This document shows, piece by piece, positions 1-47,954 of a stretch of 47,954 nucleotides of DNA (within the stretch, counting starts at the first letter, position 1; each line of letters starts with the position of its first letter). The notes under the pieces were generated by a model. The model made no database searches, was not told the origin of the DNA, and saw nothing but the letters and a program-made list of their open reading frames with translations. Source of the stretch: Xanthobacteraceae bacterium (GTDB lineage: Bacteria > Pseudomonadota > Alphaproteobacteria > Rhizobiales > Xanthobacteraceae); contig JASHOR010000070.1 in the NCBI GenBank assembly GCA_030041005.1, forward strand, positions 1-47,954. The letters run 5' to 3'. A program made the position numbers and the translations under genes.

Positions 1-1
1 T

Positions 2-703
2 CCGACCACGCCTTCGGCGCATCCTTATGTGCTGCTCAACTATCAGGGCAAGCCGCGCGACGTGATGACGTTGGCGCATGAGCTCGGTCACGGCGTGCAT
101 CAGGTGCTGGCGGCGCCGAACGGCGCCTTGATGGCGCCGACGCCGCTGACGCTCGCCGAGACTGCGAGCGTTTTCGGCGAAATGCTCACGTTCAAGAAGC
201 TTCTCGGCGCGACGCGCGACAAGAAAGAGCGCAAGGCGATGCTGGCCGCCAAAGTCGAGGACATGATCAATACGGTGGTGCGGCAGATCGCGTTCTACAC
301 GTTCGAGCGCGCCGTCCACACGGAGCGGCGGAACGGCGAACTGACCGCGGACCACATCGGCGAGCTATGGCTTGAGGTTCAGGGCGAGAGTCTCGGCCCG
401 GCGATCGAACTCAAGCCCGGTTACGAGACCTTCTGGGTTTACATCCCGCATTTCATCCACTCGCCTTTCTACGTCTATGCCTACGCGTTCGGCGACTGCC
501 TGGTGAACTCGCTCTATGCGGTCTACGAGCATTCGGCTGACGGTTTTGCCGAGCGGTATCTTGCCATGCTCGCGGCCGGAGGAACAAAGCACTATTCGGA
601 GCTTTTGGCGCCGTTCGGCCTCGATGCCCGCGACCCAGCGTTCTGGCAGGGCGGACTTTCGGTCATCGAGCGGATGATCGGGGAATTGGAGGAATTAGGG
701 TAG
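2..703 (+). CDS. pepF: M3-family oligoendopeptidase F, C-terminal part (5' end outside window)
   Basis: Zinc metallopeptidase that cleaves oligopeptides in the cytoplasm. The frame is open from base 2, so the gene starts before the window; the GTG at 29 is an internal valine codon. The visible 233 residues hold the zinc motif HELGH (residues 26-30 of the fragment), followed by LAETASVFGE, whose first Glu (53) is the expected third zinc ligand of the M3 clan. The later aromatic-rich segment with YVYAYAFGDC and the ending IERMIGELEEL are typical of PepF C-termini. The stop at 701-703 is followed by the antisense end of a doc-like gene. The family call is firm; the substrate is unknown. Confidence 0.93.
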   Translation, partial: PTTPSAHPYVLLNYQGKPRDVMTLAHELGHGVHQVLAAPNGALMAPTPLTLAETASVFGEMLTFKKLLGATRDKKERKAMLAAKVEDMINTVVRQIAFYTFERAVHTERRNGELTADHIGELWLEVQGESLGPAIELKPGYETFWVYIPHFIHSPFYVYAYAFGDCLVNSLYAVYEHSADGFAERYLAMLAAGGTKHYSELLAPFGLDARDPAFWQGGLSVIERMIGELEELG

Positions 704-1071
704 AGCTTGATGGGTGGGCGATACCGCTTAGGAGGGACGATGTTTTCGCGAACCCATTTGGTGAAATCGCTATCTTCAAGGTTTCCGGCCGACAATTTTA
801 CCCACGTCTGGAGACCGGAGATTTCAGGTGCTGTGAAGTCGTGCCCGTTCAAGCGGACAAACAAGCGCGTCACCACCGCTGAAACACGCTTGTTGCCATC
901 GACGAGAGGATGATTTTTGGCAATGCCCAACGCATAGGCCGCGGCTAGGGCCGCAACGTCCGGTTCAGGGTCGCCATATGCGGCCACGTTTTGCGGCCGC
1001 GCGAGTGGTTCCCACCAGTGGGATAAATTCCCTATGTACATCAAGCTTTTAATCGCGACCTGCGGCTCCAC
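592..1071 (-). pseudogene. doc: Eroded Doc/Fic-type death-on-curing toxin
   Basis: The core contains HPLVDGNKR (residues 54-62), the Fic/Doc active-site loop HPFxxGNxR with its catalytic His, preceded by AAAYALGIAKN as in Doc proteins. Intact Doc transfers phosphate to EF-Tu. Two things suggest decay. The N-terminus passes straight from LSHWW to EPLARPQN, so about ten residues of the usual HGG-x-GLRDxGLLESALARP stretch are missing. The C-terminus has lost its normal stop after KWVREN and runs about 50 residues into the antisense of the pepF 3' end. The GTG start at 1071 is only 12 bp from the divergent kinase gene, leaving no room for the usual antitoxin gene. A functional shortened Doc is less likely. 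Confidence 0.6.
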
Positions 1072-1083
1072 TTATAGCTGATC

Positions 1084-2460
1084 ATGTCCTCCGACCGCGA
1101 AAAGAACCGCCTCTCCGCCCGCGCCGCGCGCTATGCGCGCGTTTCGGCCAATGTCGGCGGCGTGGCGGCGCGCTATGCCGGGCGACGGTTTTTGGGCGGG
1201 GAGCCGAACCGCGCCGGCGAGGCGCTGGCGCTGTCGACGGCGCTCGGCCGACTGAAAGGCCCGTTGATGAAGGTCGCGCAACTGATGGCGACCATTCCGG
1301 ACCTGCTGCCGCCCGAATACGCGACCGAACTGCAGAAGCTGCAGAGCGACGCGCCGCCGATGGGATGGGCCTTCGTCAGGCGCCGCATGATGGCGGAGCT
1401 CGGCCGCGACTGGGAAAGGAAATTTGCCAGTTTCGAGCATCAGCCGGCGGCGGCTGCATCGCTCGGTCAGGTGCATCGCGCGGTATCGCCGTCCGGCGAA
1501 CCGCTCGCCTGCAAACTGCAATATCCAGACATGCAGTCGGCGGTCGAAGCCGACCTGCAGCAATTGCAAATCCTGCTTGCGATTCGCCGCCGCTTCGATT
1601 CCGCCATCGATACCAGCGAGGTCGCCAAGGAGATTGGCGCGCGGGTCCGCGAGGAACTCGACTATCGCCGCGAGGCCAAGCACGCTTTGCTGTATCGTTT
1701 CATGCTCGACGGCATCGACAGCGTGCGCGTGCCGCGGCCGTGGCCGGAATTGTCGACCGGCCGGCTCTTGACGCTCGACTGGCTCGAAGGCACGCGCATG
1801 CTGACGCACCGGAACGATCCGCTCGAGGCGCGCAACACGCTGGCGACAGCGATGTTCACCGCCTGGTGGTTTCCGTTCAGCCGTTTCGGCGTCATCCACG
1901 GCGACCCGCATCTCGGCAATTACACGGTGTTCGAAAGCGGCGGCGATGGCGCGCGCCGGCGGGCTGCGGCGCCTGCCGGCATCAACCTGCTCGATTACGG
2001 CTGCATCCGCATCTTCGCGCCGAAATTCGTCCAGGGCGTTGTCGATCTCTATCACGGCCTGATGCACGGCAGGGACGATCTCATCGTGCACGCCTACGAG
2101 ACCTGGGGATTTCGCGGGCTGTCGCGCGATCTCATCGACACGCTCAACATCTGGGCGCGGTTCATCTACGGCCCGCTGCTCGATGACCGCGTGCGCACCA
2201 TCGCCGACGGCGTGGCGCCTTCCGAATACGGTCGCCGCGAGGCGTTCCGTGTGCACCAGGCGCTCAAGCAGAAAGGCCCGGTAAAGGTGCCGCGCGAGTT
2301 TGTCTTCATGGACCGCGCCGCTGTCGGGCTCGGCGGGGTCTTTCTGCACCTGCGCGCGGAGCTTAATTATTATCGGCTGTTCAACGAGGCGATCGAGCGT
2401 TTTTCCATCGACCGCGTCAGCAAGCGGCAGGCGGAGGCGCTTACGAAGGTGGGGCTGTAA
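1084..2460 (+). CDS. ABC1/UbiB-family atypical protein kinase
   Basis: A 458-residue protein of the ABC1/ADCK/UbiB kinase-like family, members of which support ubiquinone biosynthesis or bind lipids. Family hallmarks appear in order: a KxGQ-like motif (GPLMKVAQLMA, residues 59-69), the Ala-rich nucleotide loop AAAASLGQVH (122-131), the ATP lysine in ACKLQYP (Lys144), EELDYRREA (190-198), the catalytic loop HGDPHLGN (272-279) and a DFG-like DYG a little further on. The usual Gly of KxGQ is Ala here, so the motif reads KVAQ. No ubiquinone genes lie nearby, so it is probably a paralogue and not ubiB itself. It stands alone. Confidence 0.9.
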   Translation: MSSDREKNRLSARAARYARVSANVGGVAARYAGRRFLGGEPNRAGEALALSTALGRLKGPLMKVAQLMATIPDLLPPEYATELQKLQSDAPPMGWAFVRRRMMAELGRDWERKFASFEHQPAAAASLGQVHRAVSPSGEPLACKLQYPDMQSAVEADLQQLQILLAIRRRFDSAIDTSEVAKEIGARVREELDYRREAKHALLYRFMLDGIDSVRVPRPWPELSTGRLLTLDWLEGTRMLTHRNDPLEARNTLATAMFTAWWFPFSRFGVIHGDPHLGNYTVFESGGDGARRRAAAPAGINLLDYGCIRIFAPKFVQGVVDLYHGLMHGRDDLIVHAYETWGFRGLSRDLIDTLNIWARFIYGPLLDDRVRTIADGVAPSEYGRREAFRVHQALKQKGPVKVPREFVFMDRAAVGLGGVFLHLRAELNYYRLFNEAIERFSIDRVSKRQAEALTKVGL

Positions 2461-2553
2461 AGCCTCGGAAGGACCGCAGCCGGTGAATTTGCCGGGATAC
2501 ACGGCAGGCGGCCGCCGCTAAGTTGGTCCGCTGCGCGTGCACTGGAGGACACC

Positions 2554-3063
2554 ATGACGCCGCAGGCGATGATCGAGTTGTTTCAGAAGCATGTGAATGC
2601 CGAACTCGCCGGCGATCTGGAAACCACCATGGCGACGATGAACGACAATCCCCATCTCAATCATGTGCCGACCATGGCCGGGGGTGTAGGGCGTGATGGG
2701 GTGCAAGCATTCTATCGCGATCATCTCGTTGGCAGGTTTTTCCCTCCAGACGTTAAGATGGCAAGCGTCTCGCGGACGGTCGGTGAGAGTCAAATCGTCG
2801 AAGAACTGGCGATCAGCTTCACCCATACGACGGCGATCGATTGGCTATTGCCCGGCGTCGCCCCGACTGGAAAGCCGGTCGAGATGGTCGTGGCTGTCGT
2901 TGTCGGTTTCAAAGACGGCCGGATTTCCCACGAGCATGTCTACTGGGATCAAGCCGGCGTGCTTGTACAAGTAGGTCTGCTTGATCCCAAGGGGTTGCCA
3001 GTGACCGGCGCTGAAAGCGCCAGAAAGGTGGTCGATCCAAGTCTGCCGCCGCGCCGGATGTGA
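2554..3063 (+). CDS. NTF2-like / SnoaL-like protein
   Basis: A 169-residue protein of the NTF2/SnoaL fold, a cone-shaped alpha+beta barrel used by isomerases, cyclases and ligand-binding proteins. It shows the N-terminal helix with HVNAELAGDLETTMATM, a central HLNHVP, and the C-terminal strand ISHEHVYWDQAGVLVQVG, typical of a proteobacterial subfamily often annotated as ester cyclase or carboxymethylenebutenolidase-associated. The ATG at 2554 follows a strong GGAGGA ribosome site. No signal peptide is seen. Its function cannot be read from the sequence. Confidence 0.8.
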   Translation: MTPQAMIELFQKHVNAELAGDLETTMATMNDNPHLNHVPTMAGGVGRDGVQAFYRDHLVGRFFPPDVKMASVSRTVGESQIVEELAISFTHTTAIDWLLPGVAPTGKPVEMVVAVVVGFKDGRISHEHVYWDQAGVLVQVGLLDPKGLPVTGAESARKVVDPSLPPRRM

Positions 3064-3192
3064 GTAGACGGCGGAACGCATTTGAACGACGCCGATCAGA
3101 TGGATCGTCATTGCGAGCCAACGGACCCGTGCGAAGTCGCGCGATCCGAATTCCTGCCGCGACCTCGTCATGCGGACTTCGAAACCACCACA

Positions 3193-3489
3193 CTAGCAGC
3201 AACTGCACTCGATGCCTTCGGCCCAAGTGAGCGTGTTCTTCATGAAGGCCGGCGGCAGGTCGTCCTCGGCCACTTCGGCCAGCGGCTTGAAGATTTGGAA
3301 GTGATGGCGGCCCGCGGCGGTCCAGAACACGACGTGAGTCTCGATCGGCGGGCAGCCGGGCACCGCGCAGGCGACTTCCGACACCATCACCGTCTCATCC
3401 TCGGCGAGCCTGAAGCGCGCCTGGGTCCACGCGCGCACGCGATCAATGGCGGCGCTTCGGTCGGGATTGTGCTTGGTGAAGCGAAGCAT
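3193..3489 (-). CDS. Small conserved-looking protein with Cys-rich C-terminus
   Basis: A 98-residue soluble protein with no domain I can name. Coding character is good, with an N-terminal amphipathic helix (DRVRAWTQARFRLAEDE) and a strand-rich centre. Five cysteines stand out: Cys41 and Cys46 in ACAVPGCPP, and the extreme C-terminus CSCC (95, 97, 98). They could bind a metal or form disulfides; this is inference. It lies alone between the NTF2-like gene and the alcohol dehydrogenase, on the opposite strand to both. Confidence 0.65.
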   Translation of the reverse strand: MLRFTKHNPDRSAAIDRVRAWTQARFRLAEDETVMVSEVACAVPGCPPIETHVVFWTAAGRHHFQIFKPLAEVAEDDLPPAFMKNTLTWAEGIECSCC

Positions 3490-3649
3490 GGCGTTTGATC
3501 GTCCTGGCCGGGCCTTTGCCGGCCATCCACGTCTCTTTGATTTTACCCGCTAACGTATTAAGTCGTGGATGCTTGGCACAAGGTTCACGTACGGGCCGGC
3601 GGGAGGCCGGTCCGGCGCGTGCCGGGCATGAGGTCGGAAAGGATTTGAC

Positions 3650-4759
3650 GTGGCAGAGCAAGTACTGGCGGCGGTGCGGACCGGACCGAGCAAGACCGAG
3701 CTTCGCGAATATCCCATGCCGGACATTCCGGAGGACGCGGCGCTGATGAAGATGGAGGTCGGCGGAATCTGCGGCACCGACGTCAAGCTTTACAAGCATC
3801 CGCCGAGCAACGCGCCCACCATCATGGGGCACGAGAATATCGGCATCATCGCCAAGGCCGGGCGCGAATTCACCCGCCGCAAGGGCTTCAAGGAAGGCGA
3901 TCTGGTGTTCGTCGAGCACTACGTCATGTGCGGCAAGTGCGAGTGGTGCCATGCCGGCCAGTACCGGCACTGCGAAAACACCAACTGGCGCACCAATCCG
4001 GACGCCATCCGCTACGGCTACACCTCGGCCGAGAAGCCCCCGCACCTGTGGGGCGGTTTCGCCCAATACGTCTATTTGCCGTGGAACGCCGTCGTCCACC
4101 ATGTGCCCAAGGGCGTATCCGCCGAGCTTGCCGGTCTGGTGACGCCGATGGCCAACGGCGTCGAGTGGTCGTTGTTCGACGGCGGCGTCGGCTACAACTC
4201 GACGGTGCTCATTCAGGGGCCGGGGCAGCAGGGCCTGTCGCAGACCGTCATCTGCAAACAGGCCGGCGCGTCGCTCATCATCGTCACCGGAACGCCGAAG
4301 GACCGGGCCCGTCTCGATGCGGCGAAAAAGCTCGGCGCCGATCACGTCATCGACGTGCAGAAGGAGGATCCGCTCGCTCGCATCATGGAGATTACCGGCG
4401 GCAAGGGCGTCGATGTCGCGCTCGACTGCACCGCCGGGGCCGGCACCATTCCGATCCTGCTCGGCATCGAGGCGCTCAAGCGCAAGGGCGGCACCATCGT
4501 GGCGCAGGGCGAGCTCGCGCAATTCCCGAATTTTCCGCTGGAGAAATTCACGGTGAAATTCATCACCATGAAGAGCGCGCGCGGCCATAGCTACAAAGCG
4601 TGCGAATTGGCGCTGGCGCAGCTCGCCTCCAAGCGCTTTCCGCTCGAGCTGATTACCACGCACCGCTTTGGACTGAAGGATGTCGATCTCGCGATCAAAT
4701 CGGTCGGAGGCGAAGGCGTACCTGATGTGATCCACGCTTCGCTCATGCCGTGGCTGTAA
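3650..4759 (+). CDS. Zinc-dependent medium-chain alcohol dehydrogenase
   Basis: A 369-residue MDR-superfamily dehydrogenase, NAD(P)-dependent. It has the catalytic-zinc Cys in GGICGTDVK, GHEN with the second ligand, and four structural-zinc cysteines in CGKCEWCHAGQYRHC. The Rossmann loop is GPGQQGLSQ, a GxGxxG variant, followed by a strand ending before the TGTPKDRARLDAAKKLGADHVID segment. The start is GTG at 3650, with AAAGGA six to seven bases upstream. The substrate is unknown; close relatives are annotated as threonine or sorbitol dehydrogenase-like. The gene is followed by an orphan ABC receptor on the same strand. Confidence 0.9.
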   Translation: MAEQVLAAVRTGPSKTELREYPMPDIPEDAALMKMEVGGICGTDVKLYKHPPSNAPTIMGHENIGIIAKAGREFTRRKGFKEGDLVFVEHYVMCGKCEWCHAGQYRHCENTNWRTNPDAIRYGYTSAEKPPHLWGGFAQYVYLPWNAVVHHVPKGVSAELAGLVTPMANGVEWSLFDGGVGYNSTVLIQGPGQQGLSQTVICKQAGASLIIVTGTPKDRARLDAAKKLGADHVIDVQKEDPLARIMEITGGKGVDVALDCTAGAGTIPILLGIEALKRKGGTIVAQGELAQFPNFPLEKFTVKFITMKSARGHSYKACELALAQLASKRFPLELITTHRFGLKDVDLAIKSVGGEGVPDVIHASLMPWL

Positions 4760-4912
4760 GCAGATACGATATGCGCGGATGCCGCGGTGCAGATGCGCGG
4801 CGGGCGTGCTAACGGTTTACATTACCGCCAGATCGGGAAAATCGAGAACGCGACGCCCGCCCGGCAAACTGGAATGAGGCGCCGCCTTGCAAGCTCGGAA
4901 AAGGGGGGTCCA

Positions 4913-5959
4913 ATGACACTGTCGAAGACGCTTTACCGCCGGTTTGTCGCCGGCCTCGCCGTGGCGGCGGCGCTGACCTTTACCGCGCAGGCGGGAGCCA
5001 GCGAGATCACGGTAGGCACGATCGGCGCGGCGAGCGATGCGCCGCTCTTCATCGCCGACGCCAACGGCTATTTCGCCGAACAGGGCATCAAGGTGACCTT
5101 TAACCGCTTCGATTCGGCGGCAAAGATGATCCCCTCCATCAGCTCCGGCGAGATCGATGTCGGCTCCGGCGCCACATCCGCCGGCCTCTACAATGCCGTC
5201 GAGCGCGGCATCAACATCAAAATCGTTTCAGACAAGGCGCGCAACACCAAGGACAACAGCTTCGAAAACATCATGGTGCGCAGCGACCTCTACGACAGCG
5301 GCAAGGTCAAGAGCCTCAAGGATTTCAAAGGCCTCAAAGTGGCGATTTCGGCCAAGGGCAACAGCGAAGATGCGCTGATCAATTATGCGCTGACGAAGAA
5401 CGGGCTGAGCATCAAGGACATCGATCCGATCTATCTCGGCTTCCCCAACCAGATCGCGGCCTACGCGAACAAGGGCATCGACGCCAGCCTCACCGTCGAG
5501 CCGACGGTGAGCAAGCTCCTGCAGCTAGGCTTCGCGAAGAAATTGGTCACCGCCGACGAGGTTTTTCCCGGATTCCAGACTGCGGTGATCTTCTACAGTC
5601 CGAAATTCATCAAGGATCCGGTGACCGCCAGGAAATTCATGATCGCGCTGGTCAAGGCGATCCGGTTCTACGACGGCGCCCTCAAGGGCGGCCATCTCGC
5701 CGGCCCGAATGCCGACGCGGTGATCAAGATTCTGGTCAAATATTCCTTCATCAAGGACCCGGCGGTGTATCGCGCCATCGTTTCGCAGACGGTCGATCCG
5801 GATGGAGAAATCAATCTGCCGTCGCTGCAGATGGCCTGGCAGTTTTTCAAGGATACCGGCGAGATCGACGGCAAGGTCACGGTCAAGGACGTGATCGATC
5901 TGAGCTACGTGCATGAGGCGGCAAAGGTCCTCGGTCCGTATATCAGAACGACGCACTGA
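4913..5959 (+). CDS. NMT1/THI5-like ABC transporter substrate-binding protein
   Basis: A periplasmic receptor of the SsuA/TauA/NMT1 type (348 residues). I place the start at ATG 4913, after an AAGGGGGG ribosome site, because a clean Sec signal peptide begins there: a Lys/Arg N-region, a hydrophobic core, and cleavage after about TAQAGA. An upstream in-frame ATG at 4787 would add 42 non-signal residues. The mature protein opens with ITVGTIGAASDAPLFIA and shows YFAEQGIKV, typical of the family, which binds sulfonates, nitrate, pyrimidines or aromatic acids. No permease or ATPase gene is adjacent; the next locus is a pseudogene. Confidence 0.88.
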   Translation: MTLSKTLYRRFVAGLAVAAALTFTAQAGASEITVGTIGAASDAPLFIADANGYFAEQGIKVTFNRFDSAAKMIPSISSGEIDVGSGATSAGLYNAVERGINIKIVSDKARNTKDNSFENIMVRSDLYDSGKVKSLKDFKGLKVAISAKGNSEDALINYALTKNGLSIKDIDPIYLGFPNQIAAYANKGIDASLTVEPTVSKLLQLGFAKKLVTADEVFPGFQTAVIFYSPKFIKDPVTARKFMIALVKAIRFYDGALKGGHLAGPNADAVIKILVKYSFIKDPAVYRAIVSQTVDPDGEINLPSLQMAWQFFKDTGEIDGKVTVKDVIDLSYVHEAAKVLGPYIRTTH

Positions 5960-6001
5960 CCGACTCTTGCGGACTCTTGCACGCGCTCGGCCTCGGGCGG
6001 C

Positions 6002-6352
6002 GCGCGACCTTGCTGCGTCGGCCGGACGACGATGAAGCCCGCAAGGAACTCGCGTCGCCCCCAGGTGGTGCAATTCATCGTCAGCATCCGCCAGCGCGAA
6101 TCGCTGCGCGATGTGACCGGCGACCGTTGGAACGGCCGCTCGCTCGAATGGTCGACACCATCGCCGCCGCCGGTCGCGCAAATCGGCGTGCATCTGGTAT
6201 TCTTCCTGCACCTGACGACGGCGCCGGATAACACCAACAACGTACTGGCGCTCGTCTTCGGCATCCTGATCGTCGTGCTTATCATCGTCGGCTCGATCTG
6301 GATCATGAATCATTTGGATCAGAGAATGATGCCCATGGGCCAGACGATGTAG
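6002..6352 (+). pseudogene. Fused remnant of cyoB and cyoD (cytochrome bo3 quinol oxidase)
   Basis: One frame joins two unrelated parts of the cyo operon. Its first half reads [13 protein letters not shown] then [18 protein letters not shown], the conserved region late in subunit I (CyoB). It passes without a break into GVHLVFFLH, then [16 protein letters not shown] and IWIMNHL, the last two membrane helices of subunit IV (CyoD), and stops at 6350-6352. The rest of CyoB, all of CyoC and the first half of CyoD are missing, so one in-frame deletion explains the join. Upstream bases no longer code for CyoB. A 106-residue peptide from ATG 6032 could still be made, but nothing supports a function. 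Confidence 0.8.
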
Positions 6353-6468
6353 ATGCAATCCTGATCTGGCTGCGGCGTGTTGCGGCGGCGTCCATCACCG
6401 AAACGACGTCGGCGGTAACATGCTCCCCACTCATTGCACCGCGACAATTGCCGCATGATACTTTGGCT

Positions 6469-7968
6469 ATGACAAGTATCTGGCTGCGTAAGCCGATCGC
6501 GGCGCTCCAGGCTGAGGCCAACGAACCGGACGTCCAGGCGCTTAAAGGGCATGACGGCCTCCCGCTCAAGCGCAGCCTGTCGGCGCTTAACCTGGTCTCG
6601 CTCGGCATTGGCGAAATCGTCGGTGCCGGCATTTTCGTGCTTACCGGTCACGCCGCCGCTTCCTACGCCGGGCCGGCGATCACGCTGTCGTTCCTGTTCG
6701 GCGCGTTCGCCTGCGCCTTCGCCGGCCTGTGCTACGCGGAAATGGCCTCGACCGTGCCGATCGCCGGCAGCGCTTACACCTACGCTTATGCCACGCTGGG
6801 CGAAGTCGTTGCCTGGATCATCGGCTGGGATCTGGTCCTCGAATACGCGCTCGGCGCGACAACAGTCGCCATCGGCTGGTCGGGCTATGTCGTCAGCTTT
6901 CTCAAGGATTTCGGCCTCGTCGTTCCGCCGGCCTACGCCCGCTCGCCGTTTTTTTTCGACGCGGCGCATGGCGGCTGGCACACGACCGGGGCGCTGCTCA
7001 ACGTGCCGGCGATGCTGGTGGTTGCCGCCATTACCGCGCTCCTGGTCGTCGGCATGCACCAATCCGCGCGCGTCAACAATGTCATCGTGGTGATCAAGCT
7101 AGCCATCATCGTACTGTTTATCGCCGCGGCGGCGCCGTTCGTGTCCACAGCCCATTGGGTCACGCCGGGCAATCCGCATGGACATTTCATTCCGCCCAAT
7201 GTCGGGTCGGGAGAATACGGCTTGAGCGGGGTCGTGCGTGGCGCCGCGGTGGTGTTTTTCGCCTATATCGGCTTCGACGTCGTATCCACGACCGCGCAGG
7301 AGGCGAACAATCCGAAGCGCGACATGCCGATCGGCATTCTCGGTTCGCTCGCGGTCTGCAGCGTTCTCTATCTCGCGGTCGGCTTCGTGCTCACCGGAAT
7401 CGTCTCCTACGACAAGCTGGACGTTCCAGACCCGATCGCGGTCGCCGTCGACGGCATTGGGCTTGCCTGGCTCGCGCCGTTCGTCAAGCTCGGCATCATT
7501 CTCGGCCTGACCTCGGTCATTCTCGTGGGGCTGCTGGGCCAGCCGCGGATCATCTATTCGATGGCGCGCGATGGACTGTTCCCGGCTGTTGCCGGCAAGG
7601 TTCATCCGCGGTTCCGCACGCCCTATGTCACTACCATCGCGACCGGCTCGGCGGTAACGATACTCGCCGGGCTGTTGCCGATCGGGCTGACCGGCGAACT
7701 GGTGAGCATCGGCACGCTTTTCGCGTTCATGATCGTCTGCCTCGGCGTGCTGGCGCTGCGCATCGCGCAGCCGGACCTGGAGCGTCCGTTTCGAACGCCT
7801 GCGGTGTATCTGATCGCGCCGCTTGGTGCGGCGTCATCGCTGTTCCTGATGTCCGGACTGCCGTTCGACACTTGGCTGCGATTCGCGATCTGGCTTGCGA
7901 TCGGCCTCGTCGTCTACGCCCGGTACGGAATTCGTCACAGCCGCGTGCAGGCGGAGGACGCCGGCTGA
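6469..7968 (+). CDS. APC-family cationic amino-acid permease
   Basis: A 499-residue integral inner-membrane transporter of the amino acid-polyamine-organocation family, CAT/YfnA-like. The first helix carries [16 protein letters not shown], the unwound substrate-binding motif of TM1, and about twelve hydrophobic segments follow, including [19 protein letters not shown] (the TM6 hallmark). I start it at ATG 6469; an in-frame TTG at 6448 would add seven residues. It probably imports basic or neutral amino acids by proton or sodium coupling; the exact substrate cannot be read. It precedes an aminopeptidase gene on the same strand, which fits peptide and amino-acid use. Confidence 0.92.
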
Positions 7969-8049
7969 AGGCGCTTCGCGCAAGTCGTGGCGTCTTTGCG
8001 ATGACCGGACGCTATGCTAGCAGGTGTTCCTCGCATTGCGGACAAGTCC

Positions 8050-9426
8050 ATGGAACCGATTTTTGTTGCGCGCGGGACCGCGGAGGCGGTTCCGATCTTC
8101 TTCGTCACCGCGGAAACCTATCCCGATATACGAAAGCGTCTTGGCGGCGACCTCTGCGCGTTCGCCGACGCTGCCGGATTCGCGCCGAAGACCGGGCGGC
8201 AGTTGCTGCTGCCCGGCAAGGATGGTCTCGGCGGTGTCCTGTTCGGGCTGGAAAGCGGACACGAGCCCAGGAACCTGTTCCTGCCTGGCCGGCTGTCAAG
8301 GGATCTGCCTGCGGGCAGCTATCGTTTTGCCAGCGAACCGCACGATCCCCGCCTCGGGGCGATTGCATTTGCGCTCGGCCTGTACCGCTTCACACGCTAT
8401 CGCAAGTCCGAAGCTCCGCAGGTCAAGCTTGAATTGCCGCAAAGCATCGATGGCGACGACCTGCAACGCATCGTCGAGGCGATCACGCTCGCCCGCGATC
8501 TCATCAACACGCCGGCGAACGACATGGGCCCGGCGCAACTCGAAGACGCCGCGCGCGGGCTCGCTGCACGCCATGGCGCAACCGTCCGCGCGGTGGTCGG
8601 CGATGATCTGCTGGCGCAGAATTTTCCGCTGATCCATGCCGTCGGGCGCGCCGCCGGCGCCGGCGCCGCGCCGCGCCTGATCGACATGACCTGGGGCGAC
8701 GCCGCAGACCCGCGGGTGACGCTTGTCGGCAAGGGTGTGTGCTTCGACACCGGCGGTCTCGACATCAAGCCCGAATCGTCGATGCTCAACATGAAAAAAG
8801 ACATGGGCGGCGCCGCTACCGCGCTGGCCTTGGCGCACATGATCATGGCGCGCGGGCTCAAGATGCGGCTGCGCGTCCTCATCCCGGCGGTGGAGAATTC
8901 GATCGCGGGGGCAAGCTTTCGTCCGCGCGACATTTACACCTCGCGCAAAGGCATTACCGTCGAGATCGGCAACACCGACGCCGAAGGCCGGCTCATCCTT
9001 GCGGACGCGCTTGCCCTTGCCGACGAGGAAAGCCCCGAGCTGATTGCCGATTTTGCCACGCTGACCGGCGCCGCCCGCGTGGCGCTCGGTCCCGATGTGC
9101 CGCCGTTTTTCACCGACGACGACGCGCTTGCGGACGAGCTGGCGCGCTGCGCGGCGAGCGAGAACGACCCGCTCTGGCGCCTTCCGCTCTGGCGGCCATA
9201 CGAATCGATGCTGGAGTCGAAAGCGGCCGATATCAACAACGTCGGCGGCAGCCAAGGCGGCGCCATCACCGCGGCGCTGTTCATGCGCCGGTTCGTTACC
9301 GCCAAGTCGTGGCTGCACGTCGATCTGTTTGCGTGGACGCCGTCGGACAGGCCGGGGCGGCCGGAAGGGGGTGAGTGTCAGGCGGCGCGGGCGCTCTACG
9401 CGCTGCTTGCGGCGCGCTACGGCTGA
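8050..9426 (+). CDS. Leucyl aminopeptidase family M17
   Basis: A dinuclear metallo-aminopeptidase. The conserved blocks appear in order: LTLARDLINTPAND-like (ITLARDLINTPAND), VGKGVCFDTGGLDIKP with the metal-binding Lys and Asp, MKKDMGGAA, and the signature NTDAEGRLILADAL with Asp, Glu and the catalytic Arg. The N-terminal domain is typical in length. I prefer ATG 8050 because family members begin near MxPxFV; ATG 8014 in the same frame would add 12 residues. It lies between the amino-acid permease and an NlpC/P60 hydrolase on the same strand, as M17-NlpC pairs often do in alphaproteobacteria. Confidence 0.93.
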   Translation: MEPIFVARGTAEAVPIFFVTAETYPDIRKRLGGDLCAFADAAGFAPKTGRQLLLPGKDGLGGVLFGLESGHEPRNLFLPGRLSRDLPAGSYRFASEPHDPRLGAIAFALGLYRFTRYRKSEAPQVKLELPQSIDGDDLQRIVEAITLARDLINTPANDMGPAQLEDAARGLAARHGATVRAVVGDDLLAQNFPLIHAVGRAAGAGAAPRLIDMTWGDAADPRVTLVGKGVCFDTGGLDIKPESSMLNMKKDMGGAATALALAHMIMARGLKMRLRVLIPAVENSIAGASFRPRDIYTSRKGITVEIGNTDAEGRLILADALALADEESPELIADFATLTGAARVALGPDVPPFFTDDDALADELARCAASENDPLWRLPLWRPYESMLESKAADINNVGGSQGGAITAALFMRRFVTAKSWLHVDLFAWTPSDRPGRPEGGECQAARALYALLAARYG

Positions 9427-9495
9427 GCGCAATTCCGTGCGCCGACGGTGGCACCTCCGCATTGCCGTTTTCGCGAAAATGAGCTTAACGCAGCC

Positions 9496-10353
9496 ATGAG
9501 CGCTTCCGATCCCCGCATCACGCCGGCGCGCGATGACCTCGCCGCAAGGCATTTGCAAGGCAAGGTGAAGGCGGCGCGTTTCGTCGAGGGCCGCGCCTGC
9601 GAAGTGGTTGCATCGCAGGCACCGTTGCGGCCCGAGCCGCGGCCGGACGCTCCGCTTTTGACCGAGGCGCTCAAGGGCGAGCGGGTCACGACCTACGACG
9701 GCAATGACGAAGGCTGGGCCTGGGGCCAGCTCGACCAGGACGGTTATGTCGGCTGGCTGCCGGCGAGCGCGTTGGGGCCGTCCGGTCCGCCGCCGAACTA
9801 CAAGGTCGCGGCGCTGCGGACGCTGGTGTTTCCCGGTTCTTCGATCAAGCTGCCGCCGATCGAAGCGCTGCCGCTCGGCGCGAAGCTCGCTGTGGCGCGG
9901 ATGCAAGACCGCATGGCCGTCACTCAAGCGGGCCGCTATGTGCCGGCGGCGCATCTGCGGCCGGTCGACGAATACGAGGCGGATTACGTCGCCGTGGCGG
10001 AGCGTTTCCTCGGGGTTCCTTATCTGTGGGGCGGCAAGACTGCGCTCGGCCTCGACTGTTCAGGCCTGGTACAAATCGCGCTCGCCGCCTGCGGGATTGC
10101 CTGTCCGCGCGACAGCGACATGCAGGAAGCGGCGCTCGGTGCGCCGGCGGCCGCAGCCGCCGATTTTTCGGATTTGAGGCGGGGCGATCTCGTGTTCTGG
10201 AAGGGTCACGTTGCCATCGTGCGCGAGCGCGGCAGTCTCGTTCATGCCAACGCCTTCCACATGGCGGTCGCCATCGAGCCGATCGGCGAGGCGATCTGGC
10301 GCATTCGCGGCGCGGGAAGCGAGATCACGAGCGTCCGGCGTATCCATCGCTAG
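9496..10353 (+). CDS. NlpC/P60-family (C40) cell-wall peptidase with SH3-like domains
   Basis: A 285-residue putative gamma-D-glutamyl-diamino-acid peptidase. Residues 30-150 form two SH3-like modules (GWAWGQLDQDGYVGWLPA is typical). The catalytic domain follows, with YLWGG, the nucleophile Cys188 in LDCSGLVQ, His238 in KGHVAIV and a further polar His250 in HANAFHM. There is no signal peptide, which fits a cytoplasmic role in recycled-peptide hydrolysis, though other routes are possible. The ATG at 9496 matches the family N-terminus (MSASDPRITP); in-frame codons upstream have no family character. It follows the M17 peptidase by 69 bp, probably as one operon. Confidence 0.92.
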   Translation: MSASDPRITPARDDLAARHLQGKVKAARFVEGRACEVVASQAPLRPEPRPDAPLLTEALKGERVTTYDGNDEGWAWGQLDQDGYVGWLPASALGPSGPPPNYKVAALRTLVFPGSSIKLPPIEALPLGAKLAVARMQDRMAVTQAGRYVPAAHLRPVDEYEADYVAVAERFLGVPYLWGGKTALGLDCSGLVQIALAACGIACPRDSDMQEAALGAPAAAAADFSDLRRGDLVFWKGHVAIVRERGSLVHANAFHMAVAIEPIGEAIWRIRGAGSEITSVRRIHR

Positions 10354-10450
10354 ATTAGAAACACAAGTCATATCCCGAGTAGCGTTTACTGCCGTCTATG
10401 ATCTACTCTTAGGCGACGAGATTGCTCGTCGACCGTTTGGAGCCCGCACG

Positions 10451-11029
10451 ATGAGCACTGCCGATTCGGGCCAAGCCCCGCACTCCGGCATCCCGCAGCC
10501 GAACTCGCGGGCGCGCCACTTAAGTTTTTGGATCAGGGAATTGCCTTTCAGTATCGTACTGGTCCTCACCCTGATCGGGGTTGCCTATATCAGTTTTTCC
10601 AAGAAGCCGATTACCGGCTACTGGGAAATCCTTGCACCGCTCATCGCGCTGATCTGCGTCGGCGCGGGATGGCACAGTGCTGCCGATACGCGCGGGCGGC
10701 TGTGGCTGATCGGCAAACAGGTCTTGCACTGGCTCGCATTTCTGGTGGTGATGAATATTGTCCTGCTGTCGAGCGTGCAACGGCTGTTCAGCGCTACTGC
10801 GACCGGCCTGACCATCTTCACGTTGCTCGCGCTCGGCACCTTCACCGCCGGCGTGCACGCGCTCTCGTGGCAAGTTTGTCTGCTCGGACTCGTCATGGCG
10901 CTTGGCATCCCGGCGATTGCCTGGGTCGAAAATTCGGCGCTGATTTTCCTGCTGCTGGCTGGCGTGATCGTCGGGATCGGCGCGGTGTTCTGGTGGCATC
11001 TTCGCGAATGGCGCGGCCACCGCGCTTGA
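10451..11029 (+). CDS. Predicted multi-pass membrane protein of unknown function
   Basis: A 192-residue protein with a polar N-terminus of about 30 residues, then about five hydrophobic segments (starting near SIVLVLTLIGVAYISF, ILAPLIALICVGAGW, VLHWLAFLVVMNIVLL, two more after residue 110), ending in a charged RGHRA tail. I do not recognise a family. The start is ATG 10451, where the membrane-protein character begins; the frame is open further upstream only as shadow. It stands 97 bp downstream of the NlpC gene and may be cotranscribed. A CGCGCG stem with a four-base loop and three Ts at 11085-11103 could end its transcript. Confidence 0.7.
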   Translation: MSTADSGQAPHSGIPQPNSRARHLSFWIRELPFSIVLVLTLIGVAYISFSKKPITGYWEILAPLIALICVGAGWHSAADTRGRLWLIGKQVLHWLAFLVVMNIVLLSSVQRLFSATATGLTIFTLLALGTFTAGVHALSWQVCLLGLVMALGIPAIAWVENSALIFLLLAGVIVGIGAVFWWHLREWRGHRA

Positions 11030-11348
11030 CCGAGGCGCGCTGTGTGTGAAGGAATCGTGCCTCATTGGCAACTCAAATAGTTAGCGCGCGTCGTCGCGCG
11101 TTTCCACGGATTTTCCACAGCCTCGGCAGCTATTGGAGGCGAAGTGAACTTCGGGCGAGGCGACCGTTCCTCCGAAACGCCTTTTCCAAATTTTAGGCTC
11201 TAGGCACGTGATGTCGCCTCCACCCGTCAGTCGCGAATGAACGGAGTCGGCTAGTCGTTGAGGAGAAGAGCGTCCCTTTGGCTTGCGCACACTCGACGCT
11301 TTCAGCCGGCAGATAGCACCAGCCGCATTTTTTATGCAACAGATCACG
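11030..11348. other. Intergenic stretch without recognisable gene
   Basis: Apart from the short GC hairpin at 11085-11103 I see no supported gene here. A minus-strand frame (11081-11347) is open for 88 codons, but its composition is irregular and I recognise nothing in it. Confidence 0.5.
11085..11103 (+). terminator. Possible weak hairpin terminator
   Basis: CGCGCG (11085-11090) and its self-complement (11095-11100) flank a TCGT loop and are followed by TTT. The stem is short but all GC, and lies 56 bp after the membrane-protein stop. The run of Ts is too short for a confident call. Confidence 0.25.
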
Positions 11349-11590
11349 TCAACGGAGTAGCGTCGAACGCGGGGCTGTTACCCTCGAACTTTTCTCTGAA
11401 TTTACACCGCGCACAAGATCGACTACCTTGAGAAATGACGACTCCTCGTCGCCGCGCCAAGCCACGTGTTGATCGGGCCGCACCAGCACAAGCTTTCGCT
11501 CGTACACCGCCGCGCTAGAAACGGCGTCCTGTTCGCCAGCAATCGGGAGTGCTGCAACGCTCGCGGCAGCGGCGACTCGAGTGGAATTTG
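11349..11590 (-). pseudogene. 3' remnant of an FAD-dependent aromatic monooxygenase
   Basis: Read on the minus strand, this stretch encodes VYERKLVLVRPDQHVAWRGD followed by KVVDLVRG and a stop. That is the characteristic last 45 or so residues of class A flavin monooxygenases of the phenol/2,4-dichlorophenol hydroxylase (PheA/TfdB/MhpA) kind, where the thioredoxin-like C-terminal domain ends. Nothing of the FAD-binding domain precedes it; the CinA-like gene on the same strand begins its coding right upstream. It is therefore the tail of a lost gene. Confidence 0.6.
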
Positions 11591-11592
11591 CC

Positions 11593-12078
11593 CTACCCGG
11601 AGCGAATGAGCTCTCCAAGCAGTTCGAGCGCACGCGTGGCGAAGGTTTCCATATTCTGACACCGCCCCAGGCTACCGGTGCGCAGCGTGATTGCCTGCTC
11701 AATCGGTCCGGCGATTGCAATGCATGTGTGTCCCGCCGGATCACCGTGCCGATTGCCGCTCGGTCCAGTTGCGCCGCTTTCGCCGATGCCCCAAACCGCA
11801 GCATGCCGATCGCGCACGCGCCGCGCCAGGAGCGTCGCGTAGGCCTCGGTCGCCGAACGCAAGCCCTGCATCTCGGCATCGCCGATGCCGAGCAGCGCCG
11901 CGCGCGCCAATTCTGTGTACACCACCGCGCCGCCGAGAAAATAGGCCGAAGCACCGGGCACTGCCAATAATGCAGCCGCGATAAGTCCGCCAGTGGACGA
12001 TTCGGCGATGGCGATAGTCTCATGGCGGTCGATGAGACGCTTCGCCAACGTTTCCGCTGCAGGGAGAAATGCGTTCAC
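11593..12078 (-). CDS. CinA C-terminal domain protein, nicotinamide-nucleotide amidase-like
   Basis: A 161-residue stand-alone CinA C-terminal domain (PncC/YgaD type), which deamidates nicotinamide mononucleotide in pyridine-nucleotide salvage. The signature IAIAESSTGGLIAAALLAVPGAS (split here: IAIAESSTGG, LIAAALLAVPGAS) and FLGGAVVYTELARAALLG, GIGESGATGPSG and HTCIAIAGP are all at their usual spacing, and the length is normal. The catalytic Ser-rich ESSTGG loop is intact. It is one of two CDSs bounding a poorly coding region and stands next to a dead monooxygenase tail. The divergent neighbour is a LysR regulator 494 bp away. Confidence 0.88.
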   Translation of the reverse strand: MNAFLPAAETLAKRLIDRHETIAIAESSTGGLIAAALLAVPGASAYFLGGAVVYTELARAALLGIGDAEMQGLRSATEAYATLLARRVRDRHAAVWGIGESGATGPSGNRHGDPAGHTCIAIAGPIEQAITLRTGSLGRCQNMETFATRALELLGELIRSG

Positions 12079-12523
12079 GGTGCTTCCCGGCCTGTTCGTG
12101 TGGTCGCGATAAAAATTTCAGTTTTCCAAGTGTGAGGGGCCATTCAATCTCTCGGCATCATTGTTGCCGCGGGCTCGTTATGCGGATTTCCGAACCGAAG
12201 CACATTAGACCTAACCGTGCTCGAAGCGAGGATCACACATCTCGCAAATGCGAGCCATGGACGTTCGCAATATTGCCGATCAGCTCTCGCTCGGTCGCAT
12301 CGCACCAACGACGTCCCCGGTAACGCGCCATAATCTCGTTTTCTGTGCTGTGACACCGAAGTGCACGCCGCTTGTTTCGATGTTCCAAACAGCGATGAAC
12401 AAGTCGCTCGATCACCCCGGTCCAGACGGTGCGGGTTTCCGCGCCTGAACAAGCTTGCAGCACCTTCACAACGGCATCTCTCCTGCATTTTGGCGCAGGA
12501 GCTAACTTTACAAAGAGGGCTTG
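12079..12523. other. Divergent intergenic stretch, AT-richer, no supported gene
   Basis: About 445 bp between the CinA-like gene and the LysR promoter region. Base composition is visibly lower in GC than the core genes. A minus-strand frame (12233-12532, 99 codons) ends in RYRGRRWCDATERELIGN, which looks protein-like, but I cannot assign it to a family and it has no clear ribosome site. I treat it as unproven. Confidence 0.4.
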
Positions 12524-12570
12524 ATCTCTCAAAATGAATAAATACGATCATATAATTCTCATGGAGAGAT
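12524..12570 (+). promoter_or_regulatory. Candidate promoter and inverted repeat for the LysR gene
   Basis: ATCTCTC (12524-12530) and GAGAGAT (12564-12570) are perfect inverted 7-base arms. They bracket a consensus-like TATAAT (12551-12556), and the right arm includes the GGAGAG ribosome site of the LysR start at 12573. This placement would suit autoregulation, but no protein-binding data support it. Confidence 0.35.
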
Positions 12571-12572
12571 AC

Positions 12573-13496
12573 ATGGATCTCACCGACCTTCGCATTTTTA
12601 ACGCCGTCGTTCGCGCGGGCGGCATCACCAGGGCGGCCGAAAAGCTTCATCGAGTACAATCGAATGTCACGACCCGGATTCATCAGCTGGAGCAGAACCT
12701 CGGTGTTTCGCTCTTCATCCGGGAAGGCAAGCGGCTACATCTCACCCCCGCCGGGCATCTGTTGATCGACTACGCCGACCGGCTGTTAGCGCTTGCTGAC
12801 GATGCGCGAAACGCGGTGCAGGATTCGCGTCCGCGTGGACTATTCCGTCTGGGGGCCATGGAGAGTATTGCGGCGATCAGGCTTCCTAAAGCTCTAGCTG
12901 AATTTCACCGGCGTTATCCAGAAGTAACGTTACAGCTGCGTACGGGGAATACGCAGCAGTTGGCATCGGCTATTTTGGCCGGAGAACTCGATGCTGCATT
13001 GGTTGCCGAGCCACCCGCCGAGGGCCAATTTGAGAAGGCTCCCGCGTTCATCGAGGAACTCGTCATCGTCGCGGCGGCCGGGCATCCAGCAATCGGCAAA
13101 CGCAGCTCCATTCCGCGCACGATTATTGCGTTCGAGCAGGGCTGCGCGTATCGCAAACGCCTGGAGGAATGGTATGCAGTACGTGGCGTAATGCCGGAGC
13201 ATGCGATCGAGCTGAATTCGTATCACTCGATGCTCGGCTGTGTCGGGGCGCGTATGGGCATCGCGCTATTGCCGAAAAGTGTGCTCGCGACATTTTCGGC
13301 CAATGCGGAGATTTCAGTTCATAATCTGACATCCAAAGAAAACCGCATAGCGATTGTTCTGATTTGGCGCAAAGGCGCGAGATCGCCCAAGACAGAGGCT
13401 TTTAGGCAGATTCTGTCCGAAGGACGTGTAAAGAGTTCTGCAAAGACAGCAGTCGCTGCGCCCAAAAGCTCGACTGCAATGAAACTTGGAACATGA
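12573..13496 (+). CDS. LysR-family transcriptional regulator
   Basis: A 307-residue LTTR. The N-terminal winged helix (MDLTDLRIFNAVVRAGGITRA..., then RVQSNVTTRIHQLEQNLG) is followed by FIREGKRLHLTPAG and a periplasmic-binding-protein-like effector domain with the usual DAALVAEPP and GCVGARMGIALLPKSVL blocks. The start at ATG 12573 has GGAGAG at good spacing; the ATGs at 12534 and 12561 lie upstream without family sequence. The C-terminal 25 residues (Lys/Ala/Ser-rich) are longer than usual. The neighbours do not reveal a target: the divergent gene is CinA-like and the downstream DUF1127 gene is on the other strand. Confidence 0.92.
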   Translation: MDLTDLRIFNAVVRAGGITRAAEKLHRVQSNVTTRIHQLEQNLGVSLFIREGKRLHLTPAGHLLIDYADRLLALADDARNAVQDSRPRGLFRLGAMESIAAIRLPKALAEFHRRYPEVTLQLRTGNTQQLASAILAGELDAALVAEPPAEGQFEKAPAFIEELVIVAAAGHPAIGKRSSIPRTIIAFEQGCAYRKRLEEWYAVRGVMPEHAIELNSYHSMLGCVGARMGIALLPKSVLATFSANAEISVHNLTSKENRIAIVLIWRKGARSPKTEAFRQILSEGRVKSSAKTAVAAPKSSTAMKLGT

Positions 13497-13644
13497 TTTA
13501 TCGCGTTTGCGGCAAACGTCGTGGTGAAGCCGCGGGCAAGCGCCACTTCTGGTGAGGTTACGCTAACCACCCGGTTTCGACGGCAGCACATGTGCACATG
13601 GCTACGATCAGCAGTGATCGGCAGTTGCAGACTGCTTTTGGCAG

Positions 13645-13929
13645 CTAGCTTTGCCAGAAGCGCTTCCTGGTTTCTTCGTAGACGCGATCCTGTCGCAGAT
13701 CGTTGCGCGCATCCAATTCCAGAGTAGCCAAGTGGTCCCTGTCTCGCGCTCGTTGATAGAATGTGAGCAGCAAGGTCCAGATCCGCTTCAGGCGGCCCGG
13801 ACCACCGGCACGATGGTCAGAGCAAAAATCTGCTGTGGCTGATAATCCAAAATGATGCTCCACGCTTCTGCTACACTGCTGCGTTTTATGGCTCGGCCGC
13901 GGCAGGCCCTTGATGCGAAAGTGTAGCAT
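13645..13929 (-). CDS. DUF1127-family small protein
   Basis: A 94-residue frame whose C-terminal half reads RIWTLLLTFYQRARDRDHL, then ELDARNDLRQD and EETRKRFWQ. This follows the DUF1127/YjiS pattern of a basic helix, EL-D-x-R-x-L-x-D, then E-x-R-K-x-F-W. Small DUF1127 proteins bind RNA and influence RNA turnover in several alphaproteobacteria. The ATG at 13929 sits one base after a perfect hairpin (see the regulatory entry) that contains its GGGAGA ribosome site. The N-terminal 45 residues are Cys/Ser/His-rich and not typical of the family, so a later start is possible. It is isolated, between LysR and the DMT gene. Confidence 0.6.
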   Translation of the reverse strand: MLHFRIKGLPRPSHKTQQCSRSVEHHFGLSATADFCSDHRAGGPGRLKRIWTLLLTFYQRARDRDHLATLELDARNDLRQDRVYEETRKRFWQS

Positions 13930-13957
13930 GATGTTCTCCCGCTTTCGTGGAGAACAT
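13930..13957 (-). promoter_or_regulatory. Ribosome-site-sequestering hairpin in the DUF1127 leader
   Basis: In the minus-strand transcript ATGTTCTCC (13957-13949) pairs perfectly over nine bases with GGAGAACAT (13939-13931), with a nine-base loop. The 3' arm contains the Shine-Dalgarno bases and is followed by a single C and the ATG of the DUF1127 gene. The 5' arm also begins with an ATG that opens a 23-codon out-of-frame upstream reading frame. This layout is that of a translational switch such as an RNA thermometer; that function is inferred. Confidence 0.5.
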
Positions 13958-14117
13958 GGCGCGACCGTGCACGTCGCGACACCCGATTTCTGTTCTAGTC
14001 CCGGGAGCCCCGCCTCATTTTGGTGATCAGCCTATAAGCGGAACTTCCGCAAACATGCAGCCATAGAGGGTCAAGCCGACGTGCAGTCGAACCCGCGTGG
14101 GGAGAATGGACCGGCAC

Positions 14118-15014
14118 TTATCTGGCGGCTTGGGTTGAGGCTTTGGCCGTATCGCCCGTCGCAATCCAGATGCCGGCAAATACCGCGACCAGGCCAGCCA
14201 CGACGTTGAGAGTAATAGGCTCGCCGACCAACTGTGTCGCCAGCAGCGCGGCAGCAATCGGGTTGATTGTCATGGTGTTGGCGACGAGCGTAGGCGTCGT
14301 GCGCTGCAGCGCCATCACCCAGAGGATGAAGGCTGCGGCTCCGCCGCCGATCCCGAGGTAAATCGCGGCGGTCCATTGTGCGGCGTTGAAACCGGCGAGC
14401 ACGACGATGCGGTCGGTAAGAACGCCCACAATAACGAGCGCCGCAGCCCCGGCACCCATGCCGACACAAAGGAATCCAAGCGCGCTTGACCGTACGATGA
14501 AGCGGCGGGAGTAGACGTTATAGAAAGCCATGCACAGCACTGCGCCAATCATGATGGCTTCGCCACGCCATGCGCCTGTAGGTGCGCTGGTCAGGCCGGA
14601 AGCAAGCGCCGCGAACACGCCGAGCATGGCGATCGCGACCCCCAGACTCTTGCGCAGCGTCAGCGCCTCGATGCGCAGCACCGCGCCGACAATCATGGTC
14701 TGTAACGGCAGCGTGGACAGGGCGAGGCTTGCGCGCGCCGCGGTCGTGTATCCAACCGCTATGTTATAGAAGATGAAGAACAGCCCGAAAAAGCAGATGC
14801 CCAGCGCGGTAACCGCGGGCCAATCGGCTCGTGGCGGAAATTTTACGCGCAGCAACAGCGAGGCCGGCAGCACGACGATAAAGCCGATGCCCCAGCGCAG
14901 AATGGCGAGCGTAACCGGATCGGCATCCTTGACGAGGTAGCGCGTCACCGCAGCCGCTGAACCGCCAAGGCAGCTTGACGCGATGGCGATCAACACGCCC
15001 AACGTATTCTCCAT
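14118..15014 (-). CDS. EamA/DMT-superfamily exporter
   Basis: A 298-residue inner-membrane protein with ten predicted helices in two EamA repeats. Repeat 1 opens with GVLIAIASSCLGGSAAAVTRYLV and has PVTLAILRWGIGF; repeat 2 contains AFYNVYSRRFI and ends with a LVGEPITLNVVAGLVAVFAGIWIA-type segment (split here: LVGEPITLNVV, AGLVAVFAGIWIA). Such DMT carriers export metabolites or amino acids. The ATG at 15014 is preceded by GGGAGG at good spacing; an in-frame codon at 15038 is less likely. It is divergently transcribed from an XRE regulator with 82 bp between the starts, which suggests that regulator controls it. Confidence 0.9.
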   Translation of the reverse strand: MENTLGVLIAIASSCLGGSAAAVTRYLVKDADPVTLAILRWGIGFIVVLPASLLLRVKFPPRADWPAVTALGICFFGLFFIFYNIAVGYTTAARASLALSTLPLQTMIVGAVLRIEALTLRKSLGVAIAMLGVFAALASGLTSAPTGAWRGEAIMIGAVLCMAFYNVYSRRFIVRSSALGFLCVGMGAGAAALVIVGVLTDRIVVLAGFNAAQWTAAIYLGIGGGAAAFILWVMALQRTTPTLVANTMTINPIAAALLATQLVGEPITLNVVAGLVAVFAGIWIATGDTAKASTQAAR

Positions 15015-15080
15015 CGCGGCCTCCCTATTTGAGCGCACTGTGCTATTCCATCGTGCTCGACGTCGGAGCCCTCAATCAAC

Positions 15081-15093
15081 TACCTGGCAGGTA
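15081..15093 (+). promoter_or_regulatory. Palindromic candidate operator at the XRE start codon
   Basis: TACCTGGCAGGTA is a perfect palindrome of 6-base arms around one G and ends three bases before the ATG at 15097, overlapping the ribosome site. A second shorter palindrome, GCACTGTGC, lies at 15035-15043 nearer the divergent DMT start. Both are in the 82-bp divergent gap and are candidate sites for the XRE protein. Confidence 0.4.
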
Positions 15094-15096
15094 CTT

Positions 15097-15909
15097 ATGC
15101 CGAGAAAACGGAATTTCGCTGCGCTTTTGCGCTGGTGGCGCGCGCAGCGCGGCCTGTCGCAGCTCGCGCTTGCGCAGCGCGCCCGCATCTCGCAACGGCA
15201 TTTGAGCTTCCTGGAACTCGGACGCGCGCATCCTAGTCGGGATATGGTCGAGCAGATTGCAAATGCACTCGATGTCCCGCTCCGCCAGCACAATGCGCTG
15301 CTCGTAGCTGCCGGCTTTGCGCCAGAGTGGCGGGAAACCGATCTCGCAGCGCCGGAGCTTGCCGCTGTGAACAGCGCGCTCGATTACGTGCTGGCGCAGC
15401 AGGAGCCCTATCCGGCCGTCGTGGTCGACCGTCATTGGAATCTGCTGCGTGCGAATAAGGGGGCCGGGCGGCTGGTTGAATTTTTGGTTGGGCCTCTGTC
15501 AGCTGATGCCAAGGTCAACCTCGCTGACGCGCTGATCGCGCCCGACATTCTCAAGCCTTACCTTGCCAACTGGCGGGAAGTAGTCCGGTATTTCCTCCAC
15601 AGTGTGGAAGCCGATGCGGCGGCCGATGGAGCCGAAGAGACGGCGGCTTTGCTTGCACGGCTGCGCAGCTATGACGGTGTGAGCCAGGCTATGGCGAATG
15701 CGCCGCCGGCCGCGGACGCGCCGGTCCTACCGATGCATTTCCGCAAGGGTGAAACCTCGCTCAAACTCTTCACGACGATCGCAACGCTGGGAACGGCGCA
15801 GGATATCACTTTGCAGGAGCTGAGGATCGAGAGCTTTTTCCCCATGGGCCGGGAGACCGCTGAAATTCTACGGAGCTGGGCGCGCACCAATCATTCAGCA
15901 AAACATTAG
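15097..15909 (+). CDS. XRE-family regulator with MmyB-like ligand domain
   Basis: A 270-residue DNA-binding protein. Residues 5-62 are a Cro/C1-type helix-turn-helix (FAALLRWWRAQRGLSQLALA, ARISQRHLSFLELGRAHPS). The rest matches the MmyB-like ligand-binding domain, with EPYPAVVVDRHWNLLRANKGA, a helical middle, and LKLFTTIATLGTAQDITLQE, a PAS-like fold that senses small hydrophobic ligands in relatives. ATG 15097 is chosen because the HTH family begins there (MPRKRNF). An upstream in-frame ATG at 14983 runs antisense to the DMT gene and is rejected. Confidence 0.9.
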   Translation: MPRKRNFAALLRWWRAQRGLSQLALAQRARISQRHLSFLELGRAHPSRDMVEQIANALDVPLRQHNALLVAAGFAPEWRETDLAAPELAAVNSALDYVLAQQEPYPAVVVDRHWNLLRANKGAGRLVEFLVGPLSADAKVNLADALIAPDILKPYLANWREVVRYFLHSVEADAAADGAEETAALLARLRSYDGVSQAMANAPPAADAPVLPMHFRKGETSLKLFTTIATLGTAQDITLQELRIESFFPMGRETAEILRSWARTNHSAKH

Positions 15910-16197
15910 CATGCGCGAACCACGTTTTTGGTACATTTCGACCGACCACCATGTCCGCTCCACGCAGCTCCCGCGAGAGCCTTCTTGCCGCGCTCAAAAA
16001 TTCAAACTGATGTCGTTTAGGTATCGATTGCGGGCAAGTTGCCCCTCGACTTGCCCTTGCCCCGTCGGCGATGATCAGGTCAAAGCATCAAAACTGCAAC
16101 ATCATTTCGGCCTGAACATGCGCTGCGAGACATCGCGCCGTGTCCAGAACACTGTCGCGATCAGGTTAAGAGCGGACACCCGAGTCCGGGATGGCTC
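15910..16197. other. Intergenic stretch with an inverted repeat
   Basis: No gene is supported here. GGGCAAGT (16032-16039) and ACTTGCCC (16049-16056) form a perfect 8-bp inverted repeat with a 9-base loop and may end the XRE transcript, although no U-run follows. Confidence 0.45.
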
Positions 16198-16238
16198 TGG
16201 TGGGGGTGTAGGGATCGAACCTACGACCTCTCGCGTGG
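16198..16238 (-). other. tRNA 3'-end scar (T-arm and CCA end only)
   Basis: On the minus strand the sequence GTAGG, TTCGATC, CCTAC forms a standard 5-bp T-stem with its 7-base loop, followed by ACCCCCACCA, the usual acceptor 3' strand with CCA. The AGGTC-type variable bases precede it. No D-arm, anticodon arm or matching 5' acceptor strand (a GGGGG start) is found in the next 80 bases, which instead encode the end of a DUF347 gene, and the acceptor is one base short. It is not a working tRNA. Such 3' ends mark attachment scars of elements that integrate into tRNA genes. Confidence 0.5.
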
Positions 16239-16267
16239 ATGCGGCGCGCTCGGCATGCCGCCCACGG

Positions 16268-17044
16268 CTACTGCGCGGTCTCGGAGTGTCCCGGGTGCTC
16301 ACCGGCCCGCTGCGGCAGAACGAGGATACAGACGATGATGAAGACGCCGATGAACGCGGAGGCAAGCGGACGGCTCAGCGCCATGCCGCCGTCGCTCACG
16401 GGCTTGTCGAGGTAATCGCCCACGGTGGCGCCGAGCGGCCGGGTCAGGATGAAGGCGGCCCAGAACAGAAAAACCCGGGACGCGTTCGTCAGATAATAGG
16501 CGAGCGCTATCAGCGCCAACGCGGCGCCGAAAACAAGCGCGCCGCGCCCATAGCCAAGGCCGGTATCGTCCGCCATCCAATCGCCCAGCGCCGTTCCCAG
16601 CGTCTGCGAGAAGGTGATGGCAAGCCAGTAGAAGACCTCGACCTTCGCCGTATTCACGGACGCGACGGATATGGTCCCGAACGACCAGTACCAGACGCCG
16701 AGTACGGTCAGGAGGCAGGCAAATAACAGCGACGAGCCGCCGGCGTATCCGATGCCCAGCGATCGGTCGGCAAAGTCCGCCATCGTCGTGCCGGCGGTCG
16801 TCGAGGCCACGATCGTCGCCCAGTAGAGAAATGGGTGCAATGTCTTGGCTCTGATCTGGAAGAAAACGAACACCGCGAACAGCGAGAGAAATATGGCCGT
16901 GCCGACGAGGTAACCCCAATTCAGCGTCATGGTGACGCTGTCGCCGCCGGTCTCGCCAAGCGTCGTCGCGGCGATCTTGATGATCCAGAAGACCAGCGTT
17001 ACTTCGGGGACCTTGGTCGCCACGCGCTCGGCAGTGCTCGTCAT
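16268..17044 (-). CDS. DUF347 / COG4705 multi-pass membrane protein
   Basis: A 258-residue inner-membrane protein with about eight helices built from repeats. The repeat unit begins KVPEVTLVFWIIKIAATTLGETGGD (cited in parts: KVPEVTLVFW, IIKIAATTLGETGGD), and diverged versions recur as LHPFLYWATIVASTTAGTTMADF, KVEVFYWLAITFSQTLGTALGD and VFLFWAAFILTRPLGATVGDYL-like segments. Such repeats place a TLG/T-x-x-D motif in the membrane. Some family members respond to metals, but the function is not established. The gene's 3' end lies 30 bp from the tRNA scar. Confidence 0.85.
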   Translation of the reverse strand: MTSTAERVATKVPEVTLVFWIIKIAATTLGETGGDSVTMTLNWGYLVGTAIFLSLFAVFVFFQIRAKTLHPFLYWATIVASTTAGTTMADFADRSLGIGYAGGSSLLFACLLTVLGVWYWSFGTISVASVNTAKVEVFYWLAITFSQTLGTALGDWMADDTGLGYGRGALVFGAALALIALAYYLTNASRVFLFWAAFILTRPLGATVGDYLDKPVSDGGMALSRPLASAFIGVFIIVCILVLPQRAGEHPGHSETAQ

Positions 17045-17199
17045 CTTGCCCTCATCGCCGGGACCGTTTCCGAAAAAGGCTGGCGACTGCTACGTCGATC
17101 CTGTTCACCTTCTAAGGAGGGCCGCGAGCGACCGCCGCTGTCGTTGCCGCTGCGTGCGCGCGAGATCGGCCGGCGCTTCCTTGGAGTCTTTGACGCGGG

Positions 17200-18414
17200 T
17201 CAGATCAGGCCGCGGCGGTGCGGCGTGTGCGGATGCGAATGGTCGTGCTGCTGGTAATGCTGGCGCAGCAGGTCGCGACCGTAATCGTTGCCGTTCGGCG
17301 TGCGCACGACCGTGTGGACGTGGTCGCGTGTCGGCTGTGAATTATCCCAGATGATCCCCGGCAAATGATCGAACTCGATCAAGATCACGGGGCTATGAAT
17401 GCGGTAGTAGAACGGGCTCGACTCATCCCAGCCGCCGATCCAGCCGAAAAACGTCGCCGATAGATGCCTGAGCACCTCCGCCATGCGCACGCCGGCATGT
17501 CCCGGACGGATGCGGCCTACATAGGTTTCAATGAGCTTGCGCAAGAGCTGGCGTTGCAGCGGCGTCAAGGCGTCATAGCAAATGCCGCCGTAGTCGAGCT
17601 CGACATTGTCGACCTGCGCGGTGGTAATGACTTCGCGCGGCACCGTTGTCCCGATCACCGCCGCCTTCTGCTGCTCCGGATCGAGGGCACGCATCAGCTC
17701 GAGGCCCAGAGCTTCCTCCTCGCGAAAGACCTGCGTACCGGCGTATTTCCCGAATTGCGCCAGGGTCGGCTCGGATCCGCGAAAATCGGGCGTCATCACC
17801 AGTTGATCGCCCAGAATAAAGCAATTGACGATCAGATGGTGGCCGTCGATCTGCCAGCCCCACGGCTCGTCAGATGACGGTTTCCCGAAAAGGCTGAACC
17901 AGTAGTACCATTCGCCGAACTCATCGAAGCGCGTGGTGATTTCGCCGGCGTGTTCATTCAACTTCATGATGTCGCGGGCGTTCTCGTAACCGCTCGCGCT
18001 CGAGCTGGCGCGAAGGATGTTCAACGCGGCTTCGCGGGGGGCTTCGCCGAGGTCCCGCAGCAGCAGCCCGTGCCGCAACAGGAAGCAATGCATATTGTGC
18101 CAGGATCTCCACGCATTGCTGTCGATGTCGAAATTGACGGTCTGTCGTTGGGCGTCTGTCAAAAGCTCCGTAAAGGCGTCCGTGGCGTCGATGATCGGCT
18201 GCACCGAGACGCCGGTCTTGACGATCGGGAATAGATCGGACGCAGGCGTACTGCCCGCGCTAATGCCCTTGAAGTCCTCGGCCAACGCCTTGCGAGCCCG
18301 CGCCAAGGCTTTCTGCACGCTGGTGCGCGCGGGTTCCGGGAAATGCGCCGGGTCGGTAAATCGATCGGCCGCGGCCAGCGCCGGTCGTACTTTCCGTGAG
18401 GGGATTGCGTCCAT
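17200..18414 (-). CDS. DUF3500 protein
   Basis: A 404-residue protein of the DUF3500 family, present in bacteria, fungi and plants and without a known reaction. Family landmarks include FDIDSNAWRSWHN, GYENARDIMKLNEHAG, FGKPSSDEPWGWQIDGHH, and the C-terminal RIHSPVILIEFDH with HVHTVVRTPNGNDYGRD. The many His/Asp/Arg in these blocks suggest a metal or ligand site (inference). I start it at ATG 18414 (MDAIPSRK), where family sequence begins; 51 upstream codons are not family-like. The C-terminus is His-rich (QHYQQHDHSHPHTPH). It lies 149 bp downstream of the dpgC-like gene on the same strand and may be its operon partner. Confidence 0.85.
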   Translation of the reverse strand: MDAIPSRKVRPALAAADRFTDPAHFPEPARTSVQKALARARKALAEDFKGISAGSTPASDLFPIVKTGVSVQPIIDATDAFTELLTDAQRQTVNFDIDSNAWRSWHNMHCFLLRHGLLLRDLGEAPREAALNILRASSSASGYENARDIMKLNEHAGEITTRFDEFGEWYYWFSLFGKPSSDEPWGWQIDGHHLIVNCFILGDQLVMTPDFRGSEPTLAQFGKYAGTQVFREEEALGLELMRALDPEQQKAAVIGTTVPREVITTAQVDNVELDYGGICYDALTPLQRQLLRKLIETYVGRIRPGHAGVRMAEVLRHLSATFFGWIGGWDESSPFYYRIHSPVILIEFDHLPGIIWDNSQPTRDHVHTVVRTPNGNDYGRDLLRQHYQQHDHSHPHTPHRRGLI

Positions 18415-18563
18415 GGCTCTGCGACCATTTCGCTGTTTGCGGATCGCGCGGTCCGTCAATGACCCTGCAACTACACCGTAGGACGATCGCCGGTATGTTA
18501 TCGCAGTTCGGGGCACGTTGCGAGCCTGCGCAAACGTCGCCGCCTTCGATGATGCGGTGAAGT

Positions 18564-19967
18564 TCAAGCCCTTCTGTTATGGGCGTTCCACTCGCGTTCG
18601 AGGTTGGCGATCAGCGCCGGGCTGAAATGACAATAGGCCTGATCGCGGGCGTAGGCGGAGAAATACCGCCGGAACAGATCGAGCGGTTCCTCGCCGACGC
18701 GCAGCGCGCGCCGATTTGACGTGGCGCTGACCGCACCGGAACTGGTCAGGCGCTCGATCACGCGGTCGAGCGCGGCGTCCATGTCGGCCGGCGCGGCGAT
18801 CTCGTCGCAAATCAGCCGGCCCTCCGGGCTGTCGCAGATGAGCTTGCGCTCGTACTGGATGGCCTGGCGGGCGATGCGGTCGCCGGTAAAGCGCGGCAGG
18901 CGCAGATTTGCCGCACCGGGGATGATCCCCTCCTTGCGCGCCGGCAGCGTCATGAATGCATCGTCGGCGGCAAGGATGTAGTCCATGGTCAAGAGAGTCT
19001 GGCAATGGCCGCCGATGGCGAAGCCGTCGAGCGCCGCGATCCATGGCTTTTCGACACCGGTGCCGTGCACGTCGTCCGGCAAAGCCTCGGGCCGCGCCAG
19101 CCCGCGGAACAGCTTGTGTACAAAACCTAGATCGCGCTTGAGGAACCAAACAAACGGAATTTTCCCCCGATAAAGATGGGTCAGATTGATGCCGGCGCCA
19201 AACAGCCGTCGCCCTCGGTATTTGGCGTGCTCGACCCTGCCGCCGCGCAGCACCGCAACCTCGCTCATCGGATCCAGGGTCGCGAGATCGACGGCGATCT
19301 CGGTGGCGTCGATGGTCGTATTGTCCTCGGCGTTGAGGAATCGGGCGTTGCTCGTTGTCACGAAAACCGCCTTTCCGTGGCGCTCGACCTGGGCGGCGCC
19401 GAGGTCGAGGCGGTTATCGGCTTCGAGCTTCTTGAGAAAGGCGGCGGTCTCGGACCGCGGCAGCAACATCGCGTGGCACAGATGACGGCCGGCGGTGTCG
19501 TTGGCGAGGACGTGCGCCAGGAAAATTCCCTGATCGATCTCGATCGGGTCCTTGTCGCGCTGCAGCAGGTCGTTTTGCGCGGCGACGTGCGCCGCCGTCG
19601 GCACAAGGCCCGGCACGGCGGTCGCGGCGGCGAAGACCAACTCTTCCAGCCGAATGAACCACGAGCGATTGTGCGTCAATTCGTCGTAAAGCGCCTGCAC
19701 GTGGGCGGCAAGAAAGCGCTCGCGATGATCGCGCGCGGTGCTGAAAATGAAGTGCGCGGCCTCGGCTTCGGCGCGGCTGCGCCTCGCTTTCTGCGGCAGC
19801 CTGGTCACCAGATCGTCGCAGCGTTTCCAGAAATGGCTGAACCGGCTGCGGTCGCGCGCAAAATCCGCCGTATCGTGGATGGCGCTAGCGGCCCACTCGG
19901 CGACGGTCTTCGCATCAAGCCCGGCGGGCTGCAGGCTGTGTGCGGCCGCGGCGGCATCAAGGCCCAT
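18564..19967 (-). CDS. DpgC-like cofactor-independent aryl-acetyl-CoA dioxygenase
   Basis: A 467-residue crotonase-fold protein most like DpgC, the metal- and cofactor-free enzyme that oxidises (3,5-dihydroxyphenyl)acetyl-CoA to 3,5-dihydroxyphenylglyoxylate in glycopeptide biosynthesis. It has DpgC features that ordinary enoyl-CoA hydratases lack: a long helical N-terminal domain (1-190), RFLNAEDNTT (209-218) with the Glu (214) equivalent to the catalytic DpgC Glu, and PWIAALDGFAIGGHCQTLL (308-326) with the GG oxyanion hole. KEGIIPGAANLRL follows. AGAGGA precedes ATG 19967. It follows a CoA ligase by 41 bp in the same operon, which would supply an aryl-CoA. The substrate is unknown. Confidence 0.8.
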   Translation of the reverse strand: MGLDAAAAAHSLQPAGLDAKTVAEWAASAIHDTADFARDRSRFSHFWKRCDDLVTRLPQKARRSRAEAEAAHFIFSTARDHRERFLAAHVQALYDELTHNRSWFIRLEELVFAAATAVPGLVPTAAHVAAQNDLLQRDKDPIEIDQGIFLAHVLANDTAGRHLCHAMLLPRSETAAFLKKLEADNRLDLGAAQVERHGKAVFVTTSNARFLNAEDNTTIDATEIAVDLATLDPMSEVAVLRGGRVEHAKYRGRRLFGAGINLTHLYRGKIPFVWFLKRDLGFVHKLFRGLARPEALPDDVHGTGVEKPWIAALDGFAIGGHCQTLLTMDYILAADDAFMTLPARKEGIIPGAANLRLPRFTGDRIARQAIQYERKLICDSPEGRLICDEIAAPADMDAALDRVIERLTSSGAVSATSNRRALRVGEEPLDLFRRYFSAYARDQAYCHFSPALIANLEREWNAHNRRA

Positions 19968-20008
19968 GGTGCAATCCTCTTTCGCTGATTTCAGCGGTCT
20001 GGCGGCGC

Positions 20009-21316
20009 TCAGTTCTTCGGCCGCCGGTCGACCACCCGCTTGGCCTTGCCTTGGGAGCGCTCGATCGTTGCCGGTTCGAGCACGCGCACCGTCGCCGTGA
20101 GACCCACATAGGCCTTGATCAGGTGCTCGGCCTTCCGTGCAAGCGCGGACATCGCCTCGGCGTTCAATGTCCCGGAAAGCTCCGGCCTTATTTCGACCAG
20201 GACATCCAGTTCGTCCAGGCTCTGCGGTCGGCGCACTTCCAGAAGGTAGTGCGGTGCGAGCTGCGGCTCGCGACCGAGCACGGCTTCGATCTGCGACGGA
20301 AACACGTTGACGCCGCGGATGATCAGCATGTCGTCAGAGCGGCCCTTGATGCGCTCGATCCGCCGCATGGTGCGCGCCGTCGGCGGCAATAACCGCGTCA
20401 GGTCGCGCGTGCGATAGCGGATCACCGGCATCGCCTCCTTGGTCAGCGTCGTCAATACGAGTTCGCCGGCCTCCCCGTCAGGCAGCACACGGCCGGTGTC
20501 GGGCTCGATGATTTCGGGAAAGAAATGATCTTCCCACAGCGTCAGGCCGTCCTTGGTCTCAAGACATTCCGCCGCCACGCCGGGTCCGGTTACCTCGGAC
20601 AGGCCGTAGTGATCGAGAGCATCGATGCCGATGCGGCGCTCGATCTCGCCGCGCATCGTCTCGGTCCACGGCTCGGCTCCGAGAATGCCGACGCGAAGGC
20701 TGCAATCGCGTGCGCTGAGGCCCTGGCGCTCCATCTCGTCGGCGATCGCCAGCGCGTAGGACGGCGTCGCCATCAGGATATCCGGCTTGAAGTCGGCGAT
20801 GAGCTGCACCTGCCGCTCGGTATTGCCGCCGCCGACCGGGATGACTGCGGCGCCGAGATGTTCGGCGCCGTAGTGCATGCCCAGGCCGCCGGTGAACAGG
20901 CCGTAGCCGTAGGCAACGTGAACCTTGTCGCTCGCGCGCCCGCCGCCGGCCCGGATCGAGCGCGCGATCAGCGATGACCAGGTAGCGATGTCGCCTTTGG
21001 TGTAGCCGACGACGGTCGGCTTGCCGGTGGTGCCGCTCGATGCATGAATGCGCACGATCTCGTCCATCGGCACCGCGAACATGCCGAACGGATAATTTTG
21101 CCGCAGGTCGTCCTTGGTGGTGAACGGAAATCTGGCAATGTCGGAAGCTCGATTGAAGTCGGAGGGGTGAACACCGGCGGAATCGAATTTCTTCCTGTAG
21201 TGCGGGATGCGCTCGTAGGCGGCGTGAAGCGTCCTTTTCAGCCGATCGAACTGCAATGCGAGGAGCTCGTCCCTGCTCGCCGCCTCGATCGGTTCAAGTT
21301 TCTCGGTGGCTTTCAT
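20009..21316 (-). CDS. PaaK-type phenylacetate/aryl-acid CoA ligase
   Basis: A 435-residue AMP-forming ligase of the PaaK family, which activates phenylacetate or related aryl acids to CoA thioesters. The P-loop HASSGTTGKPTVVGYT (91-106), YGYGLFTGGLG, GAEPWTETMR, DHYGLSEVTGPGVAAEC and the C-terminal GRSDDMLIIRGVNVFPSQIE hinge are typical. It ends in the usual basic tail with QGKAKRVVDRRPK. The gene lies between a Bug receptor (20 bp upstream) and the dpgC-like gene (41 bp downstream). No paaABCDE genes are present, so this is not the classical phenylacetate pathway. Confidence 0.93.
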   Translation of the reverse strand: MKATEKLEPIEAASRDELLALQFDRLKRTLHAAYERIPHYRKKFDSAGVHPSDFNRASDIARFPFTTKDDLRQNYPFGMFAVPMDEIVRIHASSGTTGKPTVVGYTKGDIATWSSLIARSIRAGGGRASDKVHVAYGYGLFTGGLGMHYGAEHLGAAVIPVGGGNTERQVQLIADFKPDILMATPSYALAIADEMERQGLSARDCSLRVGILGAEPWTETMRGEIERRIGIDALDHYGLSEVTGPGVAAECLETKDGLTLWEDHFFPEIIEPDTGRVLPDGEAGELVLTTLTKEAMPVIRYRTRDLTRLLPPTARTMRRIERIKGRSDDMLIIRGVNVFPSQIEAVLGREPQLAPHYLLEVRRPQSLDELDVLVEIRPELSGTLNAEAMSALARKAEHLIKAYVGLTATVRVLEPATIERSQGKAKRVVDRRPKN

Positions 21317-21336
21317 ATGCGGGACCGAACGAGACG

Positions 21337-22335
21337 CTACTGCGTAGTCTTGATGCCAAGAATCTTGGCGAGCCCAGCGAGCTTGGCGCGCTGTTCCTGT
21401 ACGCTCGCTGCAAATTCCGACGGCCCTTCAAGCGTCATGATCTGACCGGTCTTGCCGAGCCGGTCGGCAATGCTGGGGTCGGCCTCGGCGACCTTGCGAA
21501 AATCGGCCGCGATGCTTGCGCGGACTTTGTCGGATATCCCGCGCGGGCCGAATACGCCGCCAAGGCTGTCGAACGTCAGGTCCGGATAACCCGCTTCGGC
21601 GGCGGTCGGCACGTTCGGCTGGCTCGGCGCGCGCTGCCGACTGGTGACCAGCAGCACCTTGATGCGGCCGGCCTGGGCAAGCGGCTGAACGACCGCGAGC
21701 GACGTCGACAGCACCTGGATGCGGCCACCGGCGAGGTCATTGGGCGCCTGCATGATATCGCGGTAAGGGACGTCCACGACTTGCAGGCCAAGCTTTTTGA
21801 AGAAGCCGAACAGCAGAAAGTCGGAGATGCCGTTGGCGGCCGATGCATTGAGTTTTCCCGGCTCCGCGCGCACCAGCTTCACCAGTTGATCGATCGTGTC
21901 GATCTTCATCGAAGCCGGAGTCGAGACCGCGAGAGCGACGTTGGAGATGCTGACAATCGGAACGATGTCGCGCTGCAGATCGAACGACAATGTGTCTTGC
22001 TGGTAAGGCAGGACATTGAAAGCGCCGGCCGGTCCAAACCAGAGCGTGTGGTCGTCATGGGCGGCGACGAAAGCATTCAGCGAGACGAGGCCGTCGCCGC
22101 CGGGCCGGTTCTCGACCACGACCGGCTTGCCCCAGAGCTTCGACAAGCGCTCGGCAAACATGCGAGCCGCAATATCGGTCGCGCTCGCCGCACCATAGGG
22201 CAGAATGAAGCGAACGGTTCGCGTCGGATAGGTCGCCGGCGCCGCCGCAGCGTCGATCGCCTGGAAACCGATCGCGAGTGCCAACCCTGCGAGCGCCGCG
22301 AGCCCCATCGGGAGCCGCCTCAGGAGCCATCGCAT
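21337..22335 (-). CDS. Tripartite tricarboxylate transporter (Bug-type) solute receptor
   Basis: A 332-residue periplasmic receptor of the TctC/Bug family. A Sec signal (MRWLLRRLPMG and a hydrophobic stretch, cleaved near DAAAAP) precedes YPTRTVRFILPYGAAS and VVENRPGGDGLVS, the two family motifs that hold a carboxylate ligand. GGGAGGA sits at good spacing before ATG 22335. It is the first gene of the Bug-PaaK-DpgC operon and probably captures the aryl acid. No TctA/TctB membrane genes are in the window. Confidence 0.9.
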   Translation of the reverse strand: MRWLLRRLPMGLAALAGLALAIGFQAIDAAAAPATYPTRTVRFILPYGAASATDIAARMFAERLSKLWGKPVVVENRPGGDGLVSLNAFVAAHDDHTLWFGPAGAFNVLPYQQDTLSFDLQRDIVPIVSISNVALAVSTPASMKIDTIDQLVKLVRAEPGKLNASAANGISDFLLFGFFKKLGLQVVDVPYRDIMQAPNDLAGGRIQVLSTSLAVVQPLAQAGRIKVLLVTSRQRAPSQPNVPTAAEAGYPDLTFDSLGGVFGPRGISDKVRASIAADFRKVAEADPSIADRLGKTGQIMTLEGPSEFAASVQEQRAKLAGLAKILGIKTTQ

Positions 22336-22526
22336 CGGGTCCTCCCTGCCTGAGCCGTTTTGGCGCGCAGACTAACATTCTTCACGCCTTGGCGCATCCG
22401 CACCGTTGGCCATTGCAGCCGCTCGGGTGGACAACAAGGCAAGGAGCGAGGGCCGGTCGCGCGCCGACGGAATGAGCTTGGACGATTGCGGAGGCGGCGG
22501 CGAATCGCTCGTCGTTGCATCGGTAT

Positions 22527-22555
22527 TTGATGCGAATAGGGGCGGTTGCTATTGT
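22527..22555 (+). promoter_or_regulatory. Candidate sigma-70 promoter of the SDR gene
   Basis: TTGATG (22527-22532), a 17-bp spacer and TATTGT (22550-22555) lie about 70 bp before the SDR start at 22625. An inverted GCATC/GATGC overlaps the -35 region at 22517-22533. Confidence 0.3.
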
Positions 22556-22595
22556 GATGGGCGAAGTCGATTGCCGTCGGTCAGAGCGTGAGATC

Positions 22596-22624
22596 TGGTG
22601 CAATAGGTCTTTGGTGCAATAGGT
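22596..22624 (+). repeat. Two-copy direct repeat abutting the SDR start codon
   Basis: TGGTGCAATAGGT occurs at 22596-22608 and, perfectly, again at 22612-22624, a 16-bp period. The second copy ends directly before the ATG at 22625 and carries the AGG of the ribosome site. It is either a recent slippage duplication or a paired operator. Confidence 0.7.
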
Positions 22625-23422
22625 ATGGGCGGACGTGTTGCTGGAAAGGTTGCGCTGATCGCCGGCGCCGGCTGTGTCGGTCCGGGCTGGGGCAACGGTC
22701 GCGCCGCGGCCGTACTGTTCGCGCGCGAGGGCGCCAAGGTCTTTGCGGTCGATAAGAATGCCGATGCGATGGCCGAGACTGTCGCGCGCGTCGGCAGCGA
22801 CGGCGAAATCGTAACGCACGTCTGCGATGTCACCGACGGCGATCAGGTGCTGACGATGATGCAGGCGTGCCGGAAGGCGTTCGGCCGTATCGATGTTCTC
22901 GTCAACAATGTCGGCGGATCGGCCCCGGGCGGCGCCGCGGAGCTGTCGGAGGATGTTTGGGACCGGCAGATCGAGTACAATCTGAAATCCGTGTTCCTCA
23001 CCTGCCATCACGTCATCCCAGTCATGATCGGGCAAGGCGGCGGCGCCATCGTCAACACCGCCTCGACGTCGGGTATCAGCTATTCCGGTTCGCCACAAAT
23101 CGGCTATGCCTCGGCAAAGGCCGCAATTATTCAGTTCTCGCGAGTGACCGCCGTCCAGTATGCCAAGCACGGTATTCGCGTGAACACGGTGGTGCCCGGC
23201 CAGATGCACACGCCCATGGTGGAAGTCCGTCTCGCCAAGCAAAGAAGCGGCGGCGATGTCGATGCGCTGCTCAAATCGCGACTTGCGCGAATTCCACTCG
23301 GCTTTGCCGGTGACGGCCGCGATACGGCCGCCGCCGTGCTGTTCCTCGCCTCGGACGAAGCGCGCTTCATCACCGGCACGGAAATCGTGGTCGACGGCGG
23401 TATGACCGCGCGGAGCGACTGA
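22625..23422 (+). CDS. Short-chain dehydrogenase/reductase
   Basis: A 265-residue classical SDR. The nucleotide loop is unusual, AGAGCVGPGWGNG (14-25), with a longer Gly-rich turn than TGxxxGIG. NNVG (94-97), the catalytic Ser in VNTASTSG (Ser147 or Ser149), Tyr161 and Lys165 in GYASAK, and PGQMHTPM follow the family order. The C-terminal ITGTEIVVDGGM block is intact. An NAD(P)-dependent alcohol or dihydrodiol oxidation is expected; next to aromatic-degradation genes a dihydrodiol dehydrogenase role is possible but not shown. It is divergent from the Bug-PaaK-DpgC operon with 289 bp between starts. Confidence 0.9.
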   Translation: MGGRVAGKVALIAGAGCVGPGWGNGRAAAVLFAREGAKVFAVDKNADAMAETVARVGSDGEIVTHVCDVTDGDQVLTMMQACRKAFGRIDVLVNNVGGSAPGGAAELSEDVWDRQIEYNLKSVFLTCHHVIPVMIGQGGGAIVNTASTSGISYSGSPQIGYASAKAAIIQFSRVTAVQYAKHGIRVNTVVPGQMHTPMVEVRLAKQRSGGDVDALLKSRLARIPLGFAGDGRDTAAAVLFLASDEARFITGTEIVVDGGMTARSD

Positions 23423-23501
23423 CGGTTCGGATTCGAGAACGTGATCCGAACGGATTGAATCGGATCGCGGGAGGGCAGTTTCCGGGCCGCCGCATTCTAG
23501 T

Positions 23502-24227
23502 CTAGATCGGCGCGTTGCCCTCGCATATCACCTTGCCGCATTTGGCCGCCGCATCGACGATCGCCTGCAGCGCATCGCGGCCTGGGTAGCCGAGTATGGC
23601 GGTGCCGGCAATGATGAATGAGGGCGTGGCGGCGAGGCCGAGCGCATTGCCCAATGCCAAATGCGCCTTCATGATCTCTGTGATCTGTTCGCTGTCGCCG
23701 AGCGCGCTGACGGCGCGCGTGTCGAAGCCGAGTTTGCCGGCAACAGCGAGCGCCCGCAGTCCGTCGTTGACGCCGCGCTGCGCGTACATCATGCGGTAGA
23801 ATTGATAAAATTGCCGGGCGTTGCCGAGCTTGGCCACGGCGAGTTCGACCCGGCTCGCCGCCACGGATGCTGCGCCGAGAACCGGATAGGGCACGAGAAC
23901 GAGTCTCAGGTCCGACTCGGTGTCTATCAGGTCGCCGATATCGACCGACGCGATGCGGCAGAACGGACAATTGAGATCGTAGAACTCGACGAGCGTGACC
24001 CGGCTGCCGGGACTGGCGACGGTCACTGCGCCGGGCAGTTGCGCGATGGGTCCCGGCAGCTCGACCGCGTGATTGGCCACGTGCTGGCCGTCGTCGCCAA
24101 TAAGCGGAAATTGGGTGACGAGCCGCATCGAGCGGTCGCGCTGCTGCGCGACCGCTGCCGCGAAGGAGCCCAGCGCGATGGTGAGGGCAAGAGCGGTGAA
24201 AAGGATATGGGCAGAGCGAGCTTTCAT
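23502..24227 (-). CDS. DsbA-like periplasmic thiol-disulfide protein
   Basis: A 241-residue thioredoxin-fold protein with a Sec signal (MKARSAHILF and a hydrophobic core, cleaved near AVAQQ). The active site is CPFC (Cys87, Cys90) and the cis-Pro loop is AATPSFII, so redox activity is expected in the periplasm. Two extra cysteines at the C-terminus (CGKVIC) may form a second pair. ATG 24227 is chosen for the signal peptide; the frame continues upstream into a dead ABC-ATPase piece and is not real there. The partners are unknown. Confidence 0.87.
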   Translation of the reverse strand: MKARSAHILFTALALTIALGSFAAAVAQQRDRSMRLVTQFPLIGDDGQHVANHAVELPGPIAQLPGAVTVASPGSRVTLVEFYDLNCPFCRIASVDIGDLIDTESDLRLVLVPYPVLGAASVAASRVELAVAKLGNARQFYQFYRMMYAQRGVNDGLRALAVAGKLGFDTRAVSALGDSEQITEIMKAHLALGNALGLAATPSFIIAGTAILGYPGRDALQAIVDAAAKCGKVICEGNAPI

Positions 24228-24247
24228 GGACGCACTATCTAACATGA

Positions 24248-24263
24248 CCCTTCCGCGGAAGGG
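24248..24263. repeat. Perfect 16-bp palindrome, REP-like remnant
   Basis: CCCTTCCGCGGAAGGG is self-complementary and followed by GAGAGGTC, recalling the GAGAGGGTC that follows the first stem of the polA-borne element near 47767. It lies between the dsbA-like start and the dead ABC-ATPase fragment, and homology of that fragment ends seven bases from it. Confidence 0.6.
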
Positions 24264-24270
24264 AGAGGTC

Positions 24271-24376
24271 AAAGTTCGGCGGCATTGCCCGATCCACCAC
24301 CTCCCCGGCCCGCATCGCCAGGAGTTTGGTCGCCGGCGTGGCAATTGCCGCGCCGTTGTGCGAAGGTCGTGCATCC
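24271..24376 (-). pseudogene. Frameshifted 3' fragment of a Yej-type ABC ATPase
   Basis: About 105 bp closely resemble 29222-29325, the coding sequence for the HDLR...[15 protein letters not shown] segment of the yejF-like gene in this window; by eye the first 65 bases differ at only about eight to nine positions. A one-base deletion (near 24292) shifts the frame between MRAGEVV and NAAEL, and a stop follows. Only this part of the C-terminal domain survives; it ends 18 bp before the ligA-like start. It is the scar of a lost second peptide transporter. Confidence 0.7.
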
Positions 24377-24394
24377 CGCAAGTCGGAGCGGATC

Positions 24395-24682
24395 ATGTCG
24401 ATCTTCGCCGTGAACTACCTTTGCCGCGAGGTGCTTCGCGACCACGCGTTTCGCGCCGCCATGAAGGCCGATCCCGCGAAGGCGCTGGCGCCCCTCGACC
24501 TCAGCGACGAGGAGCGGCGCGCATTGATTGCCGGCGACGTCGGCGCGCTGTTCCGCTTGGGCGTCAACGGTTTTCTCATGGGCTATCTGGCGCGTTTCGA
24601 GGTCTGTGGCCTTAATGTCCAGGCCTACAACGAGCGCATGCGCGCGGTGAAGGTCGACGAAATCGGCCGGCCGGTGGCGTGA
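24395..24682 (+). CDS. LigA-like aromatic ring-opening dioxygenase subunit
   Basis: A 95-residue stand-alone LigA domain, the alpha subunit of protocatechuate 4,5-dioxygenase-type class III extradiol enzymes. This all-helical subunit covers the active site of LigB. The landmarks LDLSDEERRALIAGDVGAL and GVNGFLMGYLARF match the family. ATG 24395 follows GGAGCG; the frame further upstream lies in the dead ATPase fragment. Its partner starts 27 bp downstream, so the two form one enzyme. Confidence 0.85.
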   Translation: MSIFAVNYLCREVLRDHAFRAAMKADPAKALAPLDLSDEERRALIAGDVGALFRLGVNGFLMGYLARFEVCGLNVQAYNERMRAVKVDEIGRPVA

Positions 24683-24709
24683 AACGAGGAATAAACCGAG
24701 GAATAAACA

Positions 24710-25537
24710 ATGGCGCAGATCGTCGCCGGATTCGGCGTGCCGCATACCCCGATCTTTCCGCATTTCGTCAAACGCGACGGGCCCGATTGCGAGATTGCCA
24801 GGTTGTTCGGCGCGCAGAAGAACGAACTCGCGGCGGTGCGGCCCGATTTGATCCTCATGTTCGACACCGATCACCTCAACACGTTCTTTTTGAACGACCT
24901 GCCGATCTTCGCCGTCGGCATCGATAAAACCTTCAGGGCGCCGAACGACGAGCCGCGCGACGTACCCAATTACGTCGTGCCGTCGCATCGCGATTTTGCC
25001 GCGCACGTCCGTGCCGTTGTTGTGGCGGCCGGCTTCGACGTCGGCATGACGCAGAACTTTTCGGTTGACCACTCGATTACCGTGCCGCTGCATTTCCTCA
25101 CCCCGGACATGAGCGTGCCGGTCATTCCGTTCTTCATCAGCGGCCATATTCCGCCGCTGCCGAAGGCCGCGCGGTGCTATGCGCTCGGGCAGGCCGTGGC
25201 GCGCGCCATCGAGGCGTGGCCTGAACAAAAGCGCGTCGCCGTCATGGGTTCGGGCAGCTTTTCGCTTGAGGTCGGCGGCCCGCGCATGGCGCCCGGCCGC
25301 TCCGACGGCGTGCCCGATCCGGATTGGGCGATCCGCGTCATCAAGTTGCTTGAAGCGCAGGAGACCGATCGGCTGATCGCGGAATCGACCGAGCATCAAT
25401 TGCTCAAGGCCGGCAACGTCGGAGGCGAGCTTTTGAACTGGATCGCCATGCTTGGCGCCATCGGCAACCGCAAACCGAATTACATCGCTCCGCAAATGCA
25501 AAACGGACACGCCTACGGCGTGTGGCGGTGGCAATGA
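24710..25537 (+). CDS. LigB-like class III extradiol dioxygenase with altered active site
   Basis: A 275-residue catalytic subunit of the LigB fold. The iron ligands appear conserved: His12 in GVPHTP, His55 in FDTDHLN and Glu240 in GNVGGELLNW; His121 in SVDHSI fits a second active-site His. However, where LigB has GMSHQLQGPR this protein has SFSLEVGGPR, so the catalytic-base His (His195 in Sphingobium LigB) is Leu186. It pairs with the LigA-like subunit. Ring cleavage of a catechol or protocatechuate-like acid is the expected role, but the missing His may mean a different substrate or chemistry. Confidence 0.85.
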   Translation: MAQIVAGFGVPHTPIFPHFVKRDGPDCEIARLFGAQKNELAAVRPDLILMFDTDHLNTFFLNDLPIFAVGIDKTFRAPNDEPRDVPNYVVPSHRDFAAHVRAVVVAAGFDVGMTQNFSVDHSITVPLHFLTPDMSVPVIPFFISGHIPPLPKAARCYALGQAVARAIEAWPEQKRVAVMGSGSFSLEVGGPRMAPGRSDGVPDPDWAIRVIKLLEAQETDRLIAESTEHQLLKAGNVGGELLNWIAMLGAIGNRKPNYIAPQMQNGHAYGVWRWQ

Positions 25538-25570
25538 TGCGCCTGGACGAGGCGCGATCATTGACGCCCG

Positions 25571-25598
25571 ATGTCCGCTGCCGGGGCAAAACGGACAT
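25571..25598. repeat. ATGTCCG/CGGACAT inverted repeat, rhizobial intergenic type
   Basis: ATGTCCG (25571-25577) and CGGACAT (25592-25598) are perfect inverted arms. The same ATGTCCGCT start recurs at 25616-25624 and 26508-26516, and TGTCCGCT on the minus strand at about 16178-16171. I see no gene in the 25538-25806 gap. Confidence 0.5.
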
Positions 25599-25806
25599 TC
25601 GGCAAAGTGGCGGCGATGTCCGCTTGTGGATCCATCGCGTTACTTTGCCATCGTCAATTGCTGCATTGCGAAAGGGTTATTTGATTACCTGTCGGCGGCG
25701 AAAATCCATCCTTGAACGGATCACCGGCAGGGGCGGCTAGGCGCGCGGCTCCCAAAGTTGATAAAGAACGGCGGTTTAACGAAACACCGCGGGCGAGGGG
25801 CACTGA

Positions 25807-26355
25807 GTGGGCGACACTTTATTGCACAAGCTGTCTGCATTCCCAGGCGATCCGCATGTCCGCGAAGTCTGTGAGCGAGCCGGCGGAGAAGGGCGATGCA
25901 GATACTTAACGGCTGTGTACACGCCCGGTGGAACGTTCAGGAACACCTGCGAGAAGTATGGGAGGCTGCGATACGTCATTGATCAACGCGTGGCTGAGAA
26001 CTCCATGAGGAGGAAAGGCGATAACTGTGATGGGTTGGTCGGCGTGTTGAAGCACGAACTCGGATCGCTGGTCGGCACACGGGTGGAATACATGGAGATC
26101 TACCCAACGTTAACGGTAGGTGGGACTCTCAAAGAGATCGACATAGTTCCTTCGGTCTCGACCTCCTATGGGAACGACACGATTGAACGCGGTAGCGCCT
26201 ACTCCTTGAGGATGAAAGTGGACTGGGAGGATGGACGAGACTATAGCCCTGGCTACTATCTGCATGATTTGCAGATAGATGTCGCCGCGAATAGTGTCTC
26301 GTTTAGCGTGCGAGGCGCTGGGACGTTCGCAGGTGTCATTGTCGTTCGCCTTTGA
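25807..26355 (+). CDS. Hypothetical protein with low-GC composition
   Basis: A 182-residue frame that matches no family I know. Its GTG start has GAGGGG six bases upstream, and codon use is coherent but clearly lower in GC than the neighbours (about 54% by eye). The N-terminal half contains four cysteines (CERAGGEGRCRYL, NTCEKYG, DNCDG) and the C-terminal half alternates strands (MEIYPTLTVGGTLKEI, LQIDVAANSVSFSVRG), suggesting a beta-rich binding domain. No signal peptide is seen. It stands alone between short repeats, which fits a horizontally gained gene. Confidence 0.55.
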   Translation: MGDTLLHKLSAFPGDPHVREVCERAGGEGRCRYLTAVYTPGGTFRNTCEKYGRLRYVIDQRVAENSMRRKGDNCDGLVGVLKHELGSLVGTRVEYMEIYPTLTVGGTLKEIDIVPSVSTSYGNDTIERGSAYSLRMKVDWEDGRDYSPGYYLHDLQIDVAANSVSFSVRGAGTFAGVIVVRL

Positions 26356-26638
26356 AAATCGGAGGGCGTAGGGCGGGTTAGTCAGAACAGGACGCCCCGC
26401 TCGCTATCGATGATCTCCGCCCTGTTTACCCAGCTCGCAAGATGCTGAACGCCCCAGCGATCTATCGCGAAGCGATTTTGTGCGGTGGCACATCGCCGAC
26501 AAACCCGATGTCCGCTTCCACAGTAGCAATCGAGGGTAAAGCGTGCTTGGGTAGGTGTGGTCGAAAACGGCGTTCTTGACCCTCAGCCGATGGCCTGTTG
26601 ATTCGCCTAGGCAGGTATGGAACGTCGGGAGGATCGCG

Positions 26639-27616
26639 CTATTCGGCTTTTATGCCCGCAGTTCGGATCACCTTGGCCCATTTCTCGGTTTCTGCGGCGA
26701 CGAACTTGCCGAACTCGCCAGGGGTCATTGGTATCGGCTCCTCCCCTAAGTCAGTAAGGCGAGCCTTCACCTTCGAGTCCGCGAGAGCGGCGTTGACCGA
26801 CTGATTGAGCCTATCGACGATCTCGGAGGGCGTATTTGCAGGCGCACCGATACCCATCCACCCGCTCCACTCATAACCTGGTATGGATTCGCCGACGGTT
26901 GGGATGTCTGGCAATGCTTCCGCGCGCTTCGCAGTGGTGACGGCCAGCGCCCGCACTTCACCGGCCTTGATGTGCGCGATTGATGACGGAATAAAGTCAA
27001 ACATAAGTTGCACCCGCCCACGAATGACATCAGTGAGCGCTGGTCCTGGATTGTTGTACTGTACGGTGACCAAGCCGACGCCCGCCATCGTCTTAAACAA
27101 TTCGCCGGCAAGATCTGACCCGGACCCGACCCCAACGGCCGCCATGTTGATCTTTCCAGGATTGGCTTTGGCATAGGCGATGAACTCCGGAACGGTTTTG
27201 GCTGGGACGGCAGGATTTACGTCCATGACCCCCGGGGTCCGCGCAACGCTTGCGACCGGTACGATGTCGCGGATGAAATTGAAATTGAGATGACGGTAAA
27301 GTGTCGCGTTACTCGCGTTTGCTGTTACGACGGCGAGAAGCGTGTAGCCGTCCGGAGCTGCCCTGACGACCTGCTCGGTTGCTAAGTTGGTGGCTGCACC
27401 CGGTCGGTTCTCAACGACAAATGGCTGGCCAAGATGCTCGGATAGATATTGAGCGATAATGCGCGCGACGATGTCGATTGGGCCGGCAGGACCATAGCCA
27501 ACGACAATGCGCACTGGCCGGGTCGGATAATCGAGCGCCAATGCGTTCCGAGGAAAAGCCGATAACATGCTAGTGCTGGCAGCGAGGCGCAGAAATTTCC
27601 GACGAGGGATTTTCAT
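26639..27616 (-). CDS. Bug-type tripartite tricarboxylate transporter receptor (Tat-exported)
   Basis: A 325-residue TctC/Bug-family periplasmic receptor. The N-terminus MKIPRRKFLRLAAS is a twin-arginine signal, so export is probably folded via Tat. YPTRPVRIVVGYGPAGPID and VVENRPGAATNLATE are the ligand-loop motifs. GGAGG lies seven bases before ATG 27616. It is downstream of the flavin monooxygenase on the same strand (231 bp) and paired in function with no membrane component in the window. Its Bug relative at 21337-22335 is divergent in sequence, so this is not a recent duplication. Confidence 0.9.
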   Translation of the reverse strand: MKIPRRKFLRLAASTSMLSAFPRNALALDYPTRPVRIVVGYGPAGPIDIVARIIAQYLSEHLGQPFVVENRPGAATNLATEQVVRAAPDGYTLLAVVTANASNATLYRHLNFNFIRDIVPVASVARTPGVMDVNPAVPAKTVPEFIAYAKANPGKINMAAVGVGSGSDLAGELFKTMAGVGLVTVQYNNPGPALTDVIRGRVQLMFDFIPSSIAHIKAGEVRALAVTTAKRAEALPDIPTVGESIPGYEWSGWMGIGAPANTPSEIVDRLNQSVNAALADSKVKARLTDLGEEPIPMTPGEFGKFVAAETEKWAKVIRTAGIKAE

Positions 27617-27847
27617 CGTGGTACCTCCACGAGCGTTCACCACCTTGCCAGCCGCCGGCACAATGGCCGTCTTGGAAATCGCACGAAGTCGGCATTCCCG
27701 CCTGGCAGCTCTGCACGATAAGCTACCCTGGCGCCTTCACGTGTGAATGCGATCCGATGTCGCTCTTGGCACTTCGCGACGCAAAAGGGCGCCGCTCCCA
27801 CGTCGGCTTTCAGCGCGAAGCGGACATCCCGATTCGTGAGCCCCGGC

Positions 27848-29059
27848 CTAAAACATCGGATAAGCGGGATTGAGCGGCAGGCCGAATTCCATGCGGCCGA
27901 AATTCTCCGCCGGTACGTCCCAGTTCATCACCACGTGCGAGGAGATGGCGTGCGCGTCGCGCCAGCAGCGCTGCACGCTGTTGTCGTCCAACAGGCCGCT
28001 GGAACCCGAGATTTTCACCAGTTCGTCCATCGCTTCGCGCAAGCTCCGCATCGCAAAGGTGAAATCGCGCCGCAGCAGCGTGCGGGTCTCGAGCGACATG
28101 CCGGAATAATCCGCCCGCGCCAGCGCGAAGGCGCGGCGCGCCAACAGCTCCGCAGCATCGATCTGCGCGGCAATCTCGGCAATGCGGATTTGCACCGGCA
28201 CGTGCTGGGCGATGGCGAGCTGCGTGTAGGTGAGATAGCGCTTGCGCGTCCAGTCCGTGAAATCGGCATAACCGCCGCGCGCCAGCCCGAGCACTGGACC
28301 GAGCAGCGCGTAGCTGTGCACGGCGATGAACGGCGTGCGGTAGATCGGATTGGTATTGACCTTCGAGCCCGGCGAGCAGCCCTCGCGCAAGGCCGAAAAC
28401 GATACGCTGCGGTGTTCGGGCACGAAAACATCGTCGAGGACCGATGTGTTCGAACCGCTGCCGCGCAGCCCGGCGCAGTACCAGGTGTCGTCCTGCTTCA
28501 CCTGCGACACCGGCACCAGATAGAGCCGCATGTCGGGATGATCTTCGCTCGCGCGCTGCACGAGCCCGCCGATCATGATCCACTGCGAGTGTCGCAAGCC
28601 CGAACACCACGACCAGCGGCCATCGAGCCGATAGCCGCCGGGCACCGCCCTGACCTTGCCGGTCGGTGCCGCCGAAGTGGCGACGCAGGCTGCCTTGTCC
28701 CGGCTCCAGACGTCGTGCTGCGCCTCCTCGGGAAACAGGGCCAGCATGCAGGCGTGATCGGCAAGATAGTTCAAGCACCAGGCGGACGAGCCGCAGGTCG
28801 ATTTGCCGAGTTCGACCGCGACATTGAACGCCACCTCATGGTCGTGCTCGTAGCCGCCCCAGCGCTTCGGCTGCAGCGTGTGAATGAGACCGGAGGCGAT
28901 GAATTCGTCGACCGATTCTTGCGGGATGTTGCGCTCGCGCTCCGCCCGTACCGCGCGTTCGCGGAGCTTGCGCGCCAAGGCGCGGGCGCGAGCCACGAGT
29001 TCGTCGGCGCTTGGAATGTTTTCCGGCGCTGCGGCCGGTCGCAATTCCGAGACGCTCAT
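27848..29059 (-). CDS. Group D flavin monooxygenase (acyl-CoA dehydrogenase fold)
   Basis: A 403-residue oxygenase of the HsaA/HpaH-C2 (two-component, reduced-flavin) kind. The N-terminal helical part has NIPQESVDEFIASGLIHTL and QPKRWGGYEHD, the middle GSSAWCLNYLADHA and a beta domain with DGRWSWCSGLRHSQW, GLRGSGSNTSVLDDVFVP, and the C-terminal helical bundle ends in WDVPAENFGRMEFGL. Such enzymes hydroxylate phenolic rings using FMNH2 or FADH2 from a separate reductase, which is not seen here. GGAGGG precedes ATG 29059. It follows yejF by 72 bp on the same strand, and could feed the extradiol pair; this is inference. Confidence 0.85.
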   Translation of the reverse strand: MSVSELRPAAAPENIPSADELVARARALARKLRERAVRAERERNIPQESVDEFIASGLIHTLQPKRWGGYEHDHEVAFNVAVELGKSTCGSSAWCLNYLADHACMLALFPEEAQHDVWSRDKAACVATSAAPTGKVRAVPGGYRLDGRWSWCSGLRHSQWIMIGGLVQRASEDHPDMRLYLVPVSQVKQDDTWYCAGLRGSGSNTSVLDDVFVPEHRSVSFSALREGCSPGSKVNTNPIYRTPFIAVHSYALLGPVLGLARGGYADFTDWTRKRYLTYTQLAIAQHVPVQIRIAEIAAQIDAAELLARRAFALARADYSGMSLETRTLLRRDFTFAMRSLREAMDELVKISGSSGLLDDNSVQRCWRDAHAISSHVVMNWDVPAENFGRMEFGLPLNPAYPMF

Positions 29060-29131
29060 GATCCCTCCGCCTGATGGGGCGAAGATTGCGCCGCGCATTT
29101 GGCGGGATCAAGCGGCATTGCGAGAGGGCGG

Positions 29132-30763
29132 TTACGGCGCGATCGTTTCGGTCGAGACCGTGTCCAGGTTGAACGCGGCGGCGAACAGCGCCCGCGTATA
29201 GTCGCTCTTGGGGCTGCGAAAAAGTTCGGCGGCATCGCCCGATTCCACCACCTTGCCGGCCCGCATCACCAGGAGCTTGGTGGCCAGGGCGGCGACGACG
29301 CGCAAATCGTGCGAGATGAACAGATAGGTGAGGTTGTGCCGCCTTTGCAGGTCGCAGAACAGTTCGACCATCTGCGATTGAATAAGCATATCGAGCGCGC
29401 TGGTCGGCTCGTCGAGCACGACGAATGTCGGCTCCAGCACGATGGCGCGCGCCACGGCGATCCGTTGTCGCTGGCCGCCGGAGAACTCGTGCGGAAAGCG
29501 GAAGCGGGTGTTCGGATCGAGCCCGACGTCGCCCAGCGCCTGCACGACGCGAGCATCCCGGTCGCGTTCCGGCAGTTCCGGATGATGGACTCTCAGTCCT
29601 TCCTTGATGATGTCGGCAACCGACAGCCGCGGCGACAGCGAGCCGTAGGGGTCCTGGAACACGATCTGCATGTCGCGACGGAACGGCCGCATCTGCTTGA
29701 AGCGCAGCCCCTGCAGCTTGTTGCCCATGAACACGATCGGACCTTCGGAGGAGATGAGGCGCAGCAGCGCCAGCCCGAGCGTGGTCTTGCCCGAACCCGA
29801 TTCGCCGACGACGCCGAGGGTTTCGCCCTTGCGCAGCGCGATATTCACGCCATCGACCGCCCTGACGTGACCGACCGTCTTGCGCAGCACGCCGCGCCTG
29901 ATCGGAAACCAGACTTTCAGATCCGTGGCTTCGAGCAGCATCGGCGCGCCCGGCTGGTGCGGCGCCGGATCGGGCTTCGGCTCTGCGGCAAGCAGCGCGC
30001 GCGTATAGGGGTGCGCCGGCGCGGTAAAAATGCCATCGACCCCGCCCTGTTCGACGATGCGGCCCTGCTTCATGACGCAAACCCTCTGCGCAATCTTGCG
30101 CACGATGCCGAGGTCATGGGTGATGAAAAGAAGCGACATGCCGAGCCGCTTCTGCAGATCGTTCAGCAGCGTGATGATCTGCGCCTGCACGGTCACGTCA
30201 AGCGCCGTGGTCGGCTCGTCGGCAACGAGCAGATCGGGCTCGTTGGCAAGCGCCATGGCGATCATGACCCGCTGGCGCTGGCCGCCGGAGAGCTGGTGCG
30301 GATAGCTCTTGAGGCGGCTTTGCGGGTCGGGAATGCCGACCTGGTTCAAGACCTCGATGGTGCGCGCGCGCGCCGCCGCGCCGGCCAATCCGCGGTGCAG
30401 CAGCAATACTTCCCCGATCTGCTTTTCGATCGTGTGCACCGGATTGAGCGAACTCAGCGGTTCCTGAAAAATGATGGTGATGTCGTCGCCGCGCACGCGC
30501 TGCATGTCGCGTTCCGACAGCGGCAATAGATCGCGGTCCTTGAAAAGGATCGAACCGGAGGGATGGTGCGCCGTCGGGTAGGGCAAGAGCTTGAGGATCG
30601 AAAGTGCGGTGACCGATTTGCCCGAGCCGGATTCGCCGACCAGCGCCACGGTCTCGCCCTTGCCGATCTCGAACGAGACGCGATCGACCGCGAGCGTCTC
30701 CCGCGTGCCGTGGCGGAAAGCGACGGAAAGATCGCGGACCGAGAGGAGGGGATCGGCGCTCAT
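29132..30763 (-). CDS. yejF: Peptide ABC transporter ATPase with two nucleotide-binding domains
   Basis: A 543-residue fused ATPase of the Yej/Dpp/Opp type. Domain 1 has Walker A GESGSGKS (43-50), signature LSGGQRQR (158-165) and DEPT (182-185); domain 2 repeats them as GESGSGKT (320-327), FSGGQRQR (427-434) and DEPT (451-454). Both sites look intact. ATG 30763 overlaps the yejE stop in ATGA, so translation is coupled. A frameshifted copy of its last part lies at 24271-24376. It powers uptake of oligopeptides or peptide antibiotics such as microcin C in relatives. Confidence 0.94.
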
Positions 30764-31980
30764 GCAAACGTCTTTCGCGGATCGAAGGCGTCGCGGACCG
30801 CTTCGCCGACGAAGATGAGAAGCGAGAGCATGATTGCAAGCGAGAGAAATCCGGTGAGACCAAGCCACGGCGCCTGCACGTTTGCCTTGCCCTGGGCGAG
30901 CAATTCGCCGAGCGAGGCCGAGCCGGGCGGCAGACCGAAGCCGAGGAAATCGAGGGCGGTCAACGTCATCACCGACGACGACATGATGAACGGCAAAAAG
31001 GTCAGCGTCGCCACCATGGCGTTCGGCAGCAGATGGCGGAACATGATTACGGCGTTCGACACCCCGAGCGCGCGCGCCGCCATGATGTATTCGAAGTTGC
31101 GCCCGCGCAGGAATTCGGCGCGAACCAGCCCGACCAGCCGTGTCCAGGAGAACAGCAGCAGAATGCCGAGCAGGACAAAGAATCCGGGCACCAGCACCGA
31201 GGAGATGATGAGCAGCAGGTAAAGCTCGGGCACCGAGGTCCAGATTTCAATGAAACGCTGGAACAAAAGGTCGGTCCAGCCGCCGAAATAGCCCTGCACC
31301 GCACCGGCAGCCACGCCGATGATCGAGGAAATCACGGTCAGAATGAGCCCAAACAGCACCGAGATGCGGAAGCCGTAGATCAGGCGCGCCAGCACGTCGC
31401 GGCCGACGTCGTCGGTGCCGAGCCAGTTGTATTGCAGCGTGCCGCATTTGCCGTAGCCGTTCCTGGCGGCGAATTCGCAGTCCTTCTTGCTCAGCAGCCA
31501 CGTCGGTTTGGAGGGAAACGGCGAGGGCGGTCGGCTGACGATCGTGTTGTAGGAGAACGGGATCGGCGGCCAGATGGTAAAGGCGTGACGGTCGGCAAGA
31601 TATTTCTGCAGATGCGGATCGAGATAATCGGCCGGAGTGCCGAAGACGTCGCCGAAATCCGTGTCCGGGTAGGTCATGAAAACCGGAAAATAATTCTTGC
31701 CGTCAACGTGAATGAAGATCGGCTTGTCGTTGGCGATGAATTCCGCGAACAACGAGATGACGAACAGAACCAGGAAAATCCACAACGACCAATAGCCGCG
31801 CCGGTTGGCCCTGAAATTCCGCCAGCGGCGGGCGTTGATCGGCGAGAACTCGTATCCCTTCGGCGGCACGGCGAGCCCGAGCGGACCGGCCGGCTCGATG
31901 CCGGGCGTCAGTTCGGGCGCCGTGAGGCGCACGTCCAGGGGCGCTTCGATATCCTCTCGGCCGCCGGTGCGCTCGTCCAC
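30760..31980 (-). CDS. yejE: Peptide ABC transporter permease YejE
   Basis: A 406-residue inner-membrane permease with a long N-terminal cytoplasmic part and a large periplasmic loop (about residues 95-190), as in YejE. The EAA-type coupling loop is AARALGVSNAVIMFRHLLPN. The segment GTDDVGRDVLARLIYG is the DppC/YejE signature. The start is GTG at 31980, one base after the yejB stop, with GAGGTG at the boundary; its own stop overlaps yejF. Confidence 0.93.
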   Translation of the reverse strand: MDERTGGREDIEAPLDVRLTAPELTPGIEPAGPLGLAVPPKGYEFSPINARRWRNFRANRRGYWSLWIFLVLFVISLFAEFIANDKPIFIHVDGKNYFPVFMTYPDTDFGDVFGTPADYLDPHLQKYLADRHAFTIWPPIPFSYNTIVSRPPSPFPSKPTWLLSKKDCEFAARNGYGKCGTLQYNWLGTDDVGRDVLARLIYGFRISVLFGLILTVISSIIGVAAGAVQGYFGGWTDLLFQRFIEIWTSVPELYLLLIISSVLVPGFFVLLGILLLFSWTRLVGLVRAEFLRGRNFEYIMAARALGVSNAVIMFRHLLPNAMVATLTFLPFIMSSSVMTLTALDFLGFGLPPGSASLGELLAQGKANVQAPWLGLTGFLSLAIMLSLLIFVGEAVRDAFDPRKTFA

Positions 31981-31981
31981 C

Positions 31982-33091
31982 TCACACCTCCCGCGTCTCG
32001 AAATCGATGCGCGGATCGATCAGCGTGTAGGTGAGATCGGAAATCAGCGTCACCACCAGGCCGATAAGGGCAAAGATATAGATGTTGGCGAACACGACCG
32101 GGTAATCGCGGTTGAGCACGCTTTCAAAACTGAGGAGTCCGAGTCCGTTGAGCGAAAAAATGGTCTCGATCAGCAGCGAGCCGGCGAAGAAGGCGCTGAC
32201 GAAGGCGCTCGGAAAGCCGGCGATCACAAGCAGCATGGCGTTGCGGAAGATATGGCCGTACAGCACCCGCCGTTCGGAGCAGCCCTTGGCGCGCGCGGTG
32301 AGGACGTATTGCTTGCGCAGTTCGTCCAGGAAGCAGTTCTTGGTCAGGAGCGTCATGGTGGCGAAGGCGGAAAGCCCCATGGAAATGATCGGCAAAGTAA
32401 GATGCCAGAAATAATCGAGGATCTTCTCCCACCACGGAAACTGCGACCACCCTTCCGAGGTCAGCCCGCGCAACGGGAAGATCTGCCAGAACGAACCGCC
32501 GGCGAACAGCACGATGAGAAGAATCGCGAACAGGAAGCCGGGAATGGCATAGCCGACGATGATGACGCTCGAAGTCCACACGTCGAAATGCGAGCCATCG
32601 CGGACCGCCTTGCGGATGCCGAGCGGGATGGAGATCAGATAGCTCAGGAGCGTCATCCAGATGCCGAGCGATATCGACACCGGCAGCCGCTCCTTGATCA
32701 GCTCGATGACGCTCACGTCGCGGAAGTAGCTCTTGCCGAAGTCGAAACGCAGATAGTCCCACAACATGATGAAGAAACGTTCGTAGGCCGGCTTGTCGAA
32801 GCCGAACTGCTTTTTCAGACTCTTGATGAAGGCAGGATCGAGCCCTTGCGCGCCGCGATATCTGGAATTGATGCCGCTTTGCGCGCCGCCGGCGAGCCCG
32901 CGTGCCGTGAAGTCGCCGCTCGAGGAACCTGAGACGCGCGACAGCGCGCCGGCGCCGGTGCCGGAAAGCTTGGCGATGACCTGCTCCACCGGACCGCCCG
33001 GGGCGAACTGCACCACGACGAACGAGACCAGCATGATCCCGAAGATCGTCGGGATCATGAACAGGAGGCGGCGTATGATGTAGGCGGTCAT
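31982..33091 (-). CDS. yejB: Peptide ABC transporter permease YejB
   Basis: A 369-residue inner-membrane permease of the DppB/YejB type. It opens with [19 protein letters not shown], has the YejB-type insertion with Gly/Ser-rich [16 protein letters not shown] before [12 protein letters not shown], and the coupling loop [20 protein letters not shown]. The C-terminal helices end in [14 protein letters not shown]. It follows the second yejA gene by 124 bp and is coupled to yejE. Confidence 0.93.
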
Positions 33092-33215
33092 TTGCTTCTT
33101 CGCCTTCGGCTCGTGCGGCGGGATGGGCTGCGGCTGGATTCGTCACATATCTCAGTGTCCAACGCGCGCCTGCCACCCAACCGGCGCGCGCGCCGGCTCG
33201 TTCCCGCCACGCACG

Positions 33216-35111
33216 CTATTTCGCCTTCTGCATCTTCGCCGCCTTGACGGCATCAGACCACCACGTATCGGGAATGCCGCGAAAGTAGCGCGGCTGCGCC
33301 GGCGGCCGGCCGAACGCATCCCAATAGGCGATCCAGTGCGACGGCTTATACCACTGCGGGACCCAGTAGTGGCCGGCGCGGATGACGCGGTCGAGAGCGC
33401 GGCAGGCGGTCACCAGAGCCGGCCGCGTATCGGCGGCGATGACGGTTTCGATCAACGAATCGACCACCGGGTCGGCGATTCCGGCGATGTTGTTGGAGCC
33501 TTTGAGCGCCGCCGCTCGCGATGAAAAAAACGATCGCAGCGAGTCTCCCGGCGTGGCGGAAAAGCCGAAGCGGTCGACGGTCATGTCGAAATCGAAGTCA
33601 TCAAGCCGGGCGCGATATTGCACCGGATCGACCAGGCGGATCGTGGCGTCGATGCCGAGGATGGCGAGGTTCTTGATGAACGCCATGTGATGCGGCTCGA
33701 ACTCCGGCTCGTCGAGCAAAAACTCTATCGTCACCGGCTCGCCGTCCGGCAGCAGGCGCTTGCCGTTCCTGATCATGCAGCCGGCCTCTTCAAGAAGCGC
33801 CACGGCATGCCGCAGCATCGGTCGGTCGTCGCCGGTGCCATCGGTGACCGGAGGAACATAAGCATTGCCGAACACGCTGTCGGCGACGCGCCCGCGAAAC
33901 GGCTCGAGCAGCGCCAGTTCGGCCGCGCCCGGCTTGCCGACCGCCATCATCTCGGAGTTTTGAAACACCGAGACCGTGCGCTCGTAGCAGCCGTACATGA
34001 TCGTCTTGTTGGTCCACTCGAAATCGAAGGCATTGTTGAACGCCTCCCGCAGCCGCGCGTCGGCAAATTTCTTTCGCCGCGTGTTGATGAACCAGCCCTG
34101 GGCGCCCGAGGGCGTATCGTCGGGGATCGTATCGCGCTTGACGCGGCCGTCCCGCAGCGCCGGAAAAGTGTAGCGCGTCTTCCAGGTGCGCGAGGTGAAC
34201 TCCTCGCGAAAAAGATAATCTCCGGCGGTGAAGGCTTCGAACCCGACTTCGCGATCGCGATAATACTCGAAGCGAATGCTATCGAAATTGTTCTGGCCGC
34301 GCGCGACCGGCAGGTCGGCGCCCCACCAATCCTTGACCCGTTCGTATTCGATGTAGCGGCCGGGATCGAAGCGACCGACCTTGTAGGCGCCCGAACCAAG
34401 CGGCGCATCGAGGGTCGATTCGTCGAACTTTTTCGACGCGTAATAGGCGCGGGAGAAGATCGGCAGGCCGGCGACGAACAGCGGCACGTCGCGCGCGCGC
34501 TTGGGCGCAAAAGTCACGGTCACGCTGGCGTCCTCGTTGGCCACCGCGCTCGCCATGTCGCGCAGCGACTGGGCTATGAGAGGGTGGCCTTTGGCCTTGA
34601 GAATCGTGAGCGAAAACGCGACATCGCGCGCGGTGAGCGGCGAGCCGTCGTGAAACCGGGCGTTGGGCCGGATGAGGAACCGATAGGTGAGGCCGTCCGC
34701 CGAGCGAACGACCTTCTGCGCGGCGAGGCCATACATGGCATCGGGCTCGTCGCCGGAGCGCACCATCAACGTGGCGAAGGTCAGCTCCATGCCCTGGGCG
34801 GCATCGCCCTTGAGGATATAGCTGTTGAGCGAATCGAAGGTCAGGAAGTTTTGATTGTATTGCTGATTCGGTCCGATCTGCGAAAAGGTGCCGCCCTTCG
34901 GCGCGTCGGGATTGACGTAGCGGAAGTGCTGGAAATCCGCCGGGTAGGCAAGATCGCCGAAGGCTGAGAGGCCATGGGACTCGACATGGGACTCGATGTC
35001 CTGTTCGGCGTCCGCGCACTGCATTGTGCGCTGGAGCGTTGCGGCTGCCACACCTGCGGTGAGATAAAGCGTTCGTCGGCGCGTAAGTGTCGGGGCCGAA
35101 CGGGCGGTCAC
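33216..35111 (-). CDS. yejA: Peptide ABC transporter receptor, second YejA copy
   Basis: A 631-residue SBP_bac_5/YejA-type periplasmic receptor. I place the start at GTG 35111, which overlaps the TGA of the first yejA in GTGA; a signal-like TRRRTLYLTAGVAAATL follows, with twin Arg residues. The mature part begins SAFGDLAYPADFQHF and shows PNARFHDGSPLTARDV and DAPLGSGAYKVG, the DppA/YejA landmarks, and WVPQWYKP near the end. It resembles its upstream neighbour in every block but with many substitutions, so it is an old duplicate. Confidence 0.92.
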   Translation of the reverse strand: MTARSAPTLTRRRTLYLTAGVAAATLQRTMQCADAEQDIESHVESHGLSAFGDLAYPADFQHFRYVNPDAPKGGTFSQIGPNQQYNQNFLTFDSLNSYILKGDAAQGMELTFATLMVRSGDEPDAMYGLAAQKVVRSADGLTYRFLIRPNARFHDGSPLTARDVAFSLTILKAKGHPLIAQSLRDMASAVANEDASVTVTFAPKRARDVPLFVAGLPIFSRAYYASKKFDESTLDAPLGSGAYKVGRFDPGRYIEYERVKDWWGADLPVARGQNNFDSIRFEYYRDREVGFEAFTAGDYLFREEFTSRTWKTRYTFPALRDGRVKRDTIPDDTPSGAQGWFINTRRKKFADARLREAFNNAFDFEWTNKTIMYGCYERTVSVFQNSEMMAVGKPGAAELALLEPFRGRVADSVFGNAYVPPVTDGTGDDRPMLRHAVALLEEAGCMIRNGKRLLPDGEPVTIEFLLDEPEFEPHHMAFIKNLAILGIDATIRLVDPVQYRARLDDFDFDMTVDRFGFSATPGDSLRSFFSSRAAALKGSNNIAGIADPVVDSLIETVIAADTRPALVTACRALDRVIRAGHYWVPQWYKPSHWIAYWDAFGRPPAQPRYFRGIPDTWWSDAVKAAKMQKAK

Positions 35112-37021
35112 GATTTGGTTCCCGTCTTTGCCGCTTTCGCCGCGTCCCACCACCACAGGGTCGGGAAGGCGTCCATGCCGTATTTCGGCAGCGGATCGCG
35201 ACGGCTGAATCGATCCCAGCGCGCGCTGCGCACCTTGCTGTAGGTCCATTGCGGCACGACGTAGTGATTCCACAACAGCACGCGATCGAGCGCCCCGGTG
35301 GCGGCGACGAGATCGGCGCGGCTCTTGGCAAAGATCACATTGTTGATCAGCGTATCGACTGCCGGGTTCTTGATGCCGATCACGTTGAACGAGCCCGGCT
35401 GATCGGCGGCCTGCGAGCCCCAATACCCGCGCTGCTCGTTGCCGGGCGACAGCGATTCCTCCCAGGCGTTGGTGACGATGTCGAAATCGAAATCGCGCAG
35501 CCGGTTCTGATATTGCGCGTCGTCGATGGTGCGCACCGTGACCGTCATGCCCAGGCGTTCGAGCGAGGGCTTATAGAACAAGGCCACCCGTTCGAGCGCC
35601 GGATCCTCGTCGAGGAATTCGACCGCATAGGGCTCGCCGGTCTTGCTGTTGACCAGCCGTTCGTTGCGCACCTCGTAGCCGGCCTCCTGCAGAAGCTGCA
35701 CGGCCTTGCGCAGGTTGTCCCGATCCGCCTGCGGATTGCCGCCGACCGGGTTGGCATAGGGCGTGGTGAATACTTCCGGCGGCACTTCGTTGCGGACCGC
35801 CTGCAGTATTTCCAGCTCGCGGCCCTTGGGCAGGCCCGTTGCCGCAAGTTCGGTGCCCTGGAAATAGCTGGCGATGCGGGTGTACTGGCCATAGAAGATC
35901 TGCCGGTTCATCTCCTCGAAATCGAACGCGTAATTGAACGCGAGCCGGACCCGCGGGTCCTTGAATTTGTCGCGGCGGATGTTGAAGGCGAAGGCCTGCA
36001 TGATCCCGACATTCCTGATCGGGAATTCTTCGAGGATCACGCGCTTCTGGCTGACAGCCGGAAAATCGTAGGCCGTCGCCCAGTTCTTGGCGCTGTTCTC
36101 GATGCGCCAATCCACCGAGTCGGCCTCGAAAGCCTGGATGGCGACCGTATCGTCGCGGAAATATTCGAAGCGCAGCTCGTCGAAATTGTCGCGTCCGATT
36201 CGCACGTTGAGGCCGCGGCCCCAATAATCCTTGACGCGCTCATAGACGACCTCGCGGCCGGCCGAGAAGCTCTTGATGCGATAGGGACCGCTGCCAAGAG
36301 GCGGCTCGAGCGTGGTGTTGGCGACATTGCGCTTGTTGCCGTTCTTGTCGGTTCCCTCCCACCATAGTTTCGGAAGGATGGTGAGTTCGCCTACGATCTG
36401 CGGCAGTTCGTGGTTGCCCGGGCGGTCGAAAGTGAACGTGATTTCGCGATCGCCGCTTTTTTCCGCCTTGAGTACGTGTCGGTAATAGGCGGCAAGCTGG
36501 GGACTGTATTTCTTCCATGCGTCGAACGAGAAGATCACATCCTCGGTGGTGACCGGACTGCCGTCGTGCCACTTCGCTTCCGCCCGCAGCCGGTAGGAAA
36601 CGGAGGAGAAATCGTTCGGATAACGCACCGCCTCGGCGAGCAGCCCATATTGGCTCGAAACCTCGTCGAGGGACCCTTCGAGCAGCGTCTCATAGATCAG
36701 GGTAATGCCCGACGCGAGGTCGCCTTTTACTCCGGCCACTACCATGTTGAAGCTGTCAAACGTGCCAACCGTGAGCCGTCGGGCGGTTCCTCCCTTCGGC
36801 GCGTCGGCGTTCACGTAATCGAACTGCTTGAACCCGTCGGGATATTTGAGGTCCCCGTACAGCGACACACCGTACCGCCAGGGAGCATCTGCCGCGGCCG
36901 GCGAAGTCGCGGGAGCGCCCGCCGGCTGCTGCGCTTTGGCGCGGGCGATCCAACCGGGCAATGGCAGCCGCGCAGCGGCAAAAGCCACCGCTGCGGATTT
37001 GAGTAGGAATCGCCGATTCAC
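35108..37021 (-). CDS. yejA: Peptide ABC transporter receptor, first YejA copy
   Basis: A 637-residue YejA-type periplasmic receptor. The start is GTG 37021 with GGAGC upstream, opening a Tat-like signal, NRRFLLKSAAVAFAAARL, cleaved after about RAKAQQ. Landmarks include GVSLYGDLKYPDGFKQF, EAKWHDGSPVTTEDV, LEPPLGSGPYRI and VVPQWTYSKVRSARWDRF. Two hundred or so bases lie between it and the cytochrome c gene, so it is the first gene of the five-gene yej operon. Confidence 0.92.
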   Translation of the reverse strand: MNRRFLLKSAAVAFAAARLPLPGWIARAKAQQPAGAPATSPAAADAPWRYGVSLYGDLKYPDGFKQFDYVNADAPKGGTARRLTVGTFDSFNMVVAGVKGDLASGITLIYETLLEGSLDEVSSQYGLLAEAVRYPNDFSSVSYRLRAEAKWHDGSPVTTEDVIFSFDAWKKYSPQLAAYYRHVLKAEKSGDREITFTFDRPGNHELPQIVGELTILPKLWWEGTDKNGNKRNVANTTLEPPLGSGPYRIKSFSAGREVVYERVKDYWGRGLNVRIGRDNFDELRFEYFRDDTVAIQAFEADSVDWRIENSAKNWATAYDFPAVSQKRVILEEFPIRNVGIMQAFAFNIRRDKFKDPRVRLAFNYAFDFEEMNRQIFYGQYTRIASYFQGTELAATGLPKGRELEILQAVRNEVPPEVFTTPYANPVGGNPQADRDNLRKAVQLLQEAGYEVRNERLVNSKTGEPYAVEFLDEDPALERVALFYKPSLERLGMTVTVRTIDDAQYQNRLRDFDFDIVTNAWEESLSPGNEQRGYWGSQAADQPGSFNVIGIKNPAVDTLINNVIFAKSRADLVAATGALDRVLLWNHYVVPQWTYSKVRSARWDRFSRRDPLPKYGMDAFPTLWWWDAAKAAKTGTKS

Positions 37022-37244
37022 CTCATGCTCCAGTTGGCTCCAGGCGTCGGGCAGACCGGGGTGGGTCTTGCGAGCCGCGCCGAAGGCGCGCAACGCCGCT
37101 CTCTTGCCGGCGGCAAGTCGCGCAGGCTCACGCCCATAAGCACGAGGCTGCTTATGTCCTTCCCGATTGCGGCGCCAGCATGCCCTCGCATGCCGCGACG
37201 AAATGCACTTCACATCCCCGTGCGATGCCCGTGCGGGCTCGCCG

Positions 37245-37961
37245 CTACTTCGCCGGTGTGGAAGGGGCGGCAGGGGCCGGGGCCGCCGGTGAGGCGGGCG
37301 GCGTCGGCGTGGCGGCCGGCGCCTTCGTCGCATTCGCCGGTGTTCCGGCGGAGGGTGGCGTGCCGGCCGCGGATGCCGTCGGCTTGGCCCCAGCCGGCGG
37401 CGTCGGCGTGCTCTGCGCCGCCTTCGGCAGCGGCAGAGGATGGTCGGAATTCGAGTTCAGGTAGGCGATCACGTCGGCGCGCTGCCGTTCGCTGGGAATG
37501 CCCGCGAAGGTCATCAGCGTGCCCGGAACGTCGGCCTGGGGATTGGTGAGCCAGATGTTGAGCGCATCAAAGGTCCAGTTGGCGCCCTTGGCTTTTGCCT
37601 TCAGGGCCGACGAGTAATTGAACCCTGCTTCGGAAGCGATCGGCCGCCCGACGACGCCATAAAGGTCGGGCCCGATCTTGGCCCCCTGGCCCTTGCCGAG
37701 GTTGTGGCATACCTCGCATTCCTTTGCGGTATCGGCGCCCCGCTGAACGGAAGCCGTTGCCAGCAGGCTCTCGATCGGCTGCTCTGCGGGGGCCTTGGCG
37801 GTCGGCGCGGCCGGTTGCTCTTCCTTCACTTGGACGATGTAGCCGGGTTTTGCCGCCACCGGCGGGGAGAAGATCGTACCGGAGGCGAGATGGACGGCTA
37901 GCAGTAGCAGGCAGGTTCCCAGCAAAGCGCCGAGAATCTTATTGATTTCAAACGAATCCAT
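37245..37961 (-). CDS. Membrane-anchored class I cytochrome c (CycM-like)
   Basis: A 238-residue electron carrier. An uncleaved N-terminal helix (residues 8-28) anchors it in the inner membrane with the heme domain in the periplasm. The heme site is CEVCH (82-86), with GPDLYGVVGRP, and Met150 in VPGTLMTF as axial ligand. After residue 175 comes a Pro/Ala/Thr-rich tail of about 60 residues, longer than usual. ATG 37961 begins the helix; 13 upstream codons are not family-like. It is divergent from kdsB, as in Bradyrhizobium relatives. Confidence 0.92.
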   Translation of the reverse strand: MDSFEINKILGALLGTCLLLLAVHLASGTIFSPPVAAKPGYIVQVKEEQPAAPTAKAPAEQPIESLLATASVQRGADTAKECEVCHNLGKGQGAKIGPDLYGVVGRPIASEAGFNYSSALKAKAKGANWTFDALNIWLTNPQADVPGTLMTFAGIPSERQRADVIAYLNSNSDHPLPLPKAAQSTPTPPAGAKPTASAAGTPPSAGTPANATKAPAATPTPPASPAAPAPAAPSTPAK

Positions 37962-38056
37962 TGCCGAGAGGCTCCGCAGGGGCAGGGTAGTGCGGCGCAC
38001 AGATAGCCGGTTTGCGGCGCGCCTTGCAACCCGTATAAGAAAATCAGGCTGTTGCG

Positions 38057-38794
38057 ATGGCTAGCGTCCTCGTCCTCATCCCTGCGCGCATGCACTCCAC
38101 CCGGCTGCCCGGCAAGCCACTCGCCGTGATCGCCGGAGAGCCAATGATCGTGCATGTTTGGCGCCGCGCCGTGGCGTCGAACATCGGTCCGGTGTGGGTC
38201 GCCACCGATTCTGCCGCCATCGCCGAGGCGGTGGATAAGTCGGGCGGTCGCGCCGTGATGACCCGCGCCGACCACGCCTCCGGCACCGATCGCATTTCCG
38301 AGGCGCTGCAGACGATCGACCCGGACGGGAGCGCCGAGGTGGTCGTCAACATGCAGGGCGATCTGCCGACGCTCGAACCCGCCAGTCTCGGCGCTTGCGC
38401 CGCTCTGTTGCGCGATCCCGCGGTCGACATCGGCACGCTTGCCGCCGAGATCCGGGATGCGGCGGAGCGCGACGACCCGAACGTCGTCAAGGTGGTGGGG
38501 ACGCCGCTGGCGCCGTCGCGGCTGCGGGCGCTGTACTTCACCCGCGCGACCGCGCCGGCCGGCCCGGGGCCGCTTTACCATCACATCGGGCTGTACGCTT
38601 TCCGCCGCGCGGCGCTCGAGCGCTTCGTCGCGTTGCCGCCTTCGCCGCTGGAACAGCGTGAGAAGCTCGAACAATTACGGGCGATCGAGGCGGGCCTGCG
38701 GATCGACGTGGCCGTCATCGAGGCGGTTCCGCTGGGGGTCGACACGCCAAAGGATTTGGAAAGGGCGCGCGCCATGTTAACGAGCCGGCCATGA
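38057..38794 (+). CDS. kdsB: 3-deoxy-manno-octulosonate cytidylyltransferase
   Basis: A 245-residue enzyme that makes CMP-Kdo from CTP and Kdo for lipopolysaccharide. The nucleotide loop [16 protein letters not shown] (7-22), [21 protein letters not shown] and VVNMQGDLP are family signatures. [15 protein letters not shown] and [18 protein letters not shown] complete the match. Its stop overlaps the pheA start in ATGA, so the two genes are translationally coupled. Confidence 0.96.
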
Positions 38795-39648
38795 AGAAGA
38801 ACCGCCGCAACATTGCCTTCCAGGGCGAGCCGGGTGCCAATTCGCACATCGCCTGCAACGACGCCTTCCCGGATCACGAGCCGTTGCCCTGCCCAACCTT
38901 CGAGGACGCGTTCGCGGCGGTCCGCAGCGGCAAAGCGGTCCTCGCCATGATACCTATCGACAATTCGGTGGCGGGTCGCGTGGCCGACATCCACCATCTC
39001 ATGCCGCAATCGGGGCTCAACATCGTCGCCGAATGGTTCCTGCCCGTGCAGCATCAATTGATGGCGCCGAGGGGCGCCAGCCTGAAGACCATCCGCACGG
39101 TCGAGAGCCACGTGCATGCGCTCGGCCAGTGCCGCAACATCATCCGCAAGCTCGGCGTCAAGGCGCTGGTTGCCGCCGACACCGCCGGCGCCGCGCGCGA
39201 GGTGGCGGAGGCGGGGGATATCGCTCGCGCCGCATTGGCGACGGAACTGGCGGCGAAAATATACGGACTGAAAATCCTGAAGAGGAACGTCGCCGACGCC
39301 AAGCACAACACGACCCGTTTCGTCGTCCTGGCGCGCAAGCCCCGCTGGGCGAAACGCGGCGATCAGCCGGTCGTCACCACCTTTCTCTTCGAGGTGCGCA
39401 ATATCCCGGCCGCCCTGTACAAGGCGCTGGGCGGGTTTGCCAGCAACAGCATCAACATGACCAAGCTCGAAAGCTACATGGTCAACGGCAGCTTTGCCGC
39501 GACGCAGTTTTACGCCGACGTGGAGGGGCATCCGGCCGACCGGCCGCTGGCGTTGGCGCTGGAAGAGCTGGAATTCTTCTCGCGGCCGAAGTCGCTGAAG
39601 ATTCTCGGCGTCTATCCCGCCCACCCGTTCCGCGAGACCTTCAAATAA
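38791..39648 (+). CDS. pheA: Prephenate dehydratase
   Basis: A 285-residue monofunctional enzyme converting prephenate to phenylpyruvate in phenylalanine synthesis. The catalytic domain shows [20 protein letters not shown] and [11 protein letters not shown] with the essential Thr-Arg-Phe. The C-terminal ACT domain has GALYKAL-like [11 protein letters not shown] and [10 protein letters not shown], where other PheA proteins read ESRP, so feedback inhibition by phenylalanine may be altered or differ in detail. No chorismate mutase domain is fused. Confidence 0.95.
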
Positions 39649-39659
39649 GGATGCACCCG

Positions 39660-39977
39660 ATGAACAGCGGCGATGCAAAAGTCCGGCGAACATTGCAACT
39701 GCGATTCACGCTTCCCGCAGCGGATTCTGGACAGCTTGCCGCCATGATCAAGGCTGCGGCGCCGTTCTATCAGATGTTCGGCAACGCTCAGGTGCGCCTT
39801 TTGCAGAATGTCGACGATCCGGCGAAGTTCGTCCAGGAGATCGAATACGAGGCGCAGGAAGACTGGGAGCTCAGCCGGCAGCGAATCGCCGGCGACGTGC
39901 GCATGCAGACGTATCTTCAGGCCTGGCGCGCGATGTTGCCCGGCGCGCCGGAGATCGATGTCTATCAGGAAGTGTAA
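39660..39977 (+). CDS. Small protein downstream of pheA, unknown function
   Basis: A 105-residue soluble protein. An ATG at 39651 in the same frame would add three residues; AAGGAT fits the later start better. It contains LQLRFTLPAADSGQLAAMI and VRLLQNVDDPAKFVQEIEYE, an alternating strand-helix pattern like a ferredoxin-like or dimeric alpha-beta barrel fold, but I cannot name the family. It starts 11 bp after pheA and belongs to the kdsB-pheA operon. Confidence 0.75.
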   Translation: MNSGDAKVRRTLQLRFTLPAADSGQLAAMIKAAAPFYQMFGNAQVRLLQNVDDPAKFVQEIEYEAQEDWELSRQRIAGDVRMQTYLQAWRAMLPGAPEIDVYQEV

Positions 39978-40078
39978 TTGATCCTCGCCACGCGGGTAAG
40001 GGAAGGGGCGGCCTTCGTCCGATGGTACGAGCCAATCAATGACCCGAAGCGGTCATGTCTGCAGGAGCTGGCCCGCCT

Positions 40079-40861
40079 TCAGAAGAATTCATCCAACAGG
40101 CGATAAAAGCGGTTGCGACCTTCGTCGATGCTTGTGATGCCATACGCCCGGAGGAACGCTCCGACCCGCTCCGATCCGAGATTCGTCGCGATGCTGCGGC
40201 ATGCTAGCGCAAGGTCTTGGTAACGATCCGAGCGTCCGAGCCGGCCGCAGTCCACAAAACCCGAGAATCGTCCGCGATCGAGCATCATATTTGGCAGGCA
40301 CGCGTCGCCATGGGCGACCACAATGTCCTCCGTCGTCGGGCGCAGCCGCTCCATTTCGCCGAATAGTTCGGCCGCTGTCTTACCTCGATTTTCATCGTCA
40401 AAATCATCCGCATTTACATCATTCGACTTCGCTCTTTCCGCGGCGCGTGCCAGCTTGACGGTGAGCGTCTCGTCGAATGGACACGTATTCGCATCGATCG
40501 CGTGGATCGCTCTTAACGCTTTCGCCAGTTCATAAGTTTTGACAGCAGGTGGATCGCGAGACCTGGCGGCATCCTCCCCCGGAAGACGCTCCACCACAAG
40601 CCAAACGTAGCCGTGGGCTTCTGCAAGGTGGATGACGTGCGGCGCAAGGATTCCGACGCCTGTCAGCCATTTGAGGCGGGCGGCTTCGGCGAGAAGATCG
40701 GCCGCCTTAGGGGCAGCGGACAGCTTGGCAACTAACGGCCGGCGATTGGGTGCATAAAGCCGAAATACCGCCGCGCCCGAGCGGCCCGATGTTTCCTCGC
40801 GCGCTTCATAACCGCCAAGCTGCACCAACAAATCCGGAGGAAACGGCGGCAGTTGTTGCAT
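40079..40861 (-). CDS. APH(3')-like aminoglycoside phosphotransferase
   Basis: A 260-residue kinase of the APH(3') class, the nptII-type family that phosphorylates kanamycin and neomycin. It has the ATP lysine in LVAKLS (Lys46), the catalytic loop HGDACLPN (184-191, Asp186), the metal Asp204 in FVDCGRLGR, RYQDLALACRSI, and the family C-terminus RFYRLLDEFF. All key residues are present, so an active enzyme is possible; whether it confers resistance is unknown. The segment between residues 140 and 165 is Asp/Asn-rich. It faces an ANT-like gene across 208 bp of spacer. Confidence 0.92.
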   Translation of the reverse strand: MQQLPPFPPDLLVQLGGYEAREETSGRSGAAVFRLYAPNRRPLVAKLSAAPKAADLLAEAARLKWLTGVGILAPHVIHLAEAHGYVWLVVERLPGEDAARSRDPPAVKTYELAKALRAIHAIDANTCPFDETLTVKLARAAERAKSNDVNADDFDDENRGKTAAELFGEMERLRPTTEDIVVAHGDACLPNMMLDRGRFSGFVDCGRLGRSDRYQDLALACRSIATNLGSERVGAFLRAYGITSIDEGRNRFYRLLDEFF

Positions 40862-41069
40862 GGTCCGGAAGCTTAACCGGGAGCGAGGTCCTCACAATAT
40901 CACACCTACGGCGGACTATGCCGGCTATCGGCCCCTCGCGACGGTGGCGACCGGCGTGACGATCTCGGCGATCGGGGTATGAGCCGACGTGAAGCAGACA
41001 TTGCCGAAGCGGCGAAATTGACCCGAAGCGGCCATTGGCCAGGGCTCCGAGGCCCGGTACTTTGGCCAC

Positions 41070-41696
41070 ATGTGTCATGAGAACGATCAACGGCCGGATG
41101 ACATGCCGGGCATTGATGCCTGGAATCCCTGGCACCCCAGCGAGGCGATGAAGCAGCTTGCAGGCATATCATCCTGGTGGTGCGTCGCTGGCGGTTGGGC
41201 GCTTGATCTGTGGTTGGGTGAGCAGACACGTCCCCACCGCGATTTGGAGATCGCGGTATTGCGTTCGGATTTTTCGACTTTCCGGGCGCGACTTAGTCGC
41301 TTTGATTTCTTTGTCGCGGCGGATGGCAAAGTATCTGTCTTGCCTTTAGAGGCATGTCCAGACCCGCAGCACCATCAGGTTTGGGTTCTCGACCAACCCG
41401 CAAAGATTTGGCGCATGGATATTTTGTTGGAACCAGGAGATAACAACACATGGGTCTTTCGGCGAGATGAAACGATTCGTCGCCCGCGTTCGCAGATGAC
41501 CGCCACTACGAGGGAGGGCGTGCCTTATTTGAAACCTGAAGGCGTTTTGCTCTACAAGGCCAAAGCAACGCGGCCAAAAGACGAAGACGATTTCAGAGCC
41601 AGCGCCCCACTTATGGCAATTGCCGCGCGCGCTTGGCTGAAGAGTGCCCTGGTCCGTTCATATCCATCGCATCACTGGATCGACCAGCTCGGATAG
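41070..41696 (+). CDS. ANT(2'')-like nucleotidyltransferase
   Basis: A 208-residue protein of the aminoglycoside-2''-adenylyltransferase (AadB-like) domain family. The core is WWCVAGGWALDLWLGEQTR (36-54) followed by PHRDLEIAVLR, in which Asp58 and Glu60 occupy the DxD metal position (Glu in place of the second Asp). KPEGVLLYKAKATRPKDEDDF matches the C-terminal part. These genes are often mislabelled as amino-acid transporters, but no membrane segments are present. Its divergent neighbour is an APH(3')-like kinase. Whether it acts on an antibiotic or on another polyol is unknown. Confidence 0.8.
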   Translation: MCHENDQRPDDMPGIDAWNPWHPSEAMKQLAGISSWWCVAGGWALDLWLGEQTRPHRDLEIAVLRSDFSTFRARLSRFDFFVAADGKVSVLPLEACPDPQHHQVWVLDQPAKIWRMDILLEPGDNNTWVFRRDETIRRPRSQMTATTREGVPYLKPEGVLLYKAKATRPKDEDDFRASAPLMAIAARAWLKSALVRSYPSHHWIDQLG

Positions 41697-41824
41697 CCCA
41701 CGCAATGCATTCTTGCTGCAGTGCAATGGTCGAAGCTGGCCCGAAGTGTCGTTTGGCGCGGTGCAACGGTATGTCGGCGATCGGGGCTATAGCTACCATC
41801 CGGCCCACGCTTCGCGGGGGATTA

Positions 41825-43324
41825 TCAAATCGTTTGATTATACTCCCCTACCTCCTTGTGCGTGCGCAGCACCGCGTCGAGCGCCCTGAACATCTCGCGC
41901 ATGCGCGCTTGCGACACCGGGCTCTCGACCACCACCACCAGTTCCGGCTTGTTGGATGAGGCGCGAACCAGGCCCCAGGTGCCGTCTTCCACGGTCACGC
42001 GCACGCCGTTGACGGTGACGAGATTGCGGATCGCCTGACCGGCGACCTTGCCTCCTTTCTTCTTCTCCGTCTCGAAATGCTTCACGACCTCCTCGACGAT
42101 CGCGTACTTGGTCTCGTCGGGGCAATGCGGCGACATGGTCGGCGACGACCACGTCTTCGGCAGCGCGTTCTTCAGGTCGGCCATGCTCTTTCCCGGATTG
42201 CGATCGAGCATGTCGCAGACCGCGAAGGCAAAGTTCAGGCCGTCGTCGTAGCCGCGGCCGAAAGGCGGGTTGAAGAAGAAGTGGCCGGATTTCTCGAAAC
42301 CGGCGATGGCGCCGATCTCGTTCACGCGGCGCTTCATGTAGGAATGGCCGGTCTTCCAGTAATCGGTCTTGGCGCCGTTTGCGATCAACATCGGATCGGT
42401 GGCAAACAGCCCGGTCGATTTCACGTCGGCAACAAACAGCGCGTCCTTGTGTTTGGCTGAAATGTCGCGCGCCAGCATGACGCCGACCTTGTCGGCGAAA
42501 ATCTCCTCGCCTTCGTTGTCGACCACGCCGCAGCGGTCGCCGTCGCCGTCGAAGCCAAGCGCGATATCGGCGCCGCTTTCGAGCACGGCGTCCCGCATGG
42601 CATGCAGCATTTTCAGGTCTTCGGTATTGGGATTGTATTTCGGAAAGGTGTGGTCGAGTTCGCAATCGAGCGGCACCACCTCGCAGCCGATCTTTTGCAG
42701 AGCCTGCGGCGCGAAGGCGCCGGCCGTGCCGTTGCCGCAGGCGCAGACCACCTTGAGCCGGCGCCTGAGTTTCGGCCGATCGGTGATGTCGGCGATGTAG
42801 CGCGCCGGAAAGTTTTCGATGAATTGATAGCCGCCGCCGCCCTTGGCCTTGAACCGGCCGTCGAGCACGATGTCCTTGAGCCTGATCATCTCCTCGGGGC
42901 CGAAGGTCAGCGGTCGGTTGGCGCCCATCTTCACCCCGGTCCAGCCGTTGTCGTTGTGCGAGGCGGTGACCATGGCGACGCAGGGGATGTCGAGGGCAAA
43001 CTGCGCGAAATAGGCCATCGGAGTGAGCGCCAGTCCGATGTCGCGGACCGTGCAGCCGGCGGCGATCAGCCCGTCGACCAGCGCCATTTTGATCGAGGCC
43101 GAATAGGAGCGAAAATCGTGTCCGGTGACCAATTCCGGCTTGGCGCCAAGCTCGCCAATCAGCGTACCGAGGCCGAGGCCCAGGGCCTGCACGCCCATGA
43201 GATTGATCTCGCTGCCGAACAGCCAGCGCGCGTCATATTCGCGAAAGCCGGTGGGCTTCACCATCGGCTCGGATTCGTAGGCGTAGGTGTTGGGTTTGAG
43301 CGAGGGCTTCGGCTTGGGGAACAT
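41825..43324 (-). CDS. Phosphomannomutase/phosphoglucomutase
   Basis: A 499-residue alpha-D-phosphohexomutase (AlgC/ManB family) that interconverts 1- and 6-phosphates of mannose or glucose for polysaccharide precursors. The phosphoserine loop is TASHNDNGWTG (Ser122), the metal loop DGDGDR (259-264), the sugar-specificity loop GFEKSGHFFF, and the phosphate-binding loop is RASSNKPELVV. The usual GEMSGH is KSGH here, as in a rhizobial subgroup. It is transcribed alone, towards the ANT-like gene. Confidence 0.92.
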   Translation of the reverse strand: MFPKPKPSLKPNTYAYESEPMVKPTGFREYDARWLFGSEINLMGVQALGLGLGTLIGELGAKPELVTGHDFRSYSASIKMALVDGLIAAGCTVRDIGLALTPMAYFAQFALDIPCVAMVTASHNDNGWTGVKMGANRPLTFGPEEMIRLKDIVLDGRFKAKGGGGYQFIENFPARYIADITDRPKLRRRLKVVCACGNGTAGAFAPQALQKIGCEVVPLDCELDHTFPKYNPNTEDLKMLHAMRDAVLESGADIALGFDGDGDRCGVVDNEGEEIFADKVGVMLARDISAKHKDALFVADVKSTGLFATDPMLIANGAKTDYWKTGHSYMKRRVNEIGAIAGFEKSGHFFFNPPFGRGYDDGLNFAFAVCDMLDRNPGKSMADLKNALPKTWSSPTMSPHCPDETKYAIVEEVVKHFETEKKKGGKVAGQAIRNLVTVNGVRVTVEDGTWGLVRASSNKPELVVVVESPVSQARMREMFRALDAVLRTHKEVGEYNQTI

Positions 43325-43522
43325 TGTGGCGATGCAAGATAGGGGGAGCCGTGCAGCAGTAGCTTAAACTACATGGAACTCAAATGGTTTCGCCATCGCG
43401 CCGGTCAGCGCTTGCCGCTGCCAGCGATGGCCGGCAGCGGATCGTACGGATCGCTCCCAGACTTTGGCCGCGATCGCGCTGAACACTGCATCACGCGCCG
43501 GCGTGGAGGACAACGGCGCCGT

Positions 43523-44038
43523 CTATTGCTCCAGCACCAGTTTTCCCCGGCTGTATTCGAAGTGACGAAGCCGCGACAGAAACGACAGACCCAGGAGATT
43601 CTCGCTCAGCGCGCTATCCGGCAGCACGACGGCGGCCACGTCATGCACCATGATGTCGCCGATCTCGACCAGGCCGAGCGTTGCGGGTGCGGCCCGGACC
43701 GTCCCGTTGGCCGTCTTCAAGAGGACGGTATAGTCGACGGGAAAGGGATGGATGCCCAGCGACGATGCGTCGTCGGCGGTGAGCGCAATGACCGACGCTC
43801 CGGTATCCACGATGAAGGCGAGCCGCCGCCCATCGACGTTGGCTTCGACGCGAAAATGTCCGGAATTATCGCGCGGCACGACAACGGAATCGAAGCCGGA
43901 TGCGCCTCGTTCCGCCGTGCTCGGCGCCGAAGCGGTCGCCGGTCCCGGCATCGTTTGGTGGTTCACATGTTCCGCATAGCGCGGCACGATGCTTCCCGCG
44001 ACCAATGCCATCGCGGCGAAAGTGATGACAGAGCGCAT
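43523..44038 (-). CDS. Retropepsin-like (clan AA) aspartic protease
   Basis: A 171-residue protein of the TIGR02281/PerP-like family. A hydrophobic N-terminal segment (VITFAAMALVAGSIVP) may anchor it, with the domain in the periplasm. The active-site motif is VDTGAS (Asp78) after GHFRVEANVDG, followed by LTADDASSLG and NLLGLSFLSRLRHFEYSRGKLVLEQ-type ending (in parts: NLLGLSFLSRL, GKLVLEQ). One active site per chain implies a homodimer. Relatives in Caulobacter cut membrane-bound regulators; the target here is unknown. Confidence 0.87.
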   Translation of the reverse strand: MRSVITFAAMALVAGSIVPRYAEHVNHQTMPGPATASAPSTAERGASGFDSVVVPRDNSGHFRVEANVDGRRLAFIVDTGASVIALTADDASSLGIHPFPVDYTVLLKTANGTVRAAPATLGLVEIGDIMVHDVAAVVLPDSALSENLLGLSFLSRLRHFEYSRGKLVLEQ

Positions 44039-44171
44039 GGCGGCAGACCAGGGTCCACGACTATCGCGCCATGAGAGCAGCCTTGCGCGAAGAACCTGCT
44101 AACGAGCCGCGCGCGCCCTGCCTGATTTGCCGCGTGATGGTGAGCGGAACGCTAGGCAATTTGCTCAAACT

Positions 44172-46676
44172 TTACGTCTTGGCCGATTTGGCGCGCCGGG
44201 TGGCCGTCGCCGAGACCGGGTCCTCGGGCCAAGGGTGTTTGGGATACCGTCCGCGCATCTCGGCGCGCACCGCGGCGTAGCTGCCGCGCCAGAACCCCGG
44301 CAGGTCGCGCGTGGTCTGCACCGGTCGGTGCGCCGGGGATAAAAGTTCGACGACCAGCGGCACCCCTCCGTCGGCGATGGTCGGATGACGGTCGAGACCG
44401 AAAAGCTCCTGCACCCGAACCGCGATTTTCGGCCCGCCTTCGGCCTCGTAATCGATGGGCATGCGTGAGCCGGTGGGAACTTCGAAATGGGTCGGAGCCT
44501 CGGCATCCAGCCGGCGCGCCAGCGGCCAGGGCAGGAGAGCCCGCAACGCCGCCTCCACCTCGGCAGCGGCAATTTCGGAGAGCGAAGTCTTCGATCCAAG
44601 AACTGGCGCAAGCCATTCGGCGATGGACCGGATCAGGGCCGAGTCGGAAAGGTCGGGCCATTCGTCGCCTTCGCTCGCCCGCAGAAACATCACGCGGTCG
44701 CGCCATTGCCGCAGCGCCTTGCTCCATGGCAGCCGATCGAGGCCGAGAGTGGCGATACCTGCGGCGAGCTTGTGCGCGCTCTCCTCGCCGGCGAGGACCG
44801 GTACCGGCTGCTGCGAAAGGACGAGGGCGCCGAGACGGCGGGTCTTTCGGCCGCGCAAACTCGCGCTCGCAGGATCGAAAACGATCTCTTCGCGCTCCTC
44901 GATGCGGTCGGCAAAGAGCTGTTCTATCTCGGCAAGCGATATCGGCGCCGCGAGCAGGATGCGGCCGGAGGCGGCGCTGCCGGTAAGCTGAGCCACCGCC
45001 AGATACGGCTCCCGCGCCAGCGGCGAGGCCGGATCGATATTGGCGCCGCGCCCGTTGGCCAGCAAAAATGCGCCCGTCGCCCCGCCGCGGCTCTTGGCAA
45101 TGCGTTGCGGGTAGGCGGGTGCGAGCAGGGCGCCGAGCGAACGATCGTTGCGCTCTGTGCCGGCTGAGTCGGTCGTGGCGCCGGCAGATGCAGCCGGCCG
45201 CCGTTCCGCCATCCGCGCCAGATCCGCCGCCATCTGCCGCGCCTGCTGTGCGCGCGACGAGCGATCGTTGAGGAAAACGTTGAGCCGGTCGCGCAAATCG
45301 ACATCGTCGCCGCCAAGACCACGTTCGCTGACGAGCAGCGCCAGCCTGGCTGCGGTCCGCGCCTCTGCGCTGCCCGCGGCGTCGACCACCATGCGCGCAA
45401 GCCGTGGCGGCAGCGGCAGTTTGCGCAAGTGCCAGCCCTCGTCGGTGATGCGGCCGTCGACATCGAGGGCGCCGAGTTCGACCAGCAGCGCCTTGGCCTC
45501 GGCCAACGCGGCGCGCGGCGGCGGATCGAGGAAGGCGAGCTGTTCCGGGGCGCTTCCCCAAGCGGCAAGGTCGAGCGCGAATGACGAGAGATCCGCGGCG
45601 AGAATCTCCGGCTTGGCGAATGGTTCGAGGGCTGCGGTCTGCGGCTCATCCCAGAGCCGGTAGCAGACGCCGGGCTCGGTGCGGCCGGCGCGGCCGCGGC
45701 GCTGGTCGGCGGCCGCGCGCGAGACTCGCACGGTTTCAAGCCGCGTCACGCCGACGTCGGGCTCGTAGCGCGGCACGCGCGCGAGCCCGCTGTCGACCAC
45801 GATGCGCACGCCCTCGATCGTGATCGAAGTCTCCGCGATCGAGGTGGCGAGCACGATCTTGCGCCGTCCGGGTGGAGCAGGGGCGATGGCGCGGTCCTGC
45901 TCGCCGCTGTCGAGCGCGCCGTAAAGCGTAACGACGTCGGTGGATCGATCCAGACGGCCTTCGAGGAAAGACAGCGTGCGACGGATTTCCGCGGCACCGG
46001 GCAAAAACGCCAGCACTGAGCCGTGATCGGAACGCACGGCGCGCACGATCGTGTCGGCGACTTGCGGTTCGATCGGCCGCGCGTCGCGGCCGACGTAGCG
46101 GGTTTCGACCGCAAAGGTGCGGCCGGCGCTTTCGATCACCGGGGCGTTGCCGAGCAACGCCGCGACGCGAGCACCGTCGAGCGTCGCCGACATGACCAGG
46201 AGCCGCAGATCGGGACGCAAGCCTTGCTGCACATCGCGGGCCAAGGCCAGGCCGAGGTCCGCATCGAGCGAGCGTTCGTGAAATTCGTCGAACAGAACAG
46301 CGGCGATCCCGCCCAGCATGGGGTCGTCAATCACGAGTCGGGAGAAAACGCCCTCGGTGACAATTTCGATGCGGGTGCGCGGCGAAACCTTGTGATCGTA
46401 GCGAATTCGCAGGCCCACCGTCTCGCCGACCCGCTCGCCGCGCGTCCAGGCCATTCGTTCCGCGGCGGCGCGGGCGGCGAGACGGCGCGGCTCCAGCATC
46501 AGGATACGGCCGTCTCGCGCCCAATTTTCCGCGGTCAGCACGAGCGGCACTCGCGTGGTCTTGCCGGCGCCCGGCGGCGCCACCAGCACGGCCGCGGTCT
46601 CGCGGCGCAGCCGCTCGGTCAAATCCGGCAGCACCACGCTGATCGGGAGTGGCGGCTGATCCACAATCTTGCCCAA
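44172..46676 (-). CDS. hrpB: ATP-dependent RNA helicase HrpB
   Basis: An 834-residue DExH helicase. Walker A is APPGAGKT (33-40), motif II DEFH (130-133), motif III SAT, and the C-terminal region includes the HrpB-specific domain with VPTGSRMPIDYE and LPGFWRGSYAAVRAEMRGRYPKHPWPED (in parts: LPGFWRGSY, RGRYPKHPWPEDP). The length is normal for HrpB. It is divergent from polA across only 61 bp. Its RNA substrates are poorly known even in Escherichia coli. Confidence 0.94.
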   Translation of the reverse strand: MGKIVDQPPLPISVVLPDLTERLRRETAAVLVAPPGAGKTTRVPLVLTAENWARDGRILMLEPRRLAARAAAERMAWTRGERVGETVGLRIRYDHKVSPRTRIEIVTEGVFSRLVIDDPMLGGIAAVLFDEFHERSLDADLGLALARDVQQGLRPDLRLLVMSATLDGARVAALLGNAPVIESAGRTFAVETRYVGRDARPIEPQVADTIVRAVRSDHGSVLAFLPGAAEIRRTLSFLEGRLDRSTDVVTLYGALDSGEQDRAIAPAPPGRRKIVLATSIAETSITIEGVRIVVDSGLARVPRYEPDVGVTRLETVRVSRAAADQRRGRAGRTEPGVCYRLWDEPQTAALEPFAKPEILAADLSSFALDLAAWGSAPEQLAFLDPPPRAALAEAKALLVELGALDVDGRITDEGWHLRKLPLPPRLARMVVDAAGSAEARTAARLALLVSERGLGGDDVDLRDRLNVFLNDRSSRAQQARQMAADLARMAERRPAASAGATTDSAGTERNDRSLGALLAPAYPQRIAKSRGGATGAFLLANGRGANIDPASPLAREPYLAVAQLTGSAASGRILLAAPISLAEIEQLFADRIEEREEIVFDPASASLRGRKTRRLGALVLSQQPVPVLAGEESAHKLAAGIATLGLDRLPWSKALRQWRDRVMFLRASEGDEWPDLSDSALIRSIAEWLAPVLGSKTSLSEIAAAEVEAALRALLPWPLARRLDAEAPTHFEVPTGSRMPIDYEAEGGPKIAVRVQELFGLDRHPTIADGGVPLVVELLSPAHRPVQTTRDLPGFWRGSYAAVRAEMRGRYPKHPWPEDPVSATATRRAKSAKT

Positions 46677-46737
46677 CGGTCGGCAGCCCTCCGGTTTGCG
46701 GTGCCAATCCGCACCGAGCCCCTATATATTGACCGGC

Positions 46738-47954
46738 ATGCCCACAGCACAAAAAGCTTCGGCCAAGGCACAAAAGGCGCCCGGGGCCGCCGCCAAGCCG
46801 GTGAAGAAAGGCGATCACGTCTTTCTGGTCGACGGCTCATCCTACATTTTCCGCGCTTATCACGCCCTGCCGCCGATCAACCGCAAGACCGACGGACTGC
46901 AGCTCAATGCCGTGTTCGGCTTCTGCAATATGCTGTGGAAGCTTTTGCGCGACATGAAGCCGGAGGAAAAACCCACCCATCTCGCGGTGGTATTTGACCT
47001 GTCGGAGCACACGTTCCGCACCGACATGTATCCCGACTACAAGGCGCACCGGCCGGACCCGCCGGATGACCTGCAGCCGCAGTTCGGATTGATCCGCGAA
47101 GCCGTTCACGCCTTCGATCTGCCGTGCCTCGAACAGCGAGGCTTCGAGGCCGACGATCTGATCGCGACCTATGTGCGGCAAGCCAGCGAGGCCGGCGCCA
47201 CCTCGACCATCGTCTCCTCGGACAAGGATTTGATGCAGCTCGTCAGCGACGGCGTGGTCATGTTCGACACCATGAAGGACAAGAAGATCGGTCCGGCCGA
47301 AGTGGTGGAAAAATTCGGCGTCCCGCCCAACAAGGTGATCGAGGTGCAATCGCTGATCGGCGATTCGACCGACAATGTGCCCGGCGTGCCTGGCATCGGC
47401 GTGAAGACGGCGGCCCAGTTGATCGGCGAATATGGCGATTTGGAAACGCTGCTCAAACGCGCGGGCGAGATCAAGCAGGAAAAGCGCCGGCAATCGCTGA
47501 TCGACAATGCGGATAAGGCGCGGCTGTCGAAAAAGCTGGTCACTCTCGACGATCACGTGAAGCTCGACGTACCGATCGGCGATCTCGCCGTGCACGAGCC
47601 CGACTACAAGCGGCTGATCGCCTTTCTCAAGGCGATGGAGTTCAATTCGCTCACCCGCCGCGTGGCGGAGTTCGCCGGCATCGATGCCGGCGCCATCGAG
47701 GCGGACGAAGGCCTCGCGGGTGGTTTCGCTGGGCAATCTTCTTTCCCCTTCCCCCGCGAAGCGGCGGAGAGGGTCGCCGCGAATGAAATGGGCGGCGGGG
47801 TGGGAGGTGGCGAAAAAGAGCCCCTCTCCCCACCACGCGCTGCGCGCGCGGGGGGAGGGGAGGCGGCCGCGCTGACGCCGAAGGCGCTGGCGGCAGCGCG
47901 CATGGAAGCTGCGCGCAGCGCACGATTCGACCGCGTCAAATACGAAACCGTGCG
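46738..47954 (+). CDS. polA: DNA polymerase I, N-terminal part (3' end outside window)
   Basis: The frame from ATG 46738 is open to the window end (405 codons visible). After a Lys/Ala-rich lead (MPTAQKASAKAQKAPG) the 5'-3' exonuclease domain begins at HVFLVDGSSYIFRAYHAL, with FEADDLIATY, VSSDKDLMQL and NVPGVPGIGVKTAAQL as metal-binding and helix-hairpin-helix motifs. At residues about 334-376 the frame crosses a palindromic repeat element (see repeat entry) and resumes as ALTPKALAAARMEAAR, the start of the 3'-5' exonuclease-like domain. A TATATT lies about ten bases before the ATG as a possible -10 element. Confidence 0.95.
   Translation, partial: MPTAQKASAKAQKAPGAAAKPVKKGDHVFLVDGSSYIFRAYHALPPINRKTDGLQLNAVFGFCNMLWKLLRDMKPEEKPTHLAVVFDLSEHTFRTDMYPDYKAHRPDPPDDLQPQFGLIREAVHAFDLPCLEQRGFEADDLIATYVRQASEAGATSTIVSSDKDLMQLVSDGVVMFDTMKDKKIGPAEVVEKFGVPPNKVIEVQSLIGDSTDNVPGVPGIGVKTAAQLIGEYGDLETLLKRAGEIKQEKRRQSLIDNADKARLSKKLVTLDDHVKLDVPIGDLAVHEPDYKRLIAFLKAMEFNSLTRRVAEFAGIDAGAIEADEGLAGGFAGQSSFPFPREAAERVAANEMGGGVGGGEKEPLSPPRAARAGGGEAAALTPKALAAARMEAARSARFDRVKYETV
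47741..47863 (+). repeat. In-frame palindromic repeat element within polA
   Basis: Two hairpin modules separated by GTCGCCGCGAATGAAATG. Module 1 (47747-47772) pairs CCGC with GCGG around GAA and continues imperfectly. Module 2 pairs CCCCTCTCCCC (47821-47831) with GGGGGGAGGGG (47850-47860) at ten of eleven bases, around GCGC-T-GCGC. The Gly/Glu/Pro/Arg/Ala-rich residues it encodes have no polymerase character, and the pattern is that of intergenic palindromes common in Bradyrhizobium-like genomes. Confidence 0.75.

What the first reader, a model, noticed from the sequence alone, without database searches (positions are those of the whole stretch)
18564..22335. Bug receptor, PaaK ligase and DpgC-type dioxygenase in one operon
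A TctC/Bug receptor, a PaaK-type ligase and a DpgC-like cofactor-free dioxygenase are packed with 20- and 41-bp gaps. DpgC is best known from glycopeptide antibiotic biosynthesis, where it converts an arylacetyl-CoA and O2 to an arylglyoxylate. Here it has a ligase that can make aryl-CoA and a receptor for uptake, but none of the polyketide genes. This reads as a catabolic pathway that shortens aryl-acetic acids through a metal-free oxygenase, distinct from the paa epoxide route.
Basis: partly seen in the sequence, partly recalled or inferred. Interest (0 to 1): 0.8.

Follow-up and report, generated by a model that had tools for sequence, protein, structure and literature searches.

The report
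Likely cofactor-free arylacetate oxidation genes
A bacterium carries a gene pair that probably breaks down phenylacetic-acid-like compounds with an oxygen-using enzyme that needs no metal or vitamin, an enzyme kind known mainly from antibiotic production, in a genome where the key gene of the usual phenylacetate pathway was not found.

Summary

DpgC with a PaaK-type ligase is a recurrent module: 49 of 80 relatives, three gene arrangements, ligases from about four places in the PaaK tree; no dpgA match in 121 loci. In 391 genomes of the window's family, the phenylacetyl-CoA epoxidase gene paaA occurs in 4 of 66 DpgC carriers and 195 of 325 others. Benzoyl-CoA epoxidase boxB occurs in 32 of 35 carriers and 16 of 35 genomes with neither gene; in one genome the box genes lie beside paaK-dpgC.

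Best reading: PaaK plus DpgC turn arylacetate and O2 into arylglyoxylate, in place of the paa route, probably feeding benzoyl-CoA. Activity and substrate are not shown; the Bug receptor is lineage-specific; DpgC alone does not shorten the acid. Correction for relatedness weakens the exclusion (P about 0.02-0.05).

The parts
21337..22335 (-). tctC/Bug-type solute receptor, first gene of the cluster (lineage-specific companion)
   Evidence: PF03401, 123.9 bits; 20 bp before paaK; same position in 5 of 80 related loci
20009..21316 (-). paaK, phenylacetate--CoA ligase type
   Evidence: TIGR02155 692.6 bits against cut-off 646.3; solved PaaK 2y27 E 2.9e-186 (species B. cenocepacia recalled)
18564..19967 (-). 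DpgC-like protein of the crotonase superfamily (467 aa), inferred cofactor-independent dioxygenase; E214, I260, R278, G320, Q323, A343 match DpgC E189, I235, R254, G296, Q299, A319
17200..18417 (-). DUF3500 gene downstream, probably not part of the module
   Evidence: PF12006, 334.4 bits; matched near dpgC only in the window, 1 of 81

Best explanation
paaK and the dpgC-like gene encode an O2-dependent alpha-oxidation of arylacetates, most likely phenylacetate or a simple relative. Step 1: an uptake system brings the acid in (here perhaps helped by the Bug receptor; inferred). Step 2: PaaK makes arylacetyl-CoA with ATP and CoA (inferred from family membership). Step 3: the DpgC-like enzyme takes a proton from the alpha carbon, holds the thioester enolate in its oxyanion hole, adds O2 without metal or flavin, and releases CoA and arylglyoxylate (inferred from fold, residues and the known DpgC reaction, whose details are recalled). 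Step 4: the arylglyoxylate is decarboxylated or oxidised by enzymes coded elsewhere and enters benzoyl-CoA/benzoate metabolism, probably the box pathway (inferred, weakest step). The module is used where the phenylacetyl-CoA epoxidase PaaABCE is missing. It does with O2 what anaerobes do to phenylacetyl-CoA with phenylacetyl-CoA:acceptor oxidoreductase (recalled).
Against: No activity, O2 uptake or growth data. Below the DpgC equivalog cut-off (424.5 vs 530), and positions beside the oxyanion hole differ (H321, C322, R344 for G297, A298, A320), so the substrate may differ. 31 of 80 loci show no PaaK nearby; in 14 of these less than 3 kb is held on one side, but 17 have 3 kb or more on both, among them 7 of the 14 loci of a Reyranella-type clade, none of which shows PaaK. 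The paaA exclusion weakens when shuffled within genera: 2 observed, 5.26 expected, fraction 0.021; CMH P 0.05, on 201 genomes. Outside the family, paaA in 1 of 50 carriers against a class background of only 16 of 142 (P 0.08) adds little. The next enzyme is not linked: benzoylformate-decarboxylase-like genes of 380 bits or more in 15 of 35 carriers and 9 of 35 others (P 0.21). boxB by genus: 12 of 14 against 11 of 22, P 0.04. Many of the genomes are draft MAGs.
Confidence: 0.6

Rival explanations
1. Same chemistry, other substrate: the pair acts on a substituted or heteroaryl acetic acid (hydroxyphenylacetates, homovanillate, indole-3-acetate), not phenylacetate, and the paaA pattern reflects lineage and genome type.
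For: Positions next to the oxyanion hole differ from DpgC and from the pgl-type protein; below the equivalog cut-off; exclusion with paaA is modest within genera.
Against: PaaK passes the phenylacetate--CoA ligase cut-off; DpgC-linked ligases come from several PaaK lineages, one of them close to paa-linked PaaKs; boxB association and one direct box linkage point to benzoyl-CoA.
Confidence: 0.25
2. A biosynthetic use: arylglyoxylate is made to be transaminated to an arylglycine for a peptide, as in glycopeptide and pristinamycin producers.
For: That is the established use of DpgC and the assigned use of PglA. In some Reyranella-type loci a Cys/Met-type PLP enzyme gene lies a few genes upstream of dpgC.
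Against: No match at E 1e-6 to two DpgA, one HpgT-type and one PglE-type query in the 121 loci searched; the neighbours identified are transporters, thioesterases, regulators and, once, the box cluster; PaaK activates a free acid.
Confidence: 0.06
3. The crotonase homologue is not an oxygenase but a hydrolase, isomerase or scavenging enzyme for arylacetyl-CoA made by PaaK.
For: Crotonase-fold enzymes are catalytically diverse (general knowledge); H321 and C322 beside the active site are unlike DpgC.
Against: Hydratase Glu pair absent and the DpgC residue set kept; DpgC fold from residue 34 to 461, including the N-terminal helical part.
Confidence: 0.09

Closest known systems
DpgC, 3,5-dihydroxyphenylacetyl-CoA 1,2-dioxygenase of glycopeptide biosynthesis (PDB 2np9, 4ylh)
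   Same: Fold over residues 34-461, 43% identity, active-site residues E189, I235, R254, G296, Q299, A319
   Different: Below the equivalog cut-off; no dpgA match around it; H, C and R at positions 297, 298, 320; separate clade
PglA of the pristinamycin L-phenylglycine operon
   Same: A DpgC-family member sits at the pglA position in operons of the same order; assigned substrate phenylacetyl-CoA
   Different: There phenylacetyl-CoA comes from phenylpyruvate by a dehydrogenase complex and the product goes to an aminotransferase; here a ligase activates an acid
Aerobic hybrid phenylacetate (paa) pathway
   Same: First step, PaaK
   Different: No PaaA epoxidase match in the genome; O2 would attack the side chain, not the ring
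Anaerobic phenylacetate alpha-oxidation (phenylacetyl-CoA:acceptor oxidoreductase, recalled)
   Same: Same proposed substrate and product, with benzoyl-CoA as next target
   Different: Molybdenum/iron-sulfur enzyme without O2 there (recalled); cofactor-free and O2-dependent here (inferred)

Membership tests
DpgC, as the 3,5-dihydroxyphenylacetyl-CoA equivalog | Score over the curated cut-off of NF042432 | tested here: not met
   424.5 bits against 530; a dpgABC-linked protein scores 556.8, the pgl-type protein 495.9
DpgC, as the 3,5-dihydroxyphenylacetyl-CoA equivalog | DpgA type III polyketide synthase in the cluster | tested here: not met
   No dpgA match at E 1e-6 in the window or 120 related loci, some held twice
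DpgC-type dioxygenase family, wide sense | Crotonase core plus N-terminal helical domain in the DpgC arrangement | tested here: met
DpgC-type dioxygenase family, wide sense | Active-site residues E189, I235, R254, G296, Q299, A319 (roles recalled) | tested here: met
   E214, I260, R278, G320, Q323, A343; of these E214, G320, Q323, A343 invariant and I260, R278 nearly so in 42 sequences
DpgC-type dioxygenase family, wide sense | Cofactor-free O2-dependent conversion of arylacetyl-CoA to arylglyoxylate | not testable with these tools
   Needs purified enzyme
PglA (L-phenylglycine biosynthesis) | PDH-like E1 subunits, thioesterase and aminotransferase genes around it | tested here: not met
   pglE- and pglD-type matches in 0 of 121 loci; PDH-type matches in 1 (L074, a divergent homologue), not the window
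Enoyl-CoA hydratase | Catalytic Glu pair of the crotonase hydratases | tested here: not met
   Q323 and A343; paralogues L002, L004, L005 have Glu at both, L003 at neither
PaaK phenylacetate--CoA ligase | Score over the curated cut-off of TIGR02155 | tested here: met
   692.6 against 646.3 bits
Hybrid paa pathway | PaaA epoxidase subunit in the genome | tested here: not met
   TIGR02156, no match at E 0.001 in a 95% complete genome; 5% may be missing
box pathway elsewhere in the genome | BoxB and BoxC over their cut-offs | tested here: met
   BoxB 909.1 (499.1), BoxC 923.6 (712.3), BoxR-type regulator 347.1 (204)

The most novel reading that the evidence does not exclude
A further aerobic route for phenylacetate: many alpha- and some betaproteobacteria have, in place of the PaaABCE ring epoxidase, one cofactor-free dioxygenase that attacks the side chain of phenylacetyl-CoA, and so join phenylacetate to benzoyl-CoA (box) metabolism instead of the paa beta-oxidation-like pathway. 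The DpgC fold would then have a widespread catabolic role beside its known one in antibiotics.
Probability: 0.45. Interest if true: 0.85.

Novelty: new variant of a known kind. Interest (0 to 1): 0.7.

Why it matters
A 2026 survey proposes PaaA and PaaC as genomic markers of phenylacetate pathway potential (abstract of PMC13186573). If the reading is right, a part of the paaK-bearing, paaA-less genomes are not broken paa pathways but carry another route, and a cofactor-free oxygenase known from antibiotic assembly has a catabolic role in environmental bacteria (many of the records are soil or water MAGs). It also gives dozens of natural homologues, with altered residues beside the oxyanion hole, for studying how a protein makes O2 react without metal or flavin.

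Tried and rejected
Ordinary hydratase: rejected on residues and fold. Antibiotic-type cluster: rejected, no match to the dpgA or arylglycine aminotransferase queries in the loci. DUF3500 as a module part: rejected, matched only in the window. A linked downstream enzyme: not found as a rule. Benzoylformate-decarboxylase-like genes (380 bits or more) are in 15 of 35 carriers and 9 of 35 others (P 0.21, or 0.04 if the three over the family's cut-off are taken out of the 9). Around the own genome's copy, several genes are shared with one same-genus carrier (G076), but with G012 and G056 only one adjacent ORF without a Pfam match, and with G004 and G075 none beside the gene itself. A promoter scan of 17000-23000 found one site where 1.1 are expected, on the other strand. 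paaA outside the family (1 of 50) against a class background of 16 of 142 gives P 0.08, too weak to argue from. Literature: searches of the open-licence PMC library; among the papers listed I saw none that gives DpgC a catabolic role. Searches listed 40 of 101, 15 of 74 and 15 of 28 papers, and most subscription journals are not held. In one search the paralogue comparison used the wrong strand and was redone.

Rows dropped: L129 has a stop in its match and was left out of the DpgC tree; L053 showed no DpgC cluster; one linked PaaK of 351 bits (L133) was left out of the PaaK tree, whose limit was 400 bits (49 linked and 20 other rows). For boxB and benzoylformate decarboxylase I gave 35 of the 66 carriers (well-complete ones, none of the 12 divergent homologues) and 35 of the 130 genomes with neither gene (the first well-complete ones in handle order). 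For PaaK I gave all 66 carriers, and of the 130 the first 80 in handle order. Of the 32 boxB carriers two are fragments under the cut-off (G081, G161). Trees are quick searches without bootstrap; the PaaK tree is midpoint-rooted.
Full report
Observation. The window is a whole contig (G000:C115) of a 4.9-Mb, 95% complete draft genome. On the minus strand a TctC/Bug receptor (21337-22335), a PaaK-type ligase (20009-21316) and a DpgC-like protein (18564-19967) follow each other with gaps of 20 and 41 bp. PaaK passes the curated cut-off for phenylacetate--CoA ligase (692.6 against 646.3 bits); the DpgC-like protein matches NF042432 along nearly its whole length at 424.5 bits, below the cut-off of 530. 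The five solved sequences it matches best are all DpgC.

Distribution. In a sample of the window's family, 66 of 391 genomes and 20 of 47 genera carry a homologue at E 1e-40. Order and phylum samples gave 6 of 249 and 3 of 398 at E 1e-60, the window's own genome and one family member counted in each. The species collection gave 364 relatives, of which the best 80 were kept, from Xanthobacteraceae, Bauldia, Hyphomicrobium, Methylocapsa, Rhodopila, Reyranella, betaproteobacterial MAGs and others. In a quick tree the 83 closer rows, nearly all labelled proteobacterial, form one clade (SH-aLRT 99), apart from the actinobacterial Dpg and Pgl rows.

Coupling with PaaK. A PaaK match of 250 bits or more lies within 6 kb in 49 of 80 loci. 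Counting the window, 39 are upstream on the same strand, 8 divergent and 3 downstream on the same strand. In 36 upstream pairs a 4-bp overlap is the commonest gap, seen 15 times, with the longest ORF's start taken. In a quick PaaK tree the linked ligases fall in about four places: a main clade, a pair (L098, L101) among PaaKs of which some are paa-linked, the downstream type (L121, L132, L153), and the divergent type, which groups with PaaKs not linked to dpgC or paaA. In two further fetched loci another acyl-CoA ligase (best model PRK12583) sits beside dpgC (L067, L073). Companions within five genes vary: TctC in 12 of 81, TRAP DctP in 7 and DctM in 6, FlK-type thioesterase in 7, a TetR regulator in 4 (families). 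31 of 80 show no PaaK nearby; in 14 of these less than 3 kb is held on one side, in 17 there is 3 kb or more on both. All 14 loci of a Reyranella-type clade are among the 31, 7 of them with 3 kb or more on both sides.

Link to phenylacetate. The own genome has no paaA match. In the 391-genome sample paaA is found in 199: in 4 of the 66 DpgC carriers and 195 of the other 325 (Fisher P 3e-17). Of the four, three carry divergent homologues (G138, G323, G385; 44-46% identity) and one is a 69% complete MAG (G162, 61% identity). Relatedness explains part of this: shuffling within genera on the 201 genomes G000-G200, whose genus is known, gives 2 observed against 5.26 expected (fraction 0.021) and CMH P 0.05. 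Outside the family 1 of 50 carriers has paaA (Methylocapsa sp. S129), but the class background is only 16 of 142, P 0.08. PaaK (E 1e-120) is in 51 of 66 carriers against 13 of 80 genomes with neither gene; this is not corrected for relatedness.

Link to benzoyl-CoA. boxB (E 1e-60) is in 32 of 35 carriers and 16 of 35 genomes with neither dpgC nor paaA (P 7e-5; by genus 12 of 14 against 11 of 22, P 0.04). The own genome has a boxR-type gene, boxC and boxB over their cut-offs. In G035 (L052; L118 is the same DNA) the order is boxR, an alpha/beta-hydrolase gene, boxC, boxB, paaK (opposite strand), dpgC, FlK-type thioesterase (opposite strand), with an ABC transporter upstream and a TRAP transporter downstream. 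This is the one direct linkage seen in the 121 loci, and most loci reach only about 10 kb from dpgC. The enzyme between arylglyoxylate and benzoyl-CoA is unknown: a benzoylformate-decarboxylase-like gene exists in the own genome (409.9 bits, cut-off 493), but such genes (380 bits or more) are in only 15 of 35 carriers and in 9 of 35 others.

Precedent. Two Streptomyces plasmids carry a DpgC-family gene followed by PDH-like alpha and beta subunits, an alpha/beta hydrolase, an MbtH gene and an aminotransferase, between NRPS genes. This is the gene order described for the pristinamycin phenylglycine operon, pglA-pglB-pglC-pglD-pglE with the MbtH-type gene mbtY embedded, between NRPS genes (passages of PMC7089894), where PglA is said to oxidise phenylacetyl-CoA (the same paper's gene table calls it a dehydrogenase). 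That PglA itself is a DpgC homologue is my inference from gene order. The known dpgA-dpgB-dpgC context was seen on two other plasmids. No match to the dpgA, hpgT, pglD or pglE queries lies in any of the 121 loci searched at E 1e-6.

Mechanism and verdict. I take the pair to be a catabolic module: PaaK makes arylacetyl-CoA, and the DpgC-type enzyme turns it with O2 into arylglyoxylate and CoA. Shown: gene order, modelled fold, residues, recurrence, no paaA match here, box genes here. Inferred: activity, substrate, product, the later steps and the transport role. A 2026 survey of phenylacetate--CoA ligases in 6,536 genomes (abstract and passages found by search terms; PMC13186573) proposes PaaA and PaaC as pathway markers; in the passages seen no DpgC-type partner is mentioned. 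My nine literature searches listed no paper in which I saw a catabolic DpgC; some listings were capped and the library lacks most subscription journals.

Noticed in passing
window 24326-25537 (+): A LigA-type and a LigB-type extradiol dioxygenase gene side by side, after an SDR gene at 22625-23422 on the same strand; 2 kb from the dpgC operon and in the opposite direction.
   Followed up: no
window 26639-29098 (-): A second TctC/Bug receptor next to an HsaA-like flavin monooxygenase subunit (329.7 bits, cut-off 450).
   Followed up: no
window 29132-37333 (-): Peptide-type ABC transporter genes with two successive SBP_bac_5 binding proteins.
   Followed up: no
L074:6810-8633 (-), beside a divergent DpgC homologue at 9189-10556 (-): Stretches resembling the PDH-like E1 subunits of the pgl-type operon lie next to a divergent DpgC homologue in the window's family; it may make its own arylacetyl-CoA from an oxo acid.
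   Followed up: partly
L067:10558-12045 (+), L073:10557-12290 (-): A PRK12583-type acyl-CoA ligase beside dpgC where PaaK is not adjacent.
   Followed up: partly
L131, L139-L141, L143-L150, L152, L154: A Reyranella-type DpgC clade of 14 loci shows no PaaK in the DNA held, 7 of them with 3 kb or more on both sides; its ligase is unknown.
   Followed up: partly
L095, L103, L115, L118, L122, L123, L137, near dpgC: FlK-type thioesterase genes recur, mostly with the divergent paaK arrangement, perhaps a counterpart of PaaI.
   Followed up: partly
window 17200-18417 (-): A DUF3500 gene directly downstream of dpgC, not matched near dpgC in 80 relatives.
   Followed up: partly
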